From Globomyces pollinis-pini (lineage: Eukaryota; Chytridiomycota; Chytridiomycetes; Rhizophydiales; Globomycetaceae): a stretch of 64,000 nt of DNA. Under the pieces are notes generated by a model, which was not told the origin of the DNA, searched no databases, and saw nothing but the letters and a program-made list of their open reading frames with translations. The DNA is taken from NCBI GenBank assembly GCA_025399215.1, contig MU621165.1, positions 1 to 64,000 of the forward strand, in the 5' to 3' direction. A program made the translations under genes and the position numbers. This document shows, one piece after another, positions 1 to 64,000 of this stretch (position 1 is its first letter; the number at the start of each line of letters is the position of its first letter).

Positions 1-2
1 CA

Positions 3-230
3 AGTCTAAAGGCTCATCCAGCTGTTAAGCACATTGATATACGTCATCATTTTATTAGAGATCATGTTATGAACATCATGGACATCAAAGTTGAAAAAGA
101 AGGCACTAAGGAAATGATCGCAGATTTGTTCACGAAGGCTTTACCATATCCAACATTCATCAAACATCGATTATCATTGGGTCTAATATCTTTGAAACAA
201 CTCACAACTACCAACAAAGGGGTGTATTGA
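3..230 (+). mobile_element. Ty1/copia polyprotein C-terminus (RNase H end), truncated by window edge
   Basis: An open frame of 75 codons runs from the window edge to a TGA at 228-230. The translation contains KHIDIRHHFIRD, then VEKEGTKEMIADLFTKALP and HRLSLGL, the typical last residues of Ty1/copia RNase H (His-rich HIDIRHHFIR, later ADxxTKxLP). Only the 3' end of the element is present, so integrase and reverse transcriptase lie outside the window. A purine run (AACAAAGGGGTG, 213-224) just before the stop is a plausible polypurine tract. I see no frameshift in this piece, so the element may be fairly recent. Confidence 0.85.
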
Positions 231-330
231 TGTTGTTGTTACTGTGAGTGATTCATCATTGTTTACGTGTCACTAAGACACGTAATATAGAATAGATTTT
301 CTTAACTTAATAAAAGATAACTTCTAAAAT
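231..330 (+). repeat. Possible start of the copia 3' LTR
   Basis: The sequence directly after the polypurine-like tract and the RNase H stop begins TGTTGTTGTTACTG, the expected position and TG start of a 3' LTR. CAND1-like homology begins at about 331, so the LTR would have to be only about 100 bp. I could not find a clear ...CA end or target-site duplication. The extent is a guess; only the position argument supports it. Confidence 0.3.
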
Positions 331-570
331 GTATCTTGGAAAGTTAAAAGAGCTGCATCTAAGCTACTTTCATCAATTGTAAAAAATTCCCAGTTGTTCT
401 GCCTGAGTATTACAAACTTGTGATGCCTCTTTTAACTAAGAGATTCAACGTGACTGACTATTATAGTATTAATCATCAATAGGAGCGTGAGGAAAGTGTC
501 CGAGTAGATATCATTCAATGTGTTGGAACTATTGTAGAAGAAATTGGGAAAACATCTCGATTGGATACAG
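331..570 (+). pseudogene. Decayed CAND1/TIP120-like HEAT-repeat exon
   Basis: Reading from 331 gives SWKVKRAASKLL, then after a one-base frame change at about 394-398 LPEYYKLVMPLLTKRFN, then after a possible 33-nt GTGACT...ATAG intron (449-481) EREESVRVDIIQCV. This order matches the conserved cullin-associated CAND1 segment (SWKVRRAA ... LPEFYK ... RFKEREENVK). The frameshift and lack of recognisable CAND1 sequence further on argue for a pseudogene fragment. It lies immediately downstream of copia sequence, which may have disrupted it. The frame stays open to 806 but without family likeness that I can see. Confidence 0.6.
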
Positions 571-809
571 CAACACTATATCATGAATCTAAAAAACGTA
601 AAGGAAGTGATGGAGGACTAGTTTCTAATTTTAATACTCCACAATTTGTTTCTTTAATATCTTGTCGTCTAGTTAGTTTTAACTCAGGCACAGCTGAGAC
701 AGTCGATGGTACAACGTTTTATTGGTCAGCATTTTACATTACTGCTACTTTCACTAACATCTTAAGTGAACTCAACTTAAAATTAAAGAATTGCATTGAT
801 TTATAGTCA

Positions 810-1540
810 TTTTTTTTCTGTATTGATTTTTACTGTTCTGAATGGCGAAGAAGATTGTTGTCGATAAACTCTTGTTGAGAAAAAGGTTACCGTCACCACT
901 GTGAAATATACACCCGGAACCTGGGAAATGATGTAATCTTTAATTTTCATTCCGCTTTAGGTGCATGTTATGTGGCAACAATTTTGAACAGTGTCATTTT
1001 GTTAATTTGTAAACTTACTATTTAAGACCGCCAGCTCAGTTCTTTGCAAAAAAAGGGTATTAGGCGTAAGTGTGTGTATAAATAGAAATCTGATTGTTCT
1101 GCTAGTGCAAAGATGGCAAGTGATGGTCAAGCTCAAAACTAATTTGACAAGATAATAACAAAAATTTGTTAGTTTCCTAATTATTTTTTATACACACATT
1201 TTGAATAAAAAAACCTATAAAAAGACGCGTAATGTGTGTATGCAACTCGCTAATTTAAATGCTGAGTATAGTTTCTGTAAAGAAAAAAGGACTTACCTTT
1301 TGAAAACTCAAAACAAAAAACGAAAACATTAAATACTGATGTTGGTAATGATCATGATTATCAGATTTATTTAAACAGACGTTGAGAAAAAGTTTTTTAC
1401 TGATACACCACTTACTGCTATTGTCATTGTTTCACATTCTCAATTGTGCAAATAACAAAAGCTGCAGGAAATAGTCAATATTACATTTCACCTTAAAATG
1501 GTATATAAATATTTATTCGACCAGTTTAAATGTATACATT
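810..1540. other. No gene recognised
   Basis: Between the CAND1-like remnant and the 3' end of the coiled-coil gene I find no frame with family likeness. The stretch is AT-rich with A/T homopolymers and scattered short open frames only. It is probably further decayed sequence around the retrotransposon. Confidence 0.4.
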
Positions 1541-1544
1541 GGTT

Positions 1545-3486
1545 TCAGTCCGCCTGAACCAGTGTGTTGATTGCTTGATCTAGTAAATATTTATGGGAGG
1601 ATTGCAAATAGCCCTTTTTACGTTCAATAAAACGATCCACAATTACCTCTATACATAAAATTGACTGTTCAATTTTGTGGTTTTTAAAATTCAACAGTTC
1701 TTTTAATTTGGACACCTCACCTTCTACCACCTTGAAGTTAGAGTGTCATAGCTTACCTCGTATACGTTCCCATGATTGGAATCCGTAACCTTGTTCTTTA
1801 GACTTAATTTCTTAAGAGTGGTCGATAATTCAACCTCTAAATCTCTTACTTATAAGACAGGACAAATACCTTTTTGTATTAATCAATTCGTTCACCCTCC
1901 GCCTCGCCCCTTCACGCTCTGACGTAAGAATTTCTTCTACACTATATAGTTTTGATTTCAGGGCCGAAATTTCCCCTTGGCTTTTGTCAAAATCTTCCTA
2001 AAAAGTTATCTAAAAGTTGTATCATTTACTAAGCTCTTATTAAATTTGTCTATTCTGGTTTCCAAATTTTTACACTTGTCAAACCAAAACCTGAAGATAA
2101 GGCGTTGTCCATTACTCACCTTTTCTCATCAGAAAGTTTGCTAAAATAAGACTGTATCGTTTGCAACAATTGGAGTTTATGCAGTATTGACTTTTTTAGC
2201 ATTTGAAATGTATCTATTTCCTTGAAGTAAACTCAAGCGAAAGTGAATACCTGAGAATCGATTCGAAAACCCAGGCTTTTATCCAAGCACTGACTTATTC
2301 TAACAAGTAGTAGATTTCTTTCTTTCAATTCCTTAATGAATCTCTGTCGATTCTCTTCAAACTGCTTGATGGGTATAGTTTCCACAGCCATGTTCGCCTA
2401 AAGAATGAATGAAGTATCACATACGGTCGTTCCAGTAAGACAGTCAGTCTGGCATTCAGAGGAAGTGCTACTGGTCTGTAAGGGATTTGCTTGCACAGCC
2501 GTATCTATCAAATGTGGTTTATCTGGAGCGGAATTCGCAATAATCTCCAACTGGGCTATTTTATGTTCATTTTCCAACATCTTGGTCTGTTGAGCATGGA
2601 TAATTTTTTTCAACTGTTCAATATCATCCGAGTTCGGTATGTCCAACTGTTTTGCTAAGCTATTGGTATGTTGGTCTTTCCATTTAAGCTCCAATTCGGT
2701 ATAGTGTGCTAACTTTCGATTACTGTCACTTAATTCATCTTTTAGCTGGTCGATTTCCTGCAGGGCAAGTTGCGAGACACTGTCATACTCTAGCAATTGT
2801 TCACGATGACGGGTTATTTCAACTTCGTTTTGCTCCACCATTTTCTCTAAATCGTCAATTTTCTTTTCACGCTCTCTCAAATTATTTTTCAATAGCTTGT
2901 TTTCGGAACTCAACACATCTATATGCTACACAGAAAATTAAGCAAAACATTTTGTACTTCTAAATGCTCCGATTGTTGATCCTGATAAGTTTCATGGACT
3001 TGTGTCAATTGAAATTGAGTTGATTCTAGTTCTTGAAGAAGATGATCTACATCCTCATCTTTCTGGTTTAGATCCGATTGTAGTTGTTGAAAGTTAGAGC
3101 TTAACGTAGCCAATTTGAGCTTTAACTCTGTACTCTACATATAAGCTAATGAGAAAATACATCATCTACTAGTTCTTTCATTCCTTCTGGAGTTAATTTA
3201 TGAAGTGTTTCTTGCAGAAACAGTACTAAATAAAATGAACACTGCAAACAGCAAACCTAATAGAAAGCTTTAGTAAGAGAATAATACCTAATATTGATCA
3301 GATATAATACCTGATAAACCTTTCATTTTCAAACTAAAGTTTTCCTTTTCCAAATCATCCATCAACTGTTTATTAGAGTAAGAATCAAACCTTCTCTCTC
3401 TGTCTCAATCCCATCCTTATATTCCGATCGTCAGTATCCTCATCTGAATAATTTAAATCCAAAAACTCTGGGTTTGAATCCATCAT
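1545..3486 (-). CDS. CM1/Cnn_1N coiled-coil protein, gamma-tubulin complex tether (centrosomin/Mto1/Spc110-like)
   Basis: The start codon at 3486 opens MMDSNPEFLDLNYSDEDTDD. After short introns the protein reads QREKLMDDLEKENFSLKMK, then LFLQETLHKLTPEG and ELKLKLATLSSNF. This is the CM1 (Cnn_1N, PF07989) pattern that recruits gamma-tubulin ring complexes to centrosomes or spindle pole bodies. The rest (about 2398-3113 and 1545-1730) is heptad-rich coiled coil, ending ...INTLVQAD. Introns include a 25-nt one at 3390-3366 and an 85-nt compound one at 3310-3226. The gene starts 74 bp downstream of the RAD6 stop on the same strand. Exons between about 1730 and 2400 are not fully resolved. Assignment to centrosomin versus Mto1 or Spc110 is not possible from the motif alone. 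Confidence 0.75.
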
Positions 3487-3559
3487 GAAAAGTCAAAGAT
3501 GTTGGAGGCACACACGGACTGAAACCAAACGTTATAAACAATCCAAATTTATTAAAAAA

Positions 3560-4126
3560 CTATTTCCAAGACTCTTCCACAGTCTCTCGCACTCGCTTGT
3601 TATACTCCTTCCGAGAGTCCGAAAACAATCGAGCAGCGTCTGCATTTGCTGGGGAATTGGGGTTAGGATCATGGCTATGATGAGTATAATGTTCATTACA
3701 GTAGCGATTGTATAGATGTTAAAATGGCTGCTACATCATATGTTGGTGACCATCGATTTTGGAGAATATCAAGACATAAATCCCCATTTGCATAAACTAA
3801 ATATAAGTCAAAGCGATCTTGTACCATTGGGATGGAACATTTTACTAACGAATTTGACATGAGGTGGTTTGGTCGGATAATCTTCATCAAAGGTTAGAAC
3901 CAGTTTAAATGTCTATCAAATCAATTATAACTTTGAATTACCTGTGATATTAAATTAAAAGTATGAAATTTACTCCATCCTCAAACGGTGTATCTTCTGG
4001 TCCAAAAATTACTGCATTCCACAATAGAACATTGTCAGGACATGGTGCTCCGCTAATCCCTTCAGGAGGATCCGTTTGAATTCTTTTGAAATCTCTCATC
4101 AATCTTCGTTTGGCTGTTGTTGACAT
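3560..4126 (-). CDS. RAD6: Ubiquitin-conjugating enzyme E2, RAD6/UBC2
   Basis: The exons join to [16 protein letters not shown]...[26 protein letters not shown], a segment ending at the catalytic cysteine [29 protein letters not shown], and a C-terminus [13 protein letters not shown]. This is the complete E2 core of Rad6, about 150 residues, without the acidic tail of the budding-yeast protein. Rad6 monoubiquitinates PCNA and histone H2B with RING partners in the nucleus. At least three short introns interrupt it, one of them compound (3973-3913). The stop TAG lies at 3562-3560. It is very likely single-copy housekeeping. Confidence 0.95.
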
Positions 4127-4221
4127 TTTCAATAATAAAAAGTAAAAAACGAAGGTCACTTTCTTTGTAATAATAACACACAAGACTGTCTTTTATGGGT
4201 AGATTTATTAAGAAGTATCCA

Positions 4222-5031
4222 TCACAAAGTAGTAAGATGAATGCCATCCCTGTCAACTATTTTAAATACAAATTCTGGTAAATTGGCCAAAAATCGTACT
4301 TTCAATTCTGCAATACATTTTGACATCAACGATTTGGCTTCTTCCACTGTCAATCCTTCTTTCCAGTAACGATCCATTGTACTCATACAAAAATATGATG
4401 CATACCCTTGTGCTGCAAATGGCAACTCCACCTAAACTATCAAATTTAAATTACTTATACCTAAAATATTATTATAATATTATCAAATTTTACCATCGAA
4501 GATAAATGATCAATCCAATAAATTGAAGGGGTGGATGTCTTTGGATCAGTTCCAACGACCATAACATTGACTTTGTATGCATCCTTACATTTAGATTATT
4601 TGAAAATGCATACCTATTATCGGCATTTAAGAAGTTTGTTAACATACCCGTGTTCGTAATGAGTCTGCCATCTCTCGTCTTGTAAAATGTGCAACTGCAT
4701 TTGGTGACATATCCAATCCATGTCTAATTGAATATAATTTTATATTCTTTTGAATGTATTCTGCAAAATTGACAGTATCTCCAGATTCGCCAGAGTAAAG
4801 CATCAAAGTATTCTTGTTCAATTCCCTAGATTTATCTTCGCCTATAATCCAGTATTAACGAAGGGAAACAATCCAATGTACCTTGCTTCATCAAAACAAT
4901 TGAACGAGCAAAGACAGCATCCGTTGCAGTTAAAACGAAATCCTTTCCAGTGATACTTAATAAAACCTATCGTAAACAATCCATCATCTTAGCCATACCT
5001 AGTATAAAAAGTGCTCTGATGATACCTCCAT
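4222..5031 (-). CDS. PRE1: 20S proteasome subunit beta4 (PSMB2/Pre1)
   Basis: The joined exons read ME|VLLSITGKDFVLTATDA, VFARSIVLMKQ|GEDKS, NTLMLYSGESGDTVNFAE, YIQKNIKLYSIRHG, FTRREMADSLRTR|DAYKV, SIYWIDHLSSM|VELPFAA and DGIHLTTL. This matches PSMB2, a non-catalytic inner-ring beta subunit without an N-terminal propeptide or Thr1 nucleophile. At least four introns are visible and three of them are compound (5025-4967, 4647-4584, 4493-4432). The first coding exon is only ATG GAG. Length fits the family at about 200 residues. Confidence 0.95.
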
Positions 5032-5771
5032 GTTTATAAGAAAGGAACAATTTGAGCAAGGGTTTAAGACAAGTGGCGTATTGAAATCTTCACCAATGAA
5101 AAGAGTCAAAAGAATTGATGGAAGAGTGGATGGTTGGATCCAAGTGGATCATGAGAGGATGGGGTCCAGCGTAGTTTGTTACCAAGACCATCTCATCATG
5201 AAGTCCAATTCATACCTAAAAAACTCTCATCCCTCTGGTAAACTTTTGGTGGTGATTCTCAGCAGATATGTAAATATAGATAAATCTACAACTATGATGA
5301 TAGCTTATTGGAATAGTTGCTTCAGTATGTACAATGAAGTATCCGCGCATGTTAGAACTAATTTGGCCCATCTAGTAACGGATGTGGAAATTGGAGACAT
5401 ATTGACTCTCAGTAGTATCCTTCACAGTCTATTGACCTTAGATATTATCTGGAATCAAAACCATTCCAATATATTCTTTAGAGCTGAATCTCATTTAGAA
5501 TTTGTTTATCGATTAATAAGCAACAGTAAATCGTTCACCTTTCATATGTTTAGACATGAACCATCGACAAAAACGCAATTTCTCAATGCAAGCTGGTGTG
5601 AAAGATTTAGTATTGTGGAGTATAAATCATCCAAGTATACACAAAGTAATTAATTGTGCAGGCATTGTATTTGCATCAAAAGGCATACTATCTCAGGATG
5701 CACAGTCATTTGTAGAATTAGAAGCAACAAATGCTGAAGTTATCAAGGATAAGAATGAGAACCTACTCTAA
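5030..5771 (+). CDS. Hypothetical protein, frame broken near its 3' end
   Basis: A 207-codon frame starts at an ATG overlapping the start codon of the oppositely oriented proteasome gene, so a later ATG (5096, MKRVKRIDGRVDG) is more likely. From about 5525 a different frame carries the better-looking C-terminus (DLVLWSINHPSIHKVINC ... FVELEATNAEV), ending with TAA at 5769. An intron or frameshift must connect the two near 5500-5560, but I could not fix its sites. I do not recognise the family. The composition is ordinary, with no signal peptide or membrane segment. Confidence 0.4.
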
Positions 5772-5947
5772 GTTCCAACTATGTCAAATTATTCATCGAT
5801 TTCATTCGGACAAATTGTCAAATCTGACTTTCAAAATACTTTCCTATCTGACGAAAAGGAATTCCTTTGTATCAGTCAATGCGCTGTTATAATTATGTAG
5901 TGTCCACCTTAACTCTTAAATAAACCTGCAATTTTTTCAACCTTAAT

Positions 5948-6801
5948 ATGGGTAATTTGGTGTCAAAGTCTCCAAAAGTGTCATCAAAAGACAAGGCAAT
6001 ACTAGAGTTGAAGGTTCAAAGAGATAAACTGAAGCAATATGAGAAGAAGGTTTCTTACTTTCAAAATTGTTAATGAATTAGGCAAGTAGAAACCCAGAAA
6101 TCTCACATGTATAGGTTATTCTAATTTTAGATTCATACCATATTAGATTCAAATAGTTATTGAGAAAGAGCTTGCCGTTGCAAAACAACAGCTGCAATTA
6201 AAAAACCATCATGCCGCTCGTTTAGCTTTAACAAAAAAGAAGTACCAAGAAAGCTTATTGGAAAAGACTGGAAATCAGCTACTAACAATTGAGCAATTGA
6301 CTGGAACCATCGAGTATGCATTGGTTGGTAAGGACGGACCAATTAATTATTTGTTTAGAACAGGATATCATCAATCGGTTGGATATGGGAAACAAAGTAT
6401 TGGAGAAAATACATCAAGAAATGAGTATTGAAAAGGTTGAGAAAATAATGGATGTAATTTCTCAGTCTTACATGATAGGACACTGCAGACGGTATTGCTT
6501 ATCAAAATGAAATTCAAGAGATAATGAGTCGAGAGTTATCAGAAGAGGATGAAGAAGAAATTATGGCACAACTAGATGCCCTGGTGCAAGAAGAGGTATG
6601 GGTCTCTCTCTTTAATGATAGATGGAAAATGATATCAAAATTTTACCAACTGTGCCAAAGGGTGATGCTGTAGAAAATCATGCCATTGATTCGAAGTTCC
6701 CCAATGTTCCGGTCAAAGAGCCCGAAATTTCTATTAAAACGAAAGAGAAAGGCAAAGCGAAATGTAAATTCTGTCATCACTCAATATATAGCAAACCCTG
6801 A
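5948..6801 (+). CDS. VPS20: ESCRT-III subunit VPS20/CHMP6
   Basis: The protein starts MGNLVSKSPKVSSKDKAI, with a myristoylatable Gly2 as in CHMP6, continues QRDKLKQYEKK|IQIVIEKELAV, KKKYQESLLEKTGNQLL, IEYALV|EQDIINRLDMGNKVL and HQEMSIEKVEKIMD|DTADG, and ends with an acidic helix (EEDEEEIMAQLDALVQEE) and a basic tail. Vps20 bridges ESCRT-II to Snf7 on endosomes. The introns are a 97-nt triple compound one (6050-6146) and single ones of 31, 25 and 26 nt. The stop at 6799-6801 is only 34 bp from the convergent katanin-like gene. Confidence 0.93.
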
Positions 6802-6835
6802 AGATGGTATGGTTGCTGTATAATTTTTAAATATA

Positions 6836-8729
<1,894 letters not shown>

Positions 8730-9046
8730 CAACAACTTCACGCGACGAAGAAAATAACAGAGGACATTTAGTATTACAAAAAGCAGGATAATGTTTCAAT
8801 GATACGTTAAAATAGTATTAACACTGCTTTATCGGTAATTTCGTTGGCTGTAGTCACTCAAGGAATATATTTGCTTACACAGAAGCAACATTATACTATA
8901 AAACCTCTTAACATCTATCTTGGAATAAAAAACATTTAGATAAAAGCCTTGTATTTGATAATGATTCCAGATTCGAGTGGATATATTCCTAATGTAGACA
9001 CCTATTCCAGTTTTAAACAATTTATTAACTAGGAACTACACCACAG
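8730..9046. other. Intergenic; no gene recognised
   Basis: This stretch separates the 5' end of the katanin-like gene from the 3' end of the GRASP gene, both on the minus strand. It should hold the katanin-like promoter and the GRASP terminator. No convincing frame is present. Confidence 0.5.
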
Positions 9047-10471
9047 TTATTTTGAAAGGCTATGGGGGTTCTTTAGAGTATATGAAAGTGATTGTTCTTT
9101 CAGAATAGGATTAGTTAATTCTTCTGACGTGATGTCGTTGGAAGGTTCCAACTTTGGTGAATGTTGGTGCTTATGAGCAGAGGATTTCTCAGCTTTTGCT
9201 TGAGGCTTAGAGTGAGTTGAATGGTCGTGGTCGTGAGAATGGTTGTGGTCGTGATCGTGATCATGATCGCCCAACTTTGGTGGTGAATGTTGATGCTTAT
9301 GAGTAGTCAGCTTCTCAACTGCTGACTGGCCATTAGAATGAATTGAACGATCATGAGAATGATCTTCCAACGTCGGTGAGTGTTCATGCTTAAGAGTGGA
9401 AAGATTCTCGACTTTTGATTGGGGATTAGAGGGTGTTGCATGAGTGTGAGAATGATCATGAGTGTGATCACATACATGCCCGTGATCATGATGGTTATGT
9501 GTGTCTGGGGGATCTACTGCTCCCTGGGCATAATTAGTGGCAATCGTATTGTACCTCAGCTGAATTTGAATTTTGATGACTGTTTTTGTTTTCTTTCTTT
9601 TCCATAACTGTAGTAGGTTTAGAAATGGTTCTATTTGATAAAGCAGACTCTGTCTTGGAAAGAGCAATACGATGAGAAAACCTTAAAATCAGATTATTTT
9701 CAGTTACCCATAGCCTATTTCGCATCCAAGACTTCCAAGACCTCCCCAATTCGAGTCTGGTACTATAACCACTTCTCGCACGACATCCATATCCGTATTG
9801 TAGACATATAAACTTAATGGTTTGTTCTGATTCACTTGAATCAAATCTGCAAAGTCATTATTATCATTTAATAACACTAGTATTAATCAACAGATTTAAT
9901 ACCATTTGGTGAACCCAGTATATAATCTTTGAAGGCTATCAACCCGGCACTTGATGCGGGAGAATCTTTTGATACTTCCAGAACGTGCCTATGCCCAAGT
10001 TAATTTAAAATGTTACCAAACTCTTTCATGGGCGTCTCGAAAATCGCATAGCTTAACAGTACTATTTAAACCACCATTTTCAACGGGGACTACTGATACA
10101 TCTAAGTTTAATCTTCAATCAAATAAGTACTCCTCAGAGCCATTGTTTTCGAATTATATACAATCAGAGGTAAGAGTCTTCCGCTGTGTTCTTCAATAAT
10201 CCTTTTCAAATAGGTGGGATCATCATCCTGCTAATAAGTCTCACTGATTTACTAATCGTTGGCCTATAAATGAGAAAAGCGGTTCTAATTATGCCTTTAG
10301 CGTGTGTAATATAGTCAAAATATGGTTCTATTCCAGCATTCTCGGCCAATTTCGATGCTCTAACGACATGATATCCTGATCGTCTTGAATATTAATCATT
10401 TACCTAAGCTGCTTCCTTCTAATTGAGACGTTTCTTGGCCCCTACTGATAAATCCTGTATCCACTTTACAT
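9047..10471 (-). CDS. GRASP/Grh1 Golgi reassembly stacking protein with His-rich tail
   Basis: The start codon is split: AT at 10471-10470, a 28-nt intron, then G. The result is MGQETSQLEGSSLGYHVVRA, which keeps the N-myristoylated Gly2 and first PDZ-like domain of GRASPs (ENAGIEPYFDYI, GQRLQDDDPTYLK, PLIVYNSKTMALR). The second PDZ-like domain follows (ERVWHVLEV, AGLIAFKDYILGSPNG, LSLYVYNTDMDVVREVVI, SNWGGLGSLGCEIGYGFSHR). The C-terminal tail, normally Pro/Ser-rich, is here strongly His/Asp-rich (HDHGHVCDHTHDHSHTH, DHDHDHDHNHSHDHDH), ending HSLSK. GRASPs link Golgi membranes and support unconventional secretion. It has many 22-31 nt introns, and one appears to be GC-AG (10294-10264). Confidence 0.9.
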
Positions 10472-10539
10472 CTAATGTGAGAAAATGAAAATGAGTAGAA
10501 CAAAAGTAACGACTTGAACAAATATTTATTGGAAGATGA

Positions 10540-10915
10540 ATAATGGGGGATAATCTCTGTTGGAGACTTTTATTAAGACCTTCCTTCGGTAAGAACAGTA
10601 TAGGGAAATTTATCAACTGTACTTATATTCTATAATTATTCTAGGAGGAATTTGACTTTGACACTTCCAAACATTGATACGTAAATACATTTAAAGAGAT
10701 ATAGGAGTTTATGATCCAGATCAACGCGAAAATACTAAAGTCCAAACTGGTAATGTTTACACTTGCGTCTCTGGATGCCATCAATTGGTGCAACCTTTTA
10801 AGAGACTTACCATTAAATATTTACGATTGTCGATTCAACTGGTTGAAACATGTTGTTGTGGATAGTTTGAATTGCCCAGTTCTTCATAGAAGTAACAGCA
10901 TCTTTTAGTTATATC
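10540..10915 (+). CDS. Probable small intron-rich gene, unrecognised
   Basis: Between the divergent starts of GRASP and p47 a series of exon-like pieces is visible on the plus strand: GDNLCWRLLLRPSF, then after GTAAGAAC...TCTAG a piece EEFDFD or an alternative frame, then VYDPDQRENTKVQTG, NVYTCVSGCHQL and LTIKYLRLSIQLVETCCCG. Several are flanked by good GT...TAG sites at about 25-60 nt spacing. The segments look like real protein (Cys- and Leu-containing, balanced), but I cannot name a family or join the frames with certainty. Limits are approximate. Confidence 0.35.
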
Positions 10916-11018
10916 CTTGTACGAACAGTTCAACGTATTATACCATCAGGTACATCCGGAGATAAATGAAATGCAGATCCTAGAAAATTTGAAGTAACTT
11001 TTTCAATATTTCAAATCG

Positions 11019-12417
11019 ATGGGTGATAAGGAAGAATTCATGAGAATCACAGGAGCAAATGCAGATCATGGTATGGAGTGCTAAGGTGAAGTTAATTAAA
11101 TAGGTATCAAATACCGGCCTATAATATGTAGCAACGTATTTCTTGGAAGCTAGTAAAGGTGATTTACAAACTGCAATTTCCACATTTTATGAATCGCAAC
11201 AACCAGCAAAGGATGACAGAAAGTATGCTATTTATAGCCATTGATATATAGAATAAAAACATTCCAGGAATTACAAGCTGAAGATGAGGATTTGTCAGAT
11301 GATGATCCCGATCAAAAACTGTAAGGCAGTTGGTATTAAACATTAGGTAATGGAATGATACTTCAACTAAATCTGTAGTTACGCAGGTGGCGAAAAATCG
11401 TACGTTAATCATTATTAAAATCAAAGTGGTATTGCTGTGAAAGGACCACCAAAGGAATCAACTGCAGAAGGCTTGGTGAAAGATATCCTTGGACAAGCTG
11501 CAAAGTTTGAATTCTAGTTTTATTAATACCCCTGTAGAGGTGGTGTTCATGAAGAAGTCGCGAAAAAGCCAAAAACCTTCAGTGGTTCTGGTAATACTAC
11601 ATTAACATCTAATATTTAGGATTTAGATTGGGTTCGGAGCAAGGACCATCAACAGTGAGCACCCCTGCTGAACCACCGGTCAGGGAGTTAGAAACAGTAT
11701 GCTGGAAAATTTTAATGCTGTTTCTTTTTAGGTTTCGAGACTTTTGACGTTTTGGAAAAATGGGTTCAGCATTGAAGATGGGCCTTTATTGCGTTATGAC
11801 GATCCAAAAAACCAAGAATTTTTAACTGCAATAAAATCTGGGTTTGGGTTATGATCCTTTAACATGTAGACGAGCACCAACATCTCTTATAAAGGCTGAA
11901 CTTAACCAACCTGTTGAAGTGAAGGTAGCACAGCGAATGGAAGAAGATTACCAACCGCCTCCAAAGGCCCCAATGAAATCGTTTCAAGGAAGTGGTAATC
12001 GTTTGGGTAGTATCGCTGGCCCAAGCGCCTCTTCAAGTGCAATGCCTGGTGGTTTCCCTGCTGCTTCAAATACTAGGGCAGAGACCTCAACAGTCACTCC
12101 TTCGTCGATTTCGGTGAATAATGATCTACCAATTACAAGTATCCAAGTCCGGCTTGGTGATGGAACAAGGTTTAATCATATATGTTAAATGGCAGATTAA
12201 TTGGACGGTTTAACCATGTACACACCGTGCTTGATCTTAGAAGATTTGTTCAGGCGTAAGTTAATCTTTTATTTTAACACACTCTCATAGTTCTCGTCCT
12301 GATTCTCGGTCTTTTGTACTCCAAACTGCTATGCCAACCAAAGTCATTTCCGATGATACCTTGTCCTTAAAGGATGCTGGTTTGCTAAATTCGGTTGTTA
12401 TTCAACGATATGTTTAA
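11019..12417 (+). CDS. SHP1: p47/Shp1 (NSFL1C) p97-CDC48 adaptor: UBA-SEP-UBX
   Basis: [25 protein letters not shown] and TAISTFYES form the UBA domain. [16 protein letters not shown] lies in the linker. The SEP domain reads [38 protein letters not shown] and [12 protein letters not shown]. The UBX domain ends the protein ([51 protein letters not shown]). p47 recruits Cdc48/p97 for membrane fusion and proteasomal work. About ten introns interrupt it, including two compound ones (11071-11131 and 11321-11378) and a 21-nt exon (11379-11399). One intron (GTTTGG...TGTAG before RAPTSLIK) removes bases that an ORF finder would read as coding. The stop is at 12415-12417. Confidence 0.94.
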
Positions 12418-12590
12418 ACTGAAGATTCGTAAATAAATGAAATCGCACAACTCTTTTCTACAAAAGCATATGATATCATTTTAAGTACCAATCACTAATA
12501 TTATATATTTGTTCTAAGATATTTTTTGAGATAGTTCAGAAAATAATACGATTTTATATTGATTCGGTATAGTAATGCAAGGGTGCTACT

Positions 12591-13445
12591 CTAACAACAT
12601 CCTGATTGAGTTTGAGTTGAAGGTGCTCCATCAATTCTAATTGGATCTGGAAAATCACTATAACATAAAAAAGGCATGATTAAATTACCTATACAACTCC
12701 ACTTGGGCCTCTTGTTTGATTGCGTTTTTGGCAATAGTGTAAAACGCTTGTTCTACATTAATTGCTTCCTTTGCACTAGTTTCGAAATACTACTGTTAAA
12801 TCAAGGTAAATGTACTGGAATTGCTCCTTTTTGTTGAGCCCAAGTCATTGCTCTTTTTTGAGTCACCTAGTCTTAACAATCTACAATAGAAAACCTAAGA
12901 TTAGACTGTGGAACTCAACCTGTCGTTTAGATTCCTCCACATCCACTTTATTGCCGAGCACAACAAATGGAAAATTCTCTGGATCTTTTGGTGATGCTTG
13001 CAACAAGAATTCATCTCTCCAACTGTCCAATGTATCGAAACTCTTGGCATGATTTACATCATAAACCAATGCGCAGCAATCAGCACCTCGATAAAAAGCT
13101 ACACCTAAAGATTGAAATCGCTCTTGGCCAGCAGTATCCCAGATCTTAAATTTAGTTTCCATTAGCATACTTGCATAGTAACTAATCGATCATCCACCAT
13201 AACTTCTTTGGTTAGAAAATCTGCTCCAATTGTTGCTTTATATTGACCACTGAATTTTTTATTGACATATTGATTCATCAAAGAAGTCTTTCCTACACTA
13301 AATTGATTAGCAACTAACAGCTGATACCCACTGTCTCCGAGGATGATGACTTGTACTTAGCATAGAATATCCAATACCTTGATAATGAATGACTAAAATA
13401 CATACCTTTTAGTAACACTTTCTTTTGATTTTGGTTTGGTGGCAT
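12591..13445 (-). CDS. YPT7: Rab7/Ypt7 GTPase
   Basis: The exons join to [127 protein letters not shown] and a C-terminal QTQSGCC. All G-boxes are present (GDSGVGKT, WDTAGQE, GNKVD, ETSAK), plus the Rab7-typical ADFLTKEV effector region and a double-geranylgeranylation end (TQSGCC). It acts in late endosome to vacuole fusion. Introns are 22-30 nt, and the one between KVLLK and VQVII is compound (13405-13356). Confidence 0.95.
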
Positions 13446-13898
13446 GGGAAAAGTCAAAAAAGAAGAACAATGAAAATCAATATAACGACAGATACTGTAA
13501 TGAAGTTCTCTTTAGGAATATCAAAGAGGATCCTTCTCCTTCGAATCATATTAATACAATTGTGATTGTGCATACAATTCCAGTAACTTTATTATTGGTA
13601 TCAAAATTGTTTGTATTAAAACGAGTCTAGCACAATGTTTTGGTAGCCATTGAATTTGTTCGCTGGAATATTGTTTTCAGACTATTATAACACTCCAATA
13701 CTGATATGATTTGTTGATATCTGTGACAATTTCAATTTAAATAATAAACAGCAATTTTGACACTAGAAATTATATTTATGTCGGTTAAGGAGTCCTGTGT
13801 TCATTTCATTCTTACAGAAACTTTCCTGTGAATTAGGAAATGATAAGCGTAATAAGTGATACCAAAGAATATACCAATTAATATTCTAGACAGCAGCG
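13446..13898. other. Divergent intergenic region
   Basis: This separates the start codons of Rab7 (minus) and an uncharacterised gene (plus). It is AT-rich. A short open frame at 13436-13630 overlaps the Rab7 start and has no family likeness. I see no RNA gene. Confidence 0.5.
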
Positions 13899-15184
13899 AT
13901 GAAATTGCAATCACCTAGTTTGAGTGATACGCACCATTGCGATGATTTGGTATCACATGGATATCCGAATTCTACTCCACGCGCGAAGCTTCGTCAAAAT
14001 ATCACAAAGCGTAAAAAAACGAGGAAAGGAGAAGGATCTAAGTGAGAAAACTCATTTTGTTCCCATGCCCAAATACTGGCCTGGTAAAGTTACCTTTTAA
14101 AGTTTTTCGTCTCAAGCACTTATTACCTCTCTATAAGTTATCTAAAATTTTGTAGGAAAGATATCACAAGATGATTTGTTCTCCGAATTTTCTATTGGGA
14201 TACGAAATGAAATCCATCGCCAAAATCAAAATCCATTGGTCACGCTACGAGTGATCCAATTAGATTTTAAACACCATGATTTTATTATCACAATACCAAA
14301 ATCTTCCACAATCTTTAGAGTGCAGTGCGAAATTGCGCGTATACAACATGATGGAAGTGTCAATCAAAAAGATGGTAAACAAATGACTTACTCATGATCA
14401 GTTATAATATTCCTACAAGAACCAAGAACCCCAGCAACATTAATCAAGGAAAAAAAAGGAGAAAACAAAGAGGAATCTATATTCTCGGAGGATATAAACA
14501 GTGACCCTTCAAGTCTGTCAATTGGTATCCCAGAATCAGAAGTATGTACCGACATTCTTAGGCCTCTCACTTACTATTTTCCTGAAATCAAATCATTTCA
14601 ACTGCCTCCTTCATATGAGAAGGTACGTTTAATTGCTCTCATACCTGAAATAGACAACTATACCCACTTTCTTGCATCAAATACCCTTTACAAAGCTCAC
14701 CACAGAAAACCAAAGCCAATTTCGCCAAATCAAAGCTGCTTCTGGCTTCGATTACCCAACTCCATCTTATCCTATTTTCTATGATATACTACCATACATT
14801 AGAACCAAGCGTTATATTAGGCAGAAAACACTAGATACTTCAACAGATAGACTTATCAAGCCATTCGATTTTGCCAAGTGTATCACTTGCGTTTCCCAAT
14901 CAAGTGACTCTAATTTGAATCCGTTAAATGCCCTAATCCAACCAGATAACAAGCGGTTAACCCCAAAGTCAATAACAAACTATCTCCCAAATATATACCA
15001 GAAAAATCAGAACATAAATCGTAAATCCATCCAGAGCATATTAGATAGAGTGCCATCAAAACTGCCTTATATGCTATCTCATGCAGTTTTCACAAACAAA
15101 ACGCGAGGAATTGGTCAAGTTTATGGTGGGATAAAAGATAAAGATGATGCAGATGATATCAATGAGAAAAAAAAAGAAGATTGA
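13899..15184 (+). CDS. Uncharacterised protein, about 370 residues
   Basis: The likely start is MKLQSPSLSDTHHCDDLV, followed by a basic stretch (RQNITKRKKTRKGEG). After introns come DDLFSEFSIGIRNEIHRQ and a beta-rich segment (LVTLRVIQLDFKHHDFI, TIFRVQCEIARIQHDGSV, VIIFLQEPRTPATLIKE) that could be a ubiquitin-like or similar small fold. The last exon (14672-15184) encodes DYPTPSYPIFYDILPYIR and ends DDADDINEKKKED. I do not recognise the family. The beta-rich middle suggests a structural or scaffold role; a flagellar role is possible but unsupported. The stop is 12 bp from the convergent exportin gene's stop. Confidence 0.6.
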
Positions 15185-15196
15185 CAGAGTACAAAT

Positions 15197-18100
15197 TTAT
15201 TCAAACAAATCACCAAAAACTTGAACTTCCGAAGTATCAAATATATCTTTTCCCTTTGTGTTAACCAATTTTTCAAATATGCCGTCGTAAACATATCTAC
15301 GCTCTTTAGTTAATGGTGTATCAGACTATATAATTAAAAAAGGACATGCATTACTTTCAACACACTTGAAAGGAATTTTTTCGCCATTTGAGTTCGATAT
15401 TTCAAAGTCCCTGAAGCGCAACAGAATTTCTACTTGAATTAAATAGTTGAAAGCAAACCTCAATCTCTGCCTCACTTAAACCATTAATTGTCATTAAATT
15501 TTGTCGAATTATTCTGCTATGTGGGTCAATTGTATCTACAATCTGAACGAAAAGCTGCCAAGCAACATCATGGTTTGATTTTTGATATGGATTATTCAAA
15601 ATGTTCAGTACAGAAAATAAGATATGATTTCCAGTAAAATCTCTTAAATGTAAAGACTTTTCTACACAAGGCATCCACTTAAGCAAAGTCCATAAAATCT
15701 GTGAACAACATTTTGTATCTCTAATCGACAACAGTAGCAACAATCCTGTTTTACAAACACCGAAAAAATCCTATCGTAAGTTTTACTGCTTACATTGTTG
15801 GATACGATATAATTGACCAAACTATCATGTTTAAATACAGTTTCAAGTGCTGGGTTCTGTGTGGTTGAAAAGATGGTAGACCAAAATTCACTGTATGCAC
15901 GGGTGAACTGACGTTTTAAACGATCGTCTATTATATCATCAGTGACATCACTTGGATCAAGGCTACATTAACATTAGAAGCTTAAGAAATTACTTGTCAG
16001 TCAAACTATCGTCAATAATCTTTTGCCATTCGAGAGCACATTTTTGATTTAATTGATTGCAGATACCCACCATGTTTGGAGAGAAATATTCTGGATATAA
16101 TTTTGGTGGGCAATTTAATACAAAAGGCACTAATACTGCAGATATAAGAGATTTCCAATGGTGTGTGGACACAAAACCAGTCTTTGACACGATTGAGCGA
16201 GTGAAGTTTTCGCAAAATTCTTGCCGACCATACAGATATTCTGAGAATCTCGTCATGGTCCCCAATAGCTGATAGCTAATATAAACACAGATCACATTAC
16301 TTGACTTCTCTCATTCTTCCTAGCCAACTAGCAATGTTAAATATTTCAGCATCTAATGAATGCTCAACAGCATTAACATTCGCTTGTTTAGAAATTTCAT
16401 TATCTTGAATTAAAAAACCCAAGTTACCTATACCGATTGCCAACATGCGCTCTCTAGGGGTGAGCAACGTTATTTTGACAAGTAAAATTGGAAACGATTT
16501 CAATAAGTTGGCGTCCCACAGATTATGAACCTCACTTTCATTAGTTTATTTTGATTACCTGATACATGAAAAAACGACTGGAGTGAGTAACTCAAGAAAG
16601 GGAATCCATAGCTGCTGTGATTTTGTCAAATCCTAGAAAGTATTTATAATCAAACCATTACATCTTTAGTGACGTCAAAAGAGCGCTTCAAGTATTGCCA
16701 AAATGATGAGATAAATCCCATTAACTACTGTAAAAAATTGGAAAACAAACTTTCTTTCGGTTATTGTTGTACTGTTCAAAATCTTCTCCCTTCTCTAAAT
16801 TCAAATCAATGGCTGGATTAGACACTTCTGTTTTAATAAACTCAGTCTCTTACAAATTTTGGCCAGTGATTCAATGCCGCAAAACTTTTGGAAGCTGCCA
16901 AATTCTTGTAAAGACTTTGATAATACGTTGTAATCATTCAAATCGGGCTCAAGGATGCGGTTAAGATACTCGCGGTGCGTATTAGAAGGCAAGCTAGATC
17001 CTAACATGGTAGCAATAAGGAATTCTGTAAGAAGACGAGATTCACGTTTCATTATTTTGTGTTGTTTGGTCATAGACGTAATTGATTCAAGTAACTGTTC
17101 GAAAAATGGCTGTAAAAGTTAAATTCAGAATCAATGATACTGTCAAACTATCAGGTATCGTTAAACCTAATTTTAATATTGACGATGCGGCTCGATGGCG
17201 AACTGCTAATTCATCTTCATTAGCTTTTGCATCACTCGAAGTGACATTAAACGCGCAAAAGAAGAAAAACTACTGTTATCTACCATTGTTTACTTTCTCC
17301 AAACATTTATATATCAAGGCAGGATACAATTTCAATACACTGGAAAATGTTACAACCATGGATAATTGATGCACAACGATTTTCAAATCCTGAAATGTGA
17401 AATCAAATGGGTATACCTGAATAGAGAGGTCTAAAATTGCGTTGAGTAATTGTCCCATTTCAAATATTAAAGGTTGATTCTGTTCAATTCCTGTTAAAAA
17501 TTCCTCTGGAATTGATATCATAATCACTTCTAAAGCCTTTGTCAAAGATGCGACAGTGTAATCGCTTCCTTGATTTGTGAAGTATAGCTTTAACTGATTA
17601 TTGATCCAAGAGAATGCAAAGTTATGCTAGATACATAAAAAGCGGGTTTCTTACATTAGAGCACGTAATATGTTTCATTATGTCAAGTCGCTTGACGGTA
17701 TTCTGAGTAAGAATAACATGAACTTCTATGTCATTTTCTCCATCAAACTCCAAGTAGATGCTCTGTGGTGAGTTTAAACTATTCTAACTGTTAATATCAG
17801 CAGCATACGAAGCTCAGTTCCTTAGCTATAATTGGTAGTATCGAATGAGATATAGAGGGATCCAACAGTATCTATACATCAGAAAGACAATAAACCTTAG
17901 CCATGTACTCATGCCTATATGCTTCATACACAAAATCTATACCAATCAAAGATATTGACAACGAAGGATGTTCAATAAGTTTGATAATGCTCTCCAAATA
18001 TCTAAAATGAAAAAAAATAAACAGCATACAATGGAAATCCATTCGGAATAGTGGTATTCTTTTTAAAACATATTTGGTTGATTCCGAATACCGATATCAT

Positions 18101-19333
18101 CTATCGTTAGGAATGCCTCCTTTCTATACCTTTGATATTTTCTTCAATATGCCATATTCAACTTCAGGAATTGAACTATGTTGGGTAATTTGACTTTGAA
18201 CATAAGAATTCAAATTCGACCATAAGGAGAGTGTCTGTTGTAACAACCCACCAGTCAGCAATGGATTTACTATCAACTCAAACCGTACGTCTTCTTCATC
18301 TATGGATATATGATGAGAGAAGAGTAAGGTAATAAGATCAACCACTACATCCACTATCTTCATATTTGGAGAATGAATCAGTTGAAATAGTAATGACATT
18401 GTTTCCGTTTCCAGTAATGCTCTATATACGTTTAGAGAGACGCAAGTTTACGAAAATGGAACCCATTCTAAAAATGAACTTAAGGTATATAGACAAAGGA
18501 TTGTTAATTCCTCCAATCGCCTTTGTTGTGCATCATTTTTACTAATCTATATCTATTAAAAACTGTATTATACCAGTAAAAATGAGTAACACTTTTTCAA
18601 ATCATCTAGGGTGCGAATTATCCAGCCTTCATTAATTGTATCTGCTCTGACGATATTTAAAAGTAAATCCAAATCTGCATTGTTTGCTCCTTTTTGTTTC
18701 TCAAACCAGACGTTTCCAAACTTCTGTCCAAACGAAACAGCCATTAGTGAAGTGCTAAGAGGTAGTTTACGTTGATTGGCAAGCGGGTCATCATAGATAA
18801 ACACATCTTCAATTAAAGATTTCAAGATCATTAAAGAGATTTCAAACGTAGCTTCCTTATCATCAATAGTTAAAGCATACATTATCATGAAAACTTCTTA
18901 AGATAAGATCAAAATCAGTCCATTGTTGAGGCCAAATCCTTTTCACAAGTGCAACAACCAACTGAGAATACTTGACTTTCAAATATTTTGGATCATTTTC
19001 GGTAAAGCACTATTGAATTGAGTATCAAAGATGAATTTATACTTGAATTAAAGACACAATAGTCGGTTTAAGTTGGTCATGATGACTGGTATGTTCTACA
19101 GCGTATAGTATCATATCTAATCCAAAAAATCGAACAGTATAATTGGGATCATTGGCCAAACCAAGTGCAATGTCCAGTTTGAAGTTTTGTTTTTGAACAT
19201 CACAGTACTACGATTAAACCAGCATTAAATCAAGTACATTCTGAGCACTGAGACGCTGTTCATTAGATGACAATGGGTTGTGTATAGTTGATAGTGCATT
19301 CCTTATCATTTCGTGTACTCCACTGTCCATCAT
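15197..19333 (-). CDS. Exportin-5/Msn5-type karyopherin
   Basis: The start at 19333 gives MMDSGVHEMIRNALSTIHNP, then QNFKLDIALGLANDPNYTVR and FFGLDMILYAVEHTSHHDQ, the first HEAT pair of exportin-5. Further on, VPFVLNCPPKLYPEYFSPNM aligns with the late exportin-5 motif FVKPLVLFCPPEHY, and NLMTINGLSEAEIEVCFQ lies near the C-terminus. The last exon ends VFGDLFE before TAA at 15199-15197. Exportin-5 (Msn5 in yeast) exports tRNA, double-stranded RNA or phosphoproteins with Ran-GTP. The coding length (over 1000 residues) fits. Many exons between are visible as fragments (MKSFPILLVKITLLTPR, MIMYALTIDDKEATFEI), but not all joins were resolved. Confidence 0.78.
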
Positions 19334-19480
19334 TGTGAAAAAACAAATAAGAAAAGGTTAAACAGAGACATGATTTGATGAACAGCATTTGTAAGTATAC
19401 GATAGATACTTCAAGTTGAACATAGCAAGAGATTCCTCGAACACATCCTTCTGCTTCAGTTAAGTCCCAATAAACACTCA

Positions 19481-22136
19481 ATGATTCCCGACCTGACTGG
19501 ACTTCAATTATGCGAGTATTTGGTTAAACTTTTGGTGATTCACACGCAGTTCATTGGTTGGTTGGTAGTCTGCGACTTAATTTTTGTCCAAATGAAATTT
19601 AAAGGATTCAGATTTACTGGAACTAATCTACCGATACCAAATCTTTGGAACCCAAATCTAGTATCCCGGCCATCAGTGATCTGCGCAAGCTCATCAAGAA
19701 TACTTGCTTGTAAGTTCTCAGTCTGTAAAGGAGACGTTGGTATTACACACCAAACTGTACCAGACTTATCTATGGAGCAACGAGCAATTGTTTATGCTGA
19801 TACGAAAAAGAATTGTATAGTTACTGCAGGTGCAGGTAGTGGGAAGACTTTTACAATGTTGAGGAGAATACAGTACATTCTGGATTTAGGTACGATTTCA
19901 CCATAGCTTCACCATATCCAATTGATCATATTCTAATGCATTTATTAGGAGTTAAAGAAAACGAGATCTTGGTCACTACATTTACTACTCAAGCAGCATT
20001 CGACATAAAATCAAAATTACATTTATTTCTTGGATCAAGTACCAGTATACTTGTCAGTACTATCGACTCCATTTGTTTGCGAGGGTTGAAAGATATGGGA
20101 CTAAATACTCAAAAATATCACGTATCGGAATACTCCACCAAATTCCAACAACTATTTGAACAGAATAGAGATATATATTCAAATGTATTCTTTGAAATAT
20201 TTATTAATTGTAGATCAAGTATGTGTTTGTTGACGAATTTCAAGACATAAATGAAACCCAATTCAAGATCATTTCTAATTTAGAGAGTAGAGGGTGTGTC
20301 ATATTTGGTGTTGGGGATACTGCTCAGAATATTTATAGATTTAGAGGAGCAAACTCAATATTTATGACAAACTTTTTTGAGAATTCTCAAAGGTTCACAC
20401 TAACCAAAAATTACAGATCAACTAAATCGATCATCGAATTTTCGAATGCTGCGCGGTCAAATTTTGAAAAAAATAATATGATCACACATATACCAAACAG
20501 TGGTCCAACACCTTACATTCATGAATTTGAAACTTCGGCTGCGCAATGGGATGGTATTATCAAATACATCAGACAACTGGTCTCCAAAGGAGTGCATTTA
20601 GAAGATATAGTTATTCTATCTCCAACCAGGAGATCTTTAAAGAAGATGGAGGCTGCATTACTTGAGGCTAATATTGATGTTATTTTGTTTGAGAAATCGT
20701 TCTCTTACTCAAGAAAGCCCCAAAGAGGTTATGTATCTCTTTCGACAATTCATGGATCCAAAGGACTAGAATGGGATGTAGTTATTTTATTGGAAATGGC
20801 TGATACTGCAATGCCAAGGTTCACCCACAAAGACGGCCTTTATGATTCAAGGAGATTGTTTTACACAGCCATAACTAGGGCAAAACATGCTTTATTACTC
20901 TGTTATGTACGAGGAACTTTACCAACTCGATTCCTCACTGAAATTCCAATTGAACTATATGATCATAATTTCAAGAACGCTATAAGTAAGGATCAGTATT
21001 CAGATAAACGACCCCCTATTGCTAAAAAGACATTAGATCAAGTGATTTGTCATTTGAATGGAAATGACTACCAACAGTTACGCGAAAACGATATTTTACC
21101 CAGTGATCTAGTTACATGCAAAACGGTTGGAGAATCTTCACAATATTCTTCTCTGATACATAGAGAGCATGTTTTCGAAGAACTTTCGCTATTTGTAGAA
21201 GTTTTTTTTATTCGAAGTTTATCCAAGTGGTTGAACTTGGTTGAAAACAAAATCGATCCAATGGTAATCGAATTGATGCGTGGGACAGCATTAAATCAAA
21301 GGGATTATCAACTCTACAGTAGATACCAACGTCATTTAAACAGAAATATGGACAAAGTGCTCGACAAATTTCCAACCCCTACCAAAGAACTTTTAGATCA
21401 GAACAAGGTAGACATTCAATCGATACTTTCTTGTGGTTTTGAAAAAAAGATACCTTTGTCTGTGGTTTTGAATCTCAACAGATTGATCCCTAATATTCTC
21501 GAAAAAGCTAGAAATTATGCATTGCCTTGGAGAAAAGTCAAAACTTTTGAAACTGACTTTAAAATTGTCCCCAAACGATTTCAGAAACGAATTCAAAATA
21601 GTTGTGAGACTTACTCAAATTTCTCTCTGATCACAACTGATATTCTTGATGCGATATTGGACATCGCTATATGTCATTCAGTACTATTGAAGAAACGTTG
21701 TAGATTGTTATACAGTAAGTCGCTAACTGGGAAAAAATTGTTTAATGAACACAAAGCCATGTTTGCAACTATTCACAAGTTTATCACAAACAACTTTGTC
21801 AGTAAGGAAAAGGCGATTAATGATCCTATAACTGGTCGAATAATCTGTAGAGGATACGTGCAGCATTCCTTTTTTACCCACTTTCATCATGAATTTCATG
21901 TACGGTACGGAAACACTATAATGCAATTGCATACGTCACCCCATGAAGATTTAGGCCCCGACGTTATTGTTAACATGCTTGCCTTGAAAGCCATATGCGA
22001 TTCAGATTGTGGTGATTCTGAACCCATTCGAAATATAATGGTACTTAATCCATTACTTGGGAAACTCTTTAACATTGACCTTTCAGGATGGGATAAAGGT
22101 AAAGAATTGCTCGCTTTTCTTGACAAACTGGCTTAA
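19481..22136 (+). CDS. UvrD/PcrA-type SF1A DNA helicase, atypical C-terminus
   Basis: All SF1A motifs are seen: TAGAGSGKTFTM (Walker A), LVTTFTTQAAFDIKSKL (Ia), YVFVDEFQDINE (II), GVGDTAQNIYRFRGAN (III), FTLTKNYRST (IV), LSTIHGSKGLEWDVVIL (V) and RRLFYTAITRAKHALLL (VI). Motifs II to VI and the C-terminus lie on one long exon (to 22136). Introns at 19890-19948 (59 nt) and about 20185-20213 (29 nt) restore the frame. After motif VI comes a roughly 390-residue region that I do not recognise, ending VLNPLLGKLFNIDLSGWD. A start at 19592 (MKFKGFRFTG) is as likely as 19481. It differs from Srs2, and its length and tail suggest a lineage-specific or acquired helicase. Confidence 0.85.
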
Positions 22137-22356
22137 AAGTAAATAAATTATTGTATATCTTTGCGCTAATTGAGCATTTCTTGGATTTTAAACGTGACCG
22201 AATAGCTTAAAAATGCAAAGTAACAATGTACTTTTTCTTGGAAACGTTATTCCTAAGCGCAAATACTAGATGAATACAAATGCCAGCAAAATAGTTTAAT
22301 ATTTTACTATGCTACTATTTTTTGAGTGATTTATTCTTTGTCGGACAAACATCAAA

Positions 22357-23616
22357 ATGGCAGAAATGATTCATGAGCAGGAGGAAGAGGAATTGCAATT
22401 TGGACCCCTTCCTATTGCTAAACTTCAAGTAATGTTTATACGATTAACCCTGGCAAGGAAAGTGGATTGTCTGCTGGTGACATTGCAAAGTTGAAAGATG
22501 GAGGATATCATACAATTGAAGCAATTGCATACACACCTAAAAAGGCTCTTATGAATATCAAAGGAATTTCAGATGCTAAAGCAGATAAAATCATAATGGA
22601 AGGTAACAAAGTACATCTTTTACGTTACCAGCTTCCAAATTGGTTCCAATGGGATTTACTACAGCAACGGAGTTTCATCAACGAAGGAGTGAGATTATTA
22701 ATATTTCGACTGGATCACAGGCATTGGATACTTTACTTGGTGGTGGTATTGAAACAGGATCAATAACCGAGATTTTTGGCGAATTTAGGACCGGAAAGAC
22801 ACAATTGTGTCATACTCTGGCAGTAGTATGTCAGGTAATTCCCATACTTCTAATTTTCAGTTACCAACTGATGTTGGTGGGGCTGAAGGAAGATGCTTGT
22901 ATATTGACACAGAGGGAACTTTCAGACCAGAGAGACTTTTGGCTGTTGCCGAAAGGTATCTTTGTTATCTCTAAAGTGTAGATATGGGATGGATGGTGCC
23001 GAAGTTTTGGAAAACGTTGCATGTGCAAGAGCATATAACTCGGATCACCAATTGAAACTACTAACAACTGCTGGTGCTATGATGGCTGAACAGCGGTTAG
23101 TCATCAAAACATTCTCATTTCACATAGATTCGCTTTACTTATAGTAGACTCGGCCACTGCCCTCTATAGGTTATTTCGTTTTGTTTTAATAGTTAGAACA
23201 GATTATGCAGGACGTGGGGAATTGTCTGCCAGACAGATTCATCTTGCTCAGTTTTTAAGAAATTTGCTAAGGCTGGCTGATGAATTCGGTGTTGCTGTGG
23301 TAATTACAAATCAAGTTGTTGCTCAAGTGGATGGTGGTGCTGCAATGTTTAATCCAGGTAGATAGCCTTAATTCTCATTTATTATAGGTAACGCATTAAG
23401 TTGTAACTTCAGATCCCAAGAAACCTATTGGAGGTAAGAACATAGTTTGATTAACATTTAGGAAATATTATGGCTCATGCCAGTACAACTCGATTGTATT
23501 TGAGAAAAGGTCGTGGAGAAAACCGTATCTGTAAAATATATGATTCCCCTTGTTTACCAGAATCTGAAGCAATGTTCTCGATTAATGCTGATGGAATTGG
23601 CGACGCAAAAGAGTAG
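22357..23616 (+). CDS. RAD51: RAD51 recombinase
   Basis: [20 protein letters not shown] is followed by the helix-hairpin-helix domain ([31 protein letters not shown]). The RecA core has [18 protein letters not shown] (Walker A), [40 protein letters not shown] (Walker B), [16 protein letters not shown] and [19 protein letters not shown]. The C-terminus [18 protein letters not shown] and the KPIGG loop fit Rad51 rather than Dmc1. It catalyses strand exchange in homologous recombination. Introns are 25-30 nt; one is compound (23358-23412) and is followed by a 21-nt exon (23413-23433). The start is at 22357 and the stop TAG at 23614-23616. Confidence 0.96.
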
Positions 23617-23680
23617 TAGGGTAAATATAGTATGTGAATCATGATTATGACATGTGGTTTTATTAAAATTAAGTTCAGTT

Positions 23681-24651
23681 TTAATACTGTCGATTGGATC
23701 TCGCTGATTGAGGTTGATCTTCTTTTAATGAACTGTCTAGCTTTTGACGTGACTCGTATTGTTTGATGCCATCTAAATGAGCCTTTCCAAGCACTCCAGC
23801 TATTAAACGCAGTCCAGCTAATGAATCGTCATTTGCAGGTATAGGATATTGAACTTGTGATGGATCGCAATCAGTATCGCAAATAGCAATGACTGGTATT
23901 TTTGCTAACTGTGCTTCTCTAACAGCCCAAATTGTGTTTGGATAATCAAACAGTACCAATAAATCCGGTTTATGAACATATGGTTGTTTATCTGGAATTT
24001 CTATTTCATCTTCATCATTTTCTGTGTTTTGAGATTGGGGCAACATATTTTGAGTGACCTGGATGACGTTCAATTGATCTGAAAGAACTTTACCTTATCT
24101 GGGTCATATCCAACTGATCTTCGCAAGACACGTTCCTTATTGGTCATTAAACCACCAGTCCAATGAATAGAGAAGAATGCATTATTCTCTTTTGCAGTGG
24201 TAACCATTAATTTATGCAGTGATGGTTTGGTTCTACAGTTATAAATATATAATAGTACCCAACAAATAGAACATTTCCACCTTCAGCAGCGACTTCTTTT
24301 ACCACACCGCAAGCTCTTCTGAGTGCTGCCAACGTGTGATCCAAGTTAATAATATGTACACCTTGTCGATGACCATAACTAACGTTAAGAGTAATTATAA
24401 TACATGAACGGAAGCATTGATGGATTCCAGGTTGATTTATTATGTCCCAAATGCAAATTAGCAGCCATGAGAGTCTGAATTGATAAAGTATGTGAGGTGT
24501 AGATTGGTTCTTTAATTGCTGGTGGAATCAATGCCGACAAATCAGCAGCTGAAGGAACAGCAGCAACTGAAGAGGAGTATACTTTTCCAACTCTCTTCAT
24601 CGTCCTTTCTAGTGTCTGCGATGGTAGATTTTTTAGAATCGTTGGTCTCAT
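23681..24651 (-). CDS. MRP4: Mitochondrial small-subunit ribosomal protein uS2m (MRP4)
   Basis: The N-terminus MRPTILKNLPSQTLERTMKR is basic and lacks acidic residues, as in a mitochondrial presequence. It is followed by the uS2 core: AANLHLGHNKSTWNPSMLPF, YGHRQGVHIINLDHTLAALR, GNVLFVG|TKPSLHKL, FFSIHWTGGLMTNKERVLRR, KPDLLVLFDYPNTIWAVREA, IPVIAICDTDCDPSQVQYPI and PANDDSLAGLRLIAG. This is complete for uS2 with a mitochondrial-type insert around residues 190-215 (NTENDEDEIEIPDKQP). Introns of 25-26 nt are clear. It shares a convergent intergenic gap of about 65 bp with RAD51. Confidence 0.93.
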
Positions 24652-24704
24652 AATAAAAAAAAAATGTAAAAAGTATTGACTGTTTATCAAACAGAAAAAT
24701 TAAA

Positions 24705-25401
24705 CTACTCGGCCTTGGGTTCATCCTCGGCAGCGTCTTGTCGGATCAGAGTTTTCCCGTCCAGCTTTTTGGCTGTTGGGAATCGTTTGGTGATTTCAGG
24801 TACCCAGCTTCCATCTGCTGTACACTTTTCTTCTATTGGATTTCCAGAAAATAAAACATCTTCAAGGCATGGGAGTCCAGCCTATTGAGAATTAGTTGAT
24901 TTCATTGGATTTACTGCTGGCATGATTGCTGGCCAATCTTTCAGTTTGTTGTTGCAAATGTAAAGAACCTTCAACTTCTTGCAACATTCAACTCCTGTAT
25001 GATTAATATTGGGTCGATCACCATTTAGTTTTTCAATCATGTTATACGATAACCAGAGCTCTTGAAGAGTTTCTGCTACGGCATCCAGTCCTTCAATCTT
25101 CTTCAACGAATTTCGACCAAGTGATAGAATCCTCAAGTTTGCTTACCATTAAGGATTGAAATCATTTACCTAATCCATTCAAATTACTGATTTTTTCAAT
25201 TTGATTTGTTGATAGGGATAAATGTCTAATATTAGATTTACAAAGACTGTGGACGTACTCAACTTTAACTAAAGTTGCCAATGAAGCGTCCATTTTGGCA
25301 ATGAATGGTTGAGTCATCATACATTTTACAACTGTTGCTTCCTGTATTGGTTGTCCGGGATGTTTCTCTTCCCAGAGTTTTAACGCATCCTTTGTTGTCA
25401 T
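24705..25401 (-). CDS. DNAL1: Axonemal dynein light chain 1 (outer arm LC1, DNAL1), leucine-rich repeats
   Basis: [101 protein letters not shown] and a tail [11 protein letters not shown] ... EDEPKAE follow the LC1 protein from end to end. LC1 is an SDS22-type LRR protein bound to the outer-arm gamma heavy chain motor domain of cilia and flagella. Its presence with intact frame implies that the organism builds a motile flagellum. Introns are short (one of 28-29 nt within LNGL|ANLRIL). Length is about 190 residues, as in animals and algae. Confidence 0.94.
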
Positions 25402-25605
25402 TCCCTTGGACTATCCCATTAGTTTAATGTTGTGATGATACCATGTTGATATAATTTGTGTAAAAACTAGAAACGCGACCCAAACAAACAGAAGTTTAAA
25501 ATTTTATCATAACAAGTAGTTTTGAACTTGCTCAAGAAGTCTCAGTATGTTAATAATAGCAACTGCATTTCAACTAAGCGGTTTTATATATTATACAAAA
25601 AAGAA

Positions 25606-27256
25606 CTAGAAATTCTCTTTACCATAGTAGAATCTAGTTCCATCAGGAGTAGACTCAGTAAACTTGTTGCATGCTTTGTGTAATGCTTGAGATAATACTT
25701 TTGGTCCACAAAAGAACACACCAATATCAGCACCACGATGTTTGTTTCTGACCATTCCAAATACTTCATCCCAGTTTGGTCGACCAAAATGAGTACGTGC
25801 GCGAAGTCCGGTAAGAGCATCTTTACCATCTTCACCATCATTAATACATATGTTTTTGACTTCACTCAATTTCAGTTTTCCAGTTAAATAAGTGTGTATC
25901 TCAAGGAAATGATCAATATTCTCTTCTTCCAAAGTTTGAAGTAAGTCCGAAAACCATTCAAATGCCTAAAGAACGTTAACATAGATTAAAAATACCTGTT
26001 TATCACGAGCGGTCCAAACAAAATAGACTTTCTTAAGCGCGACAGGATCTGCAGAGTTTTGTAAACGATACCAAACTGTTTTCAAAATAGAAGCGAATGG
26101 AGTAACACCAATACCAGCACCAACTAAAATTGCAGCTTCATAATCAAACACATCTTCAGAGGCAGAACCAAAACCACCATCCAACATTACGAATGGAAGA
26201 TCTTTTGGAGGACTCATATTTTCTTCACCTGGTAAACCAAATCGACAACCAAGACGCTGTGCGAATTTTGTAGTCCAATCTCCGACCACACGAATGTGTA
26301 GTGAACAGAAGTCTTCGTATGGTGAAGAGGTTAAAGTAAAAGGATGCCATTCGAACAGACCAATTTCAGGGCAACAAATAAACATGTACTGTCCAGCTTT
26401 GGCCTTGAAAGTATCTTTTTTGAATTGAACTTCAACAACTTTAGAAGGATGTTGTACAACTTTCGAAATTTTAGTCTTCCTGCGGCCTCTAACTTCTCGA
26501 TATAATCTCTCGCAAAAATAGAACACCCCAGACACAATCCAAGCCTTCCAAAAAGTAGGACCTACATAATCAGAAAAGATTAAAAACAAACCTCCTCTAC
26601 AAGGATCCCCAAAGTCACCTTTGATAAAGCAAAAGGAACCGTGCATCAATAGACCACCAAAAGCGACGATAAATAAGTGGTGAGTAAACCAAAACATTTC
26701 AAAGTATTTTCTTCGAACTGCTTCCATTGCAGATGTGACCATCAAAAAGAAAGCGACAGTTACTATCTGACCTGTCCATCCAGGACCACTGACTAGTGAC
26801 AAATATTCTGGTGATGTTGGAAATACTTTGGCGACATTCATGTAGTTGAAATAATGAGCGACTACATGTACTGTTCCCCAAAAGCAAATACTGTAAGCAA
26901 TCCAAATATGAAAGGTAATATTCTTATCAAAAGGAATAACTCGACCAAGAACAGTACTTCTAAGTACCGAAATTGAGTTTCTGCAAACAGTAAAGAGAAT
27001 CATTCCGCAGAGCATGTTGATAACATTTGCAGCACCACGGGCCATAGGCAAACCATGGCCAAGAACACTTCTAAAGGTAGCCAATACAGGCGTGGTAAAC
27101 AATTGTACATAGGAAGTGATAAAGTAATAAAGTTGAGCAGCAACAAAGATGAAGAAGAATATCTTTACTTGTCCTAATATTGTCAGTTAAATTAAACTCA
27201 CCTTCATTGACCATCCAATTGCTGAAGCTGGGACTTAAGCTTTTTCTTTTTGCCAT
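25606..27256 (-). CDS. NADPH oxidase (NoxA/NoxB class, no EF-hands)
   Basis: The start at 27256 gives MAKRKSLSPSFSNWMVNEG|QVKIFFFIFVAAQLYYF. Six membrane helices include the heme ligands (FHIWIAYSICFWGTVHVVAH; FWFTHHLFIVAFGGLLMHG). The FAD site HPFTLTSSPYEDF, the pyridine-nucleotide site LVGAGIGVTPFASILKTVWY and the FFCGPKVLSQALH segment follow, and the protein ends YYGKENF. It moves electrons from NADPH to O2 to make superoxide. Lack of an N-terminal calcium-binding extension places it with fungal NoxA/B rather than NoxC or Nox5. Introns are few compared with its neighbours: most of the core (25966-27102) is a single exon. Confidence 0.95.
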
Positions 27257-28050
27257 TACTCAATCTCTCATCATTTTCAGTCTTTTATATGCTTTTGGGT
27301 TCTGAAGGAGCCTTACCTGTTTTGAAACTCAAGGCGCGCTGAGCCCCTTATTTTGTAATACTCAAGTTCTTATTATCAATCTACGAGTCTATCTAGACAC
27401 TCCCTTTCATTGTGGTTGGCCTCCTGTTCCTCGATACGCGTGCATAATCACTTGTCGTCTTGTGTGTATATTTTCTGTCGCGTTATTATGAGAGTCCTCT
27501 TTCAAATGTTGAATTTATTCTCACGGTAGATTTGCTTTACTTGCATATGATATTCTAAAATATTTATCAAGTTTGTAACTCCACCTCCATCTTGGGACAA
27601 ACATTGATGGATCCTCCAAACTATTAGAATAAATAGCTTATTTCGATACTCTTTCATAATGTCGATAATGACGAAGAGTAGCAATCAATGTTACTAATCC
27701 GGTTCCATATTATTGTAACAATGACTCAAATCTATCTTGCAAGTGGAAGGCTTCTTTATTTTTTCTGGCTCATTTTCGGGGACTTGAACAAAAACGTTCA
27801 ATCTCGTTTTCAAAAGATAAGAGGGTATATGGTAAGAAGGAGTAATCAGAATCAAGGCTTTCGCCATGATACAATATGTGGACCCATTCTGTTTAGTTTC
27901 TTTCTTTTTTTAAGTTAAATCACTTTACCCTTGTGAAGTACTGCTTCTGTTGAGCGAATTTATTATGCTTATGTTACTAATAATACTCAAACAATTTAAT
28001 AGCCATATTTAGTCTTATGCACAATATATTCATTCATCAAGAATTTACAA
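27257..28050. other. Long intergenic region, no gene recognised
   Basis: Nearly 800 bp between the Nox start and the 3' end of the Asn/His-rich gene. It should hold the Nox promoter and the terminator of its neighbour. A 76-codon frame at 27688-27918 and a 60-codon one at 27502-27684 have no family likeness, and I did not accept them. Confidence 0.5.
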
Positions 28051-28056
28051 TATTTC

Positions 28057-29112
28057 CTAGTTATGCTTTCCTCCGTTGCTTCCTCCATTTCGATGCCCAT
28101 TATTGTTATGACCCCCATTATGACCACCATTGTTTCTATTGTTATGACCACCATTATGCCCATTATTATGTCCATTGTTATGGCCGTTGTTATGACCACC
28201 ATTATGCCCATTGTTATGTCCACCATTATGCCCATTGTTATGTCCACCATTGTGTCCATTGTTATGACCATTATTATGTCCTCGATTGTGACCATTGTTA
28301 TGTCCACCGTTATGCCCATTATTATGTCCATTGTTATGGCCGTTGTTATGTCCTCGATTGTGACCATTGTTATGTCCACCGTTATGCCCATTATTATGTC
28401 CATTGGTATGGCCGTTGTTATGTCCTCGATTGTGTCCATTGTTATGTTCATGACCGTTATTGTGACGGTTATTGTCATGATGACGATCATCACGGTGATT
28501 ATTGTTGTGGTGTCCGTTTCGGTTGTTGTGGTTATCTCGATGACGATCAGCATGGTGGTCATTACGATGTCCGTTGTTATTGTGGTGACCATTATTGTTG
28601 TGGTGGCCATTGTTGTTGTGGTGACCATTGTTGTTGTGGTGACCATTATTGTTGTGGTGACCATTATTGTTGTGGTGACCATTTTTGTTGTGGTGACCAT
28701 TGTTTCGGTGGTTGTTGTTGTGATGTCCGTTATGATGATTATTGTTGCGATGATGATCAACATTTCGATCATTATTATGATGGCCATTATGGTTGCGATC
28801 GTTTCGGCCATTATTATGATGGTCCCGATTTCGGTTGTCATGACCACGGTTATTGTTGTGATTATCATGGCCTCGATTATGGTTGTCATGACCGCGATTG
28901 TTGTGATTATCATGGCCCCGATTATTGTTGTCATGGCCGCGATTACCATTGTTTCTGTTATGATCGTTATGATTTCGATTGTCATTTCCACGTTTGACGT
29001 TGTTGTTAGACCTTCTTTCTAACACTTCTTGGATCTCCGAGCTTGTAATGGATATGGGAGCAGAAAGTACAGAAGAAGTAAGGGACGCAAGTAAGATAAA
29101 TATTAACTTCAT
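28057..29112 (-). CDS. Secreted Asn/His/Gly-rich repeat protein 1
   Basis: An intronless frame of 351 codons starts MKLIFILLASLTSSVLSAPI, a clean signal peptide with cleavage expected near residue 18. A short linker containing LERRSNNNVKR, perhaps a dibasic processing site, leads into over 250 residues made almost only of Asn, His, Gly, Arg and Asp. The early part repeats GHDNHNNR, the middle NNNGHH, the end NNGHNGGH. The tail is NGGSNGGKHN. Dense His suggests metal binding or pH-dependent behaviour, but that is inference. Because the DNA is repetitive, three other frames across it are also open; the signal peptide and start context choose this one. Confidence 0.85.
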   Translation of the reverse strand: MKLIFILLASLTSSVLSAPISITSSEIQEVLERRSNNNVKRGNDNRNHNDHNRNNGNRGHDNNNRGHDNHNNRGHDNHNRGHDNHNNNRGHDNRNRDHHNNGRNDRNHNGHHNNDRNVDHHRNNNHHNGHHNNNHRNNGHHNKNGHHNNNGHHNNNGHHNNNGHHNNNGHHNNNGHHNNNGHRNDHHADRHRDNHNNRNGHHNNNHRDDRHHDNNRHNNGHEHNNGHNRGHNNGHTNGHNNGHNGGHNNGHNRGHNNGHNNGHNNGHNGGHNNGHNRGHNNGHNNGHNGGHNNGHNGGHNNGHNGGHNNGHNNGHNNGHNGGHNNRNNGGHNGGHNNNGHRNGGSNGGKHN

Positions 29113-29146
29113 TGTTTTTTTTGGTTATGGGGTTCTAATACCTTTG

Positions 29147-29154
29147 CTTTTATA
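29147..29154 (-). promoter_or_regulatory. TATA box of Asn/His-rich gene 1
   Basis: TATAAAAG on the minus strand, 35-42 nt upstream of the ATG at 29112. Most housekeeping genes here show no such clear box close to the start, so this gene may be strongly regulated. Confidence 0.55.
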
Positions 29155-29303
29155 TCAGCAAAGACCTTTAGAAACACACGTCATAAAATCGCCACGAATT
29201 TCAAATGAAGTAATTGAAACAATTACGTAGTTTACACATATTCGCAATCAACACGAGTTCAACACATACGAGATTGGGAACAATTACTCATTATTTATGG
29301 CTA

Positions 29304-29770
29304 TCATATCAGTTGAATAGAGAAACAAGCACCATTCAATCTAAAGCATTTCGTTGATAATTGTCTTTCACGAAACTTTGCTCGTTCAACCCATGTTTCA
29401 GAATCAGTGGTAGGTGTAAAAATTAAAGCCAATCGTGGCATTGAAGAAGTAAAAGTAATCATGATGTCATGAATTATTCGATAGTTTTGTATCTTGGCAA
29501 CTTCTGCTTCAGTCAATCCTGAATTCTTTACTTCTGATTCAAACAAAGTATTCTCCGAGATCAAGCCACTCGGGTATAAATTTGAAAACAAAAAATCAGA
29601 AAAGTTTATCAAAAAGCAAGAATCCAGTCACGGATAATCAACGTTTAATGTTCCTTATTCGCCATTGTGATTCATCACAGCGGGTTCAAGAATAACGAGG
29701 GTGAATCTATTAGGAAGCTTCTTCTACGCTCCGGCGAATGATGATGTTAGCGCCAACGGGTTCCAACATT
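29304..29770 (-). CDS. Hypothetical gene whose 5' part lies in the inverted repeat
   Basis: The main exon (29304-29612) encodes FLFSNLYPSGLISENTLFES, then GLTEAEVAKIQNYRIIHDI, TSSMPRLALIFTPTTDSE and ERQLSTKCFRLNGACFS. An upstream piece inside the repeat reads MLEPVGANIIIRRSVEEAS from an ATG at about 29770. Whether they are joined by an intron is uncertain. I do not recognise the family. The part of the frame that falls within the repeat (through LFESE) is duplicated at 33585-33655, but the rest is unique to this side. Confidence 0.4.
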
Positions 29771-29924
29771 TTTACTGTTGAATCATTTCGTCACTAGTGG
29801 AATATCAATGAGCCAACACAGGCACGGTGTTCCTTTAGTGACCTATTGCTTTGGAAGTTGTTACCGAAACATATGTAGACATGTGGATTATAATTCCATA
29901 ATGTTCGATTCCCGTTTCGAATAT
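29531..29924 (+). repeat. Inverted repeat, left arm
   Basis: This arm is the reverse complement of 33262-33655. By eye the 320 bases at 29605-29924 are identical to the complement of 33262-33581. The outer 74 bases (29531-29604) match with a few differences. The arm contains the possible ATG and first codons of the hypothetical gene. It has no transposase and no terminal short repeats that I can see. Confidence 0.95.
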
Positions 29925-30232
29925 ATATTGGTTGTATTAGAGCTTTATTATCATGCTCTATTGATTAAAAAGTGTCAGAAGAACCAAACATTCTTGAGAA
30001 GATTCGTAAATTTTTAGTTATATGAATGCATAGATTTTATTATACTGCAGTTGATCCATAAACAAAGAGTTATTGAGTGTTGGGTACGACGACAATCTAC
30101 AATCAAATCAAAAAAGCTTACGGTGTTTGACGGTAAAGGGTTCATTTCAAAAGACCTTCTCTCCTATTCACAAGTTAATATGTAATAATGAACAAAGCTG
30201 AAATTCAAGCGTTTAAATGGTGATGATTGATT
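29925..30232. other. Unique sequence inside the repeat loop, no gene
   Basis: AT-rich spacer between the inner edge of the left arm and the 3' end of the membrane protein gene. Nothing is recognised. Confidence 0.5.
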
Positions 30233-30761
30233 TTATCGTACCTGATTTGCGGATGCCTTTCTCTTCATCAACGATTTTCTGAACACCAGCATAGAAATCA
30301 GAATAATCAACAGAACAGCTAATAACCCTATTCCAATAGAATAATCAAAGATATTGAATGGATTTGATTCATATGATGGGTTTAAGGTTGTACTTGGTGA
30401 CGCAGTTGGGACTTGTGTACTTGTAGTTGGTATCTTGCAGCCAATAACTTTCTGTTTATAAACTTCTATCATTGTATCATTTTCACAATATGAATTGTAA
30501 CTATCAAGTTAACTTTGTGAATCCTTTACCAATTTAAGACATGATAGTTCTTGGAACATAAACAATTACTGTAAAATTCGGAATCATTGATGTACGAGTT
30601 ACATGCATTTTCTGGATTTCGAATTGGATAATCAATCATTGTTCCATTTGCATAAACAACACTAGAGCTTAGTTGTCAAGTTAGTATCACCTTGATCTAA
30701 TACAATCATCAAATGGATCTGTTCGCATTGCTTTGTTACATTTAATAGTAGCGTTTGCCAT
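30233..30761 (-). CDS. Single-pass membrane protein with Cys-rich ectodomain
   Basis: Exons join to MANATIKCNKAMRTDPFDDC, IRS|VVYANGTMIDYPI, NACNSYINDSEFYSNCLCS, LNC|YNSYCENDTMIEVYKQ, a Thr/Ser/Pro-rich stem (IPTTSTQVPTASPSTTLN), a membrane helix (SIGIGLLAVLLIILISMLVF) and a short basic tail RKSLMKRKASANQVR. Several N-glycosylation sites (NAT, NGT, NDS, NDT) and eight or so Cys fit an extracellular domain. No signal peptide is seen before the ATG at 30761. Reading further upstream (FVPKSTTNPPTTNRIPP) runs towards the sideroflexin 3' end, so the 5' end is unsure and the gene may be incomplete. No known family recognised. Confidence 0.6.
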
Positions 30762-30879
30762 TGGAGGTATTCGGTTTGTTGTGGGTGGATTTGTTGTTGA
30801 TTTGGGAACAAAGTCTTTTGGTCTAAAAACAAACCTTTGTCAAAATTACCAACACAGTCTTGAGAATAAAAATTTTTAT

Positions 30880-32014
30880 TTAAAGGCCACGGTTGAAAAA
30901 TACTTTATCAATTGGATTTCCTTTTTTATCTTTTAAATTCTGGAATTGGGGTTCGAGTTTATTGACTTCCAGTGATGCAACTTGTGGGAAGAGGGCAATT
31001 GCACAGGGTAATGCTACCAGCAATGAAGCAGATACTGTCACTAATACATGTTAGATGGTATAAAAAATACCAAGATTCAGAGGTAGATTAAGTCTCGGAT
31101 TTCTCTTTAAAAACGTGGTTTTCTCTAATTGTGACATTATTAAACCAGGCAAAAAGAGTGCTGGTGCAGCAGTGGCAATTCTAGATATGGCTACTTGAGA
31201 AATTGCATTTGCTCCTGCATTAGGAGAACGACCCAAGTTATTTCCATCTTTGTCTTGAACAATAATACCATCAACAAGCTCCTTTCTTCTCATCAGATAC
31301 ACATTAAGTGTACCTGCCAACGCAACGGCAACGAATGGTACCGTTCTACCAAGGAATGGTCGAAACTGAACTGGTGCACGATGTGATACCCAATGATTCA
31401 ATCCTAATGCAATCGAACACGAAGATACAACGGCTGCACCATAAGCCACTATAACATTTAAATTCGAGTTTGTATTTACTTAATGTTTCTTGGGTTGACA
31501 TTGGTGTGGTTTTGTTTGCATTTGCATAGTTGAAAGCCACGTTAGCACTTTGGTTAACCCACTGAGATGCAACTACCATGGCCATCTATAATGTGAGATA
31601 TAATAAATTTACAGTTGGATTTGGTATTAACATTGAAGCGATAATTGGCACGTTGGTAGGAACGAATGATGCCATCTAACTATGAAATTGATTTTTAAAG
31701 TTACTCTAAAAGGAAGGAATACTTTATCTCCAGTATCGGGATGAAATGTACTATCCACAACTAACGATGAAAAGAAACGATATCTTACGAGTTTTGGCTT
31801 GCCATAATCTTTCTTTTTCTACAGGACCTGATTTTCCAGCAATATAATTATCAACAAGAGATTTTGCTTCTTGAAGTTGAGCATTTGATGCCAATAAATT
31901 TAATGGATTAGTTAATTGAGAAAAGTGCTTTAATCGACCCCAATAAGTACTTTGATCATATCTGGGTTTAGTGATATCAATGATTCCACCATTCAATGAA
32001 TTCTTTTCTTCCAT
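30880..32014 (-). CDS. Sideroflexin (mitochondrial serine/amino-acid carrier)
   Basis: [137 protein letters not shown] and [18 protein letters not shown] cover the whole SFXN/Mtc family, including HPDTG, the Asn-rich NxSxNxxxNYxN motif and the C-terminal helices. The end is [18 protein letters not shown]. Sideroflexins bring serine into mitochondria for one-carbon metabolism. Introns of 27-29 nt lie after AKT, PFR and NPT. It sits in the loop of the inverted repeat next to another mitochondrial inner-membrane gene. Confidence 0.95.
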
Positions 32015-32104
32015 TTTGTACAAGAAGAATTTCCAATCATTTGATTTATAAATGTCACGAGTGTCACACAATTCAATTAAGAATTTTTTTAATTTTTTTT
32101 GTTT

Positions 32105-33095
32105 TTATTTTTTAGAATAGAAACCATAAGGTAAAGTTGGAATGGATAATTGTTCCACTTCAGGGTCGGGTTTCAAAAACCAGTCTACCATCATAATGCC
32201 TGCAATGGCTGTCACGATCATATCTATCTTTTAATTTGTAATTTCAACGTACAAACTATCGTTTGAGTTAATTCTACTTTCATGGTTTCAATGTTGGTCT
32301 TCATATCGGATAATCGAATAATTAATTTATGATGGATTTCTTGGATTTGTAAGTCTCTATTACCAATTAATCAATCATAACCTAAAAAATTTGAGTTTAA
32401 ATGATCTTTACAAACACTTCGGTGGATAATTCTTTAGATTCAGCTTTATGATTATTCAAATCCATGCTGATATTTGTTTTCAATGAAAGTAAATGTTCTG
32501 CCAACTTTTGATCAATTGATTCAATTTCTCTTTGAATAGATTCAGATTCAGATTTTAACGCTAAAGAGTCATTTTGTCTTAAACTTGATAATTCATTTCT
32601 TAAATCTATACAACTAAGTTCAAGTTTTGATATTACCTTGCAAATGAGCTTTAGAGAGGTAAGTCTCATTTTCAAGTTCAGTTTCCGTGATTAATTCAGC
32701 ACGAAGTGATAGTGTCGAATCTACTAAACTAAAATAAATCTACTATATTAGGACATGGATTTGAATATCAATACATGTTAGATAGCTATGATGTTAAAGA
32801 AAAATGATACCTTGAATTACAAGGCGTTAATAGTCCTCATCAGTGCGACTGACTGACTTCTTGTAAATCCTTGTCTTTCTAGTTGACGTACTAACTTGTA
32901 TGTATCAAAATTAAATCGAGTTGACATAGGAGTTGAAGGTATTTTAAGAAGTTGTGAATTTGATACAATTGACTTTATGATTGGTTTTAAAGAATTGAAT
33001 TTGTTATTGGAATGAACATCAGAGAGTAAACTTGTTTGGTATCTGCAGCTAGCTGCCATTCTAAGGAAATATCTTTGAGTTAGTGACTTTAACAT
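32105..33095 (-). CDS. FMP32: FMP32/CCDC90/MCUR1 family mitochondrial coiled-coil membrane protein
   Basis: The N-terminus MLKSLTQRYFLRMAASCRYQ is a mitochondrial presequence. The family signature FNFDTYKLVRQLERQGFTRS is clear. A coiled coil follows (LRNELSSLRQND, ESIQREIESIDQKLAEHLLS, MKTNIETMKVELTQT), and one C-terminal membrane helix (IVTAIAGIMMVDWFL) is followed by LPYGFYSKK at the stop. This DUF1640 family sits in the inner membrane, with links to cytochrome c oxidase assembly in yeast and calcium uniporter regulation in animals. Short introns separate the exons. It is transcribed towards sideroflexin on the same strand with 90 bp between them. Confidence 0.9.
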
Positions 33096-33261
33096 CTTAA
33101 AAAACTGAAAGAATAAAACAAGAAAGAAAGCGCTTCAACATCATACAAGCTACCCATTCAAATTATGATAAAAACAGACTCAAATTATTAAAAAGATGTT
33201 TGGCTCTATCTACACTCTCTTGACAATTGAAAATGAACAGAAAGCTCTAAAGAACCAATAG

Positions 33262-33655
33262 ATATTCGAAACGGGAATCGAACATTATGGAATTATAATC
33301 CACATGTCTACATATGTTTCGGTAACAACTTCCAAAGCAATAGGTCACTAAAGGAACACCGTGCCTGTGTTGGCTCATTGATATTCCACTAGTGACGAAA
33401 TGATTCAACAGTAAAAATGTTGGAACCCGTTGGCGCTAACATCATCATTCGCCGGAGCGTAGAAGAAGCTTCCTAATAGATTCACCCTCGTTATTCTTGA
33501 ACCCGCTGTGATGAATCACAATGGCGAATAAGGAACATTAAACGTTGATTATCCGTGACTGGATTCTTGCTTTTTGATAAAGATTTCTCATTTTTTGTTT
33601 TCAAATTTATACTCGAGTGGCTTGATCTCGGAGAATACTTTGTTCGAATCAGAAC
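33262..33655 (-). repeat. Inverted repeat, right arm
   Basis: Reverse complement of 29531-29924, with the inner 320 bases (33262-33581) identical by eye. The distance between inner edges is about 3.3 kb. Complete identity over 320 bases of non-coding and part-coding sequence means either a recent duplication or ongoing gene conversion. Confidence 0.95.
33419..33655 (+). pseudogene. Truncated second copy of the hypothetical gene at 29304
   Basis: The right arm carries the same possible start (MLEPVGANIIIRRS) and the same FLFSNLYSSGLISENTLFES piece as the left arm. After ESE the sequence diverges (LHEA then a stop) and the remaining part of the left-hand gene is absent. It is a broken duplicate if the left-hand gene is real. 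Confidence 0.35.
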
Positions 33656-34023
33656 TACATGAAGCTTAAATCTGTCGTTTAAATCTGACTTAGCGATAAG
33701 TTAGAGAAAAGAGGCTTTAGTATAAGATGAAGTCATTAAATCTCGTGGAATTTATTTACACAAATGTTTCATCAGGTAAGTCTTTGAAACAGAATTGTTA
33801 AACACTTTGGGTACAAATACGTAGTTAACCATCAACGATATGTAATACAGTGCGATGCTCTTTATAGTTGCTAAATCCATTTTATTAGCGCTTTAGAGCA
33901 ACACGATGATGAGGAATTCTGTTGTGTTTAAGTATCTTTGGACTGTGGCTAAACTTTGTCATTCTGTCGTCACGCTTTTTAGTAGATGAATATATAGCCA
34001 GGAATCTCCTTTTCATTTAACGT
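33656..34023. other. Upstream region of Asn/His-rich gene 2
   Basis: Unique AT-rich sequence between the right repeat arm and the start of the second Asn/His-rich gene. It holds a TATA-like TATATAG at 33991-33997, 27-33 nt before the ATG. No gene recognised. Confidence 0.45.
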
Positions 34024-34881
34024 ATGAGATTGACTTTAATTTTATGGTCTATTGTAACTTTAGTTATCGCTCAAAATAATCTACACTTAGTGAAACGCAA
34101 TTCAGATACCTTAAAATGCAGAAGAGTTCAAAGAAACTATCAAGTTTACCAGCCTCAAGTGTACAGACTTCCTCCCCCTCCTCAACAGCGAAATCCCAGT
34201 GGTGGTAACAATAATCGTCATGAGAACAATCGTAACGATCGACACAACAACCCACACAAGAACAATAGGCACAATAACAATCGACACGATACCAATCGCC
34301 ATAACAATAACCGTCACAACAATCGTCATGAAAATAACCGACACAATAATCGCCATAACAATAACCGTCATAACAATCGTCATGAAAATAACCGTCAGAA
34401 TAATCGCCATGAAAATAACCGACACAACAATCGTCACGACAATAATCGACATAACAATCGCCATAACAACAACCGTAATCATGACAATCGTCACGACAAT
34501 AACCGACAGAACAACCGTAATCATAACAATCGCCATGATACTGACCGTCATGACAATAACCGACAAAATAATCGCCACGACAATCGCAATCAAAACAATC
34601 GTCATGACAACAATCGCAATCAACATAATCGTCACAATACTGATCGTCACGACAATAACCGACAAAACAATCGTCATGACAATAATCGACAAAACAATCG
34701 TCACGACAACAACCGACAGAACAATCACCACAATAACAATCGACAAAACAATCGCCATGATCAAGGTCGCGGCCATCAGCAAAACAATGGTCGAGATAAT
34801 AACCATCGTGAACAAAATAATCATAATCGCAACCAAGGTGGTAATAGAAAAAACAATCACAATGGCCGTAATGGTGACTGA
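34024..34881 (+). CDS. Secreted Asn/His/Arg-rich repeat protein 2
   Basis: An intronless frame of 285 codons with a signal peptide (MRLTLILWSIVTLVIA, cleavage near residue 16). A short mature head follows (RVQRNYQVYQPQVYRLPPPP), then about 220 residues of NNRH, DNNRQ and HENNR repeats ending GGNRKNNHNGRNGD. It resembles protein 1 in signal peptide, absence of introns and Asn/His repeat body, but Arg replaces much of the Gly. It is transcribed divergently from protein 1, at nearly the same distance from its repeat arm. Reverse-strand frames across it are open because of the repeats and are not taken as genes. Function unknown; a cell-wall, cyst-coat or metal-binding role is only a guess. Confidence 0.85.
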   Translation: MRLTLILWSIVTLVIAQNNLHLVKRNSDTLKCRRVQRNYQVYQPQVYRLPPPPQQRNPSGGNNNRHENNRNDRHNNPHKNNRHNNNRHDTNRHNNNRHNNRHENNRHNNRHNNNRHNNRHENNRQNNRHENNRHNNRHDNNRHNNRHNNNRNHDNRHDNNRQNNRNHNNRHDTDRHDNNRQNNRHDNRNQNNRHDNNRNQHNRHNTDRHDNNRQNNRHDNNRQNNRHDNNRQNNHHNNNRQNNRHDQGRGHQQNNGRDNNHREQNNHNRNQGGNRKNNHNGRNGD

Positions 34882-35060
34882 ATCAGAATTACGTAAAAGA
34901 TTGGTATATGTTAGTTGAATTCGGTTTTGTTTAGACTTTTGTAACCAATAAATTGTATTTTTGTTCAATTGTAAATCAAATTATTGAAATAGTCAAAAAT
35001 GTATTATGCATTCATTTTATTGTAAGTTAGTTGAATTGAAGTTATACACCAAATACGGAT

Positions 35061-37237
35061 TTACCTACCATATTTACGTTTCTTGAACGCATCCGGTAAT
35101 TCTGACAAGATTTGCAAGACTGGTCTTTCCACTACAACTATTTCTGATTCGACAGAAGTACATGCCATTAAACTCTGGAATCGATGGTTCAATTTCCATT
35201 CGGTTGTCTCATCAATATCTTTGGTTAAATCAATGACATATGTATAATTCATTCCCCAAACCAACATATGGTCTTCTTTCTTGGGGAAAACGATCCCACT
35301 AATAGTTTCACGACGATTGACAAATTTTTTCGGCAAACGATGAGAATTTTTTGCTGACCAAGGGGTCAATCGATTAATAGACACATCCACAATATAAATC
35401 AAGTTATCAGAAGTGGTAACAGCAACATTAGTAGTTGCTGGCTCGAATGTTATAGATGTATGTGGGTAAGAAAATGTTGGTAAAACGTGTTTAACCTAAA
35501 AATTATTTAAATGAAATCTTACACCAGGTTCAGTCAAAGAAAATGAAACAAGACGCCGTTGACAATCTCCAACAACAATCCAGCTACTATCCGATGAGAT
35601 TGCCAAAGAATTGATAGTTGATCTTTTAGCTGACGAATTATCATAAAAGTCAAACTGGTTGATTATTTCACACAATCCCAAATCAACTACATATATTTTA
35701 GCATCAATGCCAACCACAATCAATTTCTTTGAATCTGGAGTGAATGACACCTTGAATGACCCAGGAAGAGAGTCGAAAACTGGATGTGTAAAATTTCCAA
35801 CCGTTACAGGTGATCCATCGGTTTCAATCTGGAACATTTTAATCCTGTTCGTGTCAGAAGTACAGATAAATGATCCATCATCAGATATATCACTTGCAAT
35901 TAAATTACTATGACCCTATCATTAGCAATAGTTTGGCAAACCTTTAGATTAATGGTTAAAATATGTTGATGGGGTTCATGTGGTAAACGCGAAGTTTCAG
36001 TAGCTTCTGCAACATTTGGTGGTGCTTTTGCAAACCTCCACACACGCACTGAATCATCGAACATGCACATCAATAATCTTTTTATACTTGAGAAAGAAAT
36101 AGGCGATTGTTGAGGAAAATATCCCAGACGTAGTTGTTTCATAAGCTAGTTGTTAAATCTTGTTAAAAGTTACCTGAAAATCTGCTGTAGGTCCGATAAA
36201 CACAACCGAAGTATCAACACCACCAGTCACAATTGTATCCCATGGTCGTTCTTCAATATATGCCATTGCTCTCACATCGTGTGTATGATATCGCTTTTTT
36301 CCTGATATGACCCAGAGTGCCATTGTATTAACTTTAGAAAACTATGATGTTGAATTAAACAATCAAATCGTACCTGCACCAATTTACGATCCACTCCTGA
36401 TGAAAACACTCTAGTACCATCTTTACTTGCAGTTAAACACAGTACATCTGCTTCGTGTGCAATTAACTTCTTCACTAATGTTCCTGTTTTTCCATTCCAA
36501 AATGTTACATTTCCAAGCGAATCACCCGACACTATAGTTCCGTCTTTTAAAATCAAAACATCCCAGACTACAGTATGTTCTCCTTTGACAGTATCTAATT
36601 TCATAGTGTTTATTGTTCTTCCTGTATCCACATGAACGGATCGGATTGTGCCATCAGTTGAACCTACAACTAGAATTGGTTTCACTGGATGCCTACCATT
36701 AACTTACTTAATTACCATGCTAAAGACAAGACCTTTGTTTTTTGGCGTTCCAAAGCAGATATATATTCTAATCCTTCATCAGTAATTTTGAATAATCTGA
36801 TCATTCCATCTTCACATCCAATGGCGATAACATCTTGAGACGGATTTACTTGCATAGACCATACAGCACCACCATAACTGGGAGTAAATGATTCAGGGAG
36901 CAGAGTTTTAATATTGTATTCAATAATTGAGCCAGATAAACCTGCACTAAACAGACGATTACCAACCCAAACAACAACTTCTAACGGATCCAAAGTAGAT
37001 GGAATGGTCTATAAATAAAAATCAAATAAATTAAGAATGTACTCTTTCGTGAAACCAAGTCTTTCCCTTTGGATTCCAGAGTTGTATAGTTCCATTTGCT
37101 CTTCCAACTGCCAAAATTTTCTCTGGTCCGGTACTCATTGCGATGGAAACAACGGAAGGAGATAAATAGTGCACAAACCGACATCGATGTACAGCAGCTT
37201 TAACTTTTGGGGGTTTATATGTTGAAACGACTGTCAT
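35061..37237 (-). CDS. UTP4: UTP4/cirhin, WD40 protein of the small-subunit processome
   Basis: MTVVSTYKPPKVKAAVHRCR, FVHYLSPSVVSIAMSTGPEK, LAVGRANGTIQLWNPKGKTW, PLEVVVWVGNRLFSAGLSGS, IIEYNIKTLLPESFTPSYGG, AVWSMQVNPSQDVIAIGCED, WHPVKPILVVGSTDGTIRS and HTVVWDVLILKDGTIVSGDS match the first beta-propeller of Utp4. The second (DDSVRVWRF, SWIVVGDCQRRLVSFSL) follows, and the end is KKRKYGR, a typical basic terminus. Utp4 is in t-UTP/UtpA and acts in early 18S pre-rRNA processing in the nucleolus. The start ATG at 37237 has no in-frame ATG upstream. Several short introns. Confidence 0.9.
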
Positions 37238-37444
37238 CGAAAAAAAAAATAAAAAAAATATTTTTTGGATTTTAACCTCATCAAGAAATTCAAAATCAGA
37301 TTGGAGTACGAAAGGCAATATGAGAGGTGCATTGAGTTATAGTATATCTGTTACACGTGTATATGTTGAGGCATAATGTTCTGACTTGTAAGAAAGAGAT
37401 CTGTCAAATGTATATTTTTATATTTACAATTTAAAGTTTAATCA

Positions 37445-38839
37445 CTACATTATTCGAATAACAATAGAGTCCCGATCAGTCTCGTCACAAGAAAATGCCT
37501 TTTCTAATGTATCACCACTAACTGCACACAATTCAGAATCTGTTCCGGGGTCTCGATAGAAAAACATATCCGTATCAACATCATATCCTATTATAACAAT
37601 GAAATGCCCAACAAATTCTGTCGAACTGATTAACTCGTATCCCTTCTTCCCATAAGAACTACAAGCTCGTAAACAAGACCGGCTTTTCTTCGATTTGGGA
37701 ATAAGAGGACTTATGGTGGTAGGTATTTCTACTGGAAAATTAGTCATCCTAAAAGTTCAGATACCTGGATTGGGGTTAGGTAATTGAGAAACATATCCAG
37801 TTTTCACAAATGGAATAGGGGCTGGACCTGAGCTATTATTGATGCTAGCCTTACCAGCTCTTGGCAAACTTGGACTGGCAATTTGGGTTCCAAATGAACT
37901 GGTACTAGAAGTTGGTGACAGTGATAATCTGGTTGTCCAATTTAATTTTTGAGCTACACTAGCTGACGGTTTGGCTGAAATAGGAGATGATGATAAATCC
38001 CCATTTTCATTACTGCTAGAATCATTCTCCGATATTTTCATTGTTGGTTTTGAAACGTAAATTGACTTATCTTTTGAAGTACTGAAGAAAGATGACTCAA
38101 ATTTCAGAGATTTTGATTCCTTTTTCTTCAAGATTGATTGACTTTTGTTATTGATGCGGATTCTTGTTGAGCTTGAGTATGTTGATAATAAAGTATCTGA
38201 TTCTTGCTCTCCCATTATAGAAGGTTCCGAAATTTCACTAGCTTCAACCAATGTAGAAACAGATGAAGTTCTTTCTGCTTCTGGAGAAGTTCCAGCACAA
38301 CATGGTTTTCTCAAACTCCAAAAAGACTCCACCACAATTTTCTATGCTTTTCAGCACAAAGATGACAAGAAAGTAAATTTAAATTGACCAACAAGATAAT
38401 AGCGTAACGATCAGAGAGGATGAATCGTCTCATATCATCAAGGGTAAGTGGAGAAGGTACGACTCTAATTTGATGTTCCTTTGCATTTGCAAATAGTGAG
38501 TGAATTCGTTTTAGATCATTTTGAATAGAGTCTTTATAAAAAGTACCATGTTTATGTTTCCAATTAACACCGATATGGGAGGTATACATAGCTAATGATC
38601 AGTCAAACAAACAATATACTAAAATCATTGACTCCATAATGTCGTAGTAAATAAGCCAAATCAATAGTCCATAAAGAATCAGTTGGGTAAGTTTGAGCAA
38701 GTTGAGCACTGGAACAATTCAGACAACCAATTCCCTGCAATACCATTGATACACATGCCAAACCACAGTCCCAGTCTTGATTCTACTCATCAATATTCTT
38801 AACTATTACTTGGTTTGTATGAGGGATTATTGTCAACAT
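37445..38839 (-). CDS. GUCD1-like protein (guanylyl cyclase domain-containing 1) with Ser-rich insert
   Basis: MLTIIPHTNQ|NQDWDCGLAC, LQGIGCLN, SLWTIDLAYLLRHYGVNDFS, YTSHIGVNWKHKHGTFYKDS, IHSLFANAKEHQIRVV and YAIILLVNLNLLSCHLC match GUCD1 up to its CDLC motif. The C-terminal block FVGHFIVIIGYDVDTDMFFY and DPGTDSELCAV also matches. Between them lies a roughly 190-residue Ser/Thr/Pro/Lys-rich insert (about 38330-37757) absent from animal GUCD1. The DWDCGLA Cys and the GHF His resemble a papain-like peptidase fold more than a cyclase; the name is historical. Introns are short (one 27 nt after HTNQ). Confidence 0.82.
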
Positions 38840-39001
38840 TCACTGGAATTTCTTTACGGAAAGTCACAAGGTGTGCCTCAACTGAGTTAAAAATTCACAC
38901 ACTAAGTTCAAAACAAAAATAAAAAAAATTATCGCTGTGTCTTTGATTTGAATTGGTCTAAAATGGTAAAATGATATCAGTAGTAGATGGGTTTTTTATT
39001 C

Positions 39002-43936
<4,935 letters not shown>

Positions 43937-44216
43937 TGAATTGGAAGAAACTTTTTCTTAATTTTTCCGTAACTTGAACCGATGAACACCCGAATCTCCA
44001 GATTACTGTTTTGATACCAACGGTTTTGGTTCCAAGTAGATCATATCACTTGAATTAACAGTTGTATTAGTACTTTAGAGACACAATAGAAAAATAAGAG
44101 GTATTTGAAAAATTAGATTTGGGTACCTAACCTAATCAAACGCTGTGTTGTAATTAACTCATTATCCGTGTAGGTAGAATTTAGTTCACGTTTAATTTCC
44201 TATTTTTTTAATTGAG

Positions 44217-45416
44217 ATGCTTGGAATTGAGGTGAAATATCCAACACTGGATCCAACGGTAGAAATCAGATACTTGAGCAAACTGATACTTGAAAATGTA
44301 TTTGATGATGATGATCAAGACTATTTTTCTGCTGAAGAATGTGATTGTTGTCGAAATAATAGCAAGGAAAGCTGTCTGAACTCTACCTTGGATTATCAAA
44401 CCATTCGACCAATACAACATAAATTTACCAAGTTGGTATTGATTTTTATTGCTTCTAATTAAAAGTAGGACGTACAAATAACCCAGATTCAGCCATCAAA
44501 CAATGATTTCGACTTGCAAGAATTGTATATCAAAAAGGATGGCGATGAATTACATACCAACTACAATTTATTAGATGATTTGACAAGTAATGTCAGTGTT
44601 GACACGAAGATTGTCACAAAAGAACCGAGGAGTGTACTTTTCCAGAAAGATCATGATGTCAGTTTATATAGAAGTATAGATGATAGCGTAGAGCTATTTA
44701 ATGGAGCATCTCATCAAATTCCTCGGATTAACAATACCAACTCTATTGATGACCTGGACATCAATAGACTTTCAATTACCGACCAATCGGATATTTGGGA
44801 TTTTTCTTCTGCTTCGAATGATGATACACCTGTTAAACCTATTAGATTTACGAAAAAGATACATTACAAAATTCTGAAAGACAAATTGTTGTTAGATAGG
44901 GATAGATTATCCAAAAAGTATTACACTGAATTTAATAGAAATGTGTTTAACAATTCATTACCATCGGACATGGAGATTGCTTGGTCAAAGAGGTTAAACA
45001 AGACTGCCGGAAGAACACTACTGATAAAGTAAAATAACACATCCTAACAAAATTGTAGATCTAGAGCAGAATGTAAAGATTTATACCAATGCAAAATAGA
45101 ATTGGCAACTAAAGTTGTAGATACCGAATTTAAACTGAGAAATACCCTTATTCACGAAATGTGTCATGCTGCTGTATGGATAATTGAACATAGTGATATT
45201 CCACATGGAACTTCGTTCAAGCGATGGGGTTCTTTGGTGACCAAGAAATATCCAGATTTGAAAGTGTCCACTTGTCACCAGTACCAAATCAACTTCAAAT
45301 ACAATTATGTTTGTGTAAATGAAGAGTGTGCTTTAACTTATGGAAGACATAGTAAATCGATCAATACTCAAGTGCTTGGATGTGGTGCATGTTCTAGTAA
45401 ATTAAAACTAATATAA
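44217..45416 (+). CDS. SprT-like metalloprotease (GCNA/ACRC-type, Spartan family)
   Basis: The N-terminal half (MLGIEVKYPTLDPTVEIRYL, a DDDDQD acidic run, many Asp/Ser) looks disordered. The SprT domain begins KYYTEFNRNVFNNSLPSDME and has TAGRTLLIK|SRAECKDLYQ, LRNTLIHEMCHAAVWIIEH (zinc HExxH and Glu) and HGTSFKRWG with the third His. A zinc ribbon ends the protein (YVCVNEECALTYGRHSKSI, LGCGACSSKLKLI). This arrangement, with GRHSKS in the ribbon, is that of GCNA/ACRC rather than SPRTN. These enzymes cut DNA-protein crosslinks. A 30-nt intron lies between LLIK and SRAEC. Confidence 0.9.
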
Positions 45417-45488
45417 TAAATTATTATGAATGGATTGTATTTATATTATAAATAAAGTGGTCTGAAATACGTCAATTCTACTAAAAAT

Positions 45489-46363
45489 TTAGGGATTCAA
45501 TGGCCATAGCTGTAGAAACTCCAGTGAATTTTTGATAGTTTGGGCAATCGTGAATTCTGTTGACCAACCTTTTGCATCTGCAACCAAATTAACAATTTTC
45601 TCCATTGCAGGATCTACTTCGCTGATACTATGAACATCGCTTTCTATCAAAATACGATTATCAGGCAATGAAGATATAATCGATTTTGTTTTGGGCGAAC
45701 GAGAGTTTACGAAATGCGAGAATGAAAAGTAAAATCGAGAACCAACACGAGGAAGTTTAATTAGAGCCGATGCAATTTGGGCAGAGCCTATATGTCAATT
45801 AATTTGTCAATACCCAAGAAAGAATGTAACATGATGGAAGGAGGAGCAGGGAGTGGTAGTTTTTGTTTCTTGAATGGTCCACAATTAGTATCCAACTTTC
45901 TAAAATAATCCAAAAGCAACCCATGTGTGTGAACGGAATGTATAGATACTGGTCTATTGTATTTGATTGCGAGATCAAACTGTTTCTGAAAACAATCTAG
46001 TTGAGCATCCATTGGATATTTTATCTTATTGCTGTCCACGGCAACACTATCGAGACCAATTTCACCCACCAAGGAGTTTGGGTATGATTGAATCAACTGT
46101 TCCAATTTATCAAAAGAAGCCAAACTTTGATGTTCATGAGCGAACCAAGGATGGATACCAAAAGCAGGGATCAGGTTAGGAATAGAGACTGCTACATCAT
46201 TTGAGTGAATCAAGTTTGTGTTGTATAACGATGATTTCAATAAATCCTGAATGGTAAACCAATCCGACTCTCTGGTAGCCATCAAAAAGAGTACTTTGGT
46301 ATTCAAACTTCTAACTGATTCCTCTGTCATTTCACTATCAGTTACATGACAATGAACGTCCAT
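45489..46363 (-). CDS. TatD-family metal-dependent nuclease/hydrolase
   Basis: MDVHCHVTDSEMTEE carries the first metal-binding HxH. AFGIHPWFAHEH, LVGEIGLDSVA (Glu ligand), RPVSIHSVHTHG (His), SIMLHSFLG (His) and ILIESDVHSISEVDP (Asp) complete the TatD set. The protein ends FLQLWPLNP. It is closest in pattern to the eukaryotic Cut9-interacting/Scn1-type TatD proteins. An intron lies near 45785. TatD enzymes are 3'-5' DNases linked to repair and DNA degradation. Start at 46363, about 125 bp from the divergent membrane protein gene. Confidence 0.88.
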
Positions 46364-46488
46364 GATGCTTTTAGGAAAACAAAATCGTCATATGATAGAC
46401 AATTCACTGACATTTTTCCCTTCATTTCATTCCACTTTCTTTCCCTTATTTTGAAATTGTTTAAATACTCTCAAAATTCTTTCCTAAA

Positions 46489-48155
46489 ATGTCGTTCATT
46501 TCTCTACCTTCAACCACTGATCCTGTATCATCAGATATTCTAGGTGGAATCCCTTTACCTTCTTGTCCATATCCTCGTTCAACCTTTCTCAATCAATTTA
46601 ATCCATCAGTTTCTTTCACTTACGCATCCTCTAGTATTGTTCTATTCTTGTTTGGAATCGTTACTTTGGTTCACTACAATAAAGTCAGGATATTCAACAG
46701 AAGAATTAAACATCCTTCAGTCAGAAATACAGAATATGCGTGCTTTTACTTATTCTTGGCCATCTCTTTTATGATTGATGCAGTCAGATACATGCATGAT
46801 CTGCCACATCAGCAACCCACTAAAAACCATCCTAATAACGACAAGTGGATTGTAGGGCCTAATATAATGGACGCCTGGTTATTACTAGCATCTTGGCTAT
46901 TCAGATCTTTGTCATTGATGTTTTTAACACTCGCCTTAAATCAACAGAGAATGTATCGATCAACTGTTGCTGCAACACCTGCAGAACATCGCAACTCTAG
47001 TTTATATTTACCACCCAATAATCAGCCAAGCATTAGCGATCATGCCCCATTATTGAATCATCGTCCACAATCTTATCCAGGAACTCGTCCACATTTATTT
47101 CCAATCAATCGTTGGAGTCATGATGAAACATCTCATTCTGATGCATTAGAAGAAACTGAACGGTTTGATCCACCAAGTGATGAGGGAACGCCAACTTCGG
47201 ACAGGTTACCAGCATCTATTTTCGACGCTTCCAAGTAATTTAAAGTCTTTGTTTTTATTAACAATTAGATATTCCGAGTTTTTGACAACTGTAAATAACA
47301 TATTCTGTTGGGAATTTTGTGTCATTTTGGTCTGGATATTGAAACTTTTGTTGACTCTATTTTCAATGTACTGTCCCCACTTGTTTTTAACATTTTAGTG
47401 ATTCGTATCGATTAAGTGATCCCGTAGCAGATCCGAAATCAAGTTTATATTCTCTAAATGGCAATTTACCTACCATAGACTTCATGCCTAACCAACCAAC
47501 TAACAATATCCATTTATTACAAGATACATGGAGTATATTCCCTTTAATATCTTCAATCATTCAAATCATTCCATTGCTAGTGCTAACTTTTGAAATTGTC
47601 ACGACTCCTGCCTTACCCCTTGAAACAGTAGTCAATACTCATAGTAGACGTACTAGAAATCGGGTTTATGGACCTTCTAAAACATTGAAATGTTTATTAC
47701 TAGTGTCAATTGTTGCAAGTTTGGTTTATTGGTTGGAGATTTCAATTGTAGCAAGAATATTAAATGTGATATCACCACAACCTCCTTCCAGTGCTACTTG
47801 TATAGTTCCTCCATGGTACAATGCCAATTTGTTTACTTACTCTCAGGTGGTGGGTAGAGCGGAATAATTTTACAATGGTACCCATAAACATACAAGAATA
47901 TCAAAAGCCTGTCAAGATTATTACACATGGTATTGATTCTTTTATGAAATCTAATACGGAATTAGGATGGGCTTCAAGAATGGATGGAATTCAATGGATT
48001 GGTTCATTATCACTCATTGGAATTTTTTTCTTTATGCGACAAGAGTATACCCGGAATCAAGAGGTTTGATAATATTTTTTTTTTTGATGTTGTAGGATTG
48101 GATTTGGGTTACTGTATCTGAAGTTCAAAATACCTTTGATTTTCGTAGATATTGA
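46489..48155 (+). CDS. Uncharacterised multispanning membrane protein
   Basis: MSFISLPSTTDPVSSDILGG precedes a first helix (SSIVLFLFGIVTLVHY), a second (ACFYLFLAISFMIDAVRYMH) and a third (AWLLLASWLFRSLSLMFLTL). A long Pro/His/Ser loop follows. After two short introns come YSEFLTTVNNIFCWEFC, VILVWILKLLLTLFSI|DS, FPLISSIIQIIPLLVLTFEI, KCLLLVSIVASLVYWLEISI and DGIQWIGSLSLIGIFFFM. The last intron (GTTTGA...TGTAG from about 48066) would extend the end to DWIWVTVSEVQNTFDFRRY at 48155 instead of the stop at 48069. That makes seven or eight helices in all. No family recognised; a receptor-like or channel-like role cannot be judged. Confidence 0.65.
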
Positions 48156-48360
48156 ACTATACAATCACCATGTAAAAATAATTAAATAAATGGATCACTT
48201 TTGAAGTTAGATATTCGAATTGGATATATAATGATCTATTCTATTAAAACTATACTAGGATTGAGCTCATATCATAGGAGATAATTAAAGATGTATTCAC
48301 TGTTAACGTATAGACAGGGTATTTAGTAATTTTGTTTACAATTCAGAAGAATATTGACCT

Positions 48361-49295
48361 TTAGTAATAATCTGCTATTTTGGTATCATTTTCAAAATAT
48401 CCATCACCATAATTCAAGAATAACTGCTTCCCAGCTTTGATTGGACGTATCGATCTCGCTTTGTAGACTATCTGCTTATATTTTTTAGTTTTTGCAGGAA
48501 TGATCCAGTCAAGATTTGGATTATCTGAATGATTTACAAAAAATAATGGTCCATCAAGTACGGTATGATTTCCATGCTAAAGTTAGTTTCAAGTATATTT
48601 CTTACGTGTGAATGGGATTTCGTATCAATGATCACCTTTGAGTCTGAACAAATTGGTTTTGTAGAAATTAAAGCTTCAAGTCCAATTATCGTTTCGTTCG
48701 ATTTGATATCTTTTGTCGCGTAAACTCCAATATGGTTAGGGTAGTTGATCAACGGTCTGATGGTAATGTTACCTTTTGCAAAGGCAATATGATATTTTTT
48801 TAAATGGTATTCAATAGCCCCTTTTGATGAACTCCAATGTTTTACCACAAGACTTTGAACTGCCTTTTTGAAACAAGAAAAGTCTCTCCATTGTGGTTGA
48901 ATCATAAGAACTCTTTTGAACTTGTTGTAGTGCGTTTGTGTGCTAGTTGCCTTTTGAGTTCTTTGAACGTGAAGGTTTATGAATTGATCCAGATTCATAT
49001 CATCCATATCTCTTATTCTGGGTTCATTTTCAGATAAAATCTCATTTTTCCTCCTTTGGATTGAGATCTCCCTCTGTATACTTTGGATCTCCCTCTGTAT
49101 AGCTTGGATTGGAATTCCTAGTTTTTCGCATCTACCTAGGCACAGGGAAAAAAAAGACACGTTGGGGATACCATCAAATATGTCTGTAAAAATAATCAAA
49201 TTAGCTAATACTGCTAATTCCCCTCGTTTGCTGGGAATGTAGTAAAGAAATTCCTCGACCACCTTTACATTATTAAAGGCTTGAAATTTGGTCAT
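48361..49295 (-). CDS. SET-domain protein
   Basis: The first half (MTKFQAFNNVKVVEEFLYYI) has a coiled stretch with a small internal repeat (IQAIQREIQSIQREISIQRR). The SET part reads GVYATKDIKSNETIIGLEAL, SHSH|HGNHTVLDGPLFFVNHS, NPNLDWIIPAKTKKYKQ and IRPIKAGKQLFLNYGDGYF. The NHS and NYGDGYF motifs are the pseudoknot and catalytic Tyr region of SET lysine methyltransferases. A 29-nt intron lies between SHSH and HGNHT. The substrate is unknown. The end DTKIADYY lies at 48361. Confidence 0.82.
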
Positions 49296-49465
49296 GTGTG
49301 GTTAAAATCAGTTTTTGCAGAGCACATAAACTGTTAAACTGCAATGGTAAAGACAATTGCTATTTTAGAAACTAAAAATTACACTCAAGATAGTAAATGC
49401 ATTAGAATTAGAGAAAAAAATATATTTAGGTATTGAGAACTAATTTACAAATGAATAGACTTAAA

Positions 49466-50056
49466 CTAAACCTTACTGATGTTCATCAGTAACATATGGG
49501 ATTCATCAAGTTGTGACTTTAGACTAAGTATTCTTTGTTGTAAATCAGCTTCTCTAGTTTTCCAACTTTCTCGTTCTTTTTCCAATACAGCAAGTTTCAC
49601 TGCCATTTCGAATTTTTCTTTTTCAAACTTTTGAACTTGTTCTTGAGCTTCTTGAAGTAAATTTAATTTCTTTTGTCTGCATCTTTTAGCAGCTTCATTT
49701 TGTCGTTGACGTTTCTTTGCAAGAGAGTTATCTTCATCATTTTCAGATTCTCGCTTTTGAGAGAGTGTGGTAGTAGGTTTTGGAGAAGAGGTTGATTTTG
49801 GGGAAGGGTAATGAGCCTCCACAGTTTCTTCGATAGGAGTAGGTTCTACCAACATATCAGGGAAGGAAGTCATAGGAGAGGCAAAGTTTGAAGTAGGTAC
49901 AAACAAATCATTGAAAAGTGATTCATTTTGTACTTTAGTAGTATTTGAAGATTTGTTTAGATCTGATTTTAGAGATTCAAACCAAGAATCGAAATCTTGA
50001 GTTAATTCTCTTGAAGGTTCAGCTTTGACAGGTAATGTATTTTTAATGTGACACAT
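49466..50056 (-). CDS. bZIP transcription factor, Gcn4/AP-1-like
   Basis: A 196-residue intronless protein. The acidic/aromatic N-terminal half (DFDSWFESLKSDLNK, SLFNDLFVPTSNF) resembles an activation region. The basic region LAKKRQRQNEAAKRCRQKKL has the N..AA..CR signature and is followed by a leucine zipper (LLQEAQEQVQKFEKEKFEMA, LAVLEKERESWKTREADL). It should bind TGA(G/C)TCA sites as a dimer. A TATAAATA lies at 50092-50085. Two TGACTCA-type sites lie in its own upstream region, which suggests autoregulation. No upstream ORFs are visible in the short leader. Confidence 0.93.
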   Translation of the reverse strand: MCHIKNTLPVKAEPSRELTQDFDSWFESLKSDLNKSSNTTKVQNESLFNDLFVPTSNFASPMTSFPDMLVEPTPIEETVEAHYPSPKSTSSPKPTTTLSQKRESENDEDNSLAKKRQRQNEAAKRCRQKKLNLLQEAQEQVQKFEKEKFEMAVKLAVLEKERESWKTREADLQQRILSLKSQLDESHMLLMNISKV

Positions 50057-50414
50057 TTTTGACGAATAATGAGTGAATTTTGAATATTTATAAAGAGAAA
50101 AAAAAGCCAGACGCCACTTTTGAATGATGATGAGTCATCATTATTAATTTTCATTCATCACACTGTCAACATGACTCAAGCCACTCTAATATCCACTCAC
50201 AAAAACAAACTAGTTACTATAAACTAGTTAAAGTAGTTTACTACTAATACTTGTATAGTCATTGTGACAATTAATAGTTGTTTGTATTCATATACAATAA
50301 CATAAGACTAAATAGAATCTCATTTGATGTAAAGTAAATTATTAAAATACAAATACAGTTGAATAGTAATTATATTGATTCATTTGATTAGTGTATGTTT
50401 TCAATTTTTTTAAA
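50057..50414. promoter_or_regulatory. Divergent promoter with AP-1/Gcn4 sites
   Basis: TGAGTCA at 50131-50137 sits at the centre of a hyphenated palindrome TGATGA-G-TCATCA. TGACTCA is at 50172-50178. Both match the expected target of the adjacent bZIP factor. A minus-strand TATAAATA at 50085-50092 faces the bZIP start. The remainder is AT-rich with no gene. Confidence 0.6.
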
Positions 50415-50624
50415 ATGATCAAAAGTGAAAATGATAAAGATTTGGAGTACATCAAACAAACTGCTGAAGGTATTGTATCAGATTCAGGTGATCTAGATAT
50501 TGGAAAACTATTAAAACAATTGGATTCAGCTGAAAAGATTTTAGATATCATGGATGAAAAAGCTAATTCTTTAATAGCTAATTTGGATGGAATACTAAAT
50601 GAAGCAAATACTAATAAAAAATAA
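50415..50624 (+). CDS. Small coiled-coil protein (69 residues)
   Basis: MIKSENDKDLEYIKQTAEGI opens an acidic, fully helical protein. The second half (LLKQLDSAEKILDIMDEKAN, SLIANLDGILNEANTNKK) has heptads like those of small adaptor subunits such as BLOC-1 or UPF0184/bublin-type proteins. The similarity is too short to name. It has its own start 78 bp before a heptad run and ends 22 bp before the aldehyde dehydrogenase ATG. Confidence 0.6.
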   Translation: MIKSENDKDLEYIKQTAEGIVSDSGDLDIGKLLKQLDSAEKILDIMDEKANSLIANLDGILNEANTNKK

Positions 50625-50646
50625 ACTAGTTAAAAAAATTACTTTG

Positions 50647-52348
50647 ATGTTTTCAGTGAAATACTCAAAACCATTCGTTGCTTCTACTTGGTTAAATACT
50701 ACTTTGAATCACAATCTAATCAATCCTTGGTCAAAAAATACTATCACTATTCATCATAATCATCCTAGTGATGTTGAAAATGCTGTTGCAATCGCAAAGA
50801 ATTCATTCAAAAATTGGTCACAATCATCTCCAAAACAAAGAAGGTGATCTATCTATATAAACTTTTATATTAGGTAATACATCTTGTTTAAAATAAAGTC
50901 AAATTCTATTGAGTTTGGCAAACAAAATTGAATCGAATCTGGAAGAAATATCTTGGTTAGAATCTCAAGGAGGAAAACCAATTCAACAAGCAAGAGAAGA
51001 TATCATTGCTTCAATTGATGTTTTCAAATATTTCGCGACTCAAACTGAATTCACTAAAGGTATCCAATACAAACAATTGATTCCAAGGTTCGAGTTATAA
51101 CAAACATTCATTCTTGAACAGATATTCAAAGTCGAGGAAATAATTCAAAACATTACACTATCAGGTAGATCACGTTGTGCAATTCATCTTGTAGACAGCC
51201 AATTGGAGTATGTGGATTAATAACCAGTTTTAACTATCCATTTTTATTGACCGCCTGGAAAGTTGCTCCTGCATTAGCAGTAGGAAATGTACTTCAAAAT
51301 CAATCTAAAGTATAGACTATAGTTTTGAAACCAGCACCTCAAACCCCATTATCTACTTTATTTTTAGCTCATTTAACAACCGAAACCGATCTACCAACAG
51401 GGGTCTTCAATGTCATATTAGGAGAGAGGCAAGTCGGAGAAAGTCTTGTGAAAAACAAAGATGTATCAATGATTTCATTTACAGGTTCTACTCCAGTTGG
51501 CAAACAAATTGCATCCGAATGTGCTACACTTTTAAGACCTTCAACGTTAGAATTAGGTGGGAAAAATGCCGCTATCGTTTTTGCTGATGCTGATCTTCAA
51601 TCAACTACAAAATTAATCATTGACGGAGCATTTTGTATCAAATTTCTATTAACTCTTTATAGCAAACATGGGTCAAAATTGCTGTGGCATATCAAGATTA
51701 TTTGTTCATTCATCTATATACAACGATTTAATTGTTCGATTAACAGATGCAACCAAAGCTCTGGTAATTGGTGATCCATCTCTTGAACATACTCAAATCG
51801 GTCCTGTTAGTAATGATCTCAACACTTATCATTTCAGTTGACCAAAATGCATTTGATAGGATTTATGGCTTTATCCAACGTGCAAACCAAAATGGTATCT
51901 ATCCAGTAATTGGTGGTCAAGATTATCAGGGAAAACATTGTACCATAACCCCAACCATTTTCACTAATGTGCCGGATAACTTGGAAATCTGTCAAACGGA
52001 ACTTTTTGGACCAGTGTTGACAATTCTACAACCGTATATTGAAACCATGACTCAACTACAGGTTCGAAACAGAACAAGAAGTGATTTCAAGAGTCAATGA
52101 TACAGAATATGGATTAGCTTGTGGGATATTCACTTCTGATGATGATAGAGTGATTCGATTGGTCAACCAACTTGAGACTGGAATGGTAATTTGATGAAAT
52201 GGATCATGAATAGATTTGGCATAATACGTACAATGATATCCCACCCTATATGCCATTTGGTGGTTTGAAGCAATCTGGATGGGGAAAGGATTTGGGTAGT
52301 GAAAGCTTGAATACTTTTACAACTGTTAAATCTATCGTTGGAGTCTAA
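50647..52348 (+). CDS. Aldehyde dehydrogenase (NAD(P)+-dependent, betaine/aminobutyraldehyde-type)
   Basis: [20 protein letters not shown] is followed by [108 protein letters not shown] (general-base Glu), [15 protein letters not shown] (catalytic Cys), [18 protein letters not shown] and [19 protein letters not shown]. All ALDH motifs are present, and the end is TVKSIVGV. Introns of 26-28 nt occur, for example after AVGN, inside LQP|FE and after ETGM. Substrate class is inferred from the overall pattern only. Confidence 0.93.
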
Positions 52349-52549
52349 ATACATTTTTTTATGATTCAGGTTTAAATTTCTATCAGTTGCAACTCTCTTT
52401 TATCACAGAGTATAAAGCAACGCTTTGACGTGAAAGCTAATTGAAAAGCATCCAAATCCGGTAATTGCTTTTTGGTTATGGGAGTGGCACCACCAAAATG
52501 AAATTCTATTTAAGAAACCATTAAACCTGAAAACAACGTAAAAAAAAAA

Positions 52550-53858
52550 ATGTCTGAAAGAACTCCATTGTTACATCAGCAACCAACAAAGAAGAAATCA
52601 GTATTGACTTGGTTAGCAGGACTAGTGATTCTCGGTCTCGTTGTTGGTGGTGTCTACTTGACCACTCATTCAAATCAATCAGGTGAAATAAAACATGATG
52701 ATGTCTCATTGGATAAATTCCCAGAAGCAGATTCAGATTTAAATAACTTGAAAATGTATTCGTTACATGTCAAACCTACGATAGTCAATCAATTCAATGT
52801 CGACTGTAAAGGGTTAGTTGCTTGTAACGTTACCGTCACTTTCCAAGATATCCCTGAAATCGAAGTCGATTACCTGGTCCAATCTTCTGAATCCGATGTA
52901 TTTGAATATTTGGAATTATATGAAACGTTGGAACAAAATACGTTTACTGTTCATGTCAAATCTCCATCGGATTGGCAATTCTATCATGATCGATATCATC
53001 TTGATAAACGTCATCATTTCAAATTACAAGTATTGGCACATGTCATTGTCCCTAAAACCTTTTTCCCAAACTTTGATATGGATGCAGATCTTGGACTTTT
53101 AGATTGGCATGGTATTTACAATCATGTAAGTTATACAGTATCTCATTATGGTTTAGATGGATCAATTTCATGCTGCCGTTCATGTAGGAGCAATGAAAAT
53201 CAAAAATATCAAGACCAAATCTTTTAATATGGAAACAAATGCAAGTGCCATTCAAGTTGAAAATATTTCGGCTGATAAAGATATCATTATTGTTTCCGAT
53301 GTAGGTTCGATTCATTTAGAAAATGCTTTGGCAAGAAATGTGGAATTAAGAGCTCAAGCTGGTGAAATTTATGGAAAAAATGTGGTGGCTAATGAAGATA
53401 TTGTTTTGAAAACCGATGCTGGTAAATTAGTATTTTATGGTGGGATTACAAAAGGTGCTAAAAGTGGTTCCGTGAATATTTCTACAAACGCTGGAGAAGT
53501 CTCTGGTTCTATTGTTGGATACAAAACTTTCAATAGTAACCTAAATGTAGGATCTATTGATGTTGAACTAAAACCTCTCGTTGATTTTGATTCAAAGACC
53601 ACTTTAACCTCTGATGCTGGTACCATTAAAGCTAAAATGGTAATTCATTTTTTTATTAATATGTAGTTTGACTTTTCTGGTACATATGATCTTCAATCCA
53701 AGATGGGCACAGTGAAAGTTACAGGAGATAAAGTTGTTCGTACCAAAACTACTGGTGGAATGTTTGGATCTCATAAAACTGGAACTGTGGAAGGTAAACA
53801 ATCTTCCACTGTTGTCGCCAGTACAAACATGGGAACCATTTCTCTAGACTTTCAATAA
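52550..53858 (+). CDS. Type II membrane protein with DUF4097-like beta-helix ectodomain
   Basis: MSERTPLLHQQPTKKKS carries an ERTPLL acidic dileucine sorting signal of vacuolar/lysosomal type. One membrane helix follows (TWLAGLVILGLVVGGVYL). The lumenal part is about 330 residues of short beta repeats (GAMKIKNIKTKSF, SDVGSIHLENALA, TDAGKLVFYGGI, GSVNISTNAGEVSG, SDAGTIKAKM, TNMGTISLDFQ) typical of the DUF4097/adhesin-like beta-helix fold. Introns of 31 and 27 nt lie after IYNH and IKAKM. Vacuolar membrane location is inferred from the signal; function is unknown. Confidence 0.78.
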
Positions 53859-53973
53859 ATTTATTTTGTTTCAATCGCATGCTATCAATTTTGAGACTTC
53901 AAGCAAGATCTCAAGTATCCAAAGTATTTAGATCAACAACAGATTTATTCGAAATCAAAAACATAAAGACAAC

Positions 53974-54406
53974 CTAAACAAGTAAAGGTTCGACATCAGT
54001 CAAAACAGAGTTTGCAACTTCAATCTCCTCTTCCGTCCCATCAGCTTCCTACACCATCAATCACCAACAACTTACAAACCGATTCAAGAGATCAGCCAAT
54101 TCACGATGAGCCATAATCAATCTCTTTTTTGTATCCGGCAACATGGCCACGGATTCTTCCAACACTACCATCAACCAACACACCTTACCTTCATTTTGTT
54201 TCCGAATATCATGAATATCAGCATTATTTTCTTCTAATTTCGTAATTCGTTGTTTTTGTTTGATAATTTCATCAGCATACATTTGTAATTCTTTGCCGGT
54301 CCTATCACAATCAATCGTTGCTGGTTTACCGTTTCACCACTCCGGTTTTGATTTTAATGTCTCTGATGGTGATTGGTTTTTGTTTACTTTCTGTCTTTTT
54401 CAACAT
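53974..54406 (-). CDS. TBCA: Tubulin-binding cofactor A
   Basis: MLKKTESKQKPITIRDIKIK is followed by TGVVKR|TGKELQMYADEIIKQ, ITKLEENNADIHDIRKQ, a short intron, VLEESVAMLPDTKKRL and MAHRELADLL. After another intron the protein ends DVEPLLV. The IKTGVVKR and DIRKQ..VLEES..M(L/I)PD motifs are diagnostic for TBCA, a small helical bundle that holds beta-tubulin during folding. An N-terminal extension of about 15 residues precedes the usual start. Confidence 0.93.
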
Positions 54407-54678
54407 ATTTTTTGTCCAACTTTAAAACGAAAAAAATGAAATGTTTTGATCTTTGGAATAATGGACCTTGCAATGACATGTGAGTTGGGTTGGAGTTGTG
54501 GTTTTGTATGCTACTTGGTGTCACTAAGTTATCAATAAGTTAGTGATAAAGTCTTATTGATCAGTAGTGGATCACTGGTGAGTAGTGGATCTTTAGATCG
54601 CTTGAGAAACAGCAATCCAACGTTAAAGGTTTTAATATATGTATATATTATAAATAATTATATTCTTGATAGTTTCCA

Positions 54679-55904
54679 TTAAGCAATAACAACGGAAGTT
54701 TCTAAAACTTTTGGTCTTTGATAAAACAAAATCAAAGGTAATATCAATACAACAACACCAGAAATACTAATACATTGCCATTTCCAACCCCAATATTGAA
54801 ACGTCATGGATCCAAGTAACGGTCCAATGAATAATCCAACTGCAAACGCGACATTGAATAATCCATATAATCGTCCATAACTAGCTGCAGGACTACAGTA
54901 ACTTAATTCGGGTAAGAGTGGTGAGAGACAAGTTGCAACTGCACCTCCAAATAAAGCTAATCCTCCAATAAATAACCAAGAATCCATTTCAAATTGAAGG
55001 AAAGCTACGGTGAGGGCTGTTAATAACATCCCTGGTAATACTACATGAATAAATCCAAATTTATCATAGAATGCTCCAGATAATGGTGCAAAAATAAGTT
55101 CTGGAATGACAAATGCAATAAATACTAGTCCAATCTGACCAGAAGTATAACCGTAATGTTCTTCAAGGTATAGAGGGAGTGTGACTTCGATGGCGGATAT
55201 GAAGATCCCAGCTCCAGCACATATAGCAAGTAACATGATCAATGGTTTTTTCGTTAAAAGTTTGGAAATAGATTCTTCCTCAAGCATCACGGTATCAGGA
55301 ACTGGTGATGGTTCAATGATGGCTAATCTGAGAAGCAGATCTAGTACCACTAAACCTAAGGTAGCCCAAAAAGGTGCTTGATAACCACCAAATTGATAGA
55401 GAAACCCACCACAAATCGGACCAACGAAATTCCCAAGTGTAAATGCAACCATAACAAACCCCATTGGTGTTCCAAGTTCACTTTGATCATAAGAATCTGC
55501 CAACAGGGATAGACCCAGAACCCAAACTGATCCAGATGCAATTCCTTGAAAGAATCTCCCAATTGATAATGACAGGAAAGATTTGATATAAATCATTACT
55601 ATGGTAGCAATAGCCAAAAACATCAAACCCATTATCATTAACGAACGTTTTTGTTTTAGTTTATCCGTGAGTATTCCAAAGGTAATTGAACCAATAATAA
55701 TTCCAACTGAGAACCAAATTAAAATCAAACCGATATCTTTCGGATCTCCACCAATATCTTCAATGACAAAAGGAATGACTAAAACAGTTAGAGAAAATAG
55801 ATAGTACAAGGCATGACAACAGTATAAGCAAATGTATCTATGAATAAACCCAAGGATACAACCAAGAGTACAAAAGCTTTTGATGATCTGATAGATTCCA
55901 ACAT
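54679..55904 (-). CDS. MFS transporter, SLC18/vesicular amine transporter-like
   Basis: The correct start is at 55904 (MLESIRSSKAFVLLVVSLGL), not the ATG at 55917 of the longest frame. A 28-nt intron joins FIDTFAYTVVMP to FIPFVIEDIGGDPKDIGLI, restoring TM1 and its D..YT..P motif. Twelve helices follow, with GILTDKLKQKRSLMIMGL between TM2 and TM3, GRFFQGIASGSVWVLGL, and LYGLFNVAFAVGLFIGPLLG near the end. It is probably a proton-coupled drug or amine exporter. The end QRPKVLETSVVIA is cytosolic. It shares a divergent promoter with TRM44 that contains Gcn4-type sites. Confidence 0.88.
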
Positions 55905-56074
55905 GTTTTGGGTTCATTCCACTTTCTGGTTGTTTAAAAGGAAATGATAAAGTCGGACCGCCGTTTCATTAAAAAGTAGGGATCTGGTAAATGTCGGGTA
56001 GATTGACCGATATTAAAAAACAGGAATTATACAAGTGATATCACTCTAGTAAGAACATACTAACCATACATAAT

Positions 56075-56205
56075 TTACTACTACTCATACATACAACTCA
56101 TAGATTCTTGACTCATACAACCCATGCATACTTGACTCATAGATATAACTCATAGATACTTCTCATAGATACTTTACTCATACTTGATACTATTCGTACT
56201 TTATG
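56075..56205 (+). repeat. Degenerate ACTCATA-type tandem repeat in a divergent promoter
   Basis: About ten copies of ACTCATA or CTCATAGATA lie irregularly in 130 bp between the MFS and TRM44 starts. Two copies extend to TGACTCAT (TGACTCA at 56109-56115 and 56133-56139), the consensus site for Gcn4/AP-1 bZIP factors. Confidence 0.7.
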
Positions 56206-56233
56206 TTTTTTCAGTTGAATTTGGTTTCACTTT

Positions 56234-57753
56234 ATGAAAACAAAAAAAATTCAAGAAAAGAATCCACCATTTGAACCAAAGGAATATCAATACAAATTAG
56301 AAAATAACTGGGTAAGAATCCTATCTGTTCATTGTGATGTCCATATAAATCACTTCAAGGATGCTGTAGAATTAGTAATCGTTCTTTATTAAATTGTAAA
56401 GATTATTATGGAACCAAATTTAATGTCTCCTGCTATTCTTAGAGCTGAAATTACCAATGACTCAAATAATCTTATATCGAATCATAATGAAAATACTGAT
56501 AGAAGAATTATTCGTCAATTAATCCCAAGACAACCTGAAAAAGATGTAGTAGTCACCCAGGAATTGATTGTATCATCTTCAGATAATCAAATGTCTGTAC
56601 AGCATCGTGCTATAAATCACAATAATGAAACTGTCAGTCCATCGGAATTACCCTACTTTTACCCAAAGGTATTCCTCTACACACTCATTCTTTAGTTCAA
56701 ATCATTCAGATATTCATTTATTGATCAAATGCTGTCAATTGAATTATTGCCTTATGAAGATTCTCAAGAACTAATAGACGATCCAAGGATGGTACCATAT
56801 CATCCATTGATTATTTAGATTAGTATTTGGAAGAGAATATTGAAATTCATCTATAAATTTAGTTTTGGAATGAAGAATGGTTACGAAAAAAGGGTGCACC
56901 ATGATATTGCTGTGTAAATAACTTGATATTTATAACTTTAGTCCAAAGATAGAATACCAAGATTTGTATGCTGAATTGAAAACAAAGTATCGACATTGGG
57001 TAGATTTATGGCCAGAGGAGACTGATCCCGCAAAACATGTAATTGAAATGACTAATGAAATATTTAGGTGTTTGAAGATATAGGAATTGCTACATGGTTG
57101 ATATGTCTATGGAAGCAGGAAAAGACAACAAAAAAGTATAAATTTATTGATCTGGGTTGTGGAAATGGATTCTTGACATATTTGCTAACCCAAGAAGGTT
57201 ATTCTGGATATGGTGTTGATTTAAGTGAACGAAAGATTTGGTCACAATTTCCATCATCCACTAAATTATATCGTACTTTAAATTTTCATAGTCATTGATT
57301 TCTTTAGAAAGACCTATATACCCCATGGAAGAAAAGCTTGAAGATGTAGATTGGATCATTGGAAATCATCCTGATGAGCTCACATTATGGATACCAATAA
57401 TGGCATCAATATCAAAGACAAAATTCATGATAATCCCTTGTTGTTTACATGAGTTATCTGGTCAAAAATTTACAAAATTAGATGTCAATCTTGGAAGATA
57501 TATGACATATTGCAAAGCAATTGAAAAATTATCAACCAATTTAGGTTTTCAGATAGAATGGGAACACTTACGAATTCCTTCCACCAAAAACATATGTCTC
57601 TTTTCTAGGAATCAAACTATTGTTGATGGTATTGATTCAATAATAGATGATCTGACTAAAACTGTGAACTTTAATCTTAGAAAAACAGATCGTCAGAAAA
57701 CATTGGAATATTTATCAAAACGGGAAATGAAGTTGAATAAACAAAATGTTTAA
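56234..57753 (+). CDS. TRM44: tRNA(Ser) (uridine44-2'-O)-methyltransferase TRM44/TRMT44
   Basis: MKTKKIQEKNPPFEPKEYQY is followed by DAVEL|IIMEPNLMSPAILR, KRVHHDIAV|PKIEYQDLYA, WVDLWPEETDPAKH|VFEDIG and IATWLICLWKQE. The SAM motif FIDLGCGNGFLTYLLTQEGY with GYGVDLSERKIW, and then DVDWIIGNHPDELTLWIPIM, FMIIPCCLHELSG and HLRIPSTKNICLF, are the TRMT44 signatures. It methylates U44 of tRNA-Ser. Introns of 27-29 nt occur at several places. The piece around 57270-57300 between STKL and SLERPIY is not resolved. The end LNKQNV is at 57753. Confidence 0.92.
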
Positions 57754-58064
57754 TATTCTCATCAAAGTTGTAATTATCCAGCAAATATTCTAAATACCAT
57801 TCTATTTATGATGTGATTTAAAATATATGAGTTTAAAACGATTGAATATGTTAAAAAGAACGCGAGATTAGCTGCTGTAATTATGGAAGAAAGAAATAAT
57901 TTCACTATAATGGTTTGGTATAGTCTGATGTTGATTGAGAGAGTTGGATGTGTGTGAAATTTCATTGTATCTTTTTCTAAATACTATTGAGTCACTCTCT
58001 GATTGTGAATAAAAAAAACACGTCAACTTTTGATTTTCCAACAAACCTTTACATATAAGACGTG
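57754..58064. other. Intergenic; no gene recognised
   Basis: This AT-rich stretch of 311 bp follows the TRM44 stop and precedes the SEC7 start, so it should hold the TRM44 terminator and the SEC7 promoter. No coding likeness seen. Confidence 0.5.
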
Positions 58065-61000
58065 ATGGGTGGTACAGATAATGCTACCAACCAAGCAGGA
58101 GGATTTTTCAAAATGTTTGGAGCAGGGAAAACGGAAACACCAGTTCAAAAACCAGTTGCCATGCCAAATCTCAACAATAATAGTTCTGAAGATTTTTTTA
58201 TTAGAATGAGTTTAGATTTATTACAAAATTCGAAAGATTATAAACGAAATGAACAATTTAGAGCTGCAATAAAAAATGCATTAGGTAAATCTAATTTGAC
58301 AAATCATTAGATAATTTTCATTTTAATGATTATGTTTATAAAATATTAACGATAATTTAGATGCATTGGATCGACCTAATGAAGCATCCAACTCACTAGC
58401 AGTTTTTAAACCATTTCAAATTGCATGTCAATCTGGATCACCTGAACTCATTACAATCGCCATAGATTGTTTAGGGAAATTATTTTCATACAATTATTGG
58501 AAAAATTCGGTTGGAATACATGTGGATGAATTAAAAGAAAAGAATAATGAAAATGTCAAGAAAGATAGTGAAGAAGATGATGGTGATAATGGTGGAACTA
58601 GTGAAATGATTTCTTTTGTGATTGATACCATCTGTGATAGTTTTGTTGGGGAAATTACTGATGAAAAAGTACAATTACAAATCATTAAGGTATAAATGAG
58701 TTTTGATAATGTTAGGCATTACAAGCTGCTCTTACAACTACTGAATCTTCCATTAATCTACATGGATCTACACTCTTGAAGGCAATTCGTACAACCTATA
58801 ATATATTTCTACTCTCAAAGTCAAATGATGTACAAATCGTGGCCCAGGGAACAGTAACACAAATGGTTCAGAGTGTGTTTAGTAGAATACCAAATCCTAA
58901 ACAGCCTCAGGGTATCAACAAACGACAAACAGTGAAAGGACCCACTCGAACCAACACAGTCAACCAAAATGTTGGTATCAATCGAACAAACACTGTGAAT
59001 CAAACACCGGGAATCAACCGTACCAACACGGTTAATCAACCAGGTGGACTTAATCGTACAAACACGGTAAATCAATCAGGTAATGGATCACCCGGACAAC
59101 AACGTTCCACCACTCAAGACTCTTTAAGAAGTCGTCAACAACAAAAGTCGAACCAACCAAATAATTCCCCAACCAAAGATGTTCAGATTGAAATTACGGT
59201 GGAAAATCAAGGTATGAATTTCAGTGAACCAAAGCAAGAAGAGATCAAATCTGAATCAATACAATCCACAAACCAAAATCTTAATCCAGTGGCAACTGAA
59301 AGCACAAAAGTCTATGATAACGATCTCAAAGATATATTTAAAGTGTTTAGAACCTTATGTATCCTAAGTGTAAAGGCCATTCCAGCACCTGAAGGGTATT
59401 CAAATTAATTTTCTCATCTAAAGGACAATTGATCTTCGATCCCAGCCAATGAGGTCAAAATTACTATCACTTCATTTAATCTCCACACTTTTACAATCAC
59501 ATTTATATCTATTCAAAATGAATTCAAAATGTCTTTGGTCATTATGTAAAGATCCTATTGGCAATCCAGAAACATTTAAATTTATTGATTCAGTCAATGA
59601 ATTTCTAATTTTAAGTTTGAGTCGTAATGCAACCAGTTTAGTTCCACCCATCTTTGATGTATCTATGGAATTATTTGGAAGATTATGGACAGGTTTAAGA
59701 ACAGTTTTAAAAGTAATGAATTCCATTTTTATTTTAATTGTTAGCGTGAAATGGCCGTGTTTTTTACAGAAATCATTTTACCAATATTAGAAGCTAAAAA
59801 AACAATACCTTGGTATCAACGTCATGCATTATTGAAATCATTACAAAAAGTGTTTTCGGATCCAGAAGGTGGTAGAATGTTGGTTGAAATTTATTTAAAT
59901 TATGATTGTGATGTTGAAGCAACTGCAAAAGAAAATATTTGGGAAAGAATGATGAATGCTATTGCGAAAATCACTTCACAACATGTAGAATCTACTAATG
60001 TTAATGCATTTCAATTGATTAGTTCATTTGCTCATCCTACAAATGGAACTCCAGCGTTAACCACTTCAAATTTGGTTGCTTTAAGAAGTGAACAAGTTAA
60101 AGAATTGTTCTCGCTCTCTGGAGATGCTGCAGAACTGAGAAAACAAGGTGTCAAATTAATGGGGAATGCCATTTTAAAACCATTGGTGGAATGGTGTAAT
60201 GAAAGGATTGCAAAGACATTGGAAAATGAAACTAGTATCCACAATGAAGAATTATCTGGAGAGATTGAAGTTACGAAATCATTAGGCTTGCTTTCAGATG
60301 AGAACCCTAACGCTTTTACATCCACCAACTCTTTTGTTTTAAAGGAAGATGATCCTTTAGCTATTGGGAATCTGAAGCTGAGGAAACAGCAAATCATTGA
60401 AGGGATAAAGAAATTTAACGCAAAGCCTAAAAAGGTAAACTGCTGATTGAATGTAATTCTAGGGAATTCAATACCTTTTGGACAATGGTTGTATACCTGC
60501 AAGAACCCCAAGAGATATAGCACACTTTTTAATTAGCACTGAAGGGTTGAGCAAGCAACAGATTGGAGACTTCTTGGGCGAAGGGTAATGAAATTGTACA
60601 ATCTGAATGTTAGTGAGGAAGAAAATATTGCGATTATGCACGCTTTTGTCGATCAAATGGAATTTACAAATCAAAAGTTTATTGATGCGATTCGAACATT
60701 CTTACAAAGTTTTAGATTACCTGGAGAAGCGCAAAAAATTGACCGATATATGTTGAAATTTGCAGAAGTTTACTTGAAAACTAACCCTTCAAGTTTCTCA
60801 AGTGCAGGTAATTCCATTAATGTCTCAAATATATATAATAGATACTGCATACGTCCTTGCTTATTCCGTTGTGATGTTGAATACTGATCAACATAATGCA
60901 CAGGTCAAGAAGAAAATGTCCAAAGCGGAATTCATTAAAAACAATCGTGGAATAGATGGTGGAAAAGATTTACCAGAAGGCATTTTAACAAGTATTTTTG

Positions 61001-64000
61001 ATGAAATATCCACAAACGAAATCATTATGAAAGACGAAAAGCCACCTACTGGAGTAGTGAATGAAAAGAAAACTAATGACCCACAAGCAGCATTAACCAA
61101 AACTACTGGAGATATGGCACTTAAAACTGAAGCCAAATTTTCAAACATTCTAAGAAAGGGGACTGCTAAAAGAACCGCTGTTGACGAAAAGCAAATATCT
61201 TTCATTGCAGCTTCTCATTATGCACATTTAAAACCAATGTTTGAAAGTATTTGGATGTCAGTTTTGACTGGGGTTAGTACACCACTTCAAGAAAGTGATG
61301 ACGTTGAAACTATCATGAGTGCTTTGGAAGGAATCAAGAATGCTATAAGAATTTCATGTATATTTGATATGGATTTGGAGAAACAAACATTACTATCCAC
61401 CTTAAGCAAATTCACCTTGTTGAATAATATTCAAGAAATGCGTGCAAAAAACTTTGAAGCTATTAAAACACTACTAGAAATTGCTTTTCAAGAAGGTGAT
61501 CATCTTCAAACATCTTGGAAAGATGTAGTAACTTGTGTAAGTCAACTTGAGAAACTTCAAATTGTGGGAGGATTAAATTCCGATGAAACCACTACCAGAG
61601 CTAGAAAAAATAGCAACACGGAAATCAAGAGAATGAATACTGCAAACGGCGAAATGAAGCGTAAAGACACCACAAAAGATCGAAATGTGAAAACTACATT
61701 CTTGGAAGAAGCTGCAGCAGAAGCAAGCTCTCAATCCATGACTTTATCAGTAGACAGAATATTTACTGCCAGTCCCAAACTATCTGGTAATGCAATTGTT
61801 CATTTTGTGCGTGCATTATGTGACACTTCATGGGATGAAATATCCACCAGTGTTGATAAAGATCACCCTCGAATGTATTGTTTACAACGTCTTGTTGAAA
61901 TAAGTTACTATAATATGAAGCGTATTCGGGTGGAATGGACCAATATTTGGGCAATATTAGGAGAACATTTCAATCAGGTGGGATGTTATCCAAACACTAC
62001 TGTAGCTTTTTTTGCAATTGATAAATTACGTCAATTAGCAATGAAATTTCTTGAAATTGAAGAATTGCCAAACTTCAAATTTCAAAAAGATTTCCTTCGA
62101 CCTTTTGAAGAAATAGTGAAAAACAATAATGATCCAAAAATTAAAGATATGTGTTTGGTCTGTTTACAACAATTGATTCAAATTAAAGGAAAGAGTTTAA
62201 AGAGTGGATGGAAAACATTATGTGGAACATTGATGAGAGTTTCCAGAGATACAAATGGTATCATCATTTTTTTAATTTAATTCAATAGAACAAATTGTGA
62301 ACTTATCGTTTGAATTGGTGACAAGCATTTTCAAATTGAATTTTGATAATGTTCTTAGTAATGGGAGTTTACCGGACTTTGTAGCTTGTTTAGTAGAATT
62401 TTGTAAAAACCGTAAAACTGCCAAAGTCAAGTAGGATCTATTACATATGTCTAACTGATTAGTCTATATGCGGTAGAATTATTGAGGCAATGTATTCAAA
62501 AAATTTCCGAAATAGTGGAAGCTAAAAATAGTATGAAAGCAAACATTGGAATGAATACTGTAACTAGTCCTTCGAGAATATCAGTGACAAATGCAGAATC
62601 GCCTGCAACAGTGACTAAATCCATGACCCAAACAGTGAATTCTCAAATGTCTACTGACGAGGATGTATGTATTCGTTTATGGATGCCTTTGTTATTTGGA
62701 TTACATGATATTATAATGACATGCGATTTAGAAGTACGAACTAGGTATAATATCCAGTGGTTATTAACATCTATAGAGCGTTGCAATATCTCTTTGAAAC
62801 ATTAAAGACAAAAGGGTCAACTTTTTCAACTTCATTTTGGGAAATTCTTGCCAAAGGAGTGCTCTTTCCAATATTTGACGATATGAAACAATCTTCCAAT
62901 AACACCAACATGATGAATTCTAAATTTGCAAACAAAGAAGATCTTCAAATCTGGTTATCAACAACATTAATCCAAGCATTTAGACAGTTTGTTGATTTGT
63001 TCACTCATTATTACAATACTTTGGGTTTTATGTTGGGAAATATGTTTGAATTGTTAAAGATTTGTATTTTGCATGAAAATGAAGCTTTGTCAAGAATCGG
63101 TTCAACATGTATTCAACAATTGGTGGAACATAATTTTAATAATTTTAATGAAAAAGGTTGGGATTTATTGTGTAATCTGTTTACCGAATTATTTCAAGAA
63201 ACTTCCCCGACCTTCCTCTTTTTTGATTATAACAAAACAGGTATGATTTTTGATTTGATTAATTGTTTTTCAGAGTCAACCTCAATTGATCCAACGTTTG
63301 CGTTTCTAAAAAGAGCTTTGGGACCTCCACCGGATCGAAAAGAATTCCAAAAGAACATTGCCAAATGTATTGTTCACTTACTCGTTGTTCAAACACTCCA
63401 AGATGTATTATCAACAGGTCCCGATTTCAAGGTTTACAAAGCAATCCCCAATCCTTACTTCTTACGTTTACTTGATTGTTTTGAATACAGTTACATTGTA
63501 GCCCATCAGTTCAATGGTTGTCTGGAATTACGACAAGCTTTATTCAAATTAGGTTATATGAAACAGTTACCGAATCTATTAAAGCAAGAAACTTTGAGTG
63601 TAAATGCATACGTGATTTTCCTTTTCAAAATATATTGTGGAAATGAACCGGAAAGAAACGAATTAGTGAAAACCAGTCAAGACAGACTCATTCCGTAAAT
63701 TGATTATTCTAACACAATGTAGGTTATGTTTGGAAATTCTTGATACATTCAATTCATTCGATAGTGAAGCTAATCAACGAAATGTTACTTCATGGAAACC
63801 AGTAGTCTCACTTATTCTTAGTTCCATATCTAAATTCGATGAAGTCCAATTTAAACAACATATCCAAAGGTTTTATTTACCAACAATCACATTGGTATTA
63901 CATGAACTACCACAAGATATTCGAACGTCTGCCTTTAGTATTCTGCAAAGAGCAGGATTGTTGTATTCTTTGATTAAACCTGAAGATATTAAGGGCCATC
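58065..64000 (+). CDS. SEC7: SEC7/BIG-type Arf guanine nucleotide exchange factor, 3' end outside window
   Basis: MGGTDNATNQAGGFFKMFGA starts the protein. The DCB/HUS helices lie up to about 60430, with an Asn/Thr-rich low-complexity insert carrying four RTNTVNQ repeats (58930-59080). The Sec7 domain reads GIQYLLDNGCI, IAHFLISTEGLSKQQIGDFL with the glutamic-finger region FLGEG, and HAFVDQMEFTNQKFIDAIRT. It continues FRLPGEAQKIDRYMLKFAEV and A|DTAYVLAYSVVMLNTDQHN. HDS domains follow, including FFAIDKLRQLAMKFLE. It activates Arf1 at the trans-Golgi. Introns of 28-34 nt are visible, one splitting GCA G|AT before DTAY. The C-terminus is cut by the window end. Confidence 0.95.

Follow-up and report, generated by a model that had tools for sequence, protein, structure and literature searches.

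Abutting micro-introns without intervening exon bases in a chytrid genome, with tandem duplication of whole introns as at least a partial source

Introduction

The origin of introns is an old question, for which few cases have been caught in the act. A preliminary description of a 64,000-nucleotide stretch of the genome of Globomyces pollinis-pini (Chytridiomycota; hereinafter the window) reported ten introns composed of two or three consecutive GT...AG micro-introns that meet directly at AG|GT, not separated by any exon base. The locus raises the question of whether such rows are real and, if so, how they arise and how they are spliced. The observation is confirmed by our analysis, while the interpretation that came with it is partly supported.

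Compound introns in the window

All ten introns split into abutting GT/GC...AG units, and the outer borders of each array are those of one intron position. An ab initio gene finder, to which no AG|GT rule had been given and whose prior on intron length was flat, reproduced nine of the ten border pairs exactly. Spliced protein models of the aligned window genes were verified against the DNA, except for p47, and the public proteins used for comparison are those of the species itself, with all three window proteins searched matching at 96–99%.

On the minus strand, the RAD6/UBC2 gene has a two-unit intron at 3913..3973 (3973-3942, 32 nt; 3941-3913, 29 nt), and its spliced protein aligns with 7uv8_A over 150 residues without a gap. 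PSMB2, on the same strand, has three, namely 4432..4493 (4493-4461, 33 nt; 4460-4432, 29 nt), 4584..4647 (4647-4614, 34 nt; 4613-4584, 30 nt) and 4967..5025 (5025-4999, 27 nt; 4998-4967, 32 nt), and the alignment to its solved homologue is free of gaps at all three positions, with a single one-residue gap elsewhere. On the plus strand, p47/SHP1 carries two such introns, 11071..11131 (11071-11103, 33 nt; 11104-11131, 28 nt) and 11321..11378 (11321-11346, 26 nt; 11347-11378, 32 nt), both at positions aligned gap-free to a solved homologue, the gaps lying in other places. The plus-strand RAD51 intron at 23358..23412 (23358-23387, 30 nt; 23388-23412, 25 nt) corresponds exactly to the stretch missing from the public protein P0001.

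Three genes call for corrections. The plus-strand VPS20/CHMP6 intron at 6050..6146 comprises three units (6050-6081, 32 nt; 6082-6114, 33 nt; 6115-6146, 32 nt), of which the central one is GC-AG; since its first junction reads AG|GC, the description of the units as GT...AG throughout was inexact. At this array the public protein has a nine-residue insert that is absent from all eight aligned homologues (chosen from 120 listed), suggesting that gene models may fail at zero-length exons. In the minus-strand Rab7 gene, the one border pair that the gene finder mis-modelled, the protein match demands a right end at 13350 rather than 13356; the intron 13350..13405 thus consists of two 28-nt units (13405-13378; 13377-13350) instead of 28+22, and the spliced protein aligns gap-free to a solved homologue at this position. 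A further two-unit intron of Rab7 at 12867..12919 (12919-12895, 25 nt; 12894-12867, 28 nt; both donors GTT) had been missed; one of two alignments is gap-free there, while the other has a two-residue gap three residues before it. Finally, the minus-strand CM1/cnn_1N array probably starts at 3319, not 3310, yielding three units in 94 nt at 3226..3319 (3319-3288, 32 nt; 3287-3257, 31 nt; 3256-3226, 31 nt), as in all three relatives the sequence is LKMKVCFLQ and GLS is absent; donor 3310 was used by the preliminary description, the gene finder and the public protein, which contains GLS.

With these corrections the units of the ten introns span 25–34 nt rather than 22–34 nt; single introns measure 23–38 nt, with a mode of 28. 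TAG precedes 10 of 12 window junctions examined and GTA follows 9 of them. A possible two-unit intron at 50844..50898 on the plus strand (30+25 nt) has a weak donor, GTG, and is based on the gene finder. As already noted in the earlier description, the 59-nt intron 19890..19948 (plus strand; border from the gene finder) of what is presumably a helicase-like gene offers a counter-example, for it lacks a second GT and does not split.

Tests against chance

Could such rows simply have been picked out of AT-rich introns by chance? A comparison with shuffled introns, of the kind that had been proposed as a check, places AGGT as the top-enriched 4-mer in the central zone of flat-prior introns of 50–70 nt: it occurs in 16 of 34 (9/13 in the window, 7/21 outside), against a shuffled mean of 1.86, and none of 300 shuffles reaches this count. 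When the gene finder was allowed internal exons of any length, it called 18 of length 0 as against 10 of lengths 1–20 together (8 versus 6 under a stricter intron penalty). At the first penalty setting the corresponding counts were 11 versus 3 in the window, 7 versus 7 in the training stretches outside it, and 4 (all on L029) versus 1 in 50 kb outside training.

Across the 18.5-Mb genome, the pattern GTAT..TAG|GTAT..TAG has 242 matches, as compared to 51 with a one-base and 48 with a two-base spacer, by which count about 50 of the two-unit matches are background. Triple TAG|GTA junctions number 105 versus 0 in the control, and a second triple pattern 26 versus 0. A reversed-pattern control, which alters the words themselves and which we judge less fair than the spacers, gave 88 matches versus 91 for the true pattern, 164 versus 242, 1 versus 26 and 12 versus 105. 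In view of the spacer controls and of the results from a gene finder blind to AG|GT, we reject a chance origin: the zero-exon excess, AGGT enrichment, triple junctions and homology-fixed borders all run contrary to it, and its likelihood is close to nil.

Arrays across the genome

The arrays occur genome-wide, with two to seven units in homology-fixed genes; in 17 arrays compared, window ones included, the segments measure 24–34 nt and abut end to end. The longest, in a UBC8-like gene, packs seven units into 195 nt and its removal leaves an ungapped alignment over 78 residues to 8pmq_E; likewise, the homologues align without gaps over 133 residues around a four-unit gamma-tubulin array (108 nt) and over 43 residues around a Ran array (92 nt; 32+32+28). 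For a DOP1-like protein the homologue search gave no solved structure. The claim of zero-exon tandem arrays is thereby strongly supported and extends to at least seven units. The companion proposal, that the spliceosome accepts only very short introns, fails as a hard ceiling: in addition to the unsplit 59-nt intron of the window, gamma-tubulin has a homology-fixed single intron of 69 nt that does not split.

Some arrays might instead be coding minisatellites. The case for this is C68:15904-16038, where five 27-nt units form a frame that is open throughout (MLSIVLMLG...KRLAVVTG) and continues in frame into the SDR-like gene behind it; with an 8-nt repeat, GTAAAAGA, on both sides as well, it is the only array that looks exonic. 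Against this, all three forward frames are closed in 12 of the 17 arrays (including C68 with its first unit), and the Ran, UBC8-like and gamma-tubulin arrays run into stops when left unspliced. In the other five (PSMB2b, Rab7, DOP1-like and C31a being open in part) the length is not divisible by three, and they would shift the frame if coding. We hence regard a coding nature as very improbable.

Origin of the units

A comparison of adjacent units within arrays offers a clue to their source. Units 1 and 2 of Ran are identical over 32 nt, and its exon|unit 1 and unit|unit borders have the 10 bases TATTAG|GTAT in common. With the doubtful C68 locus left out, 16 of 92 adjacent pairs score above 0.2, as against 1.25 expected by re-pairing, and none of 300 re-pairings reaches the observed mean similarity; among pairs with all three forward frames closed the excess persists (13/57 versus 0.77). 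The copied unit is a whole GT..AG intron in Ran and gamma-tubulin as well as in the DOP1-like gene. Adjacent units being alike far beyond chance, the source of the arrays is at least partly tandem duplication of whole introns. This applies to part of them only, since 76 of the 92 pairs stay at or below 0.2, and no two neighbours are alike in the seven-unit UBC8-like array.

These dissimilar pairs are also what speaks for independent insertion, in which reverse splicing or introner-like elements would target the AG|GT at the border of an existing intron, the donor border making a good proto-splice site. A preference of new introns for AG|GT junctions had likewise been suggested earlier; it is superfluous where neighbours are copies, while the majority of pairs leave room for it. 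However, copies among adjacent pairs are in clear excess, and a flanking direct repeat (shared by the start of the array and the following exon) above 2–3 nt was found in only 1 of 17 arrays, namely C68. Independent insertion is accordingly possible but doubtful as an account of the arrays. An upstream exon ending in AG was also considered as a general cause and rejected: its share among the arrays, 7 of 18, is not clearly above that of single introns, of which 170 of 544 have at least two letters in common with the intron end.

Splicing of the arrays

If the units are working introns, they might be expected to carry their own branch points. A YTNAY motif lies 5–16 nt upstream of the end of 371 of 544 single introns, and in 7 of 12 non-terminal units of the window (shuffled 3.1; reached by 1 of 200 shuffles). 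In six arrays outside the window it is present in 17/17 such units (shuffled 5.6), a figure to be read with the caveat that TAG|GTA patterns served to select these arrays and that copies occur among their units, so that their good junctions and their motifs are to some degree a product of the selection and non-independent. With the stricter YTRAY, neither the non-terminal (4/12; reached by 41 of 200 shuffles) nor the terminal units of the window (2/10; 132 of 200) rise above chance.

The alternative is that the spliceosome uses only the outermost GT and AG, in one step, with the internal AG|GT being functionless relics of duplication. Introns of 59 and 69 nt do occur singly, and a fission yeast row of 24-bp AGGT repeats is reported from ESTs to be removed as one intron across four copies (accessible text of PMC4974935); the entire stretch is absent from the public proteins of RAD51 and CM1, which is compatible with both readings. 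Yet the non-terminal units carry YTNAY in 24 of 29 cases, as compared to 371/544 for single introns, and the junctions remain donor- and acceptor-like even between dissimilar units (e.g., the UBC8-like gene), where an intron of 195 nt would far exceed the usual 23–38 nt (21 of 762 predicted introns are above 40 nt). One-step removal is thus unlikely, and unit-by-unit splicing is the likely mode, as judged from the sequence.

Taken together, these arrays are probably made up of complete micro-introns of the U2 type, placed end to end at AG|GT, that multiplied in part by duplication and are cleared one unit at a time. Where neighbouring units are copies, the arrays grow through tandem duplication of precisely one intron. 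Slippage or unequal exchange between a pair of junctions might add or remove one whole unit, leaving reading frame and protein unchanged, with the exact register provided by the splice-site consensus (..TTAG|GTAT..), which forms a short direct repeat at both unit ends. The spliceosome would then act by intron definition on the ~28-nt units, removing them singly and in any order because each has a donor and an acceptor of its own and, in most cases, a branch-point motif; whichever unit is removed, an AG|GT or exon junction usable in the next round would be recreated, which would render the arrays neutral or nearly so. Their units would diverge over time, and the arrays may persist because a decayed junction would leave an intron well beyond the usual length.

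Implications

In some rows the units are plainly copies of a single intron, which points to a simple route by which introns can multiply in place. Housekeeping genes whose proteins are conserved here contain intron copies of differing age next to each other and, as these range from identical (Ran) to unlike (UBC8-like), duplication, divergence and loss could be dated. More speculatively, with the chances for and against about evenly balanced, such introns might act like a minisatellite with one working spliceosomal intron as its repeat, with slippage between splice junctions altering the number, strains differing in it, and rows of eight or more units being cleared singly. If true, this would amount to self-amplifying intron gain that requires no transposon. 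The arrays also present a clean test for the spliceosome, namely whether seven directly joined ~28-nt introns can be resolved and in which order.

Comparison with known systems

Introners resemble the chytrid arrays in that many near-identical introns occur per genome; they are dispersed and often flanked by target-site duplications (accessible text of PMC9860276), whereas the chytrid copies are adjacent and such flanking repeats appear in 1 of 17 arrays. Another parallel is Cryptococcus CNN00420, where identical intron copies are ascribed to slippage or unequal exchange; this concerns a single gene whose introns lie in a repetitive region, and zero-exon rows go unmentioned in the accessible text of PMC2395259. 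In tandem-duplication introns (potato RdRp; the fission yeast AGGT repeats), an AGGT-bordered copy is removable with the protein unchanged, the duplicated stretch being exonic or intron-exon (PMC4974935, accessible text). Adjacent copies are likewise found in part of our arrays (the excess of similar pairs and the identical units of Ran), but here, where copies are seen, it is an existing whole intron that was copied, in many genes, C68 alone excepted. The literature surveyed, in which subscription papers and preprints are few, contains no description of complete introns lined up with zero-length exons between them, which is weak evidence of novelty.

The preliminary description had likened the arrays to stwintrons and recursive splice sites. 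Stwintrons are two U2 introns at one position that are removed consecutively, some kinds of which proliferate in fungi, and they are nested, in that the outer intron has its donor, branch point or acceptor interrupted by the inner one (accessible text of PMC8469720); in the 17 chytrid arrays the units lie end to end with every signal uninterrupted and could be removed in any order. The likeness to recursive splice sites, or zero-nucleotide exons, of Drosophila and human is apt. Those sites are ratchet points within long introns (accessible text of PMC5126111), in contrast to the minimal introns of ~28 nt joined here (24–34 nt in the 17 arrays); common to both are the AG|GT joint with zero exon bases (one window junction being AG|GC) and, as predicted for the arrays, a first reaction that rebuilds a donor.

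Intron Lengths and Compound Introns

We searched the complete assembly of Globomyces pollinis-pini (Chytridiomycota, Rhizophydiales; 18,547,825 bases, 459 contigs), in which the window is C76:1–64000; public proteins of this species are 99, 96 and 98% identical to the window's RAD51, VPS20 and CM1, respectively (best match; all three searched). The gene finder built for this work combines a coding model with splice-site weights, has no AG|GT rule and took as its training set the window plus 20 stretches, each of 10 kb. In the first run, with a flat intron-length prior of 15–150 nt, the lengths peaked at 28 nt. This run exactly reproduced the outer borders of nine of the ten compound introns of the preliminary description, each proposed to comprise two or three complete micro-introns (hereinafter units) abutting as AG|GT with a zero-length exon between them. 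Upon retraining with a length model, the 544 single introns of 20–40 nt from well-scored genes ranged from 23 to 38 nt, with a mode of 28. Lengths divisible by three seem under-represented among them (148/544), as expected if retained introns are then to meet a stop, a deficit possibly inflated by the gene finder's own bias.

Introns longer than 40 nt account for 21 of the 762 predictions. Some long calls are model errors; the 101-nt intron of RAD51 (23096–23196, flat-prior run) conceals a 42-nt exon present in the public protein (32+42+27). The 69-nt intron of gamma-tubulin (C15:9923–9991) is real and lacks an internal AG, and the 59-nt intron at 19890, with borders from the gene finder, is probably real too. 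A 40-nt intron of PSMB2 (4842–4881, minus strand), where the homologue alignment is ungapped, has no AGGT, is not compound and exceeds nearly all others in length.

Homology Support for Arrays in the Window

The outer borders were tested at the protein level, on genes spliced as proposed. Against solved homologues, no gap occurs at the positions of the compound introns of PSMB2 (three), p47 (two), RAD6 and Rab7. The right end of the Rab7 compound intron, as previously placed, must shift to 13350. Of two alignments covering Rab7's second intron, one shows no gap, and in the other a gap of two residues lies at a distance of three residues. In RAD51, exactly the 55 nt of the compound intron are missing from the public protein; protein evidence is blind to the difference between one 55-nt intron and two of 30 and 25. 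In VPS20 (6050–6146), nine residues of the public protein (ASRNPEISH) come from the middle unit of the 97 nt. This insert is absent from all eight aligned homologues, which points to a probable error in the public model or to an alternative form of the transcript. The CM1 intron (3226–3319, minus strand) has two in-frame alternative donors nine bases apart, 3319 and 3310; the absence of the GLS residues in 3/3 relatives favors the upstream donor, 3319, and the public protein agrees with 3310. Separately, a predicted protein at 9047–10143 (minus strand) bears a long repeat tail rich in His/Asp.

Arrays Elsewhere in the Assembly

The longest well-supported array, seven units of 27+29+25+28+30+28+28, lies on contig C88 (46090 to 45896, minus strand) in an E2 gene that we take to be UBC8-like. 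All six junctions are AG|GT; the gene finder called the fifth unit an exon, and the protein without it aligns ungapped over 78 residues with a solved E2-24 kDa enzyme. Gamma-tubulin carries four units (C15:10105–10212; 29+24+26+29; 133 residues ungapped), and Ran three (C168, 4917 to 4826, minus strand; 32+32+28; 43 residues ungapped against Gsp1), the first two being identical. Three near-identical units (29+26+24) occur at C11:4002–4080 in a presumably DOP1-like gene, for whose protein a search among solved structures gave no homologue. C31 and C2 carry more candidate triple arrays, one of which, the second on C31, has its third unit assigned by eye.

A row of six 27-nt AG|GT units precedes an SDR-like gene (within stretch L034, C68:15400–16600). 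This row is doubtful, since one frame is open through five units and continues into the gene, and the 8-nt direct repeat GTAAAAGA flanks it on either side. It may instead be a coding or exon-derived repeat, like the kind reported in fission yeasts, and was excluded from the unit-similarity and branch-point tests below.

Zero-Length Exons and Genome-Wide Counts

With any exon length permitted, the gene finder predicted 18 internal exons of length zero against 10 for lengths 1–20 summed (8 versus 6 under a stricter intron penalty). The window contributes 11 versus 3, and the other training stretches 7 versus 7, one length against a spread over twenty; five 10-kb stretches outside training gave 4 versus 1, all four on a single stretch (L029).

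Across the assembly, a pattern search for two complete units separated by 0, 1 or 2 bases returned 242, 51 and 48 matches, respectively, with 164 in the reversed-pattern control for the 242. Three successive TAG|GTAT junctions occur 26 times and three TAG|GTA junctions 105 times, as against none with a one-base spacer and 1 and 12, respectively, with reversed patterns; a further pattern gave 91 matches versus 88 reversed. The triple TAG|GTA matches listed (100 of 105) represent at least 61 separate arrays on 50 contigs. Chaining their places implies at least four units in 40 arrays, at least five in 10, six in 6, seven in 3 and eight in 2, assuming that the stretches outside the outermost junctions are introns, a point checked for a minority.

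Origin of the Units

Adjacent units resemble each other more than re-paired ones. Among 92 adjacent pairs (96 rows taken from the spacer-0 two-unit match list, minus four from C68), 16 exceed a similarity score of 0.2, where 1.25 are expected after re-pairing, and 4 exceed 0.5 versus 0.02 expected; none of 300 re-pairings reached the observed mean. Where all forward frames are closed, the figures are 13 of 57 versus 0.77. This excess shows that some arrays came about through tandem duplication of whole units; the others have diverged too far or have a different origin. In Ran, TATTAG|GTAT is common to the exon|unit 1 and unit|unit borders, and slippage, which needs short repeats of this kind, would add units.

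Splicing of the Arrays and Comparison with Known Systems

A branch-point-like motif (YTNAY, 5–16 nt before the unit end) is present in 371/544 single introns. In six arrays outside the window it occurs in 17/17 non-terminal units, which are not independent as part of them are recent copies, and in 5/6 terminal ones; the window has 7/12 and 4/10, respectively. The stricter YTRAY is found in 13/17 and 3/6 outside and in 4/12 and 2/10 in the window, where it shows no excess over shuffles. One-step removal of the arrays would leave nothing to maintain non-terminal branch points after the units diverged. Their retention favors unit-by-unit removal but is not proof of it.

Our literature search, which covered titles and abstract openings, turned up nothing that describes complete introns set in a row with no intervening exon. 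Among known phenomena, zero-nucleotide recursive splice sites, stwintrons and intron gain by tandem duplication come nearest; each has one aspect in common with these arrays, and none has all.
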